From: Bacteroidota bacterium
GTDB lineage: Bacteria > Bacteroidota > Bacteroidia > Bacteroidales > Prolixibacteraceae
DNA: 64,000 bases
Assembly: GCA_024278975.1 (NCBI GenBank)
Contig: JAJRSD010000024.1
Coordinates: forward strand, 1-64,000
Reading direction: 5' to 3'
Each line of letters starts with the position of its first letter. Positions within the stretch are counted from its first letter, which is position 1. The notes below the pieces were generated by a model. It searched no databases and was not told where the DNA came from. It worked only from the letters and a program-made list of their open reading frames with translations. The position numbers and the translations under genes were made by a program. Positions 1 through 64,000 of this stretch are shown one piece after another.

Positions 1-81
1 AATCTGGCTTAACCCACTTTCCTGCCACTGCTCAATGGCAAGGTACATCTCTTCTTTGCTGTATTTTTGATTTTTTCGCAT
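1..81 (-). CDS. IS66-type accessory protein TnpA, N-terminal fragment cut by the window edge
   Basis: Reading the minus strand from an ATG at 81 gives 27 codons that run off the window. The peptide has a basic start followed by YSKEEMYLAIEQWQESGLS, which resembles the N-terminus of the small TnpA-like accessory proteins of IS66-family elements (a helix-turn-helix protein that accompanies the transposase). No other element gene is visible, so the rest of the insertion sequence must lie to the left. The terminal inverted repeat should lie between 82 and about 250, but I could not place it. The call rests on a short peptide only. Confidence 0.45.
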   Translation of the reverse strand, partial: MRKNQKYSKEEMYLAIEQWQESGLSQI

Positions 82-267
82 GGGGGCAAAGTTACGCCCA
101 AGTCAATCAATCAGCAAGACGGGGTTGGTAGTGGGGATACGAATACACCGAGGGAAATACGGTAAAAATAGGGAAGTACAAATTACCCGTTAGTTTAAGT
201 TATAAAGATGAGTTTGTAAAAAAACTGAAGTTATAGTATACCTTAAAATCAAATTGCTTTTCAATTT

Positions 268-2163
268 TTACTTTTCAGTAATTTTAATGGTAGTTCTCCT
301 GTTAAGCCGTCGTCCCTCTTCGGTTTCGTTACTTGCAATTGGCATTGTATCGCCATAACCGATATATTTTAACACCGAACTATTTATTCCCTTTTCAACT
401 AAATAATCGACAACCGATTTTGCCCTCAACTTCGAAAGTTGCATGTTGTTCTCAGGATTACCCGAACTATCAGTGTGTCCCTGAATTTCGAGTTTCACAC
501 CTTTATTGTTATTCAAAAACAGAATCAATCTATTCAATTCAGATTTCGACCCGGGTAAAATTGCATAAGAATTTGTTTCGTAAAAGATATTGTACAGATT
601 AACTTCAGTACCTATTTCTATCGGTTCAAGTTCTATATTAAACTCTAAAGGAATAGATATTGAGTTTGATTTGCCGAGTGCAACTGTTTGCGAGTAAAAC
701 ATAAAACCCTGCTCCGAGATATTAAACGTGTAGTTACGGTTTGCTTTTAAACAAAGCAACAATTCTCCGTTTTCATTTACACTTTCCAACTCTTTTGCAG
801 CGGTAGTATTATTTAGCTCAACAATTTCGATATTTGTTTGAACAGGTAATTTTGAGTTTCGGTTAATCGCTTTAAAATGAACATAAAAATTAGGCTGTGT
901 ATGTAAACCTCTTGTTAAGTTAAACGCAAAAATTTCGAGCCCCTCCCCTTTTGTACGTGCCGAAGTAAAAAAAGCGGTGTCGCTTATAATATTAACTACC
1001 AGTCCCAGCTCATCGGTTTTTGTATTTATTGGATATCCAAGATTAATAAATTCTCCAACAGAACCCGATTCAGCTACAGTGGCTTCGTACAAATCGTAAC
1101 CGCCCATTCCTAAATACGAGTCGGAAGCAAAATATAACTGGCGGGTTTTAGAATAGTAAAATGGAGATATTTCGTTTCCCAAACCATTAATAGATGATAT
1201 ATTTTCTGGAGACTTCCATTTGGGAGAACCATCATCGGCGAACCCAATTAATTTAGCTCGCCATATATCGCGTTCGCCTTCTCCCCCACTGCGATTACTT
1301 GAAAAATAGAGATATTTTTCATCATCACTAAAAAATGGCTGAGAATCTGATTTCTCAGAATTTAAACTACTTCCTGCATTGACTGGTGTTGTCCACTTTC
1401 CATCAACAAAACGAGAAAAATAGATATCATCGTCGCCAAATCCATCTTCCCGGTTATGTCCTGTAAAAAAAACTATTTCCTTATTGACCGGAACTTTAAT
1501 ATTTCCATCTTCACTAAAATCAGGTTTATTTAATTGATTATAAATTTCAGCATCTAAAGAGTCGGTATTCGAAACAAAACTATCCTGATTCTCATCGTCA
1601 TTTCCATTTTGCTGAATAAAAACCAATCTCTTTCCATCGGTTGACGGTTTTGGCCAGTAAACGTCTTTCGTGTTAGTTACATCTTTGTCAGCAGAATAAT
1701 CTTTTAACGATTGAATATTAAAAATACAGCTTGCCCTTTTGCATGCAAGTGTCAATCTTTTCTTTTCCGATATATATTTATAATTGCTGTAATTATCGTA
1801 AAAAATAAGTGCTTCCGAATAGTTTCCCAACTTATAATAGAGTTCTCCCAGCCGCCACTTTATATACGGATGACTATTTAATTTTACGGCTTTATTCAGG
1901 TGATAAAGTTCGAGCTCCGGCTTTTTTAAATCATCATAAACATAAGAGAGTAACATTTCTACTCCCACCAAACTATCGTTAATTTCCAAAATCTGATTAC
2001 AAAGTTCAATGGTTTTAACGTAATTAGAATCGGAATACTGTTGCTGTGCCTCAGTAAACAATTGCTTCACATCACTATCAGTATCCGTTTGGGCTGCAAC
2101 ATTTACACAAATAAAAAGCATTGTAAACAAAACAACGGATAATTTGACAATACTATTTTTCAT
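268..2163 (-). CDS. OmpA-family outer-membrane protein with TPR and PD40 repeats
   Basis: A 631-residue secreted protein. It begins with a signal peptide (about residues 1-24), then TPR-like helices (about 30-150), then a WD40-like PD40 beta-propeller region (about 170-410, with repeated SxDGKxLxF/YFSSNRSGGEG-type motifs), a short Ig-like or carboxypeptidase-regulatory-like stretch, and a C-terminal OmpA domain (about 510-631) with the peptidoglycan-binding signature around LEIQGHTDSSG and LSKLRAKSVVDYL. This architecture is very common in Bacteroidota, where it is thought to sit in the periplasm or outer membrane and anchor to peptidoglycan; some relatives belong to type IX secretion. It appears monocistronic. 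The exact role is not known. Confidence 0.88.
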   Translation of the reverse strand: MKNSIVKLSVVLFTMLFICVNVAAQTDTDSDVKQLFTEAQQQYSDSNYVKTIELCNQILEINDSLVGVEMLLSYVYDDLKKPELELYHLNKAVKLNSHPYIKWRLGELYYKLGNYSEALIFYDNYSNYKYISEKKRLTLACKRASCIFNIQSLKDYSADKDVTNTKDVYWPKPSTDGKRLVFIQQNGNDDENQDSFVSNTDSLDAEIYNQLNKPDFSEDGNIKVPVNKEIVFFTGHNREDGFGDDDIYFSRFVDGKWTTPVNAGSSLNSEKSDSQPFFSDDEKYLYFSSNRSGGEGERDIWRAKLIGFADDGSPKWKSPENISSINGLGNEISPFYYSKTRQLYFASDSYLGMGGYDLYEATVAESGSVGEFINLGYPINTKTDELGLVVNIISDTAFFTSARTKGEGLEIFAFNLTRGLHTQPNFYVHFKAINRNSKLPVQTNIEIVELNNTTAAKELESVNENGELLLCLKANRNYTFNISEQGFMFYSQTVALGKSNSISIPLEFNIELEPIEIGTEVNLYNIFYETNSYAILPGSKSELNRLILFLNNNKGVKLEIQGHTDSSGNPENNMQLSKLRAKSVVDYLVEKGINSSVLKYIGYGDTMPIASNETEEGRRLNRRTTIKITEK

Positions 2164-2285
2164 ACCAGTTATATTTTATCAGTCGAAATATTAAAATAAA
2201 CCCGAAGTAAATAACATTCTAAAAAAAATGCAAGTTCTGTACTTTATATAAAGCAAAAATTATCAACATATCGGTTGTTGATTTA

Positions 2286-2771
2286 TTATTCTTCATAAAA
2301 TGCTTCAACTCCTGGGTAGTGATATCTATTTCGTGCAACATTCTCGGGGAAATGGAAATAACTTAATTTACCTTTTGCATACTCTACTCCATCTTTATCG
2401 TACAACGAGCACTCTATTTTTGCTAATCTTTTTTCAACTGAAATTAGTCTGCCTTTAATCGTTATTTCACCTTTCGAAAGAGTTAGCGGTTTTAAATATT
2501 CCACATTCATTTCGGCTGTAACTCCTGCTGTTTTCATTTTAATCATAATGATCCATCCTCCCAGCTCGTCGAGTAAAGTGGCTTGAATTCCTCCATGTAG
2601 GATACCATTCCAACCTTCCAATGATTTTCGTGGCTGCCACTTTGCAATCAGATAATCGCCATCTTCCCAGAAATCGAGTTGCAATCCAATCTCATTAAAA
2701 GGTGAGCAGCCAAAACAGTTGTAATTATGTTTCGTTCCTATTTTGATAAAAGGATTTATTATTTTTTTCAT
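2286..2771 (-). CDS. PaaI-like acyl-CoA thioesterase (hotdog fold)
   Basis: A 161-residue cytoplasmic protein of the PaaI/YiaI hotdog-fold thioesterase type. The segment WNGILHGGIQATLLDELGGW matches the family's HGG motif with the following catalytic acidic residue, and the later part (EMNVEYLKPL) matches the second strand of the fold. These enzymes hydrolyse acyl-CoA thioesters; the substrate cannot be told from sequence. It lies downstream of the SPFH gene in the same direction, separated from it by a hairpin, so it may be transcribed separately. Confidence 0.8.
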   Translation of the reverse strand: MKKIINPFIKIGTKHNYNCFGCSPFNEIGLQLDFWEDGDYLIAKWQPRKSLEGWNGILHGGIQATLLDELGGWIIMIKMKTAGVTAEMNVEYLKPLTLSKGEITIKGRLISVEKRLAKIECSLYDKDGVEYAKGKLSYFHFPENVARNRYHYPGVEAFYEE

Positions 2772-2787
2772 CTGTTTACTTTAACCA

Positions 2788-2815
2788 AAACAGGCCGGTA
2801 TAAAACCAGCCTGTT
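2788..2815 (-). terminator. Hairpin, probable terminator of the SPFH gene
   Basis: An inverted repeat with arms AAACAGGCCGG and CCAGCCTGTTT lies between the SPFH stop codon and the thioesterase start. On the minus strand the stem is followed by a short T run (TTTTGG). The tract is short, so termination may be partial. Confidence 0.5.
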
Positions 2816-2835
2816 TAAATATTTTATTCGAAATA

Positions 2836-3654
2836 CTAATTATTTCCCAATATCAGTGGTAAGCCATCTTTACCACTACCAATTACAATTACTTTTGTAT
2901 TTGGCGATTCAGCAAGTTTTATGGTAGCTTCAATTCCACGTTGCTGAAGTATTGCCTTTGTTAAACTGGCATTAATAATACGGTTGTAAGCAGCAATTCC
3001 GTCTGCTTCAATTCTACGACGCTCGGCCTCAGACTTTTCTCTGTCGAGTCTGTATTCGTACGCCAGTGCTTCCTGTTCTGTCTTTAATTTACTTTCGATA
3101 GCATTTTTAATCTGCTCGGGTAAATTAATAGAACGAATAAGCAAAGCTTTCATTTGAATATAATTTTTGCTTAAAACCAGTTTGGTCTCATCAATAATTG
3201 CCATTTCAACTTCTGCCCTTTTGGTTGAATAAATCTCTTCGGCAGTGTAACGCCCTGCAACCTGACGAACTGTTGAGCGCACTTCGGGAATAACCAAAAC
3301 ATTTATATAATTTACCCCAAACTGCTCGTACAAAAATCCTATCTCTTTAAAAATCGGATTAAAACGAACCGTAATATCCATGCTTATGGATAAACCACTT
3401 TTATCTAAAACATCCATTGGCTCGTCGCGTTGTTGTTCGCGTACACCAAAAATGTACATATTATTCCAGGGTGCAATTATATGGAAACCTTCACCATAAA
3501 TATTCTCTTTATCTAAACCACTTGAATAAGGTTTGAATATCACTCCGCGCTCACCGGCATCGAGAATTAAAAACATGCGACCACCAAACAGTAACAAAAC
3601 AATCAGTATTACTACTGCTACAATAATGTAAGTTGACTTAAAATTGAATTTCAT
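2836..3654 (-). CDS. Prohibitin-family (SPFH/Band 7) membrane protein
   Basis: A 272-residue protein with one N-terminal membrane segment (about residues 9-30) followed by an SPFH/Band 7 domain: LDAGERGVIFKPYSSGLDKE, a GEGFHIIAPW segment and the later VRSTVRQVAGRYTAEEIYSTKRAEVE stretch typical of prohibitins. The C-terminal third is rich in charged helices (RLDREKSEAERRRIEADG) that form the coiled coil of the family. Members form large ring or scaffold assemblies at membranes and influence protease activity. No FtsH gene is nearby, so partner and function here are open. Confidence 0.88.
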   Translation of the reverse strand: MKFNFKSTYIIVAVVILIVLLLFGGRMFLILDAGERGVIFKPYSSGLDKENIYGEGFHIIAPWNNMYIFGVREQQRDEPMDVLDKSGLSISMDITVRFNPIFKEIGFLYEQFGVNYINVLVIPEVRSTVRQVAGRYTAEEIYSTKRAEVEMAIIDETKLVLSKNYIQMKALLIRSINLPEQIKNAIESKLKTEQEALAYEYRLDREKSEAERRRIEADGIAAYNRIINASLTKAILQQRGIEATIKLAESPNTKVIVIGSGKDGLPLILGNN

Positions 3655-3725
3655 TTCTATTAATTTTGAATTTTCACAAATGTACGAAGATTAATGAGAT
3701 GATCAGGATAAACGTATACTTTTTA

Positions 3726-3842
3726 ATACCCCCTGCTTCCACTTACAAACGCAAGCATTTGCAAGTTCCAACTATCCCCCTGATTCAGGGGGATGGTCGC
3801 AGTCAATTAACCGTTTAGGTAATTGACGAAGACAGGGGGTAT
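3726..3842. repeat. Clover-leaf palindromic element with terminal inverted repeat
   Basis: Perfect 10-bp ends, ATACCCCCTG (3726-3735) and CAGGGGGTAT (3833-3842), enclose at least two more inverted repeats: ATCCCCCTG/CAGGGGGAT (3774-3794) and CAATTA/TAATTG (3804-3825). This gives a multi-branched foldable unit of 117 bp. It lies in the 371-bp gene-free stretch before the amidotransferase gene. The layout of outer repeat plus inner hairpins resembles the element at 41548-41692. No ORF is present. Confidence 0.65.
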
Positions 3843-3997
3843 CTAATTATCAATCCTCACTAAATATAAAATCATACTTAACATTTAATATCTTCAAATT
3901 TTATTTTTGGTAATAACACAGATATTCATATAAAACTTAAAGTGTGAGTTTGCTCTGATGGGATGATAACCAATATTTCGTTTTTGTTACAAAAGGT

Positions 3998-4005
3998 TAT
4001 ATTTG
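3998..4005 (+). promoter_or_regulatory. Candidate -7 promoter box of the amidotransferase gene
   Basis: TATATTTG matches the Bacteroidota -7 consensus TAnnTTTG, 20 bases before the ATG at 4026. A clear TTTG -33 box at the right distance is absent (an ATTTCG lies near), so this is a candidate only. Confidence 0.4.
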
Positions 4006-4025
4006 AATTTTAAAAATTACAGATA

Positions 4026-5132
4026 ATGAAACGTACATTAATTTTACTGGTTACCCTCATTTTTGTTTACAGCAGTTTTTCGCAAGATTTTTTTAATACT
4101 GATTTTGACAAACGTAAAGAGTATATCATTCTAACCAATCCAACAGTTCGGAATATTAAAACAATTCAATACCTGAACGAAGTACATTTGCTTGATGTGA
4201 ACAGAAGAAAGATGAAATTTGTGGGTGTCTATTATGCTGAGCAGAAATACGATTTCGACCAAACCAAAACTTACATTGAAGAGAATAATCTGAAAAATTT
4301 CTTTTTACAGGAAATTAAAGGAGAATTAAATGAAGATAATCTTTTCAGAAATAACGATGTTTCTGTTCAGCTAAAACAGGTTTTCGATAATTCAATAGGT
4401 GTTTTCTTTTTTGGCGGCCCCGATATTCCTCCGGGAGTTTACAACGAAGAGAATACTCTTTCGATTGTAACCGACCCTGAACGACACTATTTCGAAACCA
4501 CTTTTTTATTTCATCTTCTGGGTAGTTCGCGTAACGAAAATTTTCTTGCATTTTTAAACGACAAACCTTGTTACATGGTTACAGGTTTTTGTCTCGGTAT
4601 GCAAACCATGAATGTTGCTACCGGCGGAACGCTGATACAAGATATTCCATCAGAAATTTATGATGCTGAAACTCCTGAAGAAACAGTTAAGCTTGGTAGA
4701 AAAAATCTGCATCGAAATTACTGGCAAAAAATTGTAACTGATTCATTATTGATGGGAGCGAATTTACACACGATTCAATTTACCGACCACCCGTTTTTTA
4801 AAAAAGCAGTGGGTATCTCTAAAAATCGGGAACCCCGCGTTTACAGTAGCCATCATCAGGCGGTTGAAGAACTTGGAAAAGGGATGAAAGTAACTGCTTT
4901 GTCGCCTGATGGGAAGATCGTTGAAGGGTTGGCTCATAATAAATATCCTCATGTTTTTGCGGTGCAATTTCACCCCGAAGTTGCTGCGCTTTACGAAAAT
5001 ATGTATTTACAGAAATTCACCCCCGAAGATACACCAATGAGTTACCACTATATTATTGGGAAACAAAGTGTAAAATTTCACGAAAAATATTGGAGGTTTA
5101 TTTCTAATATTTTAGGTAATTTGAAGAATTGA
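4026..5132 (+). CDS. Exported class I glutamine amidotransferase (gamma-glutamyl hydrolase-like, PuuD type)
   Basis: A 368-residue protein with a signal peptide (about 1-19) and a class I glutamine amidotransferase domain. The nucleophile is Cys189 in GFCLGMQ, and the catalytic His316 and Glu318 are in FHPEV, so the triad is complete. The residues preceding it (FFGGPDIPPGVY, near 129-139) match the gamma-glutamyl-gamma-aminobutyrate hydrolase (PuuD/peptidase C26) group. The family hydrolyses gamma-glutamyl bonds. Export to the periplasm suggests action on gamma-glutamyl peptides rather than in polyamine breakdown; that is inference. It is a single gene, convergent with the DUF2147 gene, ending only 8 bases from it. 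Confidence 0.8.
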   Translation: MKRTLILLVTLIFVYSSFSQDFFNTDFDKRKEYIILTNPTVRNIKTIQYLNEVHLLDVNRRKMKFVGVYYAEQKYDFDQTKTYIEENNLKNFFLQEIKGELNEDNLFRNNDVSVQLKQVFDNSIGVFFFGGPDIPPGVYNEENTLSIVTDPERHYFETTFLFHLLGSSRNENFLAFLNDKPCYMVTGFCLGMQTMNVATGGTLIQDIPSEIYDAETPEETVKLGRKNLHRNYWQKIVTDSLLMGANLHTIQFTDHPFFKKAVGISKNREPRVYSSHHQAVEELGKGMKVTALSPDGKIVEGLAHNKYPHVFAVQFHPEVAALYENMYLQKFTPEDTPMSYHYIIGKQSVKFHEKYWRFISNILGNLKN

Positions 5133-5140
5133 ATTTATCT

Positions 5141-5557
5141 CTACAATTTTTTCCACTCAAGTGTTTTCCGAAAAATGTATTTCGAACCAACGACAACTAT
5201 ATCCTTTTCCCGCATTTCGGTTATTTTCAAATTAAGAACAAGTCCTTTTTCCGGACCGTACATTTCTCCGTTTATCCACTGTTTCTCATCTTTATCGAAC
5301 TCCAGATTTTCAATAATTTCCATGCCCAACAAGAGGTTATCCCGTTTCTCTTTATCGGGATTTTTTATGTCTTTTGTCTGCCCGTTTTCATAGTTATTCA
5401 AGGCAATTATCTTTCCTGAATATTTATTTCCGGTCTTATAAATTTCCACATCAAGTTGATTTGGCAGACGGTATTTGCCAATTAAATCATCGGGTTGCTG
5501 AGCAAAAATCAGCGATGTTGTGAATATGAGAATTGCTATTAATATAAACTTTTTCAT
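5141..5557 (-). CDS. DUF2147 family exported protein
   Basis: A 138-residue protein with a signal peptide (about 1-19) followed by a small DUF2147-type domain (DLIGKYRLPN at the start, ENGQTKDIKNPD in the middle, and a C-terminal strand ending in FRKTLEWKKL). Its ATG overlaps the stop codon of the DUF1302 gene by one base (TAATG), so the two are translationally coupled. It is the last gene of the minus-strand envelope operon. Function is unknown; the family is periplasmic and sometimes found with lipid and outer-membrane genes. Confidence 0.72.
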   Translation of the reverse strand: MKKFILIAILIFTTSLIFAQQPDDLIGKYRLPNQLDVEIYKTGNKYSGKIIALNNYENGQTKDIKNPDKEKRDNLLLGMEIIENLEFDKDEKQWINGEMYGPEKGLVLNLKITEMREKDIVVVGSKYIFRKTLEWKKL

Positions 5558-6809
5558 TAAAAATTGTATTTAATTTTTGTGTAAACCATAGAATTGTCCT
5601 GATACTGACCAAACTGTCCGGCTCTGTCGCCAACAAAAATATTGCTTCCCAAAAGAATAGAAAAACTATCTTCGAAATCGTAAGTTATTTTCGGACGAAT
5701 AAGTGCATCTCCTTTTGTTAATCCAATGTACGAAAACAGTTCTAAATGCAGAGTTTCGCGTAACGCGTCGTAACGTGCCAGCACTGTTGCCGTATTATTA
5801 ATTTTGTCTTCTACCATTTTATCGTGGTGGTCGAGTATATATTTCTGGATGAATTGTCCACTCATTTTTACTCCGCCAATACTAAAATCCAGCCCAAAAA
5901 CATAGTTCAAATAATCTTTTTGAATGAGTGCATCAACCGCCATCGGATCTTCGGTCTGAAAATATTTACCATTATAATATGCTCCTTCTCCCCGAAAAAT
6001 AACTCCCTTTATTTCGGTACTAAACGAACCACCGCAACATAAAGTCTGTGATGCTGCGGCGTAATTGTCAGCCCGGTTAAAACAGGTGTAGGTGGTGTGG
6101 TTGTGGTGTCTTTTCCGAAATGTTTTTGCACGTGCATTGCAGGATTATCGTCCCATGTATAACCGCCCATTAAATCGAAATCGATTTTCGATGTCATTGC
6201 CGAATACTTTAAAAACAGTTCGCTGTTTTCGAGCGAAGGATGAATAGTACTTTTACTCCAGTCGAAAGTTGGTGGTGCCGGAAAATCGGGTTCGATATAC
6301 CAAATTGAGCTTGACGGAGGACGAACAGTTGGAGTAAACTGAGGAATAAAAATTACCTCAAATGTTCCGTTGCCGATGTAATAATCGAATTTAGCAGCAA
6401 TTATTCCGGTTCTTATTTCATCGAAATCGGGCAGTAAAAATTCAGTTAAATTAAGGGGCGAAACAATGTCGGTAATAAATACGCCATCGGCTTTTCCCCA
6501 AACAATTTGCTGTTTTCCAAGTCGCAAATCGAAGTTTGCAAAATACATATCCATATAAATTTCGCGCATGATAAAACTCAAACTGTCCGCATTATACATA
6601 TACATCATTGGGTTGGCTTTAAACGCAACCTTTTCGCCCCGTTTTTCAAAATTCAGATTTAATGTTTGCTGAACAATTGAAAAATCTCCGCTCTCTACAT
6701 TCACTCCTTCGTAGGTTCGCACAAACCCCGAAACATCAACTTCTTGCGCAATTGAAATCCGGCTTGTAAAACCCACCAGTATCATTAATATTATTACTCT
6801 TGTTTTCAT
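5557..6809 (-). pseudogene. DUF1302-family outer-membrane beta-barrel protein, broken by a one-base frameshift
   Basis: Two minus-strand reading frames, 6009-6809 and 5557-5943, are halves of one protein. The first opens with a signal peptide and has the DUF1302 pattern (RLGKQQIVWGKADGVFITD, then SPLNLTEF). Reading through the stop in the next frame gives GSFSTEIKGVIFRGEGAYY, which continues directly into the second half ending in a C-terminal beta strand with Phe (KIKYNF). One base is missing near 6027-6033, within an ACC-repeat/GG run. The restored protein is 417 residues, normal for the family. DUF1302 proteins are predicted outer-membrane barrels that accompany MMPL exporters and LolA-like periplasmic proteins, as here. 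It could be true decay or a sequencing error. Confidence 0.82.
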
Positions 6810-6829
6810 CTTTTTTAATCTGTTAAATT

Positions 6830-7729
6830 TTAAAATCTTAATTTTTCTGTCATTATTCCAAACCGAATAACATCTATTTTGTGGTCAAAATAAATGTTGT
6901 AATAATCAGAGCCATGATATATTTGTGCAAACAATCCAATATCTTCTAAAAACTTTGGATGATAGTAAAATGTAAGGCTCAGGTTTAATCTGTCTAACGA
7001 AAAATTATCCCAATTATTTATATCTCCAAACATCCAGGTTGATTGCCCTTTTAATGAAATACTTGCATTTCTCTTTTTATTCTGATTACTATTTGGTGGC
7101 ATTTTAAAAATTGAAAATATTGTATTCCATCTGTAAAAACTGTAAATACCATTTAGTTCATCCACCGATAAACCTGGAGGATGAATTTCGAGCGATGTAC
7201 CAAAAAACTGAACAGCATTAAATCTTGAATTGTAAATCGTTTTAATTAATCCCAACTCATAATAATTTGTTGAAAAATTTCCTGTCAATAAATTAATCTC
7301 TCCGTTTTCCAGAAAAAAATCACCGTCTTGACCGTTGGAATGATGCGCAAATTTCCCAAACAAACTTAAACTGTTAACGTTTGTTTTTGAGCTCAATAAA
7401 TAATATGCCGTAATTTGTGGAATATAACTTGGCGTTCTCACCGGGTATGATTCTTCCTGATACATTCTAATAATAATCTGCGGTGTTATTACCCCCATTA
7501 ACCGCGAATTTTTACTTTGCCTGATGTAAAAATTAGGTTTCAGATTCCCTTCAAACCAAAGAGGCTCAATGGTTCCAATATCAGTAGGAAAAGTAATGTA
7601 ACTATTACCCTGATTAACCTGAGCAATTGTTGACAGATTAATTTTCGGAATACTATCGAAACTATCTTGAGAAGAGCATGTTCCCCATAGCATAACCAAT
7701 AATATAGATATGTTACTCTTTTTTAGCAT
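6830..7729 (-). CDS. Outer-membrane phospholipase A-like protein
   Basis: About 299 residues from the ATG at 7729 (an upstream TTG at 7741 is also possible), with a signal peptide. The motif FAHHSNGQDG matches the catalytic HxSNG block of outer-membrane phospholipase A (His and Ser of the His-Ser-Asn triad). The C-terminal repeats of aromatic strands (YHGSDYYNIYFDHKIDVIRFG) resemble the last strands of the 12-stranded OmpLA barrel, including the conserved YN...DH segment. The enzyme hydrolyses phospholipids mislocalised to the outer leaflet. Its place in the operon between a membrane methyltransferase and the DUF1302 barrel supports a role in outer-membrane lipid remodelling. Membership in the family is likely; activity is not shown. 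Confidence 0.75.
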   Translation of the reverse strand: MLKKSNISILLVMLWGTCSSQDSFDSIPKINLSTIAQVNQGNSYITFPTDIGTIEPLWFEGNLKPNFYIRQSKNSRLMGVITPQIIIRMYQEESYPVRTPSYIPQITAYYLLSSKTNVNSLSLFGKFAHHSNGQDGDFFLENGEINLLTGNFSTNYYELGLIKTIYNSRFNAVQFFGTSLEIHPPGLSVDELNGIYSFYRWNTIFSIFKMPPNSNQNKKRNASISLKGQSTWMFGDINNWDNFSLDRLNLSLTFYYHPKFLEDIGLFAQIYHGSDYYNIYFDHKIDVIRFGIMTEKLRF

Positions 7730-7769
7730 TATCTTAAACAATGTATTGTTCTATTAAATCAGGCAGTTA

Positions 7770-8486
7770 TTATACTTTCAATTTCAATCTTTTTGTCTTG
7801 CGTTTTTTATAACTACGTAGTACAAAATAGGCTACAATTAATATTGTTAATACAACAATGAAATAGGTTGAACCTTCAATCGATATTTCCGAGAATCTAT
7901 TCCAATAATAGTTATACGCAAAAAGCAATATGCTCCCAAACATCCATAGAAAGGCTGTGTTATATTCATTCATTAAAACTTTTTGTACATCAAAGCCGTT
8001 GTCTTTAAATGTTTTTACAATGCCTTGTAAATTAGGCAACCACCTGTTTACCTTTTTGCAGTACTCGTCGTAACTGTGACCAAATTTAGTACGCAGGTAA
8101 TTCTCTTCTGCAATTATTATTGTCTGGTAAATGAACACAAAAAGGGGGACCATAATTACGAGTGCAAAAATGGAATTTGATAAAATGCTCATTCCCGCAA
8201 TCATCAAAACATTTCCAACATACATTGGGTTTCTGCTATGCGAAAAAATTCCGTCTGTTACCAATCCATCGGCATAAATACGCCTGTTTTTACCTCCCCT
8301 TACAATATACACCAACCCAATTGTTACCATTCTTACTAATTGTCCAAAGGTAGTAATTGCAAGCCCTATGATAAACGTTGCAATGTAGTTTTCTGATATT
8401 CTCGGAAATGGTAAAAATAAAATGGCATAAAAAACAGGGAACAAAAAGTTTCGTGTTTTAAAAAATAAGTTACCAATGCGTTCCAT
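7770..8486 (-). CDS. Integral-membrane methyltransferase of the ICMT/PEMT type
   Basis: A 238-residue protein with four to six membrane segments. The C-terminal half holds the family's SAM-binding pattern: HSRNPMYVGNVLMIAGMSI followed by EENYLRTKFGHSYDEYCKKV and RWLP. This is the signature of isoprenylcysteine carboxyl methyltransferase and phospholipid N-methyltransferase-like membrane enzymes (RNPxYxG, then EExxLxxxFGxxYxxY). Substrates in bacteria are mostly unknown lipids or lipidated molecules. Only six bases separate it from the upstream CmoA-like gene, so the pair is probably co-translated. A final membrane pair (about 180-230) is an extra C-terminal extension. Confidence 0.78.
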   Translation of the reverse strand: MERIGNLFFKTRNFLFPVFYAILFLPFPRISENYIATFIIGLAITTFGQLVRMVTIGLVYIVRGGKNRRIYADGLVTDGIFSHSRNPMYVGNVLMIAGMSILSNSIFALVIMVPLFVFIYQTIIIAEENYLRTKFGHSYDEYCKKVNRWLPNLQGIVKTFKDNGFDVQKVLMNEYNTAFLWMFGSILLFAYNYYWNRFSEISIEGSTYFIVVLTILIVAYFVLRSYKKRKTKRLKLKV

Positions 8487-8492
8487 TTGTAT

Positions 8493-9218
8493 CTATTTTA
8501 TTGCAATAAATCCGCTAAAATTATACCACCTAAAAAATGTCTCAACAAGCTTAAACCCTGATGAGAGAAAAAGCTCGTTGTTCTCTGAAAGTTTATACGG
8601 AACAAGTACATTCTCTAAGGCTTCCCTTTTTTTCGATATTTCAGTACTGCTGTACCCGTTTGTTTGTTTAAATTTATAATAATGCTCAATAAAAAGCCTG
8701 TTTAACATCGAGTTCTCCGTCAGTATCTTTTCAACCACGATAACAGCACCATTTTCGGGAAGTTGATTGTAAATTGCTCGTATTATTTTTCCTCTGTTTA
8801 GGGGTCGTAAAAATTGCAATGTGAGAGAAAAAATAACTACCGATGCATTTTCAAGCTCAATTCCGGAATTGAGATCCTGGTTTTCTAAGGTAATTTTTCT
8901 CTTTATTCCAGCTTCTTCCAGATTTGCTTTGCACTGTTTTAGCATCTCGTCAGAGTTGTCAACCCCAACAAAACTAATATCCTCTGCAAGCTCTTTGTCG
9001 ATGTTTATCATAGTAGTACCTATGGAGCAACCAAGGTCGTACACATTCGTATTATTTACAGCAAAATCGTTTGTTAAATCAACAATCATTTGCTGTATCT
9101 CGTTATAACAAGGAACGGAGCGTTCTAACATATCCTCGAAAACTGTTGCTACCGATTTGTCAAACTCAAAATCAGCCACAGCCTTGTCCGCATCACTAAA
9201 AACTTTATCTTTATTCAT
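8493..9218 (-). CDS. cmoA: CmoA-like carboxy-SAM synthase (SAM-dependent methyltransferase fold)
   Basis: About 241 residues from the ATG at 9218, chosen because the sequence from MNKDKVF aligns with the family start; an in-frame ATG at 9239 exists. It follows CmoA along its length: DFEFDKSVATVFEDMLERSV, the SAM site VYDLGCSIGT, VDNSDEM, the FTLQFL-like FSLTLQFL, and NGYSSTEISKKREALENVL. CmoA turns SAM plus prephenate into carboxy-SAM, the donor used by CmoB for cmo5U in tRNA wobble positions. CmoB is not in this window. The gene sits inside an envelope-lipid operon beside a membrane methyltransferase, so its product could serve another acceptor; that is inference. Confidence 0.72.
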   Translation of the reverse strand: MNKDKVFSDADKAVADFEFDKSVATVFEDMLERSVPCYNEIQQMIVDLTNDFAVNNTNVYDLGCSIGTTMINIDKELAEDISFVGVDNSDEMLKQCKANLEEAGIKRKITLENQDLNSGIELENASVVIFSLTLQFLRPLNRGKIIRAIYNQLPENGAVIVVEKILTENSMLNRLFIEHYYKFKQTNGYSSTEISKKREALENVLVPYKLSENNELFLSSGFKLVETFFRWYNFSGFIAIK

Positions 9219-9349
9219 GATTTTTCTCTTAATAGTCAAACAGGTTATTGAATATTTATTCTTAAACTATCACTGTAATTGAATCGGGAGAAGATTTAAG
9301 TAAATAAGTTACGGTAATATCTTCCCCTGATATAATTTTAGTTACTTTT

Positions 9350-10120
9350 TTATATGCCTCTTGTCATCATTCTTTCCGAAAATTTTGAAGCCGGGACACC
9401 TGTGTTTATTTTAATGTCGTTCAATTCCATGATGGTTTTATGGTTTTTCTGAACATTTTCCATTTCGGAGTGGGTAATCACCCAAATACCGTCAATCTCT
9501 TCCAGTTTTTTGATTGATAAGGTTTTCAATAACTCTTCATCTTCGTCGTAAAACTCTTTTTTCAATCCGATAAAATTCTCTTTTCTTATCCAGGTAACTG
9601 TTTTCGAGTACATATAATCTTCGTCTTTCGAAACGCTTTCAACCACATAGCACTCAACTCCATCAACTGTTTCTTCTCTTAGAAGTTTATGGTCATCGGC
9701 ATCGAGTTTACGGTCTCCCAAATCGTCGTATGTAAAATCGGAGCCCATAAAATAGTCGCTTTTACTGTCGCTCGAAATACGTTTTACTTTTTTTAAAGCC
9801 GGCAGATAAATCCACTGGTCGTCGGCTTTATCGCTGTCGTAACTCCAGTTCATAAACGAAGTATTTTTCACATCGGCGGGTGTCATAAAAAACATGATAC
9901 TTTTTTCGGTATCACCCAAGTCTTTTGTGAATTGCTGAATTTTGCGTACACGAGTCTGTCCGCTTTTGTTTGTCAGAGTCATTGTTAAAACTGATGTTTG
10001 ATCGTCGCCGGTTGGAATATTGTAGGCTTTGTCAACAATTTCGCGCCCGGTCAGTTGTGCTTGCGCACCTAAACTTGCAACTATTAAAAGTGCTGCTGTA
10101 ACTAATTTTAATGTTTTCAT
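9350..10120 (-). CDS. LolA-like outer-membrane lipoprotein-sorting family protein
   Basis: A 256-residue periplasmic protein with a signal peptide (about 1-21, cleaved after GAQA). The remainder matches the 'outer membrane lipoprotein-sorting protein' family (LolA-like fold): MTLTNKSGQTRVRKIQQF, the DQWIYLPALKKVKRISS block and MGSDFTYDDLGDR. Such proteins have an open beta-barrel that carries hydrophobic ligands. Members of this group are found next to MMPL/RND exporters and outer-membrane DUF1302-type proteins, just as here, and probably hand lipid cargo across the periplasm. A 10-bp-period repeat array separates it from the RND gene upstream. Confidence 0.85.
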   Translation of the reverse strand: MKTLKLVTAALLIVASLGAQAQLTGREIVDKAYNIPTGDDQTSVLTMTLTNKSGQTRVRKIQQFTKDLGDTEKSIMFFMTPADVKNTSFMNWSYDSDKADDQWIYLPALKKVKRISSDSKSDYFMGSDFTYDDLGDRKLDADDHKLLREETVDGVECYVVESVSKDEDYMYSKTVTWIRKENFIGLKKEFYDEDEELLKTLSIKKLEEIDGIWVITHSEMENVQKNHKTIMELNDIKINTGVPASKFSERMMTRGI

Positions 10121-10160
10121 TTTTCTGTTTTTTTTATGAATTATTTTTTAAGAAGTTATT

Positions 10161-10287
10161 TGTTGTGATTCATAGTGACTCATTGTGATTTGTTGTTATT
10201 CATTGCTATTTGTTGTTATTTGTTGGAAATCACTATCAATCTCCACCAATCACCATAAATCACCATTCAATCTCCATCAATCTCTTT
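10161..10287. repeat. Degenerate 10-bp tandem repeat array
   Basis: About 12 consecutive 10-bp units fill the gap between the RND and LolA-like genes. The left block has units such as TTGTTGTGAT, TCATAGTGAC and TCATTGTGAT; the right block has units such as TCACTATCAA and TCACCATAAA. Read on the other strand it matches the array at 31095-31340, including a shared stretch of about 30 bases. Confidence 0.75.
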
Positions 10288-10293
10288 CCACCT

Positions 10294-12606
10294 TCAATCC
10301 TCTTTTTTCTTTTTAAAATATACATTGCTTACGTAAAGTAGTACCAGCATTATTGTAAGTGTACCCACAAAACTGGTAAACATATTTAGCGAAACCAAAG
10401 CCCCGAGTTCGCGGTTTGGCGGGAACACAGAGAAAAGCAACACCAAAAATCCGGCAATTACCACAATGGCATTAAAAATAATTGCTTTGCCCGAATGTGC
10501 CATTGTTTTTTGTGCGGTAGCCATTTTATCGTCGGTATTGGCGGCATTGGTTCGATACTGCTCGAGAAAATGGACGGCATAATCTATCCCGATTCCAATG
10601 GCAATGCTCGACAACAGTGCAGTTGTTGTACTGAGCGGAATTCCGAGAAATCCCATAATCCCGAAACTGATGACTGCAGTAATAATAATTGGCACCGAAC
10701 TAATCAACCCAATTTTGAAATTTTTAAACATTAACGAAATCAGAACAATAATAAGAAGTAGCGAAAGCACCATGCTTTTTATCTGCCCTTCAAGAATTAA
10801 ATCAGTAAATACAAGACCTTTGTAGCCACTGCCTGCATAATTCATTGTAATTCCCATTTTGTTGAAATCGTCTTCGTAGGTGTGGATAATGTCAAGTGCC
10901 GAGTTAATGGCTTTTGAGTCGTCTTTTTTCAACTGAAAAGTAATGTTGAGCTTTTCGTAATCGTAATCAACCACTTTGTTCAGGTTCTCCGGGTCGCCCG
11001 ACATTTCGTATAGCAACAGGTATTGTGCAACCATATTTTTACTGTCGGGAATAGTATTGAACTCCTCTTTGTCGGCATTCATCACCTTGTTCATGCGGTT
11101 AATATAGTCGGTCAGCGAAAAAGTATTTCCAACAACTGCAAGTTTGTTGTCCACATCTTTCTGCATCTTGTCAACCAGTTTCAAAACTTCGGGTTCTTTA
11201 AACTTATCCTTTTTCCCCTCTGAATCGAGAATTAAATTCAGTGAGCTTGTTCCTCCAAAGTTTTCGTTTATGAATTTGTCGGTAAGAACAATGTCGCTGT
11301 CTTTTTCAAACTTATCGAGGAAACTGGAGTTAATCCACATTTTCTGCATCCCGATAATCGACAATACAACAATTACCGCCGCACCAATTATTGAAACATA
11401 TTTGTGTTTGATAACTCCGGCGGCAAAATTGTTTGCAAGTTTCGAATGCGAGTGCCCCTCTTTATCTTCGCTGACATCTATTTTTTTTGCTTTGGGAAGT
11501 CCGAAAATCATAATTCCTGCCGGAAGAAAAACAAGTGAAAAAACCATTGCCATCATCACACCGAAAGCAGTAAAAAGTCCGAAATATTTCACCGGATAAA
11601 CCTCTGAAGTGAGTAGCGAAATAAAACCTACCGCCGTAGTTACCGATGTCATTACAACCGGTTTCCAAAGATGCTTTATCATATCTTTTGTAGCTTCGAG
11701 TTTACTTGCCTGCGGGTTGTGGTCGACAAAAGTATGCAGGTGGCTGTAGAGATGTATCCCGTCGGCAACCCCAATCGCAATCAGCATTACCGGAATCATT
11801 GTCGATACGGCGTAAATTGGAATACCCACGGTTGCCATTAATCCGAATGCCCAAATAGTTGATAGGAAAACTACCCCGAGAGTAATTAAAGTTCCTTTAA
11901 AACTACGAAGGGTAATTAACAGAACCACAAATATGACGAGTATAACAATCGGCACCATTTTTTTCATATCGGCTGGGCCAAGCAGTGCCATTTCACCTTC
12001 AACAATCGGGCGGCCTGCAACATGTATTTTTATGTCGTCGGTTTCCGACATTTTTGCTACTTCAAGAATTTCATCGTAAAACTCAGGAGTAAATACATCG
12101 TCGCCAATTTCGGCAATTATTACCGTTACCTGTTCGTTCTCGGAAACCAAACGCCCAAAAATCATCTCATTTATACGAACACTCTCCTGCAATTTTTTCA
12201 ACTTTTCCTCTGTCTTCGGAACGCGGGTAAAAAAACGTTTTACGTCCATTCCATCTTCAGTGCCAACAATGTTATCGGCAGTGTAAAGCGATGTAACATC
12301 GTCTTTATTAATCTCGTCGAATTTTTGAAACCGTTTTGTAAGCTGTTTTAAAGTGTCGAGTGTTTCGGTATTAAAAATTCCATTTTTATTTTCGATGGCT
12401 ACAATTATCCCATCCTGAATGTTAAACCAACTTTCGGCTTTGTCGCTGTATATAAATGCCGGGTGATCTTGTGGCATGTATTTATCTAAATTGGTTTCCA
12501 TGGCAGTATTCTCTTTCATTTCGAAAATAAAGAATGCTGATGCTGCAATTATTACCAACATCGACAACCATTTGAATTTCAACAATTTGTTTAATATTTT
12601 TTCCAT
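10294..12606 (-). CDS. RND-superfamily (MMPL/HAE3-type) exporter
   Basis: A 770-residue inner-membrane protein with the RND layout: one N-terminal membrane helix (about 13-30), a periplasmic loop, six helices (about 215-370), a second periplasmic loop, and a final six-helix block (about 600-765). The motif IGVADGIHLYSHL and the symmetrical IGIGIDYAVHFLEQYR mark the two transmembrane halves and carry the Asp residues typical of proton relay. Size and lack of a membrane-fusion partner fit the MMPL/HAE3 group, which moves lipids such as hopanoids and trehalose lipids. Neighbouring LolA-like, OmpLA-like and DUF1302 genes support lipid export. TetR and cupin genes lie just upstream and probably regulate it. 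Confidence 0.87.
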   Translation of the reverse strand: MEKILNKLLKFKWLSMLVIIAASAFFIFEMKENTAMETNLDKYMPQDHPAFIYSDKAESWFNIQDGIIVAIENKNGIFNTETLDTLKQLTKRFQKFDEINKDDVTSLYTADNIVGTEDGMDVKRFFTRVPKTEEKLKKLQESVRINEMIFGRLVSENEQVTVIIAEIGDDVFTPEFYDEILEVAKMSETDDIKIHVAGRPIVEGEMALLGPADMKKMVPIVILVIFVVLLITLRSFKGTLITLGVVFLSTIWAFGLMATVGIPIYAVSTMIPVMLIAIGVADGIHLYSHLHTFVDHNPQASKLEATKDMIKHLWKPVVMTSVTTAVGFISLLTSEVYPVKYFGLFTAFGVMMAMVFSLVFLPAGIMIFGLPKAKKIDVSEDKEGHSHSKLANNFAAGVIKHKYVSIIGAAVIVVLSIIGMQKMWINSSFLDKFEKDSDIVLTDKFINENFGGTSSLNLILDSEGKKDKFKEPEVLKLVDKMQKDVDNKLAVVGNTFSLTDYINRMNKVMNADKEEFNTIPDSKNMVAQYLLLYEMSGDPENLNKVVDYDYEKLNITFQLKKDDSKAINSALDIIHTYEDDFNKMGITMNYAGSGYKGLVFTDLILEGQIKSMVLSLLLIIVLISLMFKNFKIGLISSVPIIITAVISFGIMGFLGIPLSTTTALLSSIAIGIGIDYAVHFLEQYRTNAANTDDKMATAQKTMAHSGKAIIFNAIVVIAGFLVLLFSVFPPNRELGALVSLNMFTSFVGTLTIMLVLLYVSNVYFKKKKED

Positions 12607-12642
12607 TGTTTTTATTATTTTGTTAATTAATACTCACTAACT

Positions 12643-13038
12643 TTATTGTTCCATAAAAACCCGTATAAAAATTACGGGTTTATTAGCATCTAAAAAAATG
12701 CTAAAGTATCTTTCCTGCTTTTGTTGGTCGTGGTGTTTTACAAACCAGTAACCGAACATTTTTTCCGATTTATTTGATATAAAATGCACAATATCTTTTG
12801 GACTTTCAACAACTGCATTTTCAGAAACCACTACTGTTTCGTCGCCAATTGTTACGCTCGCATCTCCCTCTAAAACATAAATAAATACGTCAACCGGAGT
12901 AATGTGTGGTTTTAAACCTTCGCCGGGTTTTAGTAACATGTGGGCTAACTGAGCTTCTTCGTGGTCGTAAATAAAACGTACATCAATTTTATGAGCCGTA
13001 TCTTTAATTGGAGTGTTTTCTACTTTTGTAATCTTCAT
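12643..13038 (-). CDS. Small cupin-domain protein
   Basis: A 131-residue single-domain cupin. The first cupin motif appears around GEGLKPHITPVDVFIYVLEGD and the second around VVESPKDIVHFISN. Only one His of the first motif (PHITP) and one in the second are seen, so metal binding may be weak. It begins two bases after the TetR stop codon and ends 37 bases before the RND gene, so it is cotranscribed with both. It may sense a ligand or act as an accessory enzyme of the operon; no substrate can be deduced. Confidence 0.75.
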   Translation of the reverse strand: MKITKVENTPIKDTAHKIDVRFIYDHEEAQLAHMLLKPGEGLKPHITPVDVFIYVLEGDASVTIGDETVVVSENAVVESPKDIVHFISNKSEKMFGYWFVKHHDQQKQERYFSIFLDANKPVIFIRVFMEQ

Positions 13039-13040
13039 AT

Positions 13041-13619
13041 TTAATTTGATATTATTATTTTTAAACTATTGATTAAATCATTTCCATCTTTTATCAAGTC
13101 TCCCTGATAATCTTTTAAATCCCATCGTTTTACTCTAAACCGCAGAGTTCCCATCACAATTAATGCAAGGTTTTTATAATTGATATCAGTTCGTACATCG
13201 CCACTCTCCTGCCCTTTTCGAATTATTTGCTCGATTATTTGCTCGTTAATATCCATAATTTCAACAATCTTTTTCTTCAGAATGTCTTCATTTTTAAATA
13301 TCTCTTCCGAGAATATTACTGAAATAAGTGAAGGCGTTTCAGAAAAAAAAGCTATAATTTTCGAAAACATAAATTCAATTTTATCGGCAGCACTTCCACT
13401 ATTTTCCTTCATCAGTCCGCCAAGAAATGTCGCCATCTCCTTAAAATTATTCAAAATTGTTAAGAGTATTTCAGTTTTACTATCGAAATGGCGATAAATT
13501 GCAGGCTCTGAAATCCCAATTTTTTTCGATAAATTCTTTATCGTTAATCCCTGAATCCCTTTCTTAGATATAATCTCGATTGATGCTTCTATTATTTGAG
13601 TTTGTCTTTCTGTTTGCAT
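13041..13619 (-). CDS. TetR/AcrR family transcriptional regulator
   Basis: About 192 residues from the ATG at 13619, chosen because MQTERQTQIIEASIEII is the usual TetR start; an upstream in-frame start at 13664 would add 15 residues. The helix-turn-helix is clear at GLTIKNLSKKIGISEPAIYRHFDSK. The C-terminal ligand domain is not recognisable in detail. It is the first gene of a nine-gene minus-strand operon and likely represses it, responding to the cargo of the RND exporter. No perfect operator palindrome was noticed upstream. Confidence 0.88.
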   Translation of the reverse strand: MQTERQTQIIEASIEIISKKGIQGLTIKNLSKKIGISEPAIYRHFDSKTEILLTILNNFKEMATFLGGLMKENSGSAADKIEFMFSKIIAFFSETPSLISVIFSEEIFKNEDILKKKIVEIMDINEQIIEQIIRKGQESGDVRTDINYKNLALIVMGTLRFRVKRWDLKDYQGDLIKDGNDLINSLKIIISN

Positions 13620-13814
13620 AATTATTTTATTACGGGGACAAAGATAGTTAATGTTCACTAACATGCAAATAATTTTATATTTTTATTTGGTATTGGTTAT
13701 TCTGAAATCCGTATTATTACTCAAATAAAATTTCGATAGAATTAAATGTTACTGATGATCTCATATTTTATGAGTTTCAAAATTGAAATTCAAAAGTTGA
13801 CGAATAACTAACAG

Positions 13815-14504
13815 CTAAAAATAGTTTAGAAGCGTATTAAATTCTTCGGGTAATTCGGCCTCAAAACTTAACTGTTCCTTTGTTTCGGGATGAGAGAATT
13901 GCAGTTTGGCAGCGTGCAGAAACAACCTTTTAACACCTGTCATTTCGGTTAAAATTTTGTTCAATGTAAAATCGCCATGGTGTGTATCGCCAACAATATC
14001 GAACCGGTTTTTTGCAAAATGTTGTCGTAGTTGGTGCCACCGTCCCGTTTCGGGATGAATTTCTACAAGACTTAAATTCACATTCTCTTTCTCTTTGTAC
14101 GATATTTTTGTTTGAACAGTTTTTAAAGTTATATAATTTGTAACAGCAGGTTTTTTAAACTTGGTTTTCTTTTTCACCAAAACCTTTTCGTTAAAAGTTC
14201 CCTCGCCCGGATCTCCCTGCACCACTGCAAAATATGTTTTCTGCACCTCTTTTCGTTCAAATTGAAGTGTGAGTTCTTTTGCCATTTCGCTGGAAAATAC
14301 CAAAACAATCACTCCCGAAGTTTTAGAATCTAACCGATGAACATTATAAATCCATTTGCCGGTGATGTCGCCAATAAGTTTAGTTAAATACGGAGCATCG
14401 TGCGGCATAAAATCGTTTTTATGAACAGGTAAATCAACAGGTTTATTTACAACAATTATATGTTCATCCTGAAAAAGAATCGGTATTTCAAAAGTTTTCT
14501 CCAT
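13815..14504 (-). CDS. truC: RluA-family pseudouridine synthase, TruC-like (tRNA Psi65)
   Basis: About 229 residues from the ATG at 14504; an in-frame ATG at 14531 is also available. The catalytic Asp is in HRLDSKTSG, the RluA signature. The C-terminal block PETGRWHQLRQHFAKNRFDIVGDTHHGD matches TruC, which makes pseudouridine 65 in tRNA, better than RluC or RluD. There is no S4 domain, which also fits TruC. It is a single gene, divergent from msrB. Confidence 0.82.
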   Translation of the reverse strand: MEKTFEIPILFQDEHIIVVNKPVDLPVHKNDFMPHDAPYLTKLIGDITGKWIYNVHRLDSKTSGVIVLVFSSEMAKELTLQFERKEVQKTYFAVVQGDPGEGTFNEKVLVKKKTKFKKPAVTNYITLKTVQTKISYKEKENVNLSLVEIHPETGRWHQLRQHFAKNRFDIVGDTHHGDFTLNKILTEMTGVKRLFLHAAKLQFSHPETKEQLSFEAELPEEFNTLLNYF

Positions 14505-14627
14505 GCTAAATTTTGAGCGAAAGTAGTACATTCTTTTTATTTCTCTAATTCAAAAAGTTATATGTTGCAGGTTGCGGTTGCAGGTTTTGTTTAATAAACC
14601 TAATCTTATTTTAGTTGTTCAAGTAAT

Positions 14628-15107
14628 ATGAATAAAACAATGATTACACTTCTTCTTATTGCAATTACATTTACAATAAGTGCTCAGGAAATTATAAAAA
14701 AAGATAAAAATACTATGGATAATAAAAAAACAGAATACAACAAATTAACGGAGTTCGAAGAGTATGTAATTATTAATAAAGGAACAGAACGCCCGTCAAC
14801 CGGCAAATTCAATGTTCATAAAAAGGCGGGAACTTATATTTGCAAACGGTGTAATGCGCCGTTATACAAATCGTCGGATAAATTTGAATCGAACTGTGGA
14901 TGGCCAAGTTTTGATGATGAAATAGAAGGGGCTGTTAAACAAACTCCGGATGCTGATGGCAGGCGAACCGAAATTACCTGCAATAATTGCGGGGCACATT
15001 TAGGACATGTTTTTTTGGGAGAAAACTACACTTCAAAAAATACGAGACACTGTGTAAATTCCGTTTCGCTGGATTTTATACCGGCAGAAAAGAAAACTAA
15101 AAAATAG
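14628..15107 (+). CDS. msrB: Peptide methionine-R-sulfoxide reductase MsrB, exported form
   Basis: A 159-residue protein with a short signal peptide (about 1-19). Zinc ligands lie in two CxxC pairs (CKRC and CNNC). The catalytic Cys is in [13 protein letters not shown], and [10 protein letters not shown] and GAHLGHVF are the conserved surrounding motifs. MsrB reduces methionine-R-sulfoxide in proteins; the signal peptide points to repair of periplasmic proteins under oxidative stress. It converges on tsaD, with a heptamer repeat array between the two. Confidence 0.92.
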
Positions 15108-15137
15108 ACGAAAGAAAATGCAATGGATACAGAACAG

Positions 15138-15214
15138 AACCTGCAACCTGCAACCTGTAACCTGCAACCTGTAACCTGCAACCTGTAACCTGCAACCTGT
15201 AACCTGTAACCTGT
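15138..15214. repeat. Perfect-period heptamer tandem repeat (AACCTGY)11
   Basis: Eleven uninterrupted 7-bp units, each AACCTGC or AACCTGT, followed by a degenerate twelfth. It sits between the convergent msrB and tsaD genes. The reverse-complement motif (GTTGCAG) also appears at 14564-14584 in the truC/msrB gap. Confidence 0.93.
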
Positions 15215-15232
15215 AACCCGAAACAACCTCAA

Positions 15233-16261
15233 CTACAACTGAGTTCTGGCAAACGGAACAACATTCTGACCAACAAACTCGTCATTCAAATATTTGTAAT
15301 ACCCTGTAATTGCAATCATTGCGGCATTGTCCATTGTATATTCAAATTTTGGGATTACCAGATTCCAACGATATTTCGCAGCATTCTGTTTTAAAGCATT
15401 TCGCAAACCCGAATTTGCAGAAACACCTCCCGCAATAGTTATCTCTTTTATACCGGTTTCCTTTGCGGCACGTTTTAATTTACTCAAAAGAATCTCGACA
15501 ATAGTATATTGAATTGAAGCGCACAAATCATTTAAATTCTCTTCAATAAAGTTTTTATTCTCTTTTAAACTATCACGGAGAAAATATAGAAAATTGGTTT
15601 TCAATCCACTAAAACTGTAATCCAGTCCCTGAATTCGTGGTCGCGAAAATTCAAATTTAAGCGGGTCGCCGGTTTTTGCCAACCTGTCAACATGCGGCCC
15701 CCCCGGATAAGGCAGACCCATAACTTTTGCACATTTATCGAATGCTTCGCCGGCAGCATCGTCAATAGTTTGCCCTATAACTTCCATGTTTAAATGATTG
15801 CGAACCAAAATAATCTGCGAATTTCCACCGGAAACCAACAGGCATAAAAATGGAAATTTGGGTGGATTAAAATCAATACCTTTTTCATTGATAAAAAGAG
15901 CTAAAACATGACCTTGCAGATGATTAACATCTATTAATGGAATATTTGTTGCCAGAGAAAAGCCTTTGGCAAACGATGTTCCAACCAACAACGACCCCAA
16001 CAAACCCGGGCCGCGTGTAAAAGCAACAGCACTGATTTCTGTTTTGGCAATCCCCGCATTATTAATTGCCGCATCAACCACCGGAATAATATTTTGCTGA
16101 TGCGCCCGCGACGCCAACTCGGGAACAACGCCACCATATTGTTCGTGTACTTTTTGGCTGGCAACTACATTCGAAAGTATTACTCCATCGCGAATAATTG
16201 CAGCCGAAGTATCGTCGCAAGACGACTCAATTCCTAAAATTGTTATTTTTTTACTGTTCAT
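15233..16261 (-). CDS. tsaD: tRNA N6-adenosine threonylcarbamoyltransferase TsaD
   Basis: About 342 residues from the ATG at 16261 (a TTG at 16270 is the longer option). The start GIESSCDDTSAAI and the metal-binding HxxxH motif in NHLQGHVLALF identify the Kae1/TsaD ATPase fold; SGGNSQIIL and DDAAGEAFDKCAKVMGLPYPGGP are also diagnostic. With TsaB, TsaC and TsaE it makes t6A37 in tRNAs that read ANN codons. It is essential in most bacteria. It is divergent from tamB, an arrangement common in Bacteroidota. Confidence 0.97.
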   Translation of the reverse strand: MNSKKITILGIESSCDDTSAAIIRDGVILSNVVASQKVHEQYGGVVPELASRAHQQNIIPVVDAAINNAGIAKTEISAVAFTRGPGLLGSLLVGTSFAKGFSLATNIPLIDVNHLQGHVLALFINEKGIDFNPPKFPFLCLLVSGGNSQIILVRNHLNMEVIGQTIDDAAGEAFDKCAKVMGLPYPGGPHVDRLAKTGDPLKFEFSRPRIQGLDYSFSGLKTNFLYFLRDSLKENKNFIEENLNDLCASIQYTIVEILLSKLKRAAKETGIKEITIAGGVSANSGLRNALKQNAAKYRWNLVIPKFEYTMDNAAMIAITGYYKYLNDEFVGQNVVPFARTQL

Positions 16262-16325
16262 AAAACTCAAAGCAAATTTATTACGTTATTACTCAAATAT
16301 CAATTCAATTGTTAAATTTCCGGTA

Positions 16326-16387
16326 CGTCATTCCGAATTCATTTCAGAATCTATAAAAAAAGATACTGAAACAAGTTCAGCAAGACG
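16326..16387. repeat. Dispersed palindromic repeat (CGTCATTCCGAA... family)
   Basis: A 62-bp unit: CGTCATTCCGAA, a central stretch with AGATACTGAA and a CAGCAAGACG end. It is a degenerate copy of the element at 34344-34409. Short inverted repeats within each half make it foldable. It lies in the tsaD/tamB divergent gap. Confidence 0.55.
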
Positions 16388-16552
16388 TTACAGCAGCGGC
16401 ATTATTGACTTGACACTAGTTACTTTATTAATAATAGTTGGTTAACAAATAAGTGTTAACCAGTTGTATTAATTAAACGAAAAAGTATAAGTTCGTTTTT
16501 TAGAAAAGACAAAATTATCAAAAAAGGTTGGAAAATAACGATAATCGTAATT

Positions 16553-19500
16553 GTGTTGCTGCTCGCGATATTTGTGGGGAGCATTTTTGCTATTCAAAAT
16601 AGCGGAGTGCAAACATTTATTACACGCAAAATTACCGAGCAGCTCTCGGATCAATTAAATACCAATATTTTTATTGGAAAGGTTGATATTAATTTCTTTG
16701 ATAAAATAATTTTAAACGATGTTCTTATTGAAGGGCAAAACAGGGACACAATTTTTTACTCAGAATCGATTACTGCAAATATCGACAGTTTAAAAATAAA
16801 AAAACGTAGAGTTATACTTAGCGAACTGACTTTCGATTACAACAAAATTTTTGTTATTCAGGATTCGTTAAATCATTTCAATTTTAGTTTTATTTTCGAT
16901 TCGTTACAAACAAAAAACGAAAGTTCGGCTCTGTGGAAAGTAAATTGCAACCAATTTGGATTTACTAATTCAATAGTTTCTTACAACGATTTATTCACAG
17001 AAAATAATGACGACATTCTTGTTTACGACCTCAATTTAAACATTTCCGATTTTGAAAATTACAAAGATTCTGTTCACTTTAAAATAAATAGTTTAGATTT
17101 TAACGATGGAAAGAGACTGTTTCTCAACGAGTTCTCGGCAAATATTATTGCAACAAACAATTTGGTTGAAGTTGATAAATTAAATTTAAAAAGTAAATAT
17201 TCTGTTATTAATAATTCGAATGCCTTAATTACGCTAAATAATAACAGTGCGAATAAAAATCCGGAGATTGATTTTCATTTAAACAATTCGAAAATAAGTT
17301 TTTTAGAGTTGGCAGAAATTTTTCCCGATTTAAAAGGAATGAATGCGGTAGTAAAATTATCGGGGCGGATTTATGGCGATTTAAACGATTTAAAGGGGAA
17401 AAACATTACACTTAAAACCGGAAAAAACACAAAAGCTGTTCTCGATTTCTACATAAACGATATTACAAACCCCGAATCTATGTATCTGTTTTTCGACCTG
17501 AAACAGTCGCAAACAACATTCTACGATATCTCGAAATTGAAGCTTCCGAAAAAATTTGCTGGCAAAAATTTTGAATTTCCTGATTATTTCTACGATGCGG
17601 GAATACTCAGATACAATGGAAATTTCAGTGGCTTTTTAACAGACTTTGTAACATTTGGTACGCTTGAGAGCGAAATGGGAATAATTACAACCGATGTTTC
17701 GGTAATACCCAACGAAGATGGAATAATGAGATACCGGGGTAATATTTCGACTACAGATTTCGATATCGGAAAACTCATAAACGACTCAATTTTGGGAAAC
17801 GTTACTTTTAAAGGAAAGGTTGACGGGGATTACAACAAAAAAACACAGGCTATTTCGGGCTATTTTAAAGGTGATATTTCGGAAATTAAGATAAAAAAAT
17901 ACCGATATAAAAATATAAAACTGGAGGGACTTCTGTCTGACAAAATGTTTGATGGCTTAATAAGAATAAACGACCCAAACTTGAAATTTGCATTTTTAGG
18001 GCAGTTCGATCTAAATCATGAATTACCAGTTTTCGATTTTGATCTGGAACTAAACAGAGCACTGCCGGGTAACCTGAATTTAAGCAGTAGTTTTCCTGAT
18101 GCCGAAATGTCGTTTAATATGAAAGCTAAATTTATTGGCGACAAATTGGATGACTTAAAAGGCTCGATTGTTTTTAACGACGGAATATACAAAAACCGAA
18201 ACGGACAAATAGAATTTAAAGGTATCGAACTAAAATCAGTTCCCGACGATTCGGTAAAAACCTTAACTCTTACTTCCGATTTTTTCGATATTGAAATTGA
18301 TGGAAAATACCATTTCCAAAGTCTTGTAAATGCTCTTAAAAAAGATATCAGAAAGTTTATACCAGCCATTAAATACGAGGTACAGGAAAATGAGAAACCG
18401 AATATTTTTGATTATCGGTTGTCTGCAAAAAACCTCGATGAACTCACTAAAATTTTTGCTCCAAAAATAAGGTTTGAGACACCCTTTTTGCTTTACGGGA
18501 AAATTGACTCGGAAAACTTAGAATTTCAGCTCGCAGGAAGTATTCCCGGCCTTATATACAAAAATGTTTTTTTCCATAACATTTTTATCAATAATAAAAC
18601 CATCGAAAATATATATTCATCGAAAGTAAGATTCGACGAAATTGAGCATAAAAACGGATATAAACTTTACGGTTTCACAATTGAATCGCTTGTTGCAAAC
18701 GACTCGTTAAACAATAGAATTTATTGGAATAATAATCCTGATTCCACTTCGAGTAGCCTAATAAAAACACAATCCGTTTTTTCTGTTTCCGACACATTGG
18801 AACAACTTACAATTAATACCGAAGGATTTCCTACGGAGATTTATGTTGCAGATACCGTTTGGCATCTCGAACCGTTTACTTCTGTTTTCACCCCCTCATC
18901 AGTTGAAGTTAACAACTTCAGATTATCTAATAATAAACAGAGTTTATCGGTTAATGGAAACATTAACAAACATAAGCCTGACTTAATCTCAATGAATTTT
19001 AATAAAATTGATTTAAGTTATTTAGACAGATATTTAGACAAGGAAGTGTTTATAGCCGGTACTTTAAATGGGTCGATTGGAGTTTCGGGTTTTTATGATA
19101 AACCTGCCGTTTTATCCGATATAACAATTGATAGTTTGAGATACAGAAAACATCTGTTTGGCGATATTTTGCTTTCGAGTACCTGGGATCGTAGAAATGC
19201 GGTAATAAATTCGGTGTTAACAATTACCAATGGTAGCAAGCAAAACTTAATTGCCAAGGGATTTTATAGCCCAGAAACAGATAAATTAGATTATTTGGTA
19301 AATGCTGATAGTTTATCTGTGGGATTTCTGGGAGCTGTAATTCGCGATAACCTTTCAGACTTTCATGGAAATCTTTCGGGAAGTATAAAATTAGGCGGTA
19401 CTCTCGAAAAAATTTCATTAGATGGCGCAGTTATGGCAGCCAATGCCGGATTAACAGTCGATTATCTGCAAGTACACTATAACTTTAGCGATTTGGTTTA

Positions 19501-20893
19501 TTTTAAATCTGACACAATTGAGTTTCAGAATATCACAATTTCAGATAAATATAACAACAAGGGAGAATTGGGGGGAACTTTAGTTCATAAAAATTTTAGT
19601 GAAATGATTTACGATATTACAGTTAAATCACACAAAATATTAGCACTAAATACGACTTCGGTTGACAATGAACAGATATACGGACAAGTTTTTTGCGATG
19701 GTAAATTTACAATCAACGGGAAAGCACGAACCGTTCATTTGAATGGAACTGCAACAACTTTAGAGGGCACCGACCTGAAAATTTCTATGGAGTATGAAAC
19801 GGACGCGAAACAATACGATTTTATAAAATTTGTTACAGCCGAAAAAAGTAAAATCGAAAAGTTCTTTTTTGAAAAAGAAGAAAAAGGAGAATTCACTTTA
19901 AAACTCACTGTTGAAGCTACTCCCGAAGCAAAAGTTCAGCTTGTTTACAACTCACAAATTGGTGATATTATAAAGGCAAATGGCGAAGGAATACTATTAT
20001 TCGAGATTGACAAATATGGAGAAATTTCACTTTCGGGCGATTACTCTGTTGTTGAAGGAGACTACCTGTTTACACTGAAAAATGTATTAAATAAACGATT
20101 TATTATTGAGCAAGGTGGCTCAATTGTTTGGTCGGGCGACCCATACAATGCAATAATAGATTTAACTGCCGTGTACAAATTAAAGGCTGCACTGTACGAT
20201 TTAATGATGGAAAGTTACCTGATTCAGGGCGAAGATATTTACCAACGTATTCCGGTTGAATGTAAAATTTTACTGTCGGAACAACTTACAGATCCTATAA
20301 TTAATTTCGAAATAGATTTTCCGGAGGAAGATGAATCATTAGTTGGAATACTTCAGCAATTTATTAATACCGAGGAGGAGCTGAATAAACAGATTCTGTC
20401 GTTAATTGTGTTAGGTAAGTTTTACACACCCGAGTATCTTCGTGGTCAATACGAATCGCAAAATCCAAACACGATTGGAAACACTGCCAGCGAGCTGTTT
20501 TCGAACCAATTAAGCAACTGGCTTTCGCAAATAAACAGCAACGTTGATGTGGGATTTAACTACCGTCCCGGAAACGATATCACAAACGATGAAATTGAAT
20601 TGGCACTTAGTACACAAATTTTTAACGACCGCGTAATTTTAAACGGAAACATCGGGAACAATGTAAATCCCGAGTCGAGCAACAGTAGCCAAATAGTTGG
20701 AGATTTCGACATAAAAGTGAAATTAGTACCAAGCGGAAAAATAATGTTTAAAGCGTTTAACCGCTCAAACAACGATTTAATTTACGACACAGCTCCTTAT
20801 ACTCAGGGAATTGGATTTTCTTTTAAAGAGGAGTACAATTCATTTAATGAACTATTGAAAAAAATTGGGGCTATTTTTAAAAAGAAAGAGTAG
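16553..20893 (+). CDS. tamB: TamB-like translocation and assembly module protein (DUF490)
   Basis: At least 1446 residues. It has one N-terminal membrane helix, a long region of beta-rich AsmA/TamB repeats and a C-terminal DUF490 domain (about 1050-1446, with GDYSVVEGDYLFTL and GFSFKEEYNSFNELL near the end). TamB proteins bridge inner and outer membranes and are now viewed as phospholipid conduits. The start is unsure: no ATG lies between an in-frame stop at 16457 and the GTG at 16553, yet the basic and hydrophobic residues expected before this point (KKGWKITIIVIV) are encoded upstream. The true start may be a non-ATG codon or the region may hold an error. It is divergent from tsaD. Confidence 0.85.
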   Translation: MLLLAIFVGSIFAIQNSGVQTFITRKITEQLSDQLNTNIFIGKVDINFFDKIILNDVLIEGQNRDTIFYSESITANIDSLKIKKRRVILSELTFDYNKIFVIQDSLNHFNFSFIFDSLQTKNESSALWKVNCNQFGFTNSIVSYNDLFTENNDDILVYDLNLNISDFENYKDSVHFKINSLDFNDGKRLFLNEFSANIIATNNLVEVDKLNLKSKYSVINNSNALITLNNNSANKNPEIDFHLNNSKISFLELAEIFPDLKGMNAVVKLSGRIYGDLNDLKGKNITLKTGKNTKAVLDFYINDITNPESMYLFFDLKQSQTTFYDISKLKLPKKFAGKNFEFPDYFYDAGILRYNGNFSGFLTDFVTFGTLESEMGIITTDVSVIPNEDGIMRYRGNISTTDFDIGKLINDSILGNVTFKGKVDGDYNKKTQAISGYFKGDISEIKIKKYRYKNIKLEGLLSDKMFDGLIRINDPNLKFAFLGQFDLNHELPVFDFDLELNRALPGNLNLSSSFPDAEMSFNMKAKFIGDKLDDLKGSIVFNDGIYKNRNGQIEFKGIELKSVPDDSVKTLTLTSDFFDIEIDGKYHFQSLVNALKKDIRKFIPAIKYEVQENEKPNIFDYRLSAKNLDELTKIFAPKIRFETPFLLYGKIDSENLEFQLAGSIPGLIYKNVFFHNIFINNKTIENIYSSKVRFDEIEHKNGYKLYGFTIESLVANDSLNNRIYWNNNPDSTSSSLIKTQSVFSVSDTLEQLTINTEGFPTEIYVADTVWHLEPFTSVFTPSSVEVNNFRLSNNKQSLSVNGNINKHKPDLISMNFNKIDLSYLDRYLDKEVFIAGTLNGSIGVSGFYDKPAVLSDITIDSLRYRKHLFGDILLSSTWDRRNAVINSVLTITNGSKQNLIAKGFYSPETDKLDYLVNADSLSVGFLGAVIRDNLSDFHGNLSGSIKLGGTLEKISLDGAVMAANAGLTVDYLQVHYNFSDLVYFKSDTIEFQNITISDKYNNKGELGGTLVHKNFSEMIYDITVKSHKILALNTTSVDNEQIYGQVFCDGKFTINGKARTVHLNGTATTLEGTDLKISMEYETDAKQYDFIKFVTAEKSKIEKFFFEKEEKGEFTLKLTVEATPEAKVQLVYNSQIGDIIKANGEGILLFEIDKYGEISLSGDYSVVEGDYLFTLKNVLNKRFIIEQGGSIVWSGDPYNAIIDLTAVYKLKAALYDLMMESYLIQGEDIYQRIPVECKILLSEQLTDPIINFEIDFPEEDESLVGILQQFINTEEELNKQILSLIVLGKFYTPEYLRGQYESQNPNTIGNTASELFSNQLSNWLSQINSNVDVGFNYRPGNDITNDEIELALSTQIFNDRVILNGNIGNNVNPESSNSSQIVGDFDIKVKLVPSGKIMFKAFNRSNNDLIYDTAPYTQGIGFSFKEEYNSFNELLKKIGAIFKKKE

Positions 20894-20929
20894 AAAAAAA
20901 ATCATTCAGTATAAATTGCATTTATAACC

Positions 20930-22084
20930 TCAATATTTATATTCCGTTAATGCTTCCCACATTGCCATTATATTTTCGGGCGGTACTTCAGCCTGAATAT
21001 TGTGAACAGTATTAAACACAAAACCACCACCCGGTGCCAGTGCGTCAATATTTCTTTTTACGTCATCTTTTATTTGCTGAATAGTTCCAGTTGGCAAAAC
21101 ATGCTGCGTGTCGATACCACCACCCCAAAAAGTAATAGAATCGCCAAAATCTTTTTTTAGCTGAACAGGTTCCATTCCGGTTGCAGTAATATGTACCGGA
21201 TTCAAAATATCAACCCCCATTTCTATTAAATCGGGAATTATGGGTCGTACATTTCCACACGAATGAAATATCAGTTTAGAATTCGGTGCTTTTTCTTTTA
21301 TAAAATTTAGTATCCTTACAAAATGCGGTTTGTAATATTCGCGAAATTGTTCGGGGCTGATTAGTTGAGATTGTTGAGTTCCATAGTCGTCGCCTTCGCC
21401 AACAATATCAACAACATCACCTATTTCGTCGAGTAGAGCATCCCAAAACTCAATCTTTAAATCGGCTAGTTTACCAACCAATTTATCAGAATTTACAGGA
21501 ATCATAAATGGGTCGAGCATGGCATTTTCCATTCCTCTAACACGTTGATGCATTTCAAACAACCCGGCACAAAAACCTTTTGTCATCACAATTTTATCCT
21601 GATTTCGGTATTGAATGGCTTTTTCGCGAAGTCCGGCAAACCGCATTTTATTTCGGGCATCGGGCCAGTTATAATCTTCAACAATACTGTTTTTTTCAAA
21701 ATCAATATTTTCCATGGGACTTTTTACCAGCGAAAACCAATATCCGTTTTTCGGAAAATGGTGCGTAAATCCCCACTCGTCGAAATATTCAAAATAATTG
21801 CCGCAATCTTTTAATTTTGAATAAACATCCCAATTATGGCTTGTAAGCGGAAAAATACCTCGTGTATCAACATTTAGTTTATTTAAAATATCGTCTGCCG
21901 GAGTAACAATTTGTTGAATTACATCGGACCAAACCGGTACGTCATTTCTAAAACCTAAATATTTTCGCAAATTCTGGTAGGCAGTATTTGTAATTCCTGT
22001 CCAGGTAATTCCTGCCAAATCATACGGAATTCTGTCGGGCTCTTCGTGGTTTAAAGTTTTTAAAATACGTTCTCTTGAGTTCAT
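20930..22084 (-). CDS. Uroporphyrinogen decarboxylase-family protein (MtaA/URO-D-like)
   Basis: A 384-residue cytoplasmic protein of the URO-D fold. The segment LIFHSCGNVRPIIPDLIEMGVD has the His-x-Cys zinc ligands of corrinoid methyltransferases (MtaA/MtbA type), while the classical haem-pathway residues are not evident. Relatives occur in sugar-catabolism clusters of Bacteroidota, often with Gfo/Idh/MocA enzymes, and may be demethylases or C-C lyases of unknown substrate. It ends the minus-strand pair with the MFS transporter (one-base gap), so both are cotranscribed and act on the same compound. It is not likely to be haem HemE. Confidence 0.78.
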   Translation of the reverse strand: MNSRERILKTLNHEEPDRIPYDLAGITWTGITNTAYQNLRKYLGFRNDVPVWSDVIQQIVTPADDILNKLNVDTRGIFPLTSHNWDVYSKLKDCGNYFEYFDEWGFTHHFPKNGYWFSLVKSPMENIDFEKNSIVEDYNWPDARNKMRFAGLREKAIQYRNQDKIVMTKGFCAGLFEMHQRVRGMENAMLDPFMIPVNSDKLVGKLADLKIEFWDALLDEIGDVVDIVGEGDDYGTQQSQLISPEQFREYYKPHFVRILNFIKEKAPNSKLIFHSCGNVRPIIPDLIEMGVDILNPVHITATGMEPVQLKKDFGDSITFWGGGIDTQHVLPTGTIQQIKDDVKRNIDALAPGGGFVFNTVHNIQAEVPPENIMAMWEALTEYKY

Positions 22085-22085
22085 A

Positions 22086-23363
22086 TTATAGTTTTATAGG
22101 TTTCATTTTTGGAACTAACAAATGAATAACTCCGATACCGATTAAGTAACCAAACGAAGCAACGGCAAATGCAATATTATAACCTTCGGAACCTGACTCG
22201 TTTAAAAGATATCCAACAAATAATGCCATTATCATACCGCCAATTGTGCTAACTGTTGTAGCAAAACCGGTTACAGTTGCCACTACCTGTTTTGGGAAAA
22301 GATCGGAAACTACTGTAAATATATTTGCCGACCACGAACAATGAGCAGCCGCAGCAAGGGCGATAAATGCTACACTTAAAAAAATTGATGAGTAGTAGGG
22401 AACCGTCATAACCGGCAAAACCAACAATGCAGAACCAAGCATCGTAATTTTTCTGGAAAAATTAACCGTTTTACCTTTTTTAATTAATCGCGAAGAGATT
22501 GCACCTCCAATTATTCCACCAAAATCGGCAACTACATAAATTGTTACCAGTGGCAAAGCCAACTCTTTTAAATCTATTCCAAATTTCGAATTCAGGAATT
22601 TTGCTCCCCAGTACAGATAAAACCACCACACCGGATCGGCAAAAAGTTTACCGAGAGCCACCGCCCAGGTTTGCCTGTATTTTAATAGTTTAATCCAGCT
22701 AATATTTATATTTTCAATTTCAGGTTCGCCATCTTCAATAAAATCAATTTCGGCTTGATTAACAAATTTGCTTTGCCTTGGTTTATTGTAAAAAATCAAC
22801 CAAAAAATCAACCAAAAAAAACCGAGCAACCCGGATAAAACAAAAACCCATCGCCACGAACCAAACTGAGCAATTATTAACGGTATAAGCAGCGGAGCCA
22901 TAATTGCTCCAACATTAGACCCACCGTTAAACAAACCCGTTGCAAATGCCCGCTCTTTTTTCGGAAACCACTCGGCAATAGTTTTTACAGCAGCCGGAAA
23001 ATTACCTGCCTCGCTCAAACCCAAACCAACCCGTGCCAGCGCAAAACCAACCCAGTTGCGGGCAGCAGCGTGTAACATGCTGGCAATACTCCACAAAGTT
23101 ACCGAGAGTGCAAAACCCCAGCGTGTTCCCAAACGATCGATTACATATCCTATTAACAGTGTTCCAATTGCGTAGGCAAACTGAAAAGATGCAACTATAT
23201 AACCGTACTGAATTTCTGTCCAGCCAATTTCGGTTTCTAACAGAGGGGCTAAAATTCCCATTAAAAACCTGTCGAAATAATTTACTGTTGTTGCAAAAAA
23301 CAGAAGACCGACAATTGCCCAGCGAAAATTAGTTTTTTTATTCTGAATTGTTTTTCCTGTCAT
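22086..23363 (-). CDS. MFS transporter, hexuronate/ACS-type anion:cation symporter
   Basis: A 425-residue protein with 12 predicted membrane helices. NYFDRFLMGILAPLL near the start, then ARVGLGLSEAGNFPAAVKTI and WFPKKERAFATGLFNGGSN are the signature of the ACS family members ExuT/GarP-type hexuronate and hexarate transporters. Transport is probably proton-coupled uptake of an acidic sugar. It is cotranscribed with the URO-D-like gene and lies 8 bases downstream of the GntR regulator, so all three may form one unit. It is the only importer in the catabolic region. Confidence 0.86.
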   Translation of the reverse strand: MTGKTIQNKKTNFRWAIVGLLFFATTVNYFDRFLMGILAPLLETEIGWTEIQYGYIVASFQFAYAIGTLLIGYVIDRLGTRWGFALSVTLWSIASMLHAAARNWVGFALARVGLGLSEAGNFPAAVKTIAEWFPKKERAFATGLFNGGSNVGAIMAPLLIPLIIAQFGSWRWVFVLSGLLGFFWLIFWLIFYNKPRQSKFVNQAEIDFIEDGEPEIENINISWIKLLKYRQTWAVALGKLFADPVWWFYLYWGAKFLNSKFGIDLKELALPLVTIYVVADFGGIIGGAISSRLIKKGKTVNFSRKITMLGSALLVLPVMTVPYYSSIFLSVAFIALAAAAHCSWSANIFTVVSDLFPKQVVATVTGFATTVSTIGGMIMALFVGYLLNESGSEGYNIAFAVASFGYLIGIGVIHLLVPKMKPIKL

Positions 23364-23371
23364 TTTTGAGT

Positions 23372-24361
23372 TTATAATGAGTTACGTTTTATAAATTCTA
23401 TGGGAATTACTTTTTGAACAGATCTACTATTTTTAATAAAGTCTGCCATTTCGTTTGCAATCTCTAAAAAGTTGCACGAGATAACAGATATTCCATCGCG
23501 AATGACTTGTTTGAGAGGAGTTTCGTTATATGAAATAACCCCAACATCTTTACCTAAAATCCAATTTTGTGATTTACACACATTTAAAAGTCGAATCAAA
23601 TCATTGTCATCGATAATCAGATAGGCTTCGTCTTTTTCTATTTCTACATCTTTTAATGAATTATAAATGCTATACGGAACACTAAACTCTTTACAGTATT
23701 TTATAAACCCCATTTTTAATGTCGGAGAATGGCCGCTTTTTTCAGGAAAGCTCAAATTAATTTTTTTATATTTCGAGATATTGCTGTTTGCCGAACAAAG
23801 TGCATTGTATGTTCCAGCAAAAAAATCCTGAATAACAGCATTGTAAATACTGTTTAAATAATCGTTTCGCGAAATAATTAATACTTTATGTGCCGGAATA
23901 CGACCAATAATATTTTTTATACGCGAGTTGTTAAACGATGATATTATAAAAAGGTCGTAATCGTTAACATTGCGATTAATAATAAGCTCAAGAACTTTAA
24001 TATTGTAGTGATGAAAATATATTTCAACTTCACAAAAACTATTAACTTTTTCTCGAAATTCATTGTAAAGAGTCTCCCAATATCCATCGAAACTATGTAC
24101 AATTATAACTACCCTCAATTTAATATTTGGTCTTTTACTAATAACCAAATATCCTATTTTGGGTCGAGATTCAATTACACCTTGCTTTTTAAGTTTATCG
24201 TAAGCTCTTACAACCGTTTTTCGGGCAACGCCAAATTTCAAGGCTGTTGCGTTAATGCTGGGAATTATATTTCCAATTTTAATATTTCCATCACGTACCG
24301 ATTCTGTTATAAATGCGACAATACGTTCTGATTTAGATATCGATTCCAGCTCCTGATTCAT
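23372..24361 (-). CDS. GntR-family transcriptional regulator with sugar-binding domain
   Basis: A 329-residue protein. Residues 1-75 form a GntR winged helix (ISKSERIVAFI, then GNIIPSINATALKFGVARKTVVRAYDKLKKQGVI). The rest has alternating helices and strands like a LacI-type periplasmic-binding fold rather than the usual FadR or UTRA domain; similar GntR-PBP hybrids control sugar use in Bacteroidota. It precedes and probably governs the MFS and URO-D-like genes. A perfect 18-bp palindrome lies 63 bases upstream of its start and is a candidate operator. Confidence 0.85.
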   Translation of the reverse strand: MNQELESISKSERIVAFITESVRDGNIKIGNIIPSINATALKFGVARKTVVRAYDKLKKQGVIESRPKIGYLVISKRPNIKLRVVIIVHSFDGYWETLYNEFREKVNSFCEVEIYFHHYNIKVLELIINRNVNDYDLFIISSFNNSRIKNIIGRIPAHKVLIISRNDYLNSIYNAVIQDFFAGTYNALCSANSNISKYKKINLSFPEKSGHSPTLKMGFIKYCKEFSVPYSIYNSLKDVEIEKDEAYLIIDDNDLIRLLNVCKSQNWILGKDVGVISYNETPLKQVIRDGISVISCNFLEIANEMADFIKNSRSVQKVIPIEFIKRNSL

Positions 24362-24423
24362 ATTTATAATTGGTTTATAATGAAATAAGGCTATGCTACA
24401 AAAATAAATCTGTGATACCTTAT

Positions 24424-24441
24424 ATTACTTTATAAAGTAAT
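24424..24441. promoter_or_regulatory. Perfect 18-bp palindrome, candidate GntR operator
   Basis: ATTACTTTATAAAGTAAT is an exact palindrome between the divergent gntR and E2-like genes, suited to a dimeric repressor. AT-rich sequence context raises the chance of a random palindrome, so the call is moderate. Confidence 0.45.
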
Positions 24442-24605
24442 GTAATAATGGACATTAAAGCAAGTGTAACAATCAATTTATATCTAATCCAAACAACAAT
24501 TATCTTATGAATAAAAGAAATCTCCTAAAAAAGTTACATTTGTCAGCACAAATTTATATTTCTAAATAAATAGAAATATTTTTTTATAATTTATAAGATA
24601 GTACA

Positions 24606-25415
24606 ATGAGTTCACAGGAAAAATTAAATACTAATTGGCGAAAAGTTGCATCTGCAATGTACCGTAAACCCACCGACAGTAAAATATATGGAACCGTGGA
24701 GTTAGATGTAACAGAAATAGAAAAATATATTTCGAAGAAGCGTAAAGAAGGTGTAAAAACTACAATTACGTATTTGATGACATTAATTTTAGGACGTGCC
24801 ATACGACAAGATGTTATGGAGTTAAACTCATTTGTAAGACGTGGAAAAATCAGGCAGCGCGACCAGGTTGATGCAACTGTGAGTGTTTTACTAAAAGGCG
24901 GACAGATGGGTTCTGTTAAAGTTGAAAATGCTGACAAACTAACAACTGAAGAGATATCAAGTAAAATTGGAAAGGAAATTGCCGAATCGAGAAAAGGCAA
25001 TGAGAATGAAGATATGCAATCAAAAAACATGCTCTCTTCTTTGCCCTGGCCAATTAGAAACTGGGTATTCCATCTTTACCGAACACTAACTATTAAATGG
25101 GGTGTTTCGATGCCGGGTATAGGTTTAGATCCCAATAGTTTTGGCTCGTTTATGGTTTCTAATATTGGTAGTGTTGGGTTAGATACTGGTTACGGCTCTT
25201 TACTTCCCTCTTCAAACATTTCGTTCGTAATGGTTTTGGGAACAATAAATAAAAAGCCTGTTGTTATAAACGATGAAGTAGTTATCCGCAAAATTATGGC
25301 AATATCTGCAACACTCGATCACCGTGTTGTTGATGGTTCGCACGGGGGAAGAATGTTCCGATTAATTAAACATTTTATGAAAAACCCTGAATTATTAGAT
25401 CTGCCACCAAAATAA
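24606..25415 (+). CDS. Stand-alone 2-oxoacid dehydrogenase E2 catalytic-domain acyltransferase
   Basis: A 269-residue protein consisting only of the catalytic (CAT-like) domain. The active-site motif DHRVVDGSHG contains the His and Asp of the E2/chloramphenicol acetyltransferase family. There is no lipoyl domain and no E1-binding domain, so it cannot serve a dehydrogenase complex in the usual way. The SNIGSVGLDTGYGSLLP block is also found in such stand-alone proteins. It is probably an acyltransferase on an unknown acceptor. It is divergent from gntR and precedes the lacI-type gene. Confidence 0.72.
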   Translation: MSSQEKLNTNWRKVASAMYRKPTDSKIYGTVELDVTEIEKYISKKRKEGVKTTITYLMTLILGRAIRQDVMELNSFVRRGKIRQRDQVDATVSVLLKGGQMGSVKVENADKLTTEEISSKIGKEIAESRKGNENEDMQSKNMLSSLPWPIRNWVFHLYRTLTIKWGVSMPGIGLDPNSFGSFMVSNIGSVGLDTGYGSLLPSSNISFVMVLGTINKKPVVINDEVVIRKIMAISATLDHRVVDGSHGGRMFRLIKHFMKNPELLDLPPK

Positions 25416-25488
25416 TTTCCACACATTATCATTGAACTTTAAAATCACTTTTTGCCCTCATTAACATTATATACGTTCTATAAATTTA

Positions 25489-25510
25489 TTTCCGTGTACG
25501 AACACGGAAA
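25489..25510. promoter_or_regulatory. LacI-type operator palindrome
   Basis: Arms TTTCCGTGT and ACACGGAAA separated by ACGA form a 22-bp inverted repeat with perfect 9-bp arms. It sits directly before a -7 box (25525) and about 78 bases before the lacI-type gene, where bound repressor would block the promoter. A LacI-family protein acting on this site is inferred. Confidence 0.6.
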
Positions 25511-25524
25511 ATGAAATTTTTCTA

Positions 25525-25532
25525 TATATTTG
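25525..25532 (+). promoter_or_regulatory. -7 promoter box of the lacI-type operon
   Basis: TATATTTG fits TAnnTTTG. The -33 region overlaps the operator palindrome at 25489-25510, so repression by occlusion is likely. Confidence 0.5.
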
Positions 25533-25587
25533 CATCTCATATTTTTCAACTAATTGCTTATATACTTATAATCAGAATATTATCGAA

Positions 25588-26642
25588 TTGAACAAACAAA
25601 TAACGATAAAAGATATTGCCGAGAAAGCCAAAGTTTCTATTGGAACAGTAGATCGTGTTCTTAACAACCGAAGCGAAGTAGCAGAATCTACCCGAAAAAA
25701 ATTCTTAGTATTATTGCAGAGTTCAATTTTAAACCAAATCTTTTTGCGAGCACACTTGCCTCTAAAAAAGCTGTAATGTTCGCAACTCTTATGCCCAAAC
25801 CACCATCGACAGAGGGTTATTGGAATAAACCATTTATTGGTGTCGAACGCCGTATTTCCGAACTTAATCAATATGGAGTTCAAATCCAACCCTTTACTTT
25901 TAATCAATTCAGCTCACAAAGTTTTGTAACCGAGTCGAAGAAGATAGTGGAACTCAGACCCGACGGAGTTGTTTTAACACCGTTTTTTAAAAAAGAGTCG
26001 CGAACTTTTATCGACCAATTAAACGAGCTTAAAATACCATTTGTATTTATTGATTCTGAAATTAAAGATGCCGGACAACTGAGTTATATAGGGCAAAACT
26101 CATATCAAAGTGGGTTGGTTTCAGGTAAATTACTCAATTTATTGCTGACAGAAGGGAATATTCTTGTAATTCATTTTGCCAAAGAGATGGACAATCAAAA
26201 CCATTTAGTTCAGCGCGAAAAAGGCTTTTACAATTGGTATAAAAATAACACAGATGAAAAACATCAAATTTATACTACTGAAGTTACTAACACCGACAAC
26301 GATAACTGGATGAAATCGGTTTTAGAAAAAATTAATAGGAAGAGTATTAAGGGAATTTTTGTTACCAACTCAAAGGTTTTTAATGTTGCACGATTAATTG
26401 AAAAATATAAAATACAAGGAATTAGTGTTATCGGGCACGACCTTTTAAAAGAAAATATTGAATTCCTCAAAAAAGATATTGTGCAATTTTTAATTTGTCA
26501 ACGCCCTGAAGAACAAGGATACAACGCAATAAATAAGTTATTTAGGTTTATTGTTCAAAAAAGAATAATTGCAACCGAAAATTATACATCGATAGATATT
26601 GTAACAAAAGAAAATGTAGATTATTACAAAGAATTTAAATAA
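25588..26642 (+). pseudogene. LacI-family transcriptional regulator, one-base frameshift
   Basis: Two overlapping frames, 25588-25776 and 25776-26642, form one LacI-type repressor. The first gives the helix-turn-helix (ITIKDIAEKAKVSIGTVDRVLNNRSEVAESTRKK), starting from a TTG. Restoring one A in the run of seven A near 25695-25701 gives a continuous ...AEFNFKPNLFASTLASKKAV... that joins the sugar-binding part (PKPPSTEGYW onward). The restored length is 351 residues, normal for the family. It precedes the SDR, kinase and LarA-like genes and presumably controls them. The lesion lies in a homopolymer, so a sequencing error is quite possible. Confidence 0.82.
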
Positions 26643-26651
26643 AAAATTATT

Positions 26652-27503
26652 ATGAAACCAACATCATTTGACGATTTAAAAGGAAAAGTTTGCGTAATTA
26701 CCGGAGGAGCCGGAGTACTTGGAAGTGCAATGGTAAAAGCCATTGCATCGGTGGGCACTAAAATTGCAATTGCCGATATTAACAAAGAAGTAGCAGATAA
26801 AGTTGCTGCTGAAATTGCTGCCGAATCGGGTGCAGAAGTTATTGGTGTAAAAGCCAATGTTTTAGACAAAGCCTCGCTGGAAACTGCAAAAGCAGAGATT
26901 AACGAGAAACTGGGCGAAATCGACATTCTAATTAACGGTGCAGGTGGAAACAGTCCGAAAGCTACTACCAGCGTAGAGCAAATGACAGAAGAAAACATTG
27001 ACAAACTGGAAGACACTTTCTACGGATTAGAGATGGAGGGATTCGACATGGTTTTCGCTCTGAATTTTAAGGGAACTTTACTGCCTACAATGGTATTTAC
27101 AAAAGATATGCTTAAAAACCGTAAAGGTGTGGTTATGAATATTTCTTCAATGAATTCGTACAAACCTCTAACAAAAATCCCGGCATATTCGGCAGCAAAA
27201 GCTTCTGTAAATAACTTCACCGAGTGGCTTGCCGTTCACCTTGCAAAAGTTGGAATTCGTGTTAATGCAATTGCTCCAGGTTTTTTTATTACCAATCAGA
27301 ATCGCTTTTTAGTGATGGATGAAAAAACAGGCAAATTCTCTCCACGTGGTCAGAAAATTGTAGACAACACACCAATGGGGAAATTTGGTGAACCCGAAGA
27401 TTTACAAGGAACAACACTCTTCTTAATATCCGATATTTCCAGTTTTGTTACCGGAATTGTTGTTCCGGTTGACGGAGGATATAGTGCATTTGGAGGAGTA
27501 TAG
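26652..27503 (+). CDS. SDR-family D-mannonate oxidoreductase (fructuronate reductase type)
   Basis: A 283-residue short-chain dehydrogenase. The NAD(P) site is TGGAGVLGSAM, NGAGGN marks the second motif, and the catalytic Ser, Tyr and Lys lie in NISSMNS and PAYSAAKAS. The C-terminal segment APGFFITNQNRFL and the ending VPVDGGYSAFGGV match the SDR group annotated as D-mannonate oxidoreductase, which interconverts D-fructuronate and D-mannonate. It starts 9 bases after the lacI-type gene and precedes a sugar kinase, so it belongs to an acidic-sugar pathway. The substrate is inferred from family resemblance. Confidence 0.82.
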   Translation: MKPTSFDDLKGKVCVITGGAGVLGSAMVKAIASVGTKIAIADINKEVADKVAAEIAAESGAEVIGVKANVLDKASLETAKAEINEKLGEIDILINGAGGNSPKATTSVEQMTEENIDKLEDTFYGLEMEGFDMVFALNFKGTLLPTMVFTKDMLKNRKGVVMNISSMNSYKPLTKIPAYSAAKASVNNFTEWLAVHLAKVGIRVNAIAPGFFITNQNRFLVMDEKTGKFSPRGQKIVDNTPMGKFGEPEDLQGTTLFLISDISSFVTGIVVPVDGGYSAFGGV

Positions 27504-27592
27504 AAATTGAGAATTGAGAAATCAAACCTCACTAAACCAGAAGGGGTTAGTATATTTTTCTAAAATATTACAAAATTATAGAATATATTAAA

Positions 27593-28672
27593 ATGAGTAT
27601 CGAGTTAAAAAAAGATTGTAAATATTCGATGCTGGTAGCAACCAGTATGGGAATTAGAATAACACCCGATAACGGGCAGCCGGTTCATGCCAGCGATAAA
27701 TTTACAATGTATGCAACCAGTGCCGAAACAAACGTGGCAAGCATTCCATCGTTTCTTGGATTACCAACAAAAGTACTTACAACTTTTGTAAAAGGCAGTC
27801 CGATTGCACAATTCATAAAAAGTAATTTGAAGAGCCGCCACATGAATTACGAAGGTCCCGAACTGGAGCAGGAAAATCCTTGGGGATTTCGTCATCAGAT
27901 AAATATTGCTGATAGCGGTTACGGTTCGCGCGGACCTCGTGTTTTTAACGACCGTGCCGGAGAAGTCGGGCGAACTTTAAATGCAAAAGATTTCGATTTA
28001 GAACGGATTTTTGGAGATGAAGGCGTTCAGATTGTTCACCTTTCGGGGTTAATTGCAGCACTTTCTCCTGAAACAACTCAGTTTTGTCTTGCCGTGGCAA
28101 GAGCAGCAAAAAAATATGGCACACGAATTTCATTCGATTTAAATCACCGTGCATCGTTTTGGAAAGGACGCGAAGAACAACTTCGTAAAGATTTTACTGA
28201 AATCGCTTCGGTTTCAGATATATTGATCGGAAACGAGGAGGACTTTCAACTCTGTTTTGGAATTGAAGGACCGGAAGCCGGAGGTTCGGGACTGAACGCT
28301 AAAATAGAAGGATTTAAAGGATTGATAAATCGTGTAAAAGATGCCTTCCCAAATGCATCGGTTTTTGCAACCACACTTCGCGAAGTGGTAAATGTAAACG
28401 AACATTTATGGGGAGCAATTATGCTGGAAGGCGAAAACTGGCACGTTGTAGAACCTCGTTCAATAAGAGTACTCGACCGCATTGGCGGTGGCGACGGTTT
28501 TGTGGGCGGAATGTTATACGGAATCCTAAAAAACTGGGATGCCGAAAAATGGCCGCAATTTGGCTGGGCAACCGGTGCAATGGCAACAACATTTTTAACA
28601 GACTACGCACAACCGGCAGACGAAGAACAAGTTTGGAGTATTTGGGGTGGAAACGCAAGAGTAAAGAGATAG
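27593..28672 (+). CDS. PfkB-family sugar kinase (KdgK-like)
   Basis: A 359-residue ribokinase-type enzyme. The C-terminal signature DRIGGGDGFVGG carries the catalytic Asp, and ISFDLNHRASFWKGRE matches the substrate/ATP region of 2-keto-3-deoxygluconate kinases. Its closest known role is KDG to KDPG in hexuronate breakdown, but family members also phosphorylate gluconate, fructose or other sugars. It is 90 bases after the SDR gene and 101 bases before the LarA-like gene. No mannonate dehydratase gene is present in this window to supply KDG, so the substrate is uncertain. Confidence 0.82.
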   Translation: MSIELKKDCKYSMLVATSMGIRITPDNGQPVHASDKFTMYATSAETNVASIPSFLGLPTKVLTTFVKGSPIAQFIKSNLKSRHMNYEGPELEQENPWGFRHQINIADSGYGSRGPRVFNDRAGEVGRTLNAKDFDLERIFGDEGVQIVHLSGLIAALSPETTQFCLAVARAAKKYGTRISFDLNHRASFWKGREEQLRKDFTEIASVSDILIGNEEDFQLCFGIEGPEAGGSGLNAKIEGFKGLINRVKDAFPNASVFATTLREVVNVNEHLWGAIMLEGENWHVVEPRSIRVLDRIGGGDGFVGGMLYGILKNWDAEKWPQFGWATGAMATTFLTDYAQPADEEQVWSIWGGNARVKR

Positions 28673-28713
28673 CTCAATAAATAATCTTTCGCATAGACTT
28701 TTATCTGAGCAAC

Positions 28714-28739
28714 TGACCCCCGGCCGTGTGTCGGGGATC
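28714..28739. terminator. GC-rich hairpin between kinase and LarA-like genes
   Basis: Arms GACCCCCGG and CGGGGATC (with one mismatch) around a short loop, followed by TTTATAA. It may be an attenuator reducing transcription into the LarA-like gene, or a palindromic repeat. There is no long T tract. Confidence 0.4.
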
Positions 28740-28773
28740 TTTATAAAACATCACTCAAATTAAAATATCAACA

Positions 28774-30060
28774 ATGATTTACTACGAAAACGGTTCAACT
28801 AAAACCAGCCTTTCTGCAGATGACTTAAAACGAGGTATGTTTAAAGCATTAAAAAATATTGGCACAAAGAAAAAAGTTCTCGCAATCCCACCAGACTACA
28901 CACGACTTCCATCACGTGCCGGTGTATTAACGGAGTACTGCTGGCAATATTTTGGCGATAAACTCACCGATATTTTGCCTGCATTGGGGACGCACACTCC
29001 AATGACTGACGAACAAATTAGTCACATGTTTGGAAAAACTCCTCGCAGTCTGTTTCGCGACCACGATTGGCGCAACGATGTAATTACACTTGGAACTGTT
29101 CCTTCGGAATTTGTAAAAGAGGTTTCCGATGGAGCCGTGGACTACACGTGGCCGGCACAGGTAAACAAGCTTTTAGTTGAAGGAAACTTTGACCTTATTC
29201 TTTCCATTGGGCAAGTTGTACCGCACGAAGTTGTGGGAATGGCAAACTACAATAAAAATGTTTTTGTGGGAACAGGTGGTGCCGAAGGAATTAACAAAAG
29301 TCATTTTATTGGTGCTGCCTACGGAATGGAAAAAATGATGGGACATGCAGATACACCGGTTCGTAAAATATTTAATTACGCTTCCGAAAATTTCTCAAAT
29401 CATCTGCCAATTGTTTATGTACAAACCGTTGTTGGACTAAATAAAAAAGGAGAATTACAAACCTACGGATTGTTTATTGGCGACGACTATTCTGTTTTCG
29501 ATAAAGCAGCAAAACTTTCGCTTCAGGTAAATTTCGAGATGGTGGATGAGCCCATAAAAAAAGCAGTTGTCTGGCTCGACCCAACCGAATTTAAAAGTAC
29601 GTGGCTGGGTAATAAAAGTGTTTATCGTACACGAATGGCTCTTGCCGATGGCGGTGAGTTGATTGTTCTGGCTCCGGCTCTAAAAGAGTTTGGCGAAGAT
29701 AAAGAGATTGATAAACTCATTAGAAAATACGGCTATTTCGGCACACCACACACTCTAAAACTTGTTGAAGAGAATGAAGATTTAAGAAATAATTTGAGTG
29801 CAGCCGCCCACCTTATTCACGGCTCTTCCGAAGGACGTTTCAGTATAACTTATTGTCCGGGAAAAGAACCTGAAAATCTCACAAAAGAGGAGATTGAAAG
29901 CGTTGGGTTTAAATATGCCGATTACGATGAGGTAACTGCAAAATACAATCCCCAAAAATTAAAAGAGGGTAAAAATATTATGCCCGATGGAGAAGAAGTA
30001 TTTTATATTTCAAATCCTGCACTGGGGTTGTGGGCTTTTAAAGAAAGATTTAAATTTTAG
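28774..30060 (+). CDS. LarA-superfamily nickel-dependent hydroxyacid racemase/epimerase
   Basis: A 428-residue protein homologous to lactate racemase LarA. PDYTRLPSRAG and LGTHTPM give the N-terminal active-site Arg and His74. The key residues have LarA spacing: His151 in VPHEVVG, Lys161 ten residues later (the Lys that carries the nickel-pincer cofactor in LarA), and His177 (nickel ligand) 26 after His151. The superfamily includes lactate and malate racemases and D-gluconate 2-epimerases. Given the mannonate-type SDR, sugar kinase and gnd nearby, an aldonate C2 epimerase is the most likely role. Genes for cofactor assembly (larB, larC, larE) are not in this window. Confidence 0.82.
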   Translation: MIYYENGSTKTSLSADDLKRGMFKALKNIGTKKKVLAIPPDYTRLPSRAGVLTEYCWQYFGDKLTDILPALGTHTPMTDEQISHMFGKTPRSLFRDHDWRNDVITLGTVPSEFVKEVSDGAVDYTWPAQVNKLLVEGNFDLILSIGQVVPHEVVGMANYNKNVFVGTGGAEGINKSHFIGAAYGMEKMMGHADTPVRKIFNYASENFSNHLPIVYVQTVVGLNKKGELQTYGLFIGDDYSVFDKAAKLSLQVNFEMVDEPIKKAVVWLDPTEFKSTWLGNKSVYRTRMALADGGELIVLAPALKEFGEDKEIDKLIRKYGYFGTPHTLKLVEENEDLRNNLSAAAHLIHGSSEGRFSITYCPGKEPENLTKEEIESVGFKYADYDEVTAKYNPQKLKEGKNIMPDGEEVFYISNPALGLWAFKERFKF

Positions 30061-30061
30061 T

Positions 30062-30100
30062 TTACAGTTGCAGTTTGCAGTTTGCAGAAAAGAAAGTAGC
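30062..30100. repeat. Short GCAGTTT-type tract
   Basis: ACAGTTGCAGTTTGCAG and its continuation: a 7-bp-period run before the Gfo/Idh/MocA start, akin to the units at 41363 and 56257. An ORF start at the TTG at 30075 lies inside it; the real start is the ATG at 30102. Confidence 0.5.
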
Positions 30101-30101
30101 A

Positions 30102-31097
30102 ATGAAAAAAAACAACACAATAAATTGGGGAATAATAGGAGTTGGCGATGTTACCGAAGTAAAAAGCGGACCGGCATTTTATAAAATTAAAGGTTCGCAA
30201 TTAGTTGCAGTAATGCGTCGTAATGCTGAAAAAGCAGCAGATTATGCAAAGCGGCACAATGTAAAAAAATGGTATTCAGATGGTACTGAGTTGATAAATA
30301 ACCCGGAAGTAGATGCCGTTTATATTGCTACCCCACCCGACTCGCACGCCCGTTATGCAATTGAAGTGATGCGGGCAGGAAAACCGGTTTATGTTGAAAA
30401 ACCAATGGCACGAAATTATGCCGAATGTCAGGAGATGCTTCAAGTTTCGGAGGAGACCGGAATGCCGATTTGGGTTGCCTACTACCGACGCACGCTACCT
30501 GCTTTTTTAAAAGCGAAAGAGTTAATTGAATCCGGTGCAATTGGAAAACCGCTGATGGTAAACATCAAACTTTACCAACTAGCCACCGAAAAAAATCAGA
30601 CAAAAGAGGAGATGCACTGGCACGTTTTTCCGGAAATTAGCGGAGCAGGTCATTTTTACGATTTGGCTTCTCATCAATTCGATTATTTGGATTTTATTTT
30701 CGGTGAAGTTATTGAAGTGAAAGGGAACGCTAAAAATTTAGCCGGTTTATATCCTGCCGAAGACACCGTTTCGGGAACATGGATTCATAAATCGGGAGTA
30801 GTTGGTACAGGAAGCTGGTGTTTTGTAGTTGATAAAAACTCGGAAGAAGACGAAATAGAAATTATTGGCGATAGCGGTAAAATTACACTCCCCTGTTTCT
30901 CCCCCGCCGGAGTTTTAACTTTGAAAACTGCCCGCGGAACCGAAGAGATGAATTTTGCTAATCCTGAGCATATTTCACAAAATCTCGTTCAACAGATTGT
31001 AACTGAATTAAGAGGAACAGGAAAATGTGTAAGCACTGGTATTTCGGCCGCGCGTACGAGTTGGGTTTTGGATGAAATGGTTAAAGGGTTTTATTGA
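30102..31097 (+). CDS. Gfo/Idh/MocA-family oxidoreductase
   Basis: About 331 residues from the ATG at 30102, after a repeat tract that rules out the longer TTG start. The N-terminal Rossmann segment INWGIIGVGDVTEVKSGP and the catalytic EKPMARN motif (Lys) are typical. YYRRTLPAFLKAKELIESGAIG and the GAGHFYDLASHQFDYLDFIFG block mark the C-terminal alpha/beta domain. It probably oxidises or reduces a sugar or sugar acid with NAD(P). It lies 41 bases after the LarA-like gene, so it is likely in the same operon. Confidence 0.85.
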   Translation: MKKNNTINWGIIGVGDVTEVKSGPAFYKIKGSQLVAVMRRNAEKAADYAKRHNVKKWYSDGTELINNPEVDAVYIATPPDSHARYAIEVMRAGKPVYVEKPMARNYAECQEMLQVSEETGMPIWVAYYRRTLPAFLKAKELIESGAIGKPLMVNIKLYQLATEKNQTKEEMHWHVFPEISGAGHFYDLASHQFDYLDFIFGEVIEVKGNAKNLAGLYPAEDTVSGTWIHKSGVVGTGSWCFVVDKNSEEDEIEIIGDSGKITLPCFSPAGVLTLKTARGTEEMNFANPEHISQNLVQQIVTELRGTGKCVSTGISAARTSWVLDEMVKGFY

Positions 31098-31340
31098 TGG
31101 TGATTGATGGTGATTTAATAGTGATTCGTAGAAAAACAATAAATCTCAACAAATCTCGATGAATAATAATAAATAATGGAAATATAATTGACGGTAATTA
31201 GTGGTGATTTAATAGTGATTGATGGTGATTTTCAAAAAATAACAACGAATAACAATGAATCACAATGAGTCACTATGAATCACAACAAATCACTATGAAT
31301 AACAATAAGTCACAATGAATAACAATAAGTCACAATCTTT
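31095..31340. repeat. Degenerate 10-bp tandem repeat array
   Basis: Units such as GGTGATTGAT on the left and AACAATGAAT/CACAATGAGT/CACTATGAAT on the right, phased at 10 bp for at least ten units from 31241 on. It is the same family as 10161-10287, in opposite orientation: CACAATGAGTCACTATGAAT occurs here and, on the minus strand, there. It fills the gap between the oxidoreductase and pdxB. Confidence 0.75.
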
Positions 31341-31362
31341 TTCAAAGAACAACATTCTAAAA

Positions 31363-32490
31363 ATGAAGATAATAACAGACAATAAAATACCATACATAAA
31401 AGGAGCTTTGGAATCTTTTGCCGAAGTTGTTTACCTACCCGGAAATCAGACAACTGCCGAGGTTGTAAAAGATGCTGATGCTTTAATAACGCGTACACGT
31501 ACAAAATGTACACGGGAAATTCTGGAAGGTTCATCGGTTAAGTTTATAGCCACGGCAACAATCGGCTTCGATCACATTGACACTGAATATTGCAAGCAAG
31601 CTGGTATTAAATGGACAAATGCACCAGGTTGTAATGCCGAAAGTGTAAATCAATATATTACTTCTGCACTATTTTCATGGTCGATGAAAAACAGAACCGA
31701 CCTGAAAGATAAAACCATCGGGATAGTGGGCGTTGGCAACGTAGGTTCACGTGTTGCAAAAACCTGTAAAATACTCGGAATGAATGTTCTTTTAAACGAC
31801 CCACCACGAGAAAGAACAGAGGGCAACGATAAATTTGTATCGTTAAAAGCCATTCAGGAAAAAGCCGATATTATTACGTTCCATGTTCCGTTAAATCGTG
31901 GTGGCAAAGACTCAACTTATCATTTGGTTGATAAAGAATTTCTTCTCAACCTGAATAAAAAACCACTGGTAATTAATTCGTGCCGGGGCGAAGTTTTCGA
32001 TACAAAAGCGGTAATCAGTGCAGTTGATAATTACCTGATTTCAGGGTTAATAATCGACTGTTGGGAAAACGAACCGAATATAGATTTGAATCTTTTAAAT
32101 AAAGTTGATTTCGGAACACCGCACATTGCGGGCTATTCGAAAGACGGAAAAGCAAATGGTACAAAAATGAGTGTGCGGGCAGTTAGTCGGTTTTTTAATC
32201 TCGGAATCGACAACTGGAAACCGGAACATATTGAAATGCCTGAGAATACAACAATTGAAATTGATGGCAACCAACGGCGTGAATATTCAATTCTGGCCGA
32301 GGCAGTTTTATCAACTTATAATATTGAAAACGATTTTGATGCACTAAAAGATTCGCCTGAATTATTTGAAAAACTAAGGGGAGATTATCCGGTGAGACGA
32401 GAATTTGACACTTTTACTATTCATGCGAAAAATATTGAAGAGAAAACTTTGGATAAATTGAAAGCATTGGAATTTAGTATTTCAAAGTAA
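31363..32490 (+). CDS. pdxB: 4-phosphoerythronate dehydrogenase PdxB
   Basis: About 375 residues from the ATG at 31363, after the repeat array; an upstream in-frame start at 31315 lies inside the repeat and is rejected. MKIITDNKIPYIKGALESF and DALITRTRTKC match PdxB; the NAD-binding GIVGVGNVGSRVA, NSCRGEVFD and the final GTPHIAGYSKDGKANGT block are typical of 2-hydroxyacid dehydrogenases, and the C-terminal domain is PdxB-specific. It oxidises 4-phosphoerythronate to 2-oxo-3-hydroxy-4-phosphobutanoate in DXP-dependent vitamin B6 synthesis. It is followed by the GIY-YIG unit and gnd. Confidence 0.9.
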   Translation: MKIITDNKIPYIKGALESFAEVVYLPGNQTTAEVVKDADALITRTRTKCTREILEGSSVKFIATATIGFDHIDTEYCKQAGIKWTNAPGCNAESVNQYITSALFSWSMKNRTDLKDKTIGIVGVGNVGSRVAKTCKILGMNVLLNDPPRERTEGNDKFVSLKAIQEKADIITFHVPLNRGGKDSTYHLVDKEFLLNLNKKPLVINSCRGEVFDTKAVISAVDNYLISGLIIDCWENEPNIDLNLLNKVDFGTPHIAGYSKDGKANGTKMSVRAVSRFFNLGIDNWKPEHIEMPENTTIEIDGNQRREYSILAEAVLSTYNIENDFDALKDSPELFEKLRGDYPVRREFDTFTIHAKNIEEKTLDKLKALEFSISK

Positions 32491-32514
32491 TTGTCATTCC
32501 TGCGAAAGCGGGAA
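32491..32514. repeat. Left inverted repeat of the GIY-YIG unit
   Basis: A 24-bp palindrome-containing sequence starting TTGTCATTCC and ending GCGGGAA. It is inverted to 32828-32851, matching at 22 of 24 positions. It begins at the pdxB stop codon. Confidence 0.8.
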
Positions 32515-32532
32515 ACTTACAAATAAAGCATT

Positions 32533-32883
32533 ATGCGCAATTTTGACTTTTACATTTACATACTTACAAACAAATGGAATAAAGTTCTTTACATTGGCGT
32601 GACAAACAATTTAAAAAGAAGAATAGAAGAACATAAGAACAAATTAAATAAGGGTTTTGCATCGAAATATAATATCGACAAATTGGTTTATTTTGAACAT
32701 TTCAAATATATAAACGATGCAATTAAAAGAGAGAAAAGATTAAAAAAGTGGAAAAGAGATTGGAAAGATGTATTAATAAACAAAGTAAATCCTAAATGGA
32801 GGAATTTATCAGAAGATTTGAGTGAGATTCCCACTTTCGCGGGAATGACAATTCTTGATTCTAAAATCATAATAAAAAATAGA
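32533..32883 (+). CDS. GIY-YIG endonuclease-like ORF without its own stop codon
   Basis: A 117-codon ORF reading in frame into gnd. The nuclease domain is clear: YIYILTNKWNKVLYIGVTNN (GIY-YIG variant YIY-YIG), RRIEEHK, GFASKYN, KLVYFE and a REKRLKKWKRDWK region. The tail (about residues 98-117, EIPTFAGMTI) is the translation of the right inverted repeat and spacer. Such small GIY-YIG proteins are widespread and commonly tied to palindromic repeats. The unit is bounded by inverted repeats at 32491-32514 and 32828-32851, suggesting a mobile insertion. Without a stop before gnd it would be read as an N-terminal fusion unless gnd uses its own ATG at 32884. Confidence 0.75.
32828..32851. repeat. 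Right inverted repeat of the GIY-YIG unit
   Basis: Begins TTCCCACTTTCGC and ends TGACAA; it is the inverted partner of 32491-32514. It is translated as part of the GIY-YIG ORF (EIPTFAGMT), a peptide seen often where this repeat family is mis-read as coding. Confidence 0.8.
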
Positions 32884-34337
32884 ATGAAAAAATTAGCAGA
32901 CATTGGATTGATTGGGTTGGCCGTAATGGGCGAAAACCTGGTATTAAACATGGAAAGTAAAGGGTTTACAGTTGGTGTTTTTAACCGTACTGTTGCCAAA
33001 GTTGACAATTTTATTGCAGGTCGCGGAGCAGGTAAAAACTTCATTGGAGCACACTCTATCGAAGAACTTTGTGCATCGTTGGAGCGCCCGCGAAAAGTGA
33101 TGATGTTGGTAAAAGCCGGACAACCGGTCGACGATTTTATCGAGTTGATAATGCCTCACCTGGAACCGGGAGATATTATTATCGATGGTGGAAACTCGCA
33201 TTTCCCCGATACTATCCGCAGAACAAAATATGTTGAAAGCAAAGGCTTTTTGTACATCGGAACAGGTGTTTCGGGTGGCGAAGAAGGTGCTTTATTAGGG
33301 CCTTCAATTATGCCCGGTGGTTCTCCTGAAGCGTGGCCTGCCGTAAAAGACATTTTTCAGGCAATTTCAGCAAAAGTTGAAAACGGAGTTTCTTGTTGCG
33401 ATTGGGTTGGCGAAGGCGGTGCCGGACATTTTGTAAAAATGGTACACAACGGAATTGAGTATGGCGACATGCAAATTATTACCGAAGCATACCAGATTAT
33501 GAAAGAGTTACTGGGAATGAGCAACGACGAAATGCACAAAGTATTTGCCGAATGGAATAATGGAATTTTAGATAGTTATCTTATTGAAATTACCCGCGAT
33601 ATTTTAGGTTATAAAGACGAAAACGGAGAGGAGACTGTTGAAATGATTCTCGATACTGCCGGTCAAAAAGGAACCGGTAAATGGACAGGCATTTCGGCAC
33701 TCGACCTTGGAATTCCGCTGACTTTAATTGGCGAGTCGGTTTTTGCCCGTTGTTTATCAGCACAAAAAGATTTGCGTGTTAAAGCATCGAAAGTAATTAA
33801 CGGACCAAAACCGGAATTTAAAGGCGACAAAAAAGCCTTTATAAATGATATTATGAATGCGCTTCTCGGAGCTAAAATAATTTCGTATGCACAAGGTTAT
33901 AATCTGATGATGGAAGCTGCAAATGAGTACGGCTGGAATCTTAATTACGGCGGCATAGCTTTAATGTGGCGCGGTGGTTGTATTATCCGCTCGGTATTTC
34001 TGGGCGATATTAAAAGGCATTCGATAATAATCCTGAGTTACCTAACTTGCTACTCGACCCATTCTTTAAACAAAAAGTTGAAGAGGCGCAGGCAGGCTGG
34101 AGAAATGTTTGTGCAACTGCACTCACAAACGGAGTTCCTGTTCCGGCTTTAACATCGGCACTTTGTTATTTCGATGGTTTCCGCAGCGAGCGTTTACCTG
34201 CCAACTTGTTGCAAGCACAGCGCGACTATTTTGGCGCACACACTTACGAAAGAGTTGACAAACCACGTGGGGAGTTTTTCCATACAAACTGGACTGGTCG
34301 TGGCGGAGATACTGCGTCTTCTACTTATGTAGTGTAA
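32884..34337 (+). pseudogene. gnd: 6-phosphogluconate dehydrogenase, one-base frameshift near the C-terminus
   Basis: Starting at the ATG at 32884 the protein reads IGLIGLAVMGENLVLNMESKG, has the NADP-site VFNRT, the substrate loop GTGVSGGEEGALLGPSIMPGG and HFVKMVHNGIEYGDMQ, all typical of Gnd. After GDIK the frame is lost; adding one A to the run at 34012-34015 gives [20 protein letters not shown], which joins the second frame (34047-34337) with [27 protein letters not shown] and ends in SSTYVV. The restored protein is 484 residues, normal for the family. The gene lies downstream of the LarA-like gene. Gnd makes ribulose 5-phosphate and NADPH. The lesion is in a homopolymer, so sequence error is likely. 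Confidence 0.9.
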
Positions 34338-34343
34338 ATTTTT

Positions 34344-34409
34344 CGTCATTCCGAACTTGTTTCGGAATCTGCATCATTAAAAAGATGCTGAAATAAATTC
34401 AGCATGACG
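34344..34409. repeat. Dispersed palindromic repeat (CGTCATTCCGAA family)
   Basis: A 66-bp unit with a left half containing CGTCATTCCGAA and TTCGGAAT arms, and a right half with TGCTGAA and TTCAGCA arms, closed by CGTCA (34344) and TGACG (34409). It is a foldable, three-hairpin unit with copies at 16326-16387 and half a copy at 41711-41738. Confidence 0.75.
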
Positions 34410-34444
34410 GTAAAATCATTCATATACAAAAGTTAAATTATTAA

Positions 34445-34487
34445 AGAACCGTTCTCTCTATAATAGAGAGAACGGTTCTCTTTTTTA
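34445..34487 (+). terminator. gnd: Strong rho-independent terminator after gnd
   Basis: A perfect 15-bp stem, AGAACCGTTCTCTCT with its complement, a TAAT-type loop, then CTTTTTT. It ends the catabolic operon from gnd. Confidence 0.9.
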
Positions 34488-34555
34488 TGGAAATATAGCC
34501 GCCTATACGCGAACAAAAAGGCTGAAAACTTATTCGTGCATTCGTGGCTATCTTG

Positions 34556-35593
34556 TTACAAATTTATCATCGCCTTAATTGCACCATCTTTATAACCTTC
34601 AACAATATCAAAAGCATCGGCTGTTTCTTCCAAAGTGAAATTATGGGTTACCATTTTTTCAACATCTATTTTACCCGAAACTACCAAGTCAATTGCTTCC
34701 TGAACGCAATGATTTTGCCTGCGTATATTAACTACCGAAAGCTCTTTTCGGCGCATTAAATCCATATTGAATGTATATTGAGCCGATGGTGGAATTCCGA
34801 TTAAAACCAACTTCCCACCGGGTTTTAAAATTTTAAGAGCATTTGTAACAGCATCCTGCTCGCCACTGGCTTCGAAAACCACATCAAGCAAATTCTCCTC
34901 GTTCTGTTTTACAACCTCCTCAACGTCTTCCTTATCAGAATTTATGGAATATGCAGCACCAATTTCTTTTGCTTTCTCCAAACGATAATCAAGAGGTTCT
35001 ATCATTCCAATATTTTCAATCCCTTCGGCCAATAGTTTCATTAAAACACTTAGCCCGATTGGCCCGGCACCAAAAATCCCAACCGATGCAGATTTGTTTT
35101 CAATATGAGCCATATTAACTGTATAAACTCCAATAGACAGTGGTTCTATTAATGCTGCTTGTGCCGGGTTTAGCTTTCCGGTTACCGGGAAACAGGTAAA
35201 ATCGGGCATCACAATATATTCCGATAAGCAACCATCTAATTGTCCCGGACAACCCAAAAATTTACCATTGCGGCAAGTGTGTGGTCGTCCGGCAAGACAC
35301 TGGTCGCAAACTCCACAATGCACAGCGGGATCGACAACAACCAGATCGCCAACTTTTATATTTGTTACTTTCTCCCCTATTTCTTCAATTATCCCTGAAC
35401 ATTCGTGCCCAACCGGAAACGGATATTCAACAACTTGTGTCCCGATTTTGCCCACAGAATAATAGTGAATATCGGAGCCACAAACTCCAATGGTAGCAAG
35501 TTTAATTTTAACATCACTTGCATTTATTAATAACGGAACTGTAACTTTTGTCATTTCCATTTCCCTTATTCCCGAGAGTACAACCTGTTTCAT
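34556..35593 (-). CDS. Zn-dependent polyol/alcohol dehydrogenase (sorbitol dehydrogenase-like)
   Basis: A 345-residue medium-chain dehydrogenase. Catalytic zinc ligands are in GVCGSDIHYY and GHECSG, the structural zinc cluster is CGVCDQCLAGRPHTC, and the NAD site is GAGPIGLSVL. LKPGGKLVLIG is also typical. It resembles sorbitol/L-iditol and threonine dehydrogenases. It faces the gnd operon convergently. The substrate is unknown, but the location near sugar-acid genes suggests oxidation of a polyol or aldonate. Confidence 0.85.
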   Translation of the reverse strand: MKQVVLSGIREMEMTKVTVPLLINASDVKIKLATIGVCGSDIHYYSVGKIGTQVVEYPFPVGHECSGIIEEIGEKVTNIKVGDLVVVDPAVHCGVCDQCLAGRPHTCRNGKFLGCPGQLDGCLSEYIVMPDFTCFPVTGKLNPAQAALIEPLSIGVYTVNMAHIENKSASVGIFGAGPIGLSVLMKLLAEGIENIGMIEPLDYRLEKAKEIGAAYSINSDKEDVEEVVKQNEENLLDVVFEASGEQDAVTNALKILKPGGKLVLIGIPPSAQYTFNMDLMRRKELSVVNIRRQNHCVQEAIDLVVSGKIDVEKMVTHNFTLEETADAFDIVEGYKDGAIKAMINL

Positions 35594-35882
35594 TATATTA
35601 TTTTTTTAATTCACTCTAAAATTAAAATAATCTTTAATGAAATCAATCCTGTACAATCTGTTATTTCAAAATAGTAACAAAAGAGTATTCTATGCCAATA
35701 ATTTACAATCTGCTTGTTTTGACTATTTGAATCATAAATTCGAATAAATTATAAACATTTTACACAACATATTTATGTTTATTAAAAACTATCTATCAAA
35801 CACTTATAAGTATTCGACTTTAGGCATTTAACAAAAATTAATATTTTTTTAAAAATCTTTAACCATTAGTAACATTTTGTAG

Positions 35883-36017
35883 TATATTAGCAACCCGAAA
35901 GTGAAGAGCATTTAGAAACACTTATTTACCTTTTCTCTATTAGACAAATAAGATTTCTGTTCTAACTAAACTAAACTATGAATAATCGGGTTATTGTTAA
36001 AAGATAACCCGTTTTTT
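35883..36017 (+). ncRNA. Candidate small transcript ending in a strong terminator
   Basis: The stretch 35594-36016 between two minus-strand genes has no gene. On the plus strand a TATATTAG box (35883) resembles the -7 consensus. About 100 bases later lies a perfect hairpin CGGGTTAT/ATAACCCG (35987-36011) followed by TTTTTT. No plus-strand gene follows it closely, so it would end a short RNA rather than an mRNA. A nine-codon ATG ORF (ATGAATAATCGG...) overlaps the hairpin but is too short to support. This could also be a terminator for the minus-strand MATE gene, though the T run is on the other side. Confidence 0.35.
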
Positions 36018-37354
36018 CATGCTATTTTACGGAATATATATTTAAACCGAAAATAGAACAAAATGCCAGCGGTTCCAAGTCCAACAAGGTATCCGTACCA
36101 AATTCCCTGCGGACCCATATTAAACACAAAAGTTAAAATATAACTTGTTGGAATACCTACTAAAAGATATGCAAAGAATGCAATAAACATAGGGAACTTT
36201 ACATCGGCTATTCCACGCAGCGTACTTAGCATAACAACCTGTAATCCATCGAAAACCTGAAAAATTGCTGCAATAATCAGCAGTCCGGCTGCGATATCGA
36301 TAACGGCACGATCTAGTGTAAACATTAGCGGTAAATAGTTTCGGGCGACAACAAAAACACCTCCCATAATAAGCATAAAAGCAAGAACCAATTGTGTTGA
36401 TGCCAATGCCGCCATTCGCAAAGACTTATAATCTTTTACTCCCATCTGATGGCTCACCCTGATTGTATTTGCCTGCGAAACTCCCAACGAAATCATATAA
36501 GTAAACGATGCAAGTCCGATTGCAACCTGATGTGCTGCCAATGGAATTTCGCCCAACCAGCCCATCATTATTGCACCAATTCCAAATGCGAGAAGCTCCA
36601 CAATTATCTGAAACCCAATGGGAATTCCAATTTTAAGTATCGATGTAATTTTCTCGACACTAAAAACTTGCTTACGAGCTTCAATAAAATATTTTTTAAA
36701 TTTTTGTAACTTATAAATGTATATTATAAATAGAAGTGCCATAAACAGACGCGAAACCATTGTTCCTATTCCTGCACCAACCAATCCCATTTCGGGAAAT
36801 CCAAATTTCCCGAAAATAAAAAGGTAGTTTATAATAATATTTACAACATTAGCCGATAAAGTTATTTGCATTGCAATTTTGGTATTTCCAATTCCCTCGA
36901 AAAATTGTTTTAACGAGAAAAACAACATAAACGGTAAGTACGACAAACAGAGCAGCAAAAAATATGGTTTGGCAAGATTTAAAACTTCCACAGGCTGACC
37001 AAGTAGCGGAAGAGTAAAATAAATTCCGAACATTACGACGGTTAAAACAATAGCAGCAGCAAAATGCGTAAACATTCCGTTTTTTAACAATGCTGCAACT
37101 TCATGTAATTTTCCGTTGCTATATGCTTTCCCGATTAAAGGAGTTAATCCGTAGGTAATTCCCATGCCAAAATACATTCCAATCATAAACACATTATTGG
37201 CAAACGAAGCGGCTGCAAGTTCGGTCGTTCCAACATGACCAACCATCATATTATCGACCAAATGAACAGTAATCTGCCCCACTTGAGACAAAACAATGGG
37301 AAAAGCCAAAAGTAAATTTCGCTTATAAAAAGGTATGTAATCAGACAATTTCAC
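36017..37354 (-). CDS. MATE-family multidrug efflux protein
   Basis: A 445-residue protein with 12 membrane helices, opening with LLLAFPIVLSQVGQITVHLVDNMMVGHVGTTELAAASFANN, the N-terminal MATE motif, and the second-half copy IGFQIIVELLAFGIGAIMMGWLGEIPLAAHQVAI. Members expel cationic drugs in exchange for Na+ or H+. It is in the NorM/DinF group. It stands alone between adh and the acyl-CoA carboxylase operon. Confidence 0.9.
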   Translation of the reverse strand: MKLSDYIPFYKRNLLLAFPIVLSQVGQITVHLVDNMMVGHVGTTELAAASFANNVFMIGMYFGMGITYGLTPLIGKAYSNGKLHEVAALLKNGMFTHFAAAIVLTVVMFGIYFTLPLLGQPVEVLNLAKPYFLLLCLSYLPFMLFFSLKQFFEGIGNTKIAMQITLSANVVNIIINYLFIFGKFGFPEMGLVGAGIGTMVSRLFMALLFIIYIYKLQKFKKYFIEARKQVFSVEKITSILKIGIPIGFQIIVELLAFGIGAIMMGWLGEIPLAAHQVAIGLASFTYMISLGVSQANTIRVSHQMGVKDYKSLRMAALASTQLVLAFMLIMGGVFVVARNYLPLMFTLDRAVIDIAAGLLIIAAIFQVFDGLQVVMLSTLRGIADVKFPMFIAFFAYLLVGIPTSYILTFVFNMGPQGIWYGYLVGLGTAGILFYFRFKYIFRKIA

Positions 37355-37481
37355 AATGCTGCAAAATTATCATTATTACTTATAATTTGATATTCTATTG
37401 AATTTAATGAGATTATATTTGATTTACAAAAACATTAATAGTCTATTACTACTTAAATTTACATTTATTAACATATTTTGA

Positions 37482-37512
37482 TTTGCATATTGTTTCACAT
37501 AAAGTAATTTCG
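37482..37512 (+). promoter_or_regulatory. Promoter of the acyl-CoA carboxylase operon
   Basis: TTTG (37482-37485), a 19-base spacer and TAATTTCG (37505-37512; 7 of 8 matches to TAnnTTTG). This leaves a leader of about 120 bases before accC. Confidence 0.6.
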
Positions 37513-37638
37513 GCGCACCTCTCAAATAAATAAATAAATAGCTAGATGTTTAGATGTAAATTTAAACATTAAGCATTTTGTATTGTTATTGAAAAGAGTA
37601 TTTTACGAAGTGTAAATTTTTGATTTTTAATAGTATAT

Positions 37639-39144
37639 ATGAGTCAAATTAAAAAAATATTAGTTGCCAACCGGGGCGAGATTGCAATTCGTGTAATGCG
37701 AACCTGCAGAGAGCTCGACATTGAAACGGTTGCAGTTTATTCGGAAGCAGACAGAACGTCGCTCCACGTCAGGTACGCGCACGAGGCATTTTACATTGGG
37801 GAATCGCCATCAAACGAAAGCTATCTAAACATCGATAAAATTATTGATGTGGCTAAAAGTTGCGGTGCCGATGCAATTCACCCGGGGTATGGTTTTCTGT
37901 CAGAGAATGCAGAGTTCGCAAAAAGGTGTACAAAAGAGGGGATTATATTTATTGGTCCCACACCCGATGTTATCGTTACAATGGGCGATAAAATTCAGGC
38001 ACGGGAAGCGATGACAAATGCCGGCATTCCGGTTGTCCCCGGTACAAAGGATAAAATAACATCAGAAAAAGAGGTTCATGATGTTATTAAAGAGATTGGA
38101 TTGCCAATAATGATAAAAGCTTCAGCAGGTGGTGGTGGTAAAGGAATGCGATTAATCCAGGAAGAGTCAGAAGTTATTTCGGCAGTTCGTGCAGCCCGCT
38201 CAGAAGCACTGTCGTCGTTTGGCGACGATTCGGTTTACATAGAGAAATATATTACATCGCCTCATCACATCGAGTTTCAGATTCTTGCCGACCAACATGG
38301 AAATGTGGTTCATCTTTTTGAAAGAGAGTGTTCGGTTCAGCGCAGGCATCAGAAAATGATTGAAGAGACACCCTCGCCATTAATGACTCCCGAATTGCGA
38401 GACGAAATGGGAAAATGTGCAGTAGATTCGGCAAAAGCAGTTAATTATGTTGGTGCCGGAACAATAGAGTTTTTAGTTGACAACAACCTGAATTACTATT
38501 TTCTTGAAATGAATACCAGGTTGCAGGTTGAGCACCCAATTACAGAAAGAGTTACCGGAATAGATTTGGTAAAACAGCAAATCAGAGTTGCAGAAGGAGA
38601 TAAACTCGAATTCAAACAAGAAGACCTAATTCAAAAAGGGCATGCAATTGAGTGCCGGATTTATGCCGAAGACCCCGATAATAATTTTATGCCAAGCGCA
38701 GGAAAAATATATAAAATATCGGAGCCACTGGGGCTTGGAGTGAGAACCGACGGATATGTTTACGAAGGTTACGAAATTCCAATATACTACGATTCGATGA
38801 TCTCGAAACTAATAGTATGGGGAAAAACAAGAGACGAAGCTATTCGTAGAATGCGCCGAGCACTTTACGAATACAAAATTACGGGCGTTAAAACTTCAAT
38901 AAAAATACTGGAACGGGTAATGAATAACGAGAATTTTATTGAAGGAAATTACGACACCCATTTTATTGAAAAAAACAGAGAACAATTAATGTCGAGCAAA
39001 ATAAAAGACGATATAAGTGACATGGTAATTATTGCTACTTTCATTGACTATCTCGATAAAATAGGACAGAAAGAAGACAATACAAAAGAGTTTGCAGCGG
39101 CACAAAGTTGCTGGAATAAAACATCATTTAGAAACCATTTTTAA
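37639..39144 (+). CDS. accC: Biotin carboxylase subunit of acyl-CoA (propionyl-CoA-type) carboxylase
   Basis: A 501-residue ATP-grasp enzyme. The N-terminal domain is ILVANRGEIAIRVMRTCRE, HPGYGFLSENAEFAKRC is typical, and the ATP-binding loop is KASAGGGGKGMRL; the ERECSVQRRHQKMIEE and EMNTRLQVEHPITE blocks are also fully conserved. It carboxylates biotin on the carrier protein using bicarbonate and ATP. It forms an operon with the carrier and carboxyltransferase (9-base and 1-base gaps). The length is slightly above the usual 450, with an extra C-terminal stretch. Confidence 0.93.
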   Translation: MSQIKKILVANRGEIAIRVMRTCRELDIETVAVYSEADRTSLHVRYAHEAFYIGESPSNESYLNIDKIIDVAKSCGADAIHPGYGFLSENAEFAKRCTKEGIIFIGPTPDVIVTMGDKIQAREAMTNAGIPVVPGTKDKITSEKEVHDVIKEIGLPIMIKASAGGGGKGMRLIQEESEVISAVRAARSEALSSFGDDSVYIEKYITSPHHIEFQILADQHGNVVHLFERECSVQRRHQKMIEETPSPLMTPELRDEMGKCAVDSAKAVNYVGAGTIEFLVDNNLNYYFLEMNTRLQVEHPITERVTGIDLVKQQIRVAEGDKLEFKQEDLIQKGHAIECRIYAEDPDNNFMPSAGKIYKISEPLGLGVRTDGYVYEGYEIPIYYDSMISKLIVWGKTRDEAIRRMRRALYEYKITGVKTSIKILERVMNNENFIEGNYDTHFIEKNREQLMSSKIKDDISDMVIIATFIDYLDKIGQKEDNTKEFAAAQSCWNKTSFRNHF

Positions 39145-39153
39145 ATATATATT

Positions 39154-39675
39154 ATGGCAGTAGAAATAAAAGTGGGAGAACGTGTTGCATGGGTAAATCT
39201 TCTAAGTCAGGAAAAAAATATTCTGGAAATTGACGTTGACGGAAAAGTTTACAAAGTAGATTTAATGCACACCGCCGACGGTACTTTCTCCATTCTTGAA
39301 AATGGTCATTCTCACAACATCGAACTTGTTCCACACGACGAACCGAAAAAATATACGGCTTACACTTTATATCAATCTTACGATTTAGAAGTTATTGATG
39401 CCGAAGCACGTTATCTTATGAACCGCGGCGGAAATGGATTCGACTCAAACGAAAATACAATTTCGTCGCCAATGCCGGGCAAAGTGGTTAATGTGATGGT
39501 AAAAGAAGGAGACAATGTAAAAGAGGGAGAAACGGTAATAATTATTGCAGCCATGAAAATGGAGAGCGAATATAAAGCACCAAAAGATGGCATTGTAAAA
39601 AAGATAAATGTTAAAAATGATGATACCATTGAAGGAAATCAAGTTTTAATTGAATTGGAATTAATTGAAAAATAG
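39154..39675 (+). CDS. accB: Biotin carboxyl carrier protein
   Basis: A 173-residue protein whose last 75 residues are a biotinyl domain: [21 protein letters not shown] and the biotinylation site IIAAMKMES, with the biotin Lys in AMKM. The N-terminal about 90 residues are a separate beta-rich domain of the kind found in methylmalonyl/propionyl-CoA carboxylase carriers of Bacteroidota. It shuttles carboxybiotin from AccC to the carboxyltransferase. Confidence 0.9.
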
Positions 39676-39676
39676 T

Positions 39677-41212
39677 ATGAATTTAGAAGATAAATATAAT
39701 AAGCTGGAAGAGCTTAATAAACTTGCAGAATTAAGTGGAGGCGAAACGCGAAAAGAGAAACAACACGCAGCCGGTAAAAAAACTGCAAGAGAGAGAGTTC
39801 TCCTACTGCTCGACCCGGGTACTTTTACCGAAATTGACAAATTGATGTTGCATCGGAATTATGATTTCGGTATGGAAGCCCACAAAATTTATGGCGATGG
39901 GCTAATTTCGGGATATGGAAAAGTTAACGGAAGGTTGGTTTATGTTTTTGCTCAGGATTTCACTGTTTTTGGAGGTTCGTTAAGCAGAGCAAATGCCGAT
40001 AAAATTGTAAAGATACAGGAACTTGCCTTAAAAATGGGAGCTCCGCTTGTTGGGTTAAACGACTCGGGAGGTGCTCGTATTCAGGAAGGTGTTGAGAGTT
40101 TGGCAGGTTATGCCGATATTTTTTATAACAATGTAATTTCGTCGGGAGTAATTCCGCAAATTTCTGCAATACTTGGTCCGTGTGCCGGTGGTGCAGTTTA
40201 TTCCCCTGCCCTCACCGATTTCATTTTTATGGTGAATGAAAAAAGTCACATGTTTGTTACCGGTCCTGAAGTAATTAAAACCGTTACCCACGAAGATGTT
40301 ACTAAAGAAGATTTGGGCGGAGCAAACACTCACAACTCTAAAAGTGGTGTTGCACATTTTAATGGCAGCGACGAAGAGCAAACGATAATGATGATTCGTG
40401 AATTGCTGAGTTTTATCCCATCAAATAATCTGGAAGACCCACCGGTAAAACCAACAATTGATTCGGCAAACAGAGCAGACGAGGTTTTGCAGGATATTGT
40501 TCCGGCTGACCCGAATAAGCCTTATGATATGCACAATATTATACAGAGAGTTATAGATAATAAACATTTTCTGGAAGTTCAGGCGCAATATGCGCAGAAT
40601 ATTATTGTCGGGTTTGCGCGTTTTGGTGGGAAACCCGTTGGAATTGTTGCTAACCAACCGCAGAATCTTGCGGGAGTACTCGATATAAATTCATCGACAA
40701 AAGCTGCACGGTTTGTACGTTTTTGTGATGCGTTTAATTTGCCACTTGTAACTTTTGTTGATGTACCGGGATTTTTACCGGGAACAAGTCAGGAGTTTGG
40801 AGGAATTATTAAACACGGAGCAAAATTACTTTACGCTTTTGCCGAAGCAACCGTTCCGAAAATCACCCTGATTACGCGAAAAGCTTATGGTGGTGCATAC
40901 GATGTTATGTCGAGCAAGCATATTGGTGCCGATGTAAATTTTGCTTACCCAACTGCAGAAATTGCTGTTATGGGACCTGAAGGAGCAATTAATATTATCC
41001 ATCATAATAAATTGGATGAAGAGGAAAAAATAAAGGCTGTTGACGAATATCGCGAAAAATTTGCAAATCCGTATAAAGCTGCCTCTCTGGGTTATATCGA
41101 TGAAATAATAAATCCGCGCGATACACGTAAAAAAATTATTGACGCGCTTGATATGACAAAAAATAAACGAAAATCGAACCCGCCTAAAAAGCACGGAAAT
41201 ATTCCGCTTTAG
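39677..41212 (+). CDS. pccB: Acyl-CoA carboxylase carboxyltransferase subunit (PccB/MmdA-like)
   Basis: About 511 residues from the ATG at 39677, one base after the carrier stop; a TTG at 39665 would overlap. It carries the crotonase-like carboxyltransferase fold: [35 protein letters not shown], the [16 protein letters not shown] oxyanion hole, and [18 protein letters not shown]. The best fit is propionyl-CoA carboxylase beta or the methylmalonyl-CoA decarboxylase alpha chain. With AccC and the carrier it interconverts propionyl-CoA and methylmalonyl-CoA. There is no epimerase or mutase nearby. Confidence 0.9.
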
Positions 41213-41237
41213 GAGAGTTTAATTTTGGAAGTTTATT

Positions 41238-41279
41238 AAAGGATGATATCTTAATGAAAAAGATGTCATCCTTTTTTTT
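41238..41279 (+). terminator. Terminator of the acyl-CoA carboxylase operon
   Basis: A 15-bp stem (AAAGGATGATATCTT with AAGATGTCATCCTTT, one G-T pair) and eight T residues. Confidence 0.92.
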
Positions 41280-41362
41280 GTAAAAAAAGTGTGATTTGCA
41301 ACTTTTAGAAAAAATTGAATTCTGATTGATAAATTTCGATTTCTGATTTTGGTAGAAGGTAG

Positions 41363-41479
41363 AAGAAAGTCACAGTCGCAGTCGCAGTTTACAGAGAAGA
41401 AAGTCACAGTTGCAGTTGCAGTTTACAGAGAAGAAAGTCGCAGTTGCAGTTGCAGTTTACAGAGAAGAAAGTCACAGTA
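41363..41479. repeat. 34-bp tandem repeat, 3.4 copies
   Basis: Units starting AAGAAAGTCACAG at 41363, 41397, 41431 and 41465 are exactly 34 bp apart and differ only by C/T changes (TCGCAG against TTGCAG). Each holds inner GCAGTY triplicates. A related tract occurs at 56248-56285. Confidence 0.9.
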
Positions 41480-41497
41480 CGCCTCTGCCTTCGGCAT

Positions 41498-41528
41498 CTC
41501 CCCAAAGGGGAGAATTGAAGAAAAGAGG
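41498..41528. repeat. Short hairpins (GCC/GGC and CTCCCC/GGGGAG type)
   Basis: GCCTTCGGC followed by CTCCCCAAAGGGGAG: two hairpins between the tandem repeats and the clover-leaf element. They carry no T run and look like repeat-family hairpins. Confidence 0.5.
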
Positions 41529-41547
41529 AAGGTTGCAGTTTCGCAAC

Positions 41548-41692
41548 TATCTTTTGCCGTCAGATAAATCTGACGGATCAAATGGGCAATTTTGCCCAAA
41601 GGGTTTTAACCCAAAAGAATCTTTAACGGGTTAAAACCCGGAATGTATTTCTTATCTCCTTACCCGTCCGATGAATTGGACGGCAAAAGATA
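41548..41692. repeat. Clover-leaf element with 14-bp terminal inverted repeat and five inner hairpins
   Basis: Ends TATCTTTTGCCGTC (41548-41561) and GACGGCAAAAGATA (41679-41692) are perfect inverted repeats. Inside lie CCGTCAGAT/ATCTGACGG (41557-41576), GGGCAA/TTGCCC (41584-41597), GGGTT/AACCC (41601-41612), CGGGTT/AACCCG (41627-41640) and CCGTCC/GGACGG (41664-41683). No ORF is present. The same design is seen at 3726-3842. Confidence 0.85.
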
Positions 41693-41710
41693 ATTTCTGC
41701 TATTGGCGTG

Positions 41711-41738
41711 AGATTCCGAATCAAGTTCGGAATGACGG
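41711..41738. repeat. Half copy of the CGTCATTCCGAA palindromic repeat
   Basis: AGATTCCGAATCAAGTTCGG and ATGACGG: the reverse complement of the left half of the unit at 34344, with one mismatch in 27 bases. It follows directly after the clover-leaf element. Confidence 0.7.
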
Positions 41739-41759
41739 CTTGTGGCTAACAGTTTACAG

Positions 41760-41995
41760 CTAAAAGCCATAGATTAACGGCGTGAATTTGGCAAATGGAA
41801 AATGCGGATGCAGGGTGCTGATTCTGGCAGGGATTGCAGTGGTAGCTTGTAACTGCAACCGACTATGTTTTGCTAAGCGGTGGAGGCTGACGCAGGAAGA
41901 CCCCGCACGCTTATGCAAAACAAGGAGTTTGGAGTTGCAACTAAAACGGAAAGCCCGGCTGCCAGCCTGATTACTTCGCTTTGCTCGTAAAACCG
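41760..41995. repeat. GC-rich foldable stretch, possible structured repeat
   Basis: GC content is clearly higher than around it. GTTTTGCTAAGCG (41867-41879) pairs with CGCTTATGCAAAAC (41908-41921) across a loop that begins with GCGG/CCGC. On the minus strand an 80-codon ORF (41760-42002) exists, but it has no recognised domain and overlaps the inverted repeat; I judge it spurious. This could be a small ncRNA, a repeat or remnant of an insertion element. Confidence 0.4.
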
Positions 41996-42059
41996 AACCC
42001 AATTATTTTAAACCCAAATATTATTTAATTAACACACAAAAATGTAATTGGCATAATAG

Positions 42060-42090
42060 TTTGAGAAATAAGTAATTATTTATATTTTTG
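42060..42090 (+). promoter_or_regulatory. rpsF: Promoter of rpsF-rpsR-rplI
   Basis: TTTG (42060-42063), 19-base spacer, TATTTTTG (42083-42090): an exact match to the Bacteroidota TTTG-N19-TAnnTTTG pattern. It gives a leader of about 35 bases. Confidence 0.8.
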
Positions 42091-42131
42091 CGCCTCGAAA
42101 AACAAAATTGTTTAATTAAAAATTGATATTT

Positions 42132-42476
42132 ATGTTGAACCAGTATGAAACCGTTTTCATTTGTACTCCCGTTTTATCTGAGCCACAGGTAAAGGAAGCG
42201 GTAAAAAAATTCAGGACTATCATTACCGAGCTTGGTGGCGATATGATTCATGAAGAGAATTGGGGAATGAAAAAATTGGCTTACCCGATTCAGAAGAAAT
42301 CTACAGGCTTTTACCATTTATTTGAGTTTATTGCCGACCCGTCAGTAATTGCGAAAGTTGAAACTGAGTTTCGTCGCGACGAAAAAATTATCAGGTTTAT
42401 GACAGTTAAACTCGATAAATACGCGATTGTGTACAGTACTAAGAGAAAGAGATTACAGAAAGAAAAACTAAAGTAA
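42132..42476 (+). CDS. rpsF: 30S ribosomal protein bS6
   Basis: About 114 residues from the ATG at 42132; a TTG at 42123 is ruled out because [10 protein letters not shown] is the family start. [25 protein letters not shown] is the conserved core. It binds bS18 in the small subunit. There is no SD sequence before it. It is first of three ribosomal genes. Confidence 0.96.
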
Positions 42477-42482
42477 AGGAGG
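42475..42482 (+). promoter_or_regulatory. rpsR: Unusually strong Shine-Dalgarno before rpsR
   Basis: AAAGGAGG, 8 bases before the rpsR ATG. Most genes in this window have none. In Bacteroidota the 16S anti-SD is hidden by bS6, bS18 and bS21, so a full SD here is notable and could tie bS18 synthesis to ribosomes lacking these proteins. Confidence 0.75.
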
Positions 42483-42490
42483 CGTAAGAA

Positions 42491-42757
42491 ATGGCACAAG
42501 CAAGTGAAATCAGATACCTGACTCCACCGTCAGTAGAACTTAAGAAGAAAAAGTATTGCCGTTTTAAGAAAAGCGGAATTAAGTATGTGGATTACAAAGA
42601 CCCTGAGTTTTTGAAAAAATTCCTTAACGAGCAAGGTAAAATTTTACCTCGCCGCCTTACAGGAACTTCTCTAAAATATCAGCGTAAAGTTGGACAGGCA
42701 ATTAAACGTGCCCGCCAGATTGCTTTATTACCGTTTGTAACCGATTTGATGAAATAA
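42491..42757 (+). CDS. rpsR: 30S ribosomal protein bS18
   Basis: An 88-residue protein. The family core is [51 protein letters not shown]; the N-terminus has a [12 protein letters not shown] stretch. It heterodimerises with bS6. It starts 14 bases after rpsF stops, with a strong SD. Confidence 0.97.
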
Positions 42758-42762
42758 GGAGG
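42755..42762 (+). promoter_or_regulatory. rplI: Strong Shine-Dalgarno before rplI
   Basis: TAAGGAGG, overlapping the rpsR stop codon, 7 bases before the rplI ATG. It is the second strong SD in this operon. Confidence 0.75.
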
Positions 42763-42769
42763 AATTAAA

Positions 42770-42829
42770 ATGGAAATTATATTAATACAAGACATTGAAC
42801 GTTTAGGTAGCAAAGACGATATTATAAAC
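42770..42829 (+). other. rplI: N-terminal RNA-binding signature of bL9
   Basis: The first 20 codons of rplI read MEIILIQDIERLGSKDDIIN, the start of the bL9 N-terminal domain that binds 23S rRNA. This confirms the chosen start. Confidence 0.6.
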
Positions 42830-43216
42830 GTTAAGGATGGTTACGCTCGTAACTTTTTGATTCCTACTAAAAAAGCAATTAACGCAACTGCTTCGGCAAA
42901 GAAAGTTTTAGCTGAGAACATTAAACAACGTGCACACAAAGAGGCCAAACTTATTGAAGAGGCTAACAAAATTGCTGAGCAAATTGTAAACAAGAAAGTT
43001 AAAATTGGTGCTAAAACAAGTACTTCGGGAAAAATATTTGGTTCGGTAAATACCATTCAGTTGGCTGAAGCCATTAACAAGAAAGGTTTTAATATTGACC
43101 GTAAACAGATTAAATTACCTGAAGACAGTATTAAGGAAGTTGGTAAATACACTGTAAAAATTAAACTTCATAAAAAAGTTGTTGTTGACTTTGAATTTGA
43201 AGTTGTTGCTGAATAA
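42770..43216 (+). CDS. rplI: 50S ribosomal protein bL9
   Basis: A 148-residue protein with the bL9 N-terminal domain (VKDGYARNFLIPTKKA), a long connecting helix (about 40-80, KKVLAENIKQRAHKEAKLIEE) and a C-terminal domain. It is last of the operon and is followed by a hairpin terminator. Confidence 0.97.
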   Translation: MEIILIQDIERLGSKDDIINVKDGYARNFLIPTKKAINATASAKKVLAENIKQRAHKEAKLIEEANKIAEQIVNKKVKIGAKTSTSGKIFGSVNTIQLAEAINKKGFNIDRKQIKLPEDSIKEVGKYTVKIKLHKKVVVDFEFEVVAE

Positions 43217-43238
43217 GTAAATTAGTTTACTACTATAT

Positions 43239-43279
43239 AAAAAAGGGTTTCCGGTTTTTTCGGAGATCCTTTTTATTTT
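43239..43279 (+). terminator. Terminator of the rpsF operon
   Basis: AAAAGG-TCCG with CGGA-CCTTTT around a T-rich loop, followed by TTATTTT. The stem has an internal bulge. Confidence 0.7.
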
Positions 43280-43372
43280 AGATGAAGTTTGATTGCTTAT
43301 TCTTCTTTGAACAGGTAGCTTTTCAGGAATTAGATAAAGCAAAACTCCAAATACCAATTCCAAAATTTTAAT

Positions 43373-43380
43373 TACTTTTG
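43373..43380 (+). promoter_or_regulatory. ribH: -7 box of ribH
   Basis: TACTTTTG fits TAnnTTTG, 20 bases before the ATG at 43401. No -33 TTTG was found at the usual distance. Confidence 0.45.
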
Positions 43381-43400
43381 AGACCTTTAAAATATTAATA

Positions 43401-43886
43401 ATGGCAACAAAAGATTTATCTCAATATGATATAAACTCGGTTCCTACAGCAGAAAACATGCACTTTGGAATTGTTGTGGCAGAGTGGAATTTCGAAATTA
43501 CTTCGGCTTTGGCAAACGGAGCTGTTGCGACTTTGAAAAAACACGGAGCAGCGGATAATAACATCTCTTTAAAATATGTACCCGGAACTTTTGAACTTCC
43601 ACTTGGGGGACAATTTTTTGCAGAGCTTGAGAATGTAGATGCTATTATTTTACTTGGTTGTGTAATTCAGGGTGAAACGCGGCACTTCGATTATATTTGC
43701 GAAGCAGTATCACAGGGGACAAAAGATTTAAACCTAAAATATAACAAGCCGTTTATTTTTGGTGTACTTACTACCGACAATCAACAGCAGGCTATTGACC
43801 GAGCCGGTGGCAAACATGGAAACAAGGGCGACGAAGCTGCGGTTACTGCAATTAAAATGATCGAGTTAAAAAAGTCGTTTCAATAA
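43401..43886 (+). CDS. ribH: 6,7-dimethyl-8-ribityllumazine synthase
   Basis: A 161-residue protein. GIVVAEWNFEIT is the substrate-binding start; YVPGTFELPLG and GCVIQGETRHFDYICEAVSQG (with the catalytic His) are signature motifs, and FGVLTTDNQQQAIDRAGGKHGNKG closes the site. It makes lumazine, the penultimate step in riboflavin synthesis. It is monocistronic here. Confidence 0.96.
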   Translation: MATKDLSQYDINSVPTAENMHFGIVVAEWNFEITSALANGAVATLKKHGAADNNISLKYVPGTFELPLGGQFFAELENVDAIILLGCVIQGETRHFDYICEAVSQGTKDLNLKYNKPFIFGVLTTDNQQQAIDRAGGKHGNKGDEAAVTAIKMIELKKSFQ

Positions 43887-43900
43887 AATTATTACCTGAC

Positions 43901-45244
43901 TTATTTCTCCCAGTGAGAATTAATATAATTATATGCTTCTTGCATAGCAAGCGGTTGCGATGATGCTGACGCTCTGATATAGAACTTCTCATTTTCACTT
44001 TTTCCAATAAATATTGGTCTGTCGCTTTTCTCAACATTTACAATACAAACATCTTTTTCGTTTAGCGATATAATACTAATGGTGATAAATTTATGAATGT
44101 CTTTACCAAGTTTCTGATTAACTAAATTTGTAAGAGTTAATAAAAAACCATCGCTATTTTTTTTGCTTAAACAACTGTAATCATAGTCTAAACCAAGTGC
44201 ATTTCCATCATCATCAACACCAATAAATAGCATTCCTCCTTCGGTATTCAGAAAAGCAGATATTGTTTTTACAATCACACTCTCCAATATCTTATTCATT
44301 TTAGAGAGTTTGTAATCCCATCGTAATGATGATTTGAATTCAATTAAATCATTTTCGCCTTTGCTTATTATCACCTGCCAATCGGTTTTCGATTCAATAT
44401 CTGCCATTAACTTTCTTTTTCGTTTATAACGAGTTAGCCTAAAAAATAAAAAAGCAATAATTAATAGAAGTATTCCACCAATTCCTAACCCCCACCACAA
44501 AGCAGTTCTGTCTTTTTTTAACAACTTCCATTTATCGGCAATTTCGAAAAGTTCTTCATCAGTAATTTTTGCTGTACCGGCAGTTATCAAATTTAACAAT
44601 TCGTTATTCCCTTTTTTTACTGCTGACCTAAGTCTTTCGGTAAATAACAATTCAAATTGATAATAACCCGACGGTGGTGTCAATGGTTTATAATTTCCTA
44701 AAGGCTTTGGAATATCATAAATAAACCCATCAACATTATTCAAATAAATTGCATTAAATAATAATGCATAAGATTTAAAAGTATTTAGTTCGATATGTGG
44801 ATAGTTCTCGACCAAGTATAAGTATGACGAGCTGTTTTCTACAATAGCAATTTTATTTTCAATATTTGGTATAGAATCTGCTTTAATCGTATTTTTTAGG
44901 AATAACACTGCTTGCATACGTATTAAAGGCTCCGAGAAACTTAGGTATTCAGCCCAATCGTCGCTATAAAAAACACCAGCAATAATATCAATCTTTCCAT
45001 TTTTTGCCTGTTCAAGGCAACCTTGAATATCCAGCGGCACAAATTCAATATCAACCCCTGTTTTCAGACTCCACAAATTCCACCAGTCTATAATTATTCC
45101 TTGCAACTGCCCGTTATTATCTATATTAGAATATGGATAATAATCCTCAACACAACCAATTTTATAGGTTTTAGAATATGCATTTGAAGCGGTCAGAATT
45201 ATGTAGAAGATTAGAATTGATGTATGTATAATCTTTTTTGTCAT
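43901..45244 (-). CDS. Solute-binding domain - transmembrane - AlbA_2 fusion protein
   Basis: About 447 residues from the ATG at 45244 (an in-frame TTG at 45274 is longer). It starts with a signal peptide (about 1-25), then a family 3 solute-binding domain (about 28-240; YKIGCVEDYYPYS, IIDWWNLWSLKTGVDIEFVPLD, SEPLIRMQAVLFL), one membrane helix (about 250-275), and a cytoplasmic AlbA_2/Schlafen-type domain (about 300-447; LIEFKSSLRWD, FLNTEGGMLFIGVDDDG, FYIRASASSQPL). The solute domain is tethered and so senses rather than delivers ligand. AlbA_2 domains are linked to DNA binding or ATP binding. The combination suggests a one-component membrane receptor; its target is unknown. Confidence 0.8.
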   Translation of the reverse strand: MTKKIIHTSILIFYIILTASNAYSKTYKIGCVEDYYPYSNIDNNGQLQGIIIDWWNLWSLKTGVDIEFVPLDIQGCLEQAKNGKIDIIAGVFYSDDWAEYLSFSEPLIRMQAVLFLKNTIKADSIPNIENKIAIVENSSSYLYLVENYPHIELNTFKSYALLFNAIYLNNVDGFIYDIPKPLGNYKPLTPPSGYYQFELLFTERLRSAVKKGNNELLNLITAGTAKITDEELFEIADKWKLLKKDRTALWWGLGIGGILLLIIAFLFFRLTRYKRKRKLMADIESKTDWQVIISKGENDLIEFKSSLRWDYKLSKMNKILESVIVKTISAFLNTEGGMLFIGVDDDGNALGLDYDYSCLSKKNSDGFLLTLTNLVNQKLGKDIHKFITISIISLNEKDVCIVNVEKSDRPIFIGKSENEKFYIRASASSQPLAMQEAYNYINSHWEK

Positions 45245-45335
45245 TGTTTTTTTAGTTATTTTGAATGGGTGCAATATAAAGAATTCTTAAACTGTGTACA
45301 ACAGATTAAATTTCTATTATATCGTTTTAAAAGGC

Positions 45336-45366
45336 AAAAAAAAGCCCGTCAAAATTTGACAGGCTT
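45336..45366 (-). terminator. Terminator of the cold-shock gene
   Basis: On the minus strand AAGCCTGTCAA pairs with TTGACGGGCTT (one mismatch), followed by a run of T. Confidence 0.85.
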
Positions 45367-45395
45367 ATACGTTTCTTGAGAGTAAAAGAGTAATA

Positions 45396-45587
45396 CTATA
45401 TTACTTTAACATTTACTGCATTCAATCCTTTTTGTCCTTCTTCTACATCGTAGCTTACTTTGTCGCCTTCTCTAATTTCAGTTGTTAAACCATTTTGGTG
45501 TACAAATACGTCTTTACCACCTTCGTCAGGTACTATAAATCCGAAGCCTTTAGAATTGTTGAAGAATTTTACTGTTCCGTTACTCAT
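45396..45587 (-). CDS. Cold-shock protein (CspA family)
   Basis: A 63-residue single CSD protein: [15 protein letters not shown] (RNP1) and DVFVHQNGL (RNP2) are conserved, and the end LNAVNVKVI is usual. It binds single-stranded RNA and DNA and melts RNA structure. It is monocistronic with a -7 box (TAATTTTG, minus strand 45616-45609) and a strong terminator. Confidence 0.95.
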
Positions 45588-45608
45588 AATTAATAATATT
45601 TATTGCTG

Positions 45609-45616
45609 CAAAATTA
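45609..45616 (-). promoter_or_regulatory. -7 box of the cold-shock gene
   Basis: On the minus strand TAATTTTG matches TAnnTTTG, 21 bases before the start codon. Confidence 0.45.
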
Positions 45617-45864
45617 GTATTTAATTTTTTAAAACGTGCAAGGAAACCAATAAAACAATGCTTTTATTGGTTTTTTTTGTACTGTTTTATGATTTTGATG
45701 AGATTTTGATGAGATTTTTGGTTGTTATTTACGAATATTGGGTTCATTTTAAAAATTAAAGGTCTATTTAATTTTTCATAATTTATTTTAATTTTCATAA
45801 AATCAATCAATACACTCCTTACAATTTTGTAAATTTGGGGAAGTTCAGAAGTCAAAAAAAACAG

Positions 45865-48159
45865 ATGTTTAAAAAATCTCTAATATTCACTTCAATAATA
45901 GTTTTTGCTATTACACAAATCAATGCACAATCGGTAGGATTGGTTTTGAGCGGTGGCGGAGCAAAAGGACTTGCGCATATTGGTGTAATCAGGGTATTGG
46001 AAGAGAACAACATTCCGATAGATTATATTGCAGGAACTTCTATTGGTGCAATTATAGGAGGGTTGTATGCAGCCGGTTACACTACCGACGAAATGGAGGA
46101 ACTTTTTAAGTCGGATGAATTCTATTTTTGGTCAACCGGAAAAATACAGAAAGAGTACCGTTACTACTTTAAACAACCCGAAGCGGAACCGTCGTGGATT
46201 AACTTACGAGTTACCAGAAAAGACGACAAAGTTAAGTTGCTACCTCCTACCAATTTCATTCCTGAAGAACAAATGGATTTTGCTTTTATGGAACTTGTTG
46301 CAGCTACCAGCGCAGCCTGTAACAACAATTTCGACAGTTTAATGATTCCGTTTTTTTGCGTTGCAGCCGACATTAACAGTGATAATCCGGTAATACTTCG
46401 AAAGGGAGATTTGGGTGAAGCTATTCGTGCGTCGATGACAGTTCCACTCTATTTTAAACCCATAGAAATTGATGGTAAATTGCTTTTTGATGGTGGATTA
46501 ATAAATAACTTCCCGCTTGACCTGATGAAAGAAATATACAAACCAGACATAATTATTGGACATAAAGTTGCCAATGATTTAAAGGAGGCAGAGTCGGATG
46601 ATTTAAGACAGCAAGTTTCTAATTTAGTTATGCGACCAACCAATTTTGAAATAAAAGCAGAAGATGGTATTCTTTTGGAAACGAAATTAGAGAATGTGAG
46701 TCTGCTCGATTTCAATAAAATTGATTTTGCTTTAGAGGCGGGAATAGAAACGGCAAACGAGATGATTGACAGTATAAAAAGCAGAATTACAAGAAATCAA
46801 CAGCAAGAAATTATTATTCAAAAAAGAGAAACATTTAACTCAAAAAAGCCTAAACTATTTTTCCAGAATATTCAGGTTGAAGGAGTAAAAGATCCAATGC
46901 AGCGAAAATTTATTATTCAATCTATAAAACATAAATACAATGTTGTAACTCTTTCGTCGTTAAAAAAGGAGTATTTTAAATTAATTGCCGATGAGCATAT
47001 AAAATCCATCCGCCCCATTTCGCACTTTAACAAAGAAACGGGGTATTTCGATTTACATTTAAAAGTTGAACCCGAGAAAAAAATAGAAGTTAAAATAGGT
47101 GGAAATATATCTACTAAACCAATAAACCAGGGTTTTTTTAGCTTTAATTACAGAACTTATAAAAGTCGTGCATACACTTTAATGTCGAACATATATTTTG
47201 GCAGGTTTTACAGTTCTTATAAAATTGGAGGACGCATTGATTATCCCACAAAACTTCCTTTTTATTTTTCAGGATATTCCACTTTTAACAGGTGGGATTT
47301 TTTCTCGTCCAGCTCCGAGCTTTTTTTTGAAGATGTTCGTCCGCCATACATAATTCAGAATGAAAATAACCATCGCCTTGAAATAGGATTTCCGCTGGGA
47401 TTGCATGGGAAACTGTTTTTGAATACCAATTATTCCAGCTCCTCCGACAAATATTATCAAACCGACATTGTGAATAAAGGCGATGTAGCTGATAAGACAA
47501 TTTTTAATGCTTTTGCATCAAATATAGGTGTCGAAAGTAATTCTCTCAATTACAGGCAGTTTGCCACCGAAGGTTCAAATCGTTTTATTTCAGCTAAATA
47601 CATAGTTGGCGAAGAATCCTTTTTCCCCGGAACAACAATAAATAGCAAAAAAAGCACCGACATAAAACACAACTATATCTTACTGAAAGCTTATGCTAAC
47701 AAATATTTTAAGATTAGCAAGAAATTCACTCTCGGAACAACTTTAGAAGCAGTTTATAGTAATAAAGAACTTTTTCAAAATTATAAATCCACACTGTTAT
47801 CGGCACCCGGGTTTTACCCATCTCCACATAGTAAATCGTTATTTCTCGAAAATTTTCATTCGAATAATTATTTGGCTGGCGGTTTAAAAGCATTAATACA
47901 TTTTAACCAGGCGTTACATTTACGTGTAGAAGGATATGGGTTTATACCAATAAAAGAGGAGCTGAGGCACGATGATAATTCTGCATTTCATAATAAAAAC
48001 ACTTTTGAAAATTATTACCTGCAAGGAGTGGCAGCACTGGTTTATCAAACAGGAATTGGACCAGCGAGTTTATCGGTTAATTATTACGATAAAGAAAATA
48101 CTGATTTATACTTTACTTTAAACTTTGGATACATTCTGTTTAACAAGCGAGGATTCTAA
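45865..48159 (+). CDS. Patatin-like phospholipase fused to Omp85-type barrel (RssA-like)
   Basis: About 764 residues from the ATG at 45865; a TTG at 45835 is longer. After a signal peptide (about 1-20) comes a patatin domain with the nucleophile elbow GTSIGA and the catalytic Asp in FDGGLINN. POTRA-like sequence (about 330-410) follows, then a C-terminal beta barrel of the Omp85 type ending in LNFGYILFNKRGF. This resembles the type V secretion PlpD group, where a surface lipase is moved by its own barrel. The Bacteroidota form may act at the outer membrane on lipids. It is monocistronic. Confidence 0.87.
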   Translation: MFKKSLIFTSIIVFAITQINAQSVGLVLSGGGAKGLAHIGVIRVLEENNIPIDYIAGTSIGAIIGGLYAAGYTTDEMEELFKSDEFYFWSTGKIQKEYRYYFKQPEAEPSWINLRVTRKDDKVKLLPPTNFIPEEQMDFAFMELVAATSAACNNNFDSLMIPFFCVAADINSDNPVILRKGDLGEAIRASMTVPLYFKPIEIDGKLLFDGGLINNFPLDLMKEIYKPDIIIGHKVANDLKEAESDDLRQQVSNLVMRPTNFEIKAEDGILLETKLENVSLLDFNKIDFALEAGIETANEMIDSIKSRITRNQQQEIIIQKRETFNSKKPKLFFQNIQVEGVKDPMQRKFIIQSIKHKYNVVTLSSLKKEYFKLIADEHIKSIRPISHFNKETGYFDLHLKVEPEKKIEVKIGGNISTKPINQGFFSFNYRTYKSRAYTLMSNIYFGRFYSSYKIGGRIDYPTKLPFYFSGYSTFNRWDFFSSSSELFFEDVRPPYIIQNENNHRLEIGFPLGLHGKLFLNTNYSSSSDKYYQTDIVNKGDVADKTIFNAFASNIGVESNSLNYRQFATEGSNRFISAKYIVGEESFFPGTTINSKKSTDIKHNYILLKAYANKYFKISKKFTLGTTLEAVYSNKELFQNYKSTLLSAPGFYPSPHSKSLFLENFHSNNYLAGGLKALIHFNQALHLRVEGYGFIPIKEELRHDDNSAFHNKNTFENYYLQGVAALVYQTGIGPASLSVNYYDKENTDLYFTLNFGYILFNKRGF

Positions 48160-48231
48160 GAATTGCAAACAATTAAACACCAGACAGTTGATTAAAACTC
48201 TTAGATCAACCAACTTCAATATTTTCGATAC

Positions 48232-50058
48232 TTATTTTTTATGATAACATTTCACCCAATCAATTTCAAAATCGATTGGCAGCTTCGAGTCAGGCACATC
48301 GTAAACAACAATACTCGAGGCATTTAAATGCAAAGGAAAGTTTATAGTTGAATCCTGAACAGATCCCACTTCGGTTTCATTTATTTTCCAGGTTAGCGAG
48401 CTACCCAATTTCTCGATAGCAAAAATGTACGATTTACCTTGTTTGAGATTGGAAATATCGAACCCCTTTGAATTAACTTTTCCACTTTCAGTAAGTGTTG
48501 AAATACCAAGTCGGTTTTTTGTTCCCATTTCGAGCATATTAATTCGAGGAGTATTATTTTCGCCCGCAAGATAAAAGGAGCTAACAATTTGTTTACACGG
48601 ACTAAATTTAATTTTCGCTTCAAAAATACCATCGTTCTGCCAAAAGCTTTTCCCGGTTGAAACCAAGTCGGAAGAGTAATCAAATTCAACAGGAACAAAC
48701 CCTGCAGGCATTTGCCAAACTTTCCCGGCACTCGTTTCCTTTTTAACTGAAAGTGTAAGTCCACCCCCTGTTTTAATATTTTTGCCGTTTGCAAAAACAT
48801 GTAAATCACCGGGCATCGAATAATTATCGCCCAATAATTTTTCGGCTATAAAACTAACATTCGACCACTTTTCGGAATCGAGTTTGCTTGCTGAAAAATC
48901 ATCTTCAAAAGTAAGTTCCCAGTTTTTAAGAAAATCAAAATCGGCAGTGCCTTTGTATTTAAAATATTTTACAAATTGTGGAAGCTCTTTCATTTTCAGA
49001 AATTCTTGTTGCTTTGCAAACTCATCCGATTTTTCCCACTTCTTTTTATCCTCTAAATATGCCTTTCTATCAATAAACTCCTGCGATTTTATAATTTTAT
49101 CCAGTTCGAAATACCTTTTCAAATCGAACGAATCTTTAACATCGAGGTAGTTTTTATATAGCGACGACCGTTCAAATTTAAGTACAAATTTCACTTCTTC
49201 ATCAGACGCGAGTTGTTTGTATTTTTTATATTTTTTATACGCTTCACTCTTTTCAAATTTCTTTTTATCCTTTAAAAATACTTCGCGTTTTTTATAATCT
49301 TCCTTTTCAATGTAATCTTTTAATTCGCTGTATTTTTTTAAATCGTGACTACCAACTGTTTCACGATAAAATTTTAATTTTTTCGATTTTTCGTATCTAA
49401 AATATGCTTTAATTTCCGAATCACGTCTCAACATTTTACACTCTTTTCGCTTCTGTTTGTCTTTATCAGGTGCATTTCTTAAGGTTACAAAACCTTTAAG
49501 TTTTTCCGAATTAGCAAATGCCTCATGTTTTTTCAATACTTCTGAACCATTCAACTCCAAGTATGCTTTTATTCCCGGTGATTTATTTAGTTTCTTAAAT
49601 TCAAGCCAGTGTTTCTCTTCAACAGAACCTTTAAAAACCTGAGATTTAATCTCTCTTTTCTCTTTTTGAAACTGACCTTCTTTTACATATTCAACTAATT
49701 TATAGTACTCATTTAACTTATCGGCTTCTTTTAAGTCATCGAATTTTCCTAGATCATTCGAGTTGGCAATCTTAAAATACCTTTTAATATTTAATGCTTT
49801 TTTTAATCTATTAAACTCGCGTAACTGGTTAAACTCGCGGCTTCCTTTAAAATGCAAGCCCTTTATTTCAGCTTTTTTACTTTTGAACGCAGCCGAATTT
49901 ATCAACTCTTCCAGTTCCAAATACTTTTTAAGTTCATCAGATTTTTCAACTTCTTGAAATTCATCAAAATCTATTTGTAACTTTTCGCGCTGGATCTCAA
50001 TTATTTCAACCGGTTTAATTTTACCCAGAAGTTGTAAAGAGAAAATTTTAAAGGACAT
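48232..50058 (-). CDS. Helical-repeat protein with C-terminal GH16-like domain
   Basis: A 608-residue protein without a signal peptide. Residues about 30-370 are a set of degenerate Lys/Glu-rich helical repeats (pattern xLKxYxELxxxIxSxxF, then KKxxxxSxxYKxYKKYxxL), about five of roughly 70-80 residues. Residues about 380-608 form a concanavalin-like GH16/LamG-type domain: LTFEDDFSASKLDSEKW and GLTLSVKKE, TGKSFWQNDGIFEAKIKF, ending in IDFEIDWVKCY. The GH16 catalytic EXDXXE site is replaced by INMLEMG, so hydrolysis is unlikely. The combination and the cytoplasmic-looking N-terminus are odd; the repeats could be a scaffold and the C-terminal part a glycan-binding lectin. Function unknown. Confidence 0.72.
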   Translation of the reverse strand: MSFKIFSLQLLGKIKPVEIIEIQREKLQIDFDEFQEVEKSDELKKYLELEELINSAAFKSKKAEIKGLHFKGSREFNQLREFNRLKKALNIKRYFKIANSNDLGKFDDLKEADKLNEYYKLVEYVKEGQFQKEKREIKSQVFKGSVEEKHWLEFKKLNKSPGIKAYLELNGSEVLKKHEAFANSEKLKGFVTLRNAPDKDKQKRKECKMLRRDSEIKAYFRYEKSKKLKFYRETVGSHDLKKYSELKDYIEKEDYKKREVFLKDKKKFEKSEAYKKYKKYKQLASDEEVKFVLKFERSSLYKNYLDVKDSFDLKRYFELDKIIKSQEFIDRKAYLEDKKKWEKSDEFAKQQEFLKMKELPQFVKYFKYKGTADFDFLKNWELTFEDDFSASKLDSEKWSNVSFIAEKLLGDNYSMPGDLHVFANGKNIKTGGGLTLSVKKETSAGKVWQMPAGFVPVEFDYSSDLVSTGKSFWQNDGIFEAKIKFSPCKQIVSSFYLAGENNTPRINMLEMGTKNRLGISTLTESGKVNSKGFDISNLKQGKSYIFAIEKLGSSLTWKINETEVGSVQDSTINFPLHLNASSIVVYDVPDSKLPIDFEIDWVKCYHKK

Positions 50059-50275
50059 AAGATTGCATTTAGTTTTTATTGATTTTCAAAAATAAAAATT
50101 TAACCCGTTAAATTCTAATGAAATTAGGATAATAAAAATATTGCTGAGTGAGTTTTAAACAATTTACAACTATTGCGAGATATAATTTGCTCTTAACTGT
50201 TTATATGTTTTCAACGTCAAAATTGACTATTCCTCTAATTTTGAATAGTTTTGGGCAGTACAGAATTGAAAACCA

Positions 50276-51145
50276 ATGATTAAACATTCAGAACTTATAT
50301 TAAATAACGATGGTTCCATTTTCCATTTACATTTGAAACCGGAGAATATTTCAACTCAAATTATTTTGGTGGGTGACCCTGCTCGTGTCGATACAATCTC
50401 ATCGTACTTCAGCAAAATTGATTTTACAGTGCAAAACCGTGAGTTTAAAACTGTTACGGGCTGGTATAAGAAAAAAAAGCTAACTGTAATTTCTACCGGA
50501 ATTGGTACCGACAATATCGATATTGTTGTAAACGAACTGGATGCGGTGGTAAATATCGACCTCGAAAAACGTGAGATCAAATCTAAACACACCTCCTTAA
50601 ATATTGTACGAATTGGTACATCGGGAGGATTACAAACCGATCTACCGGTTAACTCTTTTGTGGTATCACAAAAATCAATTGGTTTCGATGGGATGCTGAA
50701 TTATTATGCAAACCGGGAAAAACATTGCGATTTGCCATTTGAAAAAGCTTTTAAACTGTACACGAACTGGGACGATTCGTTGCCTACTCCGTATGTTGTT
50801 GATGCATCGCAAAAGTTAATTTCGAAATTTGAGGATGCTGAATTCACAAAAGGAGTAACTATTTCGGCTCCCGGATTTTATGGGCCGCAAGGGAGAGTAC
50901 TGCGTTTACCACTTGCCGTGCCCGAACTAAATGAACACATTGAAGAGTTTAGTTTCAATAACCTTAGAATAACGAATTTCGAAATGGAAAGTTCTGCAAT
51001 TTACGGGCTTTCAAAAATGCTGGGACACGAAGCGCTAACAGTTTGTTTAATAATTGCAAACCGCGTTACTCTCACTGCCAACGAAAATTACAGGAGCGAA
51101 ATGAGGCGATTAATTAAAATTGTACTCGACCGTTTATCAAACTAA
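50276..51145 (+). CDS. Nucleoside phosphorylase (uridine phosphorylase-like)
   Basis: A 289-residue protein. The phosphate-binding start is VGDPARVDTI; ISTGIGTDNIDIVVNEL and RIGTSGGLQ are typical of PNP/UDP family enzymes. FEMESSAIYGLSKMLGHEAL carries the ribose-binding Glu-Met-Glu. It cleaves a nucleoside to base and ribose 1-phosphate; uridine is the most likely substrate. It is 6 bases before the SirB1-like gene. Confidence 0.85.
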   Translation: MIKHSELILNNDGSIFHLHLKPENISTQIILVGDPARVDTISSYFSKIDFTVQNREFKTVTGWYKKKKLTVISTGIGTDNIDIVVNELDAVVNIDLEKREIKSKHTSLNIVRIGTSGGLQTDLPVNSFVVSQKSIGFDGMLNYYANREKHCDLPFEKAFKLYTNWDDSLPTPYVVDASQKLISKFEDAEFTKGVTISAPGFYGPQGRVLRLPLAVPELNEHIEEFSFNNLRITNFEMESSAIYGLSKMLGHEALTVCLIIANRVTLTANENYRSEMRRLIKIVLDRLSN

Positions 51146-51151
51146 TATTGT

Positions 51152-52030
51152 ATGGAAAAAAGCAAACTTAATGCACTGATTAATTTACTCGACGACCCCG
51201 ACAAATCGGTTTTTAAACTGGTTGAAAAGGAGCTTTTGAAAGAGAGCAACGAAATAATTCCGATGTTAGAAAAAAAATGGGAGACCAGTTTTGATGTGAA
51301 TTATCAGGAACGAATCGAGAACTTAATTCAGGGTTTGCAATTTAAAGAGACATACAATAAACTTAAAGTCTGGGTAAATTCAGGTTTAAACGAACGCGAT
51401 TTATTTACAGGATTTTGGATTGTTGACCAGTTTCAATACCCCGACTTAAACCTGCTGAATATTAAGTTGAAAGTTGAGAATATCAGGAAAAAGATTTGGC
51501 TGGAACTAAATAATTCGCTGACTTTACTCGAGAAAACAACAATTATAAATCATTTCCTTTTCAATATTAATGGTTTTGCCATTAACCTCAGTAATAAAAA
51601 TTCATCACAAAATTGTTTCCTTAGTCAACTACTCGACTCAAAAAAGGGAAACCCTGTTTCTTTAGCAATATTTTACACTATTCTGGCGCGTCAGTTAGAA
51701 TTGCCTGCTTACTTTATCGACTTCCCAAAAAATCCGCTAATTGCAATTGTAGAACCGGAACTGGCACAAAAAGTACATGGCAATTCGAGAAATTCGGATA
51801 TTCTGTTTTATATTAATCCATCGCACAAAGGAGCTGTTACAAGCATTAAAGAGATTGAATATCATTTAAATAAAAATAATTTTCTTCCGCTGAATGATTT
51901 TACAGAACCAAAATCTGATATTCTTTTTATCCAACGGCTTTTAGAATCTCTCGAAAAATCATACCATTCTCTGGGAATGGTTGAAAAAGAAGAGCAGATT
52001 CAACAATTACTACAACTTTTTGATTATTAG
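51152..52030 (+). CDS. SirB1-like transglutaminase-fold protein
   Basis: A 292-residue cytoplasmic protein. SQLLDSKKGNPVSLAIFYTILARQLELPAYFIDFPKNPLI matches the transglutaminase-like SirB1/TPR domain of the family (GNP-S-L..Y-LA). The N-terminal about 110 residues are helical, like HEAT-type repeats. The family is widespread and its biochemical role is unknown. It is cotranscribed with the nucleoside phosphorylase. Confidence 0.78.
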   Translation: MEKSKLNALINLLDDPDKSVFKLVEKELLKESNEIIPMLEKKWETSFDVNYQERIENLIQGLQFKETYNKLKVWVNSGLNERDLFTGFWIVDQFQYPDLNLLNIKLKVENIRKKIWLELNNSLTLLEKTTIINHFLFNINGFAINLSNKNSSQNCFLSQLLDSKKGNPVSLAIFYTILARQLELPAYFIDFPKNPLIAIVEPELAQKVHGNSRNSDILFYINPSHKGAVTSIKEIEYHLNKNNFLPLNDFTEPKSDILFIQRLLESLEKSYHSLGMVEKEEQIQQLLQLFDY

Positions 52031-52069
52031 AGTTTTGTACTGTGTACTCAGTATTTGGAAATGAGTATC

Positions 52070-52103
52070 AAAAAAAAAGCCCTTTCGTAAAACGAAAAGG
52101 CTT
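52070..52103 (-). terminator. rny: Terminator of rny
   Basis: On the minus strand AAGCCTTTTCG pairs with CGAAAGGGCTT across TTTTA, followed by eight T. Confidence 0.9.
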
Positions 52104-52123
52104 ATAAATATATTTACAAATTA

Positions 52124-53683
52124 CTATTTTGCGTAGCTAACTGCTCTTGTTTCTCGAATAACAGTAATTTTAATCTGTCCCGGATAAGTCATTTCATCCT
52201 GAATTCGTTTCGAAATATCGTACGAAAGTTGTTCTGTATCCTGGTCGCTAAGTTTGTCGGCACCAACAATTACCCGCAACTCGCGCCCCGCTTGAATAGC
52301 ATACGTTTTCATAACTCCCGGATAAGAGAGGGCTAAATCTTCAAGGTCTTTTAAACGTTTAATATACGACTCCACAATCTCGCGGCGCGCTCCCGGTCTT
52401 GCACCCGAAATAGCATCGCAAACCTGAACAATCGGCGCTATTAAAGTTTGCATTTCAACTTCGTCGTGGTGAGCTCCGATTGCATTACAAATATCCGGCT
52501 TCTCCTTATATTTTTCTGCCAGTTTCATACCCAAAATAGCATGTGGTAATTCCGGCTCATCGTCGGGTACTTTCCCAATATCATGCAACAATCCGGCGCG
52601 TTTAGCTTTTTTCGGATTCAGTCCCAGTTCAGATGCCATAGTTGCGCACAAATTAGCCACCTCGCGCGAGTGTTGCAATAGGTTTTGTCCGTACGACGAA
52701 CGATATTTCATTTTACCAATCAGGCGAATTAACTCAGGATGCAATCCATGAATTCCCAAATCGATTGTGGTTCGCTTTCCGGTCTCAATTATCTCCTCTT
52801 CAATTTGCTTTTTAACTTTTCCTACAACCTCCTCAATTCGTGCCGGATGAATTCGTCCATCGGTTACCAATTGATGAAGTGCAAGTCGGGCAATTTCTCT
52901 TCGAACCGGGTCGAATGCCGAAAGAACAATAGCTTCAGGCGTATCGTCAACAACAATTTCCACTCCGGTAGCAGCTTCCAGCGCACGGATATTACGTCCC
53001 TCGCGACCAATAATCCGTCCTTTTATTTCATCGCTTTCGATATGGAAAATTGTAACAGCATTTTCAACGGCAGTCTCGGTTGCCACACGCTGAATCGATT
53101 TTACAATAATCTTTTTAGCCTCTTTATTTGCTGTCTGTTTTGCCTCCTCCATTATTTCGTTTATATACGAAATAGCTTCAGTTTTTGCCTCATCTTTCAG
53201 CGAAGTAACCAACTGTGTTTTTGCTTCGTCGGCAGAAAGACCGGAAATTTGCTCCAGTTTCTCGAGGTGCTGTCTATGAAGTTTACTCAACTCCTCACTT
53301 TTGTTTTCAACTCGTTGTAATTGCACATTAAGATTCTCACGAATTGCATCAACTTCTTTACGGGTCAACTCAAAGTCTCTCGATTTTCTATTTAACTCAT
53401 CTCTGCGTTGATTCAGATGAGATTCGCGTTGCTTACTCTTGTTTTCAAGACTCGATAAAGAAATATTTTTCTCGTTAATATACTTCTCATGATCCGATTT
53501 CAACTGTAAAAATTTCTCTTTAGCTTGTAAAATCTTATCCTTTCTAATTACTTCTGCCTCAGATTTACCCTCGGCAATAATCCGCTTTCGTTTAGCTACC
53601 AAAGCTTTGTCCCAAATAAAATAGGCCAAAGCACCGCCAACTATAAATCCTCCGGCGACACTCATTATTAAATTTATATCCAT
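52124..53683 (-). CDS. rny: Ribonuclease Y
   Basis: A 519-residue membrane-anchored endoribonuclease. One N-terminal membrane helix (about 5-25) is followed by a long coiled coil (about 30-180), a KH domain ([21 protein letters not shown]) and an HD domain ([40 protein letters not shown]). It starts mRNA decay in many bacteria lacking RNase E. It lies 100 bases after zapA. Confidence 0.97.
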
Positions 53684-53710
53684 TTCTCTCGTTTTAATTA
53701 TTTTATAAAT

Positions 53711-53765
53711 AAAGCCCGTAGAAAAACCATTTCAATAATCATGAAAAGGTTTTAATACGGGCTTT
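53711..53765 (-). terminator. Hairpin between zapA and rny
   Basis: AAAGCCCGTA (53711-53720) pairs with TACGGGCTTT (53756-53765) around an inner AAAACC/GGTTTT pair. Minus-strand sequence after it has no strong T run. It could be a weak terminator or a leader structure for rny. Confidence 0.5.
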
Positions 53766-53783
53766 GATAAATATTTTTAGACT

Positions 53784-54089
53784 CTATTTTTTCTTTTTAT
53801 CAACTAAAAAATCTGAAATATCGTCGTTTAAATTCTTTAACTCATCAATGAAAAGAGAACTATCGGTGCGATTTTGCAGTTCTGTATTGCTTAATGCAAT
53901 TTGAAAAGCTGTCATCGCCAATATATTTTGAGATTCCTGGTTTCCAAATGTTTTTCTAAATCTACTAACAGTTTCGTTAACCATTTTTGCAGCCAGCCGG
54001 TACCTCTCCTCATCTTTTTGTTTGATGGTTAGCGGAAAAATCCGCCCATCAATTTCAATATTTATGCTTAATAATCTATTATTATCCAC
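53784..54089 (-). CDS. zapA: Cell-division protein ZapA
   Basis: A 101-residue protein. SINIEIDGRIFPLTIKQKDEERYRLAAKMVNETV is the ZapA N-terminal part, and the C-terminal half is a coiled coil. It stabilises FtsZ filaments at midcell. It is 6 bases after the small coiled-coil gene. Confidence 0.88.
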   Translation of the reverse strand: MDNNRLLSINIEIDGRIFPLTIKQKDEERYRLAAKMVNETVSRFRKTFGNQESQNILAMTAFQIALSNTELQNRTDSSLFIDELKNLNDDISDFLVDKKKK

Positions 54090-54095
54090 CTGCTA

Positions 54096-54389
54096 TTATC
54101 TGTTTAGCAATGCGATACATTTATCAATTTCCCGTACTAATCTATTTATTTTCTGTTTAGCTTCCCCGTTTTCATCGACACCCGATAAAAGTAGGGTTGC
54201 TATTTTCAGTTGCTCATTTTTTCGACTCAAATCCAATTTGTCCTTCTCTAACAATTCAATGTCTGTTTTCAAGTCTAACACTTTATTTTCCAGCGACTTT
54301 ACTTCGTTCTCCAAGTTATTGAATTCATGAAATAACTGCTGCGTATTAGCTCTTAAATTAGAGAGAAGTAAGTTATCTTCTTCAGTCAT
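54096..54389 (-). CDS. Small coiled-coil protein upstream of zapA
   Basis: A 97-residue protein almost wholly a coiled coil (about 15-70: LENKVLDLKTDIELLEKD and SRKNEQLKI). It is a constant neighbour of zapA in Bacteroidota and may be a division factor; that is inferred from position only. No conserved catalytic residues are seen. Confidence 0.7.
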   Translation of the reverse strand: MTEEDNLLLSNLRANTQQLFHEFNNLENEVKSLENKVLDLKTDIELLEKDKLDLSRKNEQLKIATLLLSGVDENGEAKQKINRLVREIDKCIALLNR

Positions 54390-54540
54390 TTTAGCTGCAT
54401 TTCGCAGACAAAGTTAATATTTTTAGCCTATTGTAAAAGTAAATCGAAAATATTGGAATAAAATAATACTAACACTCCCCTGTTAAGATAACCGGAAAAG
54501 TTTAAATTTGCAATCTTTTTAATTTGATTAACAGTTTTTT

Positions 54541-56244
54541 ATGAATAGAATATATGCTCTTTTTTTAATTTTTTGTTCATTGTATTCTTTCGGACAAAAC
54601 AGATATTATACAAACCCCGTAAAAATCCCAATTTTACTGAGTGGGAATTTTGCTGAATTACGGAGCAACCATTTTCATTCGGGTATCGACATAAAAACAC
54701 AGGGAGTTTCTGGAATTCCGGTTCATGCAGCGGCAGAAGGAAATATCTCGAGAATTGCGGTTTCGCCAACCGGTTATGGAAATGCATTATACATCGACCA
54801 CCCGAATGGAACAACCACAGTTTACGGACATTTGCAAAGTTTCAGAAAAGATATTGCTAAATTTGTAAAGGAAAATCAGTATTTACAAAAATCTTTTAAA
54901 GTTGATTTGCAGGTTTAGCCAGACGAATTTCAAATTAAAAAAGATGAAATTATTGCAAAAACAGGAAATTCAGGAAGCTCTGGCGGACCGCATTTGCATT
55001 TCGAAATAAGAGATACGCAAACAGAAAACCCTCTTAATCCGTTAAAATATAATTTTGGGATTAAAGACACTATTCCACCAAAAGTACTTTCTCTGATGAT
55101 GACACCTATTTCCGAAGATTCGTATGTAATAGACGACACGAGGAAAAGACGATTCCCAATTGTTTTTTATGATGGGAAATATCATATAAAAAATAATCCG
55201 GCAGTTCCGGTTTATGGAGAAATTGGTTTTGCCATTGAAACCAATGACTATTTAAACGATTCGTGGAATAAATGCGGAATTAATCTTATTGAATTATATG
55301 TTGACGACGAGTTATATTTTTCTCATCAAATAAGCAGGTTTTCGTTTGATGAGAGCAGATATATAAACAGTTTAATTGATTACGAAACTTACATCGGCTT
55401 ACGGCGACGTTTTCAGAAAACATGGGTTGAACCGGGAAATAAACTGAGTACCTACAAATTTGTAAAAGGAACAGGGACTTTTATTGCTGAAGGAGATGCA
55501 ACTCATAAAATTCAAATAGTACTTAAAGATACTTATGGCAACAGTTCTACTCTTGAATTTAAAGTTAAGAGCAAGCCAAATACATTTAATAAACCGACTG
55601 AAACTTTTGTAAAAGAGTTTAATTATAATTCTGACAACCTATTTCGCACAGGCGATATTCAGTTAGAAATACCTAAAGGAGCTTTATATAAAAATCTAAA
55701 ATTTCAGTATAAAACAATACCGGCCGCACCGGGTTTTTATTCAGAAAGACATATTATTCATAATAACAGTGTGCCGCTGCATTCGAGTGTCGATATAAAA
55801 ATAAGGGTTAAAAATCTGCCAAGCGAATTGGAATCAAAAGCACTTCTGGTTGTTATCGATGACAATACAGAAAGATATTGGGCAGCCGGAGGGAAATTTG
55901 AAGATGGATGGATTACTTCTAAAATAAGGATATTTGGTGATTATTCTGTAAAAATCGATACCATTCCGCCAACAATAAAACCATTGAGTATTAAAAAAAA
56001 TACCACGTTAACAGAATCAAATCGAATCAGATTTAAGATTTCGGATGATTTGGCAGGTATCGAAAAAATTGAGGGAATACTGGATGGAAAGTGGGCCCTT
56101 TTTGAATATGATGCAAAAAGGAAAATAATAACCCATAAATTTGATAAGGAGCGTTTTACATTTAACAAAGAACATCAGTTGGTTTTAACTGTATCGGATT
56201 ATAGAGGAAATAAAGCAATTTATAAAGCTACTTTTTGGAGGTAG
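54541..56244 (+). pseudogene. M23 metallopeptidase with an in-frame TAG stop
   Basis: An ATG at 54541 gives a signal peptide and the first half of an M23 (LytM/NlpD-type) domain with the zinc motif HFHSGID (His46, Asp50). A TAG at 54916-54918 (after KVDLQV) interrupts it. The same frame continues: PDEFQIKKDEIIAKTGNSGSSGG, then PHLHFEI, the second zinc motif, followed by about 400 residues of beta-rich C-terminal sequence ending at 56244. The full length would be 567 residues. The truncated product lacks the HxH ligand and would be inactive. The change could be a true nonsense mutation or a sequence error. Confidence 0.88.
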
Positions 56245-56256
56245 AAGAAAGAAAAT

Positions 56257-56310
56257 CGCAGTCACAGTCGCAGTAAACAGGGAAAAACGAAGAAAGCTTG
56301 CAGTTACAGT
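56257..56310. repeat. Degenerate GCAGTY-type repeat tract
   Basis: CGCAGTCACAGTCGCAGT and a later GCTTGCAGTTACAGTT: a weaker relative of the 34-bp tandem repeat at 41363. It lies just after the M23 gene. Confidence 0.5.
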
Positions 56311-56441
56311 TTTTGAACTTAGTGTCCTTGTGGTAAAAAAAACAGAAGTCTGAAGTTTAAAAACGAAATCATAAAATACTCGTAACGACCTGTTTTAAAG
56401 AATTAATAAACACAATTTGAATATTAAACACGTTAAAACAG

Positions 56442-56476
56442 TGTCCCCTTATTAAGGGGACGAGCGAAGCGGAGGG
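56442..56476. repeat. Palindromic repeat (GTCCCCTT/AAGGGGAC) with GAGCGAAGCGGAGGGG tail
   Basis: A 19-base hairpin GTCCCCTTATTAAGGGGAC followed by GAGCGAAGCGGAGGGG. The tail is partly complementary to the arm. It lies 51 bases before anmK and looks like a dispersed repeat rather than a terminator. Confidence 0.5.
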
Positions 56477-56526
56477 GTAGAGAAAAAAGACGAAAGCTAA
56501 AGTCAGAAGCTAAAAAAATAGAAACC

Positions 56527-57594
56527 ATGAATAAAGAATTAAAACTACCCATAAAAGTTATTGGTACAATGTCGGGCACATCGTTGGATGGACTGGATAT
56601 TGCCGCTGTTGAGTTTGATTATAAAAATGAAAAATGGAGTTTTAATTTGCTTTCGGCAACAACCGTTTCGTACTCAGAAAAATGGCTCAAAAAACTAAAG
56701 AATGCTCCCTCTCTTTCGGGCGAAAAACTGATAGAATTACATTCTGAATATGGCAGTTTTACAGGAGCAAATATTAATGAGTTTATTAGTAACACAGGTT
56801 TTAAACCCAACTTAATTGCTTCGCACGGACATACAATCTTTCATCAACCCGAAAAACATTTTACACTACAAATTGGTAATGGTGCCGAGATTGCGGCTGT
56901 TACAAAAACTACTACAATTGCCGATTTCAGAATTGGAGATATTGCTTTGGGTGGGCAGGGTGCACCACTTGTTCCGGTGGGCGACAAACTACTTTTTAAC
57001 GATTTCGATTACTGTTTAAATCTCGGTGGTTTTGCAAATATATCTTTTGAAAAAAATGGTAAGCGAATTGCTTTCGATATCTCTCCGGCAAACTTTCCAC
57101 TTAACTTTTATGCAGAAAAACAGGGATTGCTATTCGACAAAAATGGGGAACTCGGAAAACAGGGAAAACTAAATATCAAACTTCTTTCAGAATTAAATAG
57201 TCTCGGTTTTTATAAACAAAATCCACCAAAATCTCTTGGTCGCGAGTGGATGGAACAAGTATTTTACCCGGTTTTGACTAAATATAAAATATCGGATTCG
57301 GATATAATGCGAACTATTTACGAACACATCGCCATACAAATTGCAAAAACAAGTTCAGGGAAAGGGAAAATACTTATTACGGGCGGCGGTGCTTTTAACA
57401 CATTTCTGATTGAAAGAATAAAATTTCATTCGCTGCTGGAAGTGGTGATTCCGGAGCAAAAAATAGTAAATTATAAAGAGGCCTTGATTTTTGCATTTCT
57501 GGGAGTTTTGAGAATTCAAAACAAAATAAACTGTTACTCTTCTGTTACCGGTGCTTCAAAAGACAGCTCAGTTGGAGTGATTTTTAAATATTGA
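56527..57594 (+). CDS. anmK: Anhydro-N-acetylmuramic acid kinase
   Basis: A 355-residue sugar kinase of the ASKHA fold. The phosphate-binding start GTMSGTSLDGLDIAAVEF, SHGHTIFHQP, IGDIALGGQGAPLVPVGD and GGFANIS are all AnmK signatures. It phosphorylates 1,6-anhydro-MurNAc to MurNAc-6-P in cell-wall recycling. The partner murQ is not present here. Confidence 0.94.
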   Translation: MNKELKLPIKVIGTMSGTSLDGLDIAAVEFDYKNEKWSFNLLSATTVSYSEKWLKKLKNAPSLSGEKLIELHSEYGSFTGANINEFISNTGFKPNLIASHGHTIFHQPEKHFTLQIGNGAEIAAVTKTTTIADFRIGDIALGGQGAPLVPVGDKLLFNDFDYCLNLGGFANISFEKNGKRIAFDISPANFPLNFYAEKQGLLFDKNGELGKQGKLNIKLLSELNSLGFYKQNPPKSLGREWMEQVFYPVLTKYKISDSDIMRTIYEHIAIQIAKTSSGKGKILITGGGAFNTFLIERIKFHSLLEVVIPEQKIVNYKEALIFAFLGVLRIQNKINCYSSVTGASKDSSVGVIFKY

Positions 57595-57667
57595 AAAAAG
57601 ACGATTTTAGTCATTATTCAGTAATTTCAATTGATGTAAATTGTGGCGAAAATTAAACTCAGCTATT

Positions 57668-58849
57668 ATGAAATTTAATCCGGCACAAGCTATTCAAGAC
57701 CTCAGGCAGTTTGGAGAATTTGGAGGTGTAAATCCTTCAATTACAGACTCATCGACATACACATTTTTGGAAGGCGAAACTATGGAAGAGACATTTCTCG
57801 GTCAGATGGAAGGTTGCTTTTTATATTCGCGCCACTGGAACCCCAGTAATAAATACCTTGCCGATGCACTTGCCACAATGGAAAACACGGAGTCGGCATG
57901 GATAACTGCATCAGGAATGGCTGCAATTACCTGCGCACTTTTACAAATTTGTAACTCGGGCGACCACATAATCACAAGTGTTACAACTTACGGCGGAACC
58001 TATGCTTTTCTGAAAAACTGGTTGCCAAAATATAATATCGAAGTTTCGTTTGTTGATATTACAAATTTGGAGCAGGTGAAAAATGCGATGCAACGAAACA
58101 CAAAAGTTATTTATACCGAAAGTGTTACTAATCCGCTGCTACAGGTTTCCAATATTCCGGAACTTGCAGAAATTGCACACAGTTCGGGAGCACTTTTAAT
58201 GGTTGACAATACTTTTACACCCATGATTATTTCGCCTAAAACTTTGGGTGCCGACATAGTTGTTTACAGTATGACCAAATTTATAAATGGTAAAAATGAT
58301 TGTGTGGCGGGAGCAATTTGTGGCTCGCACGAGTTTGTTGATCAGCTATCGAATGTAAACGATGGAACGGCAATGTTGCTTGGACCGGTACTCGATCCGC
58401 TTCGTTCATCGAGTATTCTGAAAAACCTGAATACGTTACACATCAGAATGAAACAGCATAGTAAAAACGCACAGTTTATCGCCGAAAGTTTTCAGAAAGA
58501 GGGTATAAAAATAAATTATCCGGGATTAAAAAATCATCCTCAACACGAACTTCATAAATCATTGATGAACAGAGAGTACGGATTTGGTGGTATTTTATCA
58601 ATTGATTTAAAAAACCTAAAAAGTGCAAATAATTTTATGAAAAAAATGCAGGATGCCGGAGTTGGTTACCTCGCTGTTAGTTTAGGATATTTTAAAACTC
58701 TGTTTAGCTGTTCCGGTCATAGTACCTCGTCAGAAGTTCCGGTTGAAGTTCAGAAAGAGATGGGACTTTCTGAAGGGCTTGTACGTTTCTCGGTTGGATT
58801 GGATAGCGATATTGAAGATACTTTTGAGAAGATTAAGTCTTGTTTGTAG
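57668..58849 (+). CDS. Trans-sulfuration PLP enzyme (methionine gamma-lyase/O-acetylhomoserine sulfhydrylase type)
   Basis: About 393 residues from the ATG at 57668; a TTG at 57641 is longer. YSMTKFINGKNDCVAGAICG carries the PLP Lys (SxTK), and MVDNTFTPMI has the Asp that holds the pyridine ring. TESVTNPLLQV and GDHIITSVTTYGGTYAF are family motifs. It acts on sulfur amino acids by beta or gamma elimination or replacement; sequence alone does not separate methionine gamma-lyase from cystathionine enzymes. It follows anmK but is not obviously linked in function. Confidence 0.85.
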   Translation: MKFNPAQAIQDLRQFGEFGGVNPSITDSSTYTFLEGETMEETFLGQMEGCFLYSRHWNPSNKYLADALATMENTESAWITASGMAAITCALLQICNSGDHIITSVTTYGGTYAFLKNWLPKYNIEVSFVDITNLEQVKNAMQRNTKVIYTESVTNPLLQVSNIPELAEIAHSSGALLMVDNTFTPMIISPKTLGADIVVYSMTKFINGKNDCVAGAICGSHEFVDQLSNVNDGTAMLLGPVLDPLRSSSILKNLNTLHIRMKQHSKNAQFIAESFQKEGIKINYPGLKNHPQHELHKSLMNREYGFGGILSIDLKNLKSANNFMKKMQDAGVGYLAVSLGYFKTLFSCSGHSTSSEVPVEVQKEMGLSEGLVRFSVGLDSDIEDTFEKIKSCL

Positions 58850-58981
58850 CAAAGCATTCCATATTTCTACTCATAAGAAAATAAAGATGTAATCCCTTTT
58901 TATTTTTAGAATTCAAAATAATAAAACTCATATCCTGAAAAAACTATCTTTGTTTCCTGAAATATTAAAATTATTTATACA

Positions 58982-60667
58982 ATGAAAAAAATTACAAATA
59001 TTGCAGTACTTATTTTTGCACTCCTAATCTCAAATTATCAGATTTCAAACGGATGCACCAACTTCCTGATTACAAAAGGTGCATCAATCGACGGTTCAAC
59101 AATGATTACTTACGCTGCCGATTCGCACACTCTTTATGGCGAACTATATTTTCAGCCGGCAAAAGACTACCCCGCTGGTACAATGCGCGATATTTACGAA
59201 TGGGATACCGGAAAATATCTGGGACAAATCCCGCAACTTGCACACACTTTTAGTGTGGTTGGTAATATGAATGAGTTTCAGGTTGCAATTGGCGAAACTA
59301 CTTATGGCGGGCGCGGTGAACTTTCGAAACAATCGGGTGCGATTATGGATTACGGCAGTTTGATTTATGTTGCATTGCAACGTTCGAAAACAGCTCGCGA
59401 AGCCATAAAAGTAATGACCGACCTTGTTGCTGAATTTGGTTATGCAAGCTCCGGCGAGTCTTTTTCTATTGCCGACAAAGATGAGGTTTGGATTCTGGAA
59501 TTGATTGGCAAAGGCGACGGTAAAAAAGGTGCTGTTTGGGTGGCAATGAAAATTCCTGACGGATATATTAGCGGACATGCAAATCAGGCACGAATAACAA
59601 CATTCCCGAAAAATGATTCGGATAACTGTATTTATGCCGAAGATGTAATTTCGTTTGCACGCGAAAAAGGATGGTACAAAGGAACTGACAGAGATTTTAG
59701 TTTTTCTGATGTTTATGCACCGGTTGACTTTGGTGGTGCTCGTTTTTGCGAAGCACGTGTTTGGGCAGGGTTCAAAAAAGTTACAAGTGGTCTGGATAAA
59801 TATACTGCTTACGTAATGGGCAAAGTTGAACACGGTGGCGATAATAATTTTGCATCGAACAGAATGCCGCTGTGGGTAAAACCCGACAAGAAACTATCAG
59901 TTCAGGATGTAATGGGAATGATGCGCGACCACTTTGAAGGAACAGAACTGGATATGACGAAAGATATTGGCGCAGGTCCGTTTCAGCTTCCCTATCGTTG
60001 GAGAGGTTTAACATGGGAAGTTGACTCCGTAGAATATTGTAACGAACGTGCAATTTCGACACAACAAACCGGATTTTCGTTTGTAACACAAAGCAGAGAT
60101 TGGCTGCCCGACCCAATTGGAGGAATTATTTGGTTTGGTGTTGACGACGCATCGAGTACTGTTTACACACCAATGTATTGTGGAATTAAGGAGATACCCG
60201 AGTGTTTTAAAGTTGGAAACGGCGACATGCTAACTTACAGCGAAACTGCTGCTTTCTGGGTTTTTAATCAGGTTACAAACTTTACATATTTACGTTATAA
60301 TTATATGATTAAAGATGTTGTAAAAGTTCAAAAAGAGCTGGAAGATAAATTTGTTGCCTATGTTCCGGTAATTGATAAAGCTGCTGAAACTCTTTACAAA
60401 ACTGATAAAAATCGAGCCAGAAAATTTTTAACTGAATACTCTGTAAACGAAGCCAATAACATGACACAGATATGGAAAGAGTTGGGGCAGTTTCTTTTGA
60501 TAAAATATATCGACGGGAATATTAAAGTTGAAAAAGATGGTGAATTTGTACGGACCAAAGATGGAATGCCAGTTTCTCCTAATCAACCGGGTTATCCCGA
60601 GTGGTGGCGAAAAGCAGTTGTAAAAAGCACCGGCGACCATTTTAAAATGATCGGAGGGGGGCATTAG
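58982..60667 (+). CDS. C69-family dipeptidase
   Basis: A 561-residue secreted peptidase. A signal peptide (about 1-24) ends just before Cys25, which becomes the N-terminal nucleophile (CTNFLITKGASIDGS) as in the C69/U34 dipeptidases. GETTYGGRGEL and NDSDNCIYAEDVISFAREKGWY are typical. It hydrolyses dipeptides in the periplasm or outside. Length matches the family's. It is monocistronic. Confidence 0.9.
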   Translation: MKKITNIAVLIFALLISNYQISNGCTNFLITKGASIDGSTMITYAADSHTLYGELYFQPAKDYPAGTMRDIYEWDTGKYLGQIPQLAHTFSVVGNMNEFQVAIGETTYGGRGELSKQSGAIMDYGSLIYVALQRSKTAREAIKVMTDLVAEFGYASSGESFSIADKDEVWILELIGKGDGKKGAVWVAMKIPDGYISGHANQARITTFPKNDSDNCIYAEDVISFAREKGWYKGTDRDFSFSDVYAPVDFGGARFCEARVWAGFKKVTSGLDKYTAYVMGKVEHGGDNNFASNRMPLWVKPDKKLSVQDVMGMMRDHFEGTELDMTKDIGAGPFQLPYRWRGLTWEVDSVEYCNERAISTQQTGFSFVTQSRDWLPDPIGGIIWFGVDDASSTVYTPMYCGIKEIPECFKVGNGDMLTYSETAAFWVFNQVTNFTYLRYNYMIKDVVKVQKELEDKFVAYVPVIDKAAETLYKTDKNRARKFLTEYSVNEANNMTQIWKELGQFLLIKYIDGNIKVEKDGEFVRTKDGMPVSPNQPGYPEWWRKAVVKSTGDHFKMIGGGH

Positions 60668-60670
60668 TTT

Positions 60671-60733
60671 CGAGTTTAAAGTTTAAGGTTCAAAGTTTAA
60701 AGTTCAAAGTTCAAAGTTGCGAGTTTCGAGTTG
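60671..60733. repeat. Heptamer repeat (consensus AAAGTTY), nine copies
   Basis: CGAGTTT, AAAGTTT, AAGGTTC, AAAGTTT, AAAGTTC, AAAGTTC, AAAGTTG, CGAGTTT, CGAGTTG: perfectly phased 7-bp units straight after the C69 stop codon. It shares the 7-bp period with 15138-15214 but a different motif. Confidence 0.9.
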
Positions 60734-60839
60734 TTCCAGATTGGTCATGCACTCACCTCCCTTGAGGGTATGACTTTATGATCAATATTTCTTCAACCTG
60801 ATAATCAATTAACAAACGCAATTTGATAGCTCTTTTAGC

Positions 60840-60868
60840 TTGGCGAAAAGAAAATTTTATTACTTTTG
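60840..60868 (+). promoter_or_regulatory. rplS: Promoter of rplS
   Basis: TTG (60840-60842), 18-base spacer, TACTTTTG (60861-60868), a near match to the Bacteroidota consensus. It leaves a leader of about 65 bases. Confidence 0.55.
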
Positions 60869-60939
60869 CCACCCGATTAAAGCAATCTCTTATTCGTCGG
60901 CTGACGGATAACATTGCCAACTAATAAAAATTAATTGAA

Positions 60940-61287
60940 ATGGATTTAATACAATTTGTAGAAAAGGAGTTTGCAACCGAAACAGAACTTCCAAAGTTCG
61001 GAGCAGGCGACACAGTAACAGTTAGTTACAAAATACGAGAGGGTTCGAAAGAGAGAATTCAGAATTTCCGTGGAGTGGTAATTCAGTTACGCGGAAGTGG
61101 TAGTACAAAAACTTTTACAGTTCGTAAAATGTCAGGTAATATTGGAGTGGAAAGAATTTTCCCATTGTACTCTCCTTTTATTGCCAGTATTGAAGTTAAC
61201 AAACACGGAAGTGTGCGAAGAAAAAGAATTTTCTATCTGCGCGAATTAACAGGTAAAAAAGCTCGTATTAAAGAAAAAAGATTTTAG
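60940..61287 (+). CDS. rplS: 50S ribosomal protein bL19
   Basis: A 115-residue protein. FGAGDTVTVSYKIREGSKERIQNFRGVVIQ and the GVERIFPLYSPFIASIEV block are diagnostic, with the basic tail RELTGKKARIKEKRF. It sits at the 30S-50S interface. It is followed by a strong terminator. Confidence 0.97.
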   Translation: MDLIQFVEKEFATETELPKFGAGDTVTVSYKIREGSKERIQNFRGVVIQLRGSGSTKTFTVRKMSGNIGVERIFPLYSPFIASIEVNKHGSVRRKRIFYLRELTGKKARIKEKRF

Positions 61288-61308
61288 AAGATTTCGATTT
61301 TCATATAA

Positions 61309-61339
61309 AAAAAAGGTCTCTTCGAAGAGACCTTTTTTT
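61309..61339. terminator. rplS: Terminator of rplS
   Basis: A perfect 22-bp palindrome (AAGGTCTCTTC and its complement, 61313-61334) with A-run before and T-run after, so it can work in both directions. Confidence 0.93.
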
Positions 61340-61358
61340 ATGCAATAATTTCAATAAA

Positions 61359-62423
61359 ATGAGAGATACCAAAACAACAAATTTACTTTTACTGATAATT
61401 GTAATCCCGCTTGTTTTCTATTTACTAAAAACATTATCATTTATTTTTATCCCACTGGTTTTATCAATGTTTATTGCATTATTGTTTTTACCGTTAATGC
61501 GCTGGTTAAAAAAGAGAAGTGTGCCCAAACCTCTCAGTATTCTAATAGTAATTATTATAATTACCGGAGTTTTAAAACTTGGTGGCGAATTAATTCAACT
61601 TACCAGTAACGAGATTATTGCAACAAAAGATCAGTTTTTAGGAAATGCCGAGACAAAAATTGTAAACCTTATTATTTATGTTGAAGATTTTTTTGGTGTT
61701 GAACGATTAGAAGGTGAAACTATTTTTAAGCGATATTCTCAAGAACAAAATATCCTTGCCAGATTTGGTAGTACCCTAGATTTTATAACTAACACGATTT
61801 CGATGACACTGATGACTGCATTTTTTGTAATTCTCTTACTTTCAGAATCAATTAACTTTCAAAACATATTAAACAATACTATTTTCAAGCAAAAGTACTC
61901 TTCTGTAAAAACATTTATGACCATCGAAAAAGACATAATAAGATTTGTTAAAGTAAAGTTTGTAATTAGCCTTTTAACCGGAATTGGCTTTAGTATTGCA
62001 TGTCTGATTTTTGGTGTCAGCTTTCCAATTTTCTGGGGATTACTTGCCTTTACACTCAATTTTATACAAATGATAGGATCGGTTGTTTCGGTTTTACTTT
62101 TAGCACTTTTTGCTTTTGTTGAACTTGACCCAACCGGAACTCTTCTGTTTTTTATTATTGTAATAACAGGAGTTCAGGTTTTATTTGGGGGGATTTTAGA
62201 ACCATTATTAATGGGAAAAACATTTTCGTTAAATGTTATAACTATTCTTATAATGTTAATGTTTTGGGGATTTATCTGGGGCATTCCCGGGCTAATTATG
62301 TCGATACCAATTACAGTATTTATAAAAATTGTTTTAGAGCAATTTCCAAAAACAAAAGTAATTGCCGATTTAATGTCGGCTCCAGAATCGATGTGGAAAG
62401 TCAGGCAAAAAATTATAAACTAG
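61359..62423 (+). CDS. AI-2E family transporter (PerM-like)
   Basis: A 354-residue membrane protein with about seven or eight helices. The motif FGVSFPIFWGLLAFTLNFIQMIGS near the middle and PLLMGKTFSLNVITILIMLMFWGFIWGIPGLIMSIPI near the end are typical of the AI-2E/PerM family, often involved in export. Its substrate here is unknown. It begins 72 bases after rplS, past the terminator. Confidence 0.88.
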   Translation: MRDTKTTNLLLLIIVIPLVFYLLKTLSFIFIPLVLSMFIALLFLPLMRWLKKRSVPKPLSILIVIIIITGVLKLGGELIQLTSNEIIATKDQFLGNAETKIVNLIIYVEDFFGVERLEGETIFKRYSQEQNILARFGSTLDFITNTISMTLMTAFFVILLLSESINFQNILNNTIFKQKYSSVKTFMTIEKDIIRFVKVKFVISLLTGIGFSIACLIFGVSFPIFWGLLAFTLNFIQMIGSVVSVLLLALFAFVELDPTGTLLFFIIVITGVQVLFGGILEPLLMGKTFSLNVITILIMLMFWGFIWGIPGLIMSIPITVFIKIVLEQFPKTKVIADLMSAPESMWKVRQKIIN

Positions 62424-62445
62424 TATCAACAATATTTAAAAACTC

Positions 62446-63798
62446 CTATAACTTTTCCCCTGTCCACCTGTCAAATTTATCAGGAGTTGGAGGCGCGGAA
62501 ATAGTATCACCAGATTCAATTACCCACTTATCCATAATTGCACGCATTTCGTTTAAATCGTTTTTATAATCCTTATTTTCAACCAAATTACGAAACTGAA
62601 GCGGATCGTTAACAACATCGTATAACTCTTCCGCAACACGTGGCTCAACAAAACAATCTAACTGATTTTCGTTTAATTCTCCCGCCTTGTACATTTTAAT
62701 CATTTCCTGATATGTTAAACTTCTAACAGCATCGGCAGGTGGAGAAGCATTAAACTCGGGGAAAGCATTTCTGATATATAGAAATTTATGATTTCGAACG
62801 GCGCGCTCGTGCGACTGGTAATCGTGCCAGTTGTGTTCTCCAACAATATAATCGCGGGTTTTAGCTGAATAATCTTTAAGAACCGGAACAAATGAAACAC
62901 CTTGAAAGGTTTTTGGAATATCAGCTTCTGCAAGTTCACAAAAAGTTGGTGCAATATCAATCGAACTAACCAAAGCGTCAGTTCTTCCTTTTTTAATTTT
63001 ATCTGGCCAGCGAACTATAAATGGAGTTTTTATTCCACTGTCGTACATTCTCGTTTTGCACCGTGGAAAAGGTCTTCCATTATCGGTCATGTAAATTACA
63101 AGTGTATTTTCATCAACACCCTGCTTTTTTAGTTCGGTCATTATTTCTCCCAAATAACTATCTAAACGCGAAATTTCATCGTAGTACAGTGCCAGATCTT
63201 TTCGCGTAGAATCTGCGTCGGGCAAAAAAGGTGGTACAATAACATTTGCAGGAATATGAGGAACAGGTATCGTGTTTGGCTGATAATTGCGATGCGGATC
63301 TCTTGCTGCCAACCAAAGAAAAAATGGTTTCTCTTTGGGGCGATTTTGCAAAGCACGCATCCAGTTTTCGCATCCGCTAGGTGCTCCGCCATAAATGCTA
63401 TCGAACTCGGAGCGGGGTGCACCAATATGGTATTTCCCAGCCAATGCCGTGTAATAGCCTGCCTTTTGTAATTCGCCTGCAAACAATGTCTGCTCGGCCG
63501 GAAGTGGCATATGCAATTCCGGTGCTCCGGTACTATGCGGATATCGCCCTGTTAAAATACTACAACGACTCGGACTACACGAACTTGTTGTTAAAAATGC
63601 ATTATCGAAAACAACACCTTCGGCAGCCAGCTTATTAATATTTGGAGTTTTTATTACTTTATTTCCATACGGGCCACAATCGTTCCATGCAGCATCGTCG
63701 GCTATAAAAACTATAAAATTGGGTTGTGCACTCTCTTTTTTCGAAACACAGGAAAAAAATAACAGACTCAGAAACAGGTAAAATAAAATTGTTCTCAT
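62446..63798 (-). CDS. Sulfatase (arylsulfatase family), probable lipoprotein
   Basis: About 450 residues from the ATG at 63798; a longer ORF to 63891 would add 31 residues before a signal-like start. MRTILFYLFLSLLFFSC is a type II signal, with Cys as a likely lipid site. The formylglycine motif is CSPSR in TTSSCSPSRCSIL, and the metal ligands lie in FIADDAAWND and YMTDNG. It removes sulfate esters, and probably acts on sulfated glycans, at the outer membrane or periplasm. Cys is modified to formylglycine by a maturase not present here. It faces the AI-2E gene convergently. Confidence 0.9.
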   Translation of the reverse strand: MRTILFYLFLSLLFFSCVSKKESAQPNFIVFIADDAAWNDCGPYGNKVIKTPNINKLAAEGVVFDNAFLTTSSCSPSRCSILTGRYPHSTGAPELHMPLPAEQTLFAGELQKAGYYTALAGKYHIGAPRSEFDSIYGGAPSGCENWMRALQNRPKEKPFFLWLAARDPHRNYQPNTIPVPHIPANVIVPPFLPDADSTRKDLALYYDEISRLDSYLGEIMTELKKQGVDENTLVIYMTDNGRPFPRCKTRMYDSGIKTPFIVRWPDKIKKGRTDALVSSIDIAPTFCELAEADIPKTFQGVSFVPVLKDYSAKTRDYIVGEHNWHDYQSHERAVRNHKFLYIRNAFPEFNASPPADAVRSLTYQEMIKMYKAGELNENQLDCFVEPRVAEELYDVVNDPLQFRNLVENKDYKNDLNEMRAIMDKWVIESGDTISAPPTPDKFDRWTGEKL

Positions 63799-63953
63799 CA
63801 AATTTGTTTTTTCAAAAGTAGGATTTTGAATTCGTAAGAACAAACAAAAAAACGTCAAAAAAATATATCTCTGTTTATCAACTTCATTCAAATTATTATA
63901 TTTTTACAGAAATAGTTTAAACTTAAACTACACTCAATTTTAAAATTATTAGC

Positions 63954-64000
63954 ATGATTCAAGTTTTAAATAAACTAGTAGCTACAATATTTCTCATTAC
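63954..64000 (+). CDS. Start of an unidentified gene, cut by the window edge
   Basis: An ATG at 63954 opens 15 codons (MIQVLNKLVATIFLI) before the window ends. The peptide could be a signal peptide or the start of a regulator. Too little is seen to name it. Confidence 0.25.
   Translation, partial: MIQVLNKLVATIFLI

What the first reader, a model, noticed from the sequence alone, without database searches (positions are those of the whole stretch)
26652..34337. Possible new route: fructuronate to mannonate to gluconate to pentose phosphate
The SDR is a mannonate oxidoreductase type. D-mannonate and D-gluconate are C2 epimers, and the LarA superfamily includes D-gluconate 2-epimerases. A PfkB kinase could phosphorylate gluconate and 6-phosphogluconate dehydrogenase would take it to ribulose 5-phosphate. 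No mannonate dehydratase is in this window. This would join uronate use to the pentose phosphate path with a nickel enzyme, bypassing KDG.
Basis: inference. Interest (0 to 1): 0.78.

Follow-up and report, generated by a model that had tools for sequence, protein, structure and literature searches.

The report
Nickel-epimerase hexuronate-to-pentose-phosphate gene cluster
A Bacteroidota genome carries a conserved gene cluster that most likely turns sugar acids into pentose phosphates through a nickel-dependent epimerase; the route was already proposed in other bacteria, but the kinase and epimerase types seen here are untested and look like a new variant.

Summary
The named genes are present: a D-mannonate oxidoreductase-type SDR, a PfkB kinase, a LarA-family protein and gnd, with Gfo/Idh and PdxB genes between. 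The genome has no mannonate dehydratase (UxuA) match and no gluconokinase over cut-off. It has UxaC, UxaE (frameshifted), a separate KdgK and KdgA, LarB/C/E with NikR, and one gnd, in this cluster. Of 393 genomes of the order, 58 have this LarA, 43 this PfkB and 41 both; 28 of the 41 lack full-length UxuA. Where PfkB is missing, 12 of 17 loci carry a PFK-family kinase in its slot. One relative has an eight-gene tight operon SDR-PFK-HAD-LarA-PdxB-gnd-uxaC-uxaE. The route is not new: proposed for Thermotoga in 2012, epimerase activity shown in 2020, a kinase-first version shown in Lactobacillus suebicus extracts. New here: an untested LarA group (18), two unrelated candidate hexonate kinases, UxuA-less genomes. 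The window's gnd and LacI-type regulator each have a one-base homopolymer frameshift, probably assembly error. Epimerase-first or kinase-first is open; one PfkB-gnd pair without LarA favours epimerase-first.

The parts
20930..22084 (-). URO-D-family protein, last gene of a divergent GntR-MFS-UROD set; role unknown
   Evidence: PF01208 93.5 bits; a relative is found near the cluster in 3 of 80 loci
22086..23363 (-). MFS transporter nearest to the D-galactonate transporter family, below cut-off; likely sugar-acid uptake (inference)
   Evidence: TIGR00893 263.5 bits, cut-off 395
23372..24361 (-). GntR-type regulator
   Evidence: PF00392 39.3 bits, cut-off 27
25588..26642 (+). LacI-type regulator of the cluster, broken by a one-base deletion in an A run: helix-turn-helix and sugar-binding parts (25776-26642) are in different frames; start codon uncertain
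   Evidence: PF13407 118.4 bits; HTH in another frame; same frame in 57 of 60 loci with room (window included), other frame only in the window, no HTH found in 2
26652..27503 (+). SDR, D-mannonate oxidoreductase (fructuronate reductase) type
   Evidence: NF006132 384.7 bits, cut-off 281; upstream of LarA in 62 of 62 relatives with room
27593..28672 (+). PfkB-family kinase, inferred gluconate (or mannonate) 6-kinase
28774..30060 (+). LarA-family group 18 protein, predicted nickel-pincer D-mannonate/D-gluconate 2-epimerase
   Evidence: NF052594 665.6 bits, cut-off 500; catalytic residues kept; best fold match 4NAR, T. maritima GntE2
30102..31097 (+). Gfo/Idh/MocA dehydrogenase, optional member of the cluster; role unknown
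   Evidence: PF01408 94.6 bits; downstream of LarA in 49 of 65 relatives with room
31363..32490 (+). PdxB-type 4-phosphoerythronate dehydrogenase, conserved neighbour; role in the route unexplained
   Evidence: NF001309 466.3 bits, cut-off 434; within 4.5 kb downstream of LarA in 55 of 57 and 12 of 14 loci
32489..32853 (+). GIY-YIG element between two inverted 32-base arms (32489-32520 and 32822-32853), inserted before gnd; not part of the pathway
   Evidence: PF01541 62.4 bits; inverted repeat 88%; relative found in 5 of 80 loci
32884..34337 (+). gnd, decarboxylating 6-phosphogluconate dehydrogenase, with a one-base frameshift near 34011-34017; the only gnd found in the genome
34445..34479 (+). 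terminator-like hairpin after gnd (16 pairs, then T run)
   Evidence: 12 such sites found in 24300-35700 against a mean of 9.9 in shuffles, so only suggestive

Best explanation
The cluster is a hexuronate catabolic operon that feeds the pentose phosphate pathway instead of KDG. UxaC and UxaE, encoded elsewhere in this genome, turn galacturonate or glucuronate into fructuronate; the SDR reduces fructuronate to D-mannonate; the group-18 LarA protein, loaded with the nickel-pincer nucleotide made by LarB/C/E, inverts C2 to give D-gluconate; the PfkB kinase phosphorylates C6 to give 6-phosphogluconate; Gnd decarboxylates it to ribulose 5-phosphate. Shown by sequence: the gene set, its conservation, the absence of a UxuA match, the catalytic residues and the cofactor genes. 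Inferred: all substrates, the epimerase-before-kinase order, and co-transcription. In related genomes another gene pair (PFK-family plus HAD) seems to take the PfkB step, and some relatives keep UxuA as a second exit from mannonate. My confidence that mannonate goes to 6-phosphogluconate through this LarA and kinase, in either order, is about 0.83.
For: No UxuA match in the genome. UxaC, canonical KdgK and KdgA on contig C75, with UxaE in two frames. NikR, LarE, LarC, LarB in a row on C65, each over its cut-off. P-loop gluconokinase 0 matches; none of 6 FGGY proteins reaches the gluconokinase cut-off. gnd matched only in the window; zwf is on C6 with no gnd in the 3.9 kb seen there. LarA18 and PfkB co-occur: 41 genomes with both, 17 LarA only, 2 PfkB only, 333 neither, of 393; 28 of the 41 lack full-length UxuA (26 if the weak partial matches in G176 and G007 are accepted), so PfkB follows LarA rather than UxuA. 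Operons: L150 SDR-PFK-HAD-LarA-PdxB-gnd-UxaC-UxaE with gaps of -13 to +37 bases; L021 Gfo-PdxB-gnd gaps of -4 and 13; L036 SDR-PfkB-gnd-LarA gaps of 12, 19 and 38. L156: PfkB 8 bases before gnd in a genome (G148) without any NF052594 match, which favours gluconate as the kinase substrate. LarA residues equal to those described for GntE2 and the E-V-A-H pattern given for GntEs.
Against: No enzyme of this cluster has been assayed. LarA group 18 is not among the groups tested in PMC7583248. The PfkB's nearest solved relatives are KDG kinases. The genome does hold KdgK and KdgA, so a KDG route from another source exists, and UxaA (altronate dehydratase) was not searched for. Among the FGGY kinases one scores 241.7 bits to the gluconokinase model (cut-off 648.55), so a gluconokinase elsewhere is not excluded. 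18 of 67 relatives with room carry UxuA within the cluster, and LarA18 and UxuA are if anything weakly positively associated (18 of 58 against 60 of 335), so the bypass is not always exclusive. Two LarA18 clusters show no kinase (L139, L148). The window's gnd and regulator and the genome's UxaE are frameshifted. PMC7583248 itself warns that gene context did not predict activity in several cases. The PfkB-gnd pair without LarA rests on one genome (G148, listed completeness 93).
Confidence: 0.58

Rival explanations
1. Kinase first: the PfkB is a mannonate kinase making 6-phosphomannonate, and the group-18 LarA is the 6-phosphomannonate 2-epimerase giving 6-phosphogluconate for Gnd. This is the L. 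suebicus scheme, whose genes were not identified in that paper.
For: Both activities were shown in L. suebicus extracts, where mannonate alone gave no gluconate (PMC6978723). Free-mannonate KM values of enzymes called GntE are high, 9.4 to 120 mM. The gene set fits equally well.
Against: Tested GntE enzymes do act on free mannonate. PfkB and gnd occur 8 bases apart without a group-18 LarA in G148, where a mannonate kinase would make no substrate for Gnd.
Confidence: 0.25
2. Ordinary KDG kinase: the PfkB phosphorylates KDG and the neighbours LarA and gnd serve something else.
For: Best solved relatives are KDG kinases (2afb, E 1.3e-29; Foldseek TM 0.82); UxuA is inside 18 of 67 relatives' clusters.
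Against: NCBIfam KDG-kinase cut-offs missed by far, though the genome's canonical KdgK also misses them, with higher scores; that KdgK stands beside UxaC and KdgA; 28 of 41 genomes with LarA18 and PfkB lack full UxuA; 66 columns are at least 90% conserved in each group but different, among them S43, A44 and N119 (89 of 89 cluster kinases) against G, G and Y (23 of 23 KdgK); PfkB lies directly beside gnd in L036 and L156.
Confidence: 0.08
3. A different C2 pair: the SDR and LarA act on another hexonate pair (for example altronate/allonate or a glucarate-type acid), and gnd is only a hitchhiker.
For: Group 18 is called only 'hexonate' by its describers; the Gfo/Idh and PdxB genes are unexplained.
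Against: Of such pairs only mannonate/gluconate leads to the substrate of Gnd, and gnd is downstream of LarA18 in 46 of 47 loci with room and just upstream in the 47th, in tight operons, in L150 together with UxaC and UxaE.
Confidence: 0.06
4. In this strain the route is decaying: gnd, the LacI-type regulator and uxaE are pseudogenes. (This can be true together with any of the readings above.)
For: Three indel-type breaks in genes of the route.
Against: The two window breaks sit in A runs and the uxaE break near a T run, typical of sequencing or assembly error; SDR, PfkB, LarA, Gfo and PdxB are intact; a genome of the same genus has an intact 484-aa gnd (L158).
Confidence: 0.12

Closest known systems
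Thermotoga maritima GntE route (UxaE, fructuronate reductase, GntE, GntK, Gnd)
   Same: Same chemistry and logic: mannonate to gluconate by a LarA-family enzyme, then a kinase and Gnd; UxaE upstream. The window LarA's best sequence and fold match in the PDB is GntE2, 4NAR.
   Different: LarA is group 18, not 20; the kinase is PfkB (or a PFK-family gene with HAD in other Bacteroidales) where the Thermotoga proposal names a gluconate kinase GntK; PdxB and Gfo are added; Bacteroidota instead of Thermotogota.
Lactobacillus suebicus mannonate kinase / 6-phosphomannonate 2-epimerase route
   Same: Joins the galacturonate isomerase route to 6-phosphogluconate, bypassing KDG.
   Different: Kinase acts first there and the genes were unidentified; here the genes are known and the order is not.
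Canonical UxuA-KdgK-KdgA (KDG) route
   Same: Shares UxaC, UxaE and the mannonate oxidoreductase; KdgK and KdgA are also present in this genome.
   Different: No mannonate dehydratase match in the genome; mannonate is proposed to leave by the LarA-kinase-Gnd branch.
LarA superfamily group 18 (NCBIfam NF052594)
   Same: 665.6 bits, over the cut-off of 500; catalytic residues and GntE-like substrate residues kept.
   Different: The family is named 'putative'; group 18 is not among the groups assayed in PMC7583248.

Membership tests
LarA superfamily, group 18 putative hexonate epimerase (NF052594) | Profile score over curated cut-off | tested here: met
   665.6 bits, cut-off 500
LarA superfamily, group 18 putative hexonate epimerase (NF052594) | NPN-binding and catalytic residues equivalent to LarA D72, R75, H108, H174, K184, H200, K298 | tested here: met
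   D41, R44, H74, H151, K161, H177, K281 invariant in 21 aligned sequences including the LarA paralogue; equivalence read from the alignment to 4NAR and the paper
D-gluconate 2-epimerase (GntE) | E, V, A, H at the positions of LarA F175, F176, W358, T359 | tested here: met
   E152, V153, A345, H346; the last two placements rest on my alignment, and PMC7583248 names N348 of GntE2 for W358, which aligns to about N340 here
D-gluconate 2-epimerase (GntE) | NPN biosynthesis genes larB, larC, larE in the genome | tested here: met
   All over cut-off on C65
D-gluconate 2-epimerase (GntE) | Epimerisation of D-mannonate and D-gluconate | not testable with these tools
   needs an assay
D-mannonate oxidoreductase, SDR type (NF006132) | Profile score over cut-off | tested here: met
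   384.7 bits, cut-off 281
KDG kinase (KdgK) | Profile score over any KDG-kinase cut-off | tested here: not met
   NF041332 88.2 (cut-off 440), NF040938 38.9 (400), NF052444 28.5 (400); the genome's canonical KdgK also misses the first two (217.8, 121.1), so this test alone is weak
KDG kinase (KdgK) | G-G at positions 43-44 and Y at 119 as in all 23 KdgK compared | tested here: not met
   S43, A44, N119 in 89 of 89 cluster kinases
PfkB (ribokinase) fold | PF00294 match and ribokinase-type fold | tested here: met
   61.3 bits, cut-off 25.8; Foldseek 2afb TM 0.82, model pLDDT 87.1
6-phosphogluconate dehydrogenase, decarboxylating (TIGR00873) | Profile score over cut-off | tested here: met
   594.5 bits, cut-off 426.7, from the first 373 positions
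6-phosphogluconate dehydrogenase, decarboxylating (TIGR00873) | Intact full-length reading frame | tested here: not met
   one-base frameshift near 34011-34017
Thermotoga-type mannonate-gluconate-6PG route | Reductase, LarA-family epimerase, kinase and gnd in one locus | tested here: met
   whether gnd lies in the Thermotoga locus itself is recalled, not seen in a call
Thermotoga-type mannonate-gluconate-6PG route | Recognised gluconokinase (FGGY or P-loop) in the genome | tested here: not met
   no FGGY over the gluconokinase cut-off, TIGR01313 0 matches, controls ring in 5 of 14
Canonical uronate-KDG route | Mannonate dehydratase UxuA | tested here: not met
   0 matches in the genome, controls ring in 5 of 14
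Canonical uronate-KDG route | Altronate branch (UxaA/UxaB) | not tested

The most novel reading that the evidence does not exclude
Bacteroidales have evolved, at least twice, a new hexonate kinase for this route: a PfkB-family enzyme and, in the same operon slot elsewhere, a PPi-PFK-like enzyme with a HAD partner. [quoted passage not shown]
Probability: 0.5. Interest if true: 0.72.

Novelty: new variant of a known kind. Interest (0 to 1): 0.58.

Why it matters
It gives a conserved gene set for a KDG bypass that is redox-neutral down to ribulose 5-phosphate (as argued for L. suebicus in the abstract of PMC6978723), proposes a substrate for an uncharacterised nickel-enzyme group, and names two kinase families for which my searches of the held library listed no report of action on gluconate or mannonate (listings only, and the PFK family was not searched). 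[quoted passage not shown] For annotation it warns that absence of uxuA does not mean absence of uronate use.

Tried and rejected
Considered and rejected: (1) PfkB as the KDG kinase of a hidden KDG route: a canonical KdgK exists elsewhere, UxuA is absent, and conserved positions differ. (2) gnd as a chance neighbour: rejected by operon packing and conservation. (3) A fused GIY-YIG-Gnd protein, as the ORF 32533-34152 suggests: a GIY-YIG relative is found in only 5 of 80 loci, and it lies between inverted arms here. (4) A programmed frameshift in the LacI-type regulator: 57 of 60 loci have it in one frame, 2 show no HTH, and only the window differs. (5) The PFK/HAD pair as KDG enzymes: 0 of the 17 loci fetched have UxuA nearby, but 5 of the 17 LarA-without-PfkB genomes do have UxuA elsewhere, so this is not fully excluded.

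Led nowhere: the 2012 Thermotoga paper is not held, so it is cited only as described by others; the HAD protein has no close solved relative; promoter scan no better than shuffles (32 against 33.6); second structural aligner not available. Not followed: UxaA/UxaB and Kdu genes in the genome, Table S1 of PMC7583248 (no supplement look-ups allowed), whether PdxB neighbours gnd in genomes without LarA18.

Rows dropped or choices made before counts: three weak partial UxuA matches (G176, G199, G007) were treated as absent; two of them lie in the LarA18-plus-PfkB set (28 or 26 of 41 without UxuA). LarA18 counts take 56 genomes over cut-off plus two strong fragments (G262, G154), while G003, G360 and G382 with weak matches were not counted. 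One of 17 LarA18-without-PfkB genomes (G370) was not fetched; L155 is a second, divergent LarA18-like copy in G294. L017 and L019 come from one strain and were both counted. PfkB presence means a match at E up to 1e-60.

Full report
What is in the window. The cluster runs on the + strand: LacI-type regulator, SDR (26652-27503), PfkB kinase (27593-28672), LarA-family protein (28774-30060), Gfo/Idh dehydrogenase (ATG at 30102 to 31097), PdxB (31363-32490), a GIY-YIG element, and gnd (32884-34337). On the other strand lie GntR, an MFS transporter nearest to the galactonate family (below cut-off) and a URO-D-like gene. The SDR scores 384.7 bits as D-mannonate oxidoreductase (cut-off 281), and the LarA 665.6 bits as 'nickel-dependent putative hexonate epimerase', NPN group 18 (cut-off 500). 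By its nearest relatives the organism looks like a Prolixibacteraceae member near Draconibacterium (inference).

Breaks in this assembly. gnd is in two frames: one base is missing near 34011-34017 against 12 of 12 relatives compared. The LacI-type regulator has its helix-turn-helix in another frame, with a run of seven A at the break; 57 of 60 loci with room have it in one frame, 2 show no helix-turn-helix, and the window alone differs. UxaE on contig C75 is also split; its second part matches PF16257, its first part resembles the start of UxaE in L033 by eye. The breaks lie in or near homopolymers, so I read them as probable sequencing or assembly error; decay is not excluded. A genome of the same genus has an intact 484-aa gnd in the same cluster (L158).

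UxuA: no match, while 5 of 14 control genomes ring. UxaC: present. LarC, LarE and LarB: present in a row behind a NikR gene. KdgA and a canonical KdgK: present near UxaC. P-loop gluconokinase: no match, controls ring in 5 of 14. FGGY kinases: six, namely glycerol kinase, rhamnulokinase and ribulokinase over cut-off and three best matched by xylulokinase but below its cut-off; none reaches the gluconokinase cut-off. gnd: matched only in the window. zwf: on contig C6, with no gnd in the 3.9 kb seen there. There is a second, distant LarA paralogue on C83.

Conservation of the cluster. Among the best 80 of 291 relatives of the LarA, counting only loci with enough flanking DNA: SDR upstream 62 of 62, PfkB 67 of 67, UxuA 18 of 67, Gfo downstream 49 of 65, PdxB 55 of 57, gnd downstream 46 of 47, gnd upstream 3 of 67 (the one locus without gnd downstream, L036, has it upstream). 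In an even draw of 393 genomes of the order, 56 have the LarA over cut-off, 81 have some UxuA match and 43 have the PfkB at E up to 1e-60. Counting two strong LarA fragments as present, LarA and PfkB occur together in 41, LarA alone in 17, PfkB alone in 2 (Fisher p 2e-39, not corrected for kinship); 28 of the 41 lack a full-length UxuA, or 26 if the weak partial matches in G176 and G007 are accepted. LarA and UxuA are only weakly associated (18 of 58 against 60 of 335, p 0.03).

Kinase replacement. I fetched the neighbourhoods of 16 of the 17 genomes with LarA18 but no PfkB, plus the second copy in G294. Of these 17 loci, 12 have the PFK-family gene and 14 the HAD-type gene; gnd is downstream in 13 of 14 with room. 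One PFK examined scores 365.2 bits as PPi-dependent phosphofructokinase, subfamily cut-off 273, and its nearest solved relatives are called PPi-dependent phosphofructokinases. The HAD protein is weakly matched by PF13419 in the two examined. L139 and L148 have neither; L151 begins inside the HAD gene; L154 has HAD with an SDR fragment close upstream and no PFK between; L155 has none of the cluster genes. L150 is the clearest operon: SDR, PFK, HAD, LarA, PdxB, gnd, UxaC, UxaE with gaps from -13 to 37 bases; its genome (G311) is not among those with a UxuA match.

Residues and folds. In 21 aligned LarA sequences, D41, R44, H74, H151, K161, H177 and K281 are invariant; they stand where the published catalytic and NPN-binding residues stand. 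After H151 come E and V, and the AAAH segment fits the E, V, A, H pattern given for GntEs, with the caveat that PMC7583248 places GntE2 N348 at one of these positions. AlphaFold2 gave pLDDT 93.3; the best PDB match is 4NAR, the T. maritima GntE2, E 1.7e-30, TM 0.79. The PfkB model (pLDDT 87.1) is closest to KDG kinase 2afb, TM 0.82. Across 89 cluster kinases and 23 KdgK, 66 columns are at least 90% conserved in each group but different, among them S43, A44 and N119 against G, G and Y; others such as N184, R186 and D301 are shared. That the Gly pair and the Tyr sit at the KDG site of KDG kinases is recalled, not tested here.

Order of the two middle steps. Enzymes called GntE act on free mannonate but with high KM (9.4 to 120 mM). 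In L. suebicus extracts mannonate was first phosphorylated (read: abstract, passages and section 9 of PMC6978723). In the order survey G148 has PfkB and gnd 8 bases apart and no match at all to the LarA18 profile; a mannonate kinase would be useless there, so this points to gluconate as the kinase substrate. It is one genome with listed completeness 93, and its PfkB is 59% identical to the window's. The other PfkB genome without LarA18, G307, is listed as 72% complete and its contig ends nearby, so it says little. I therefore keep epimerase-first as more likely, not as shown.

Comparison with what is known. Rodionova et al. 2012 proposed the mannonate-gluconate branch in Thermotoga (seen only as described in PMC6978723, PMC7583248 and PMC7953866). 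Desguin et al. 2020 (PMC7583248: abstract, Results in full, passages of the Discussion and Methods) measured GntE1 and GntE2 and hypothesised that group 18 epimerises a hexonate. Urdiain-Arraiza et al. 2024 (PMC11770544: abstract, passages, section 6) added further GntEs; the terms 'group 18' and 'bacteroid' do not occur in its main text. Searches of the held open-access library: 'mannonate kinase' 1 paper, 'gluconate kinase' with 'PfkB' 11, 'GntE' with 'mannonate' 4, '6-phosphomannonate' with 'epimerase' 1, 'lactate racemase' with 'fructuronate' 2, 'gluconokinase' with 'PfkB family' 2, 'nickel-pincer' with 'Bacteroid' and 'mannonate' 0. Apart from the four papers named above (PMC7953866: passages only) I saw only these listings; no title or abstract start in them describes this Bacteroidales cluster or a PfkB hexonate kinase. 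Subscription papers are mostly not held.

Verdict. What is new is the variant: an untested LarA group, two kinase families not found reported for this substrate, and genomes without a mannonate dehydratase.

Noticed in passing
window 32489-32853: GIY-YIG gene between 32-base inverted arms inserted just before gnd and open in frame into it; relatives in 5 of 80 loci (L004, L010, L017, L019 and, in part, L083). It looks like a dispersed element.
   Followed up: partly
window 31363-32490 and relatives: PdxB-type 4-phosphoerythronate dehydrogenase is kept next to LarA18 and gnd in 55 of 57 and 12 of 14 loci with room. Its link to this route is unexplained; a PdxJ gene lies beside UxaC in L140.
   Followed up: partly
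L146 9428-11756, L150 6182-8379: PFK-family kinase plus HAD protein pair occupying the PfkB slot in other Bacteroidales; a possible hexonate kinase with a phosphatase or repair partner.
   Followed up: partly
window 25588-26642 and 34011-34017; L092 4323-5569: Three indel-type breaks in or near homopolymers in one genome (regulator, gnd, uxaE).
   Followed up: partly
L094 6542-7777 (own genome C83): Second LarA paralogue, 248.6 bits to the malate racemase family (cut-off 500), beside an MFS-like gene and, from its start, an amidohydrolase-like gene (by eye).
   Followed up: no
L092 8418-9314 (own genome C75): Mrr-type restriction endonuclease gene sitting between kdgK and kdgA.
   Followed up: no
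L158 11793-13193; L016 6039-7439 and L026 7424-8815 by likeness of their starts: A second Gfo/Idh gene of about 465 aa with a twin-arginine-like start after the SDR in some relatives (for L158, for the others), absent in the window.
   Followed up: no
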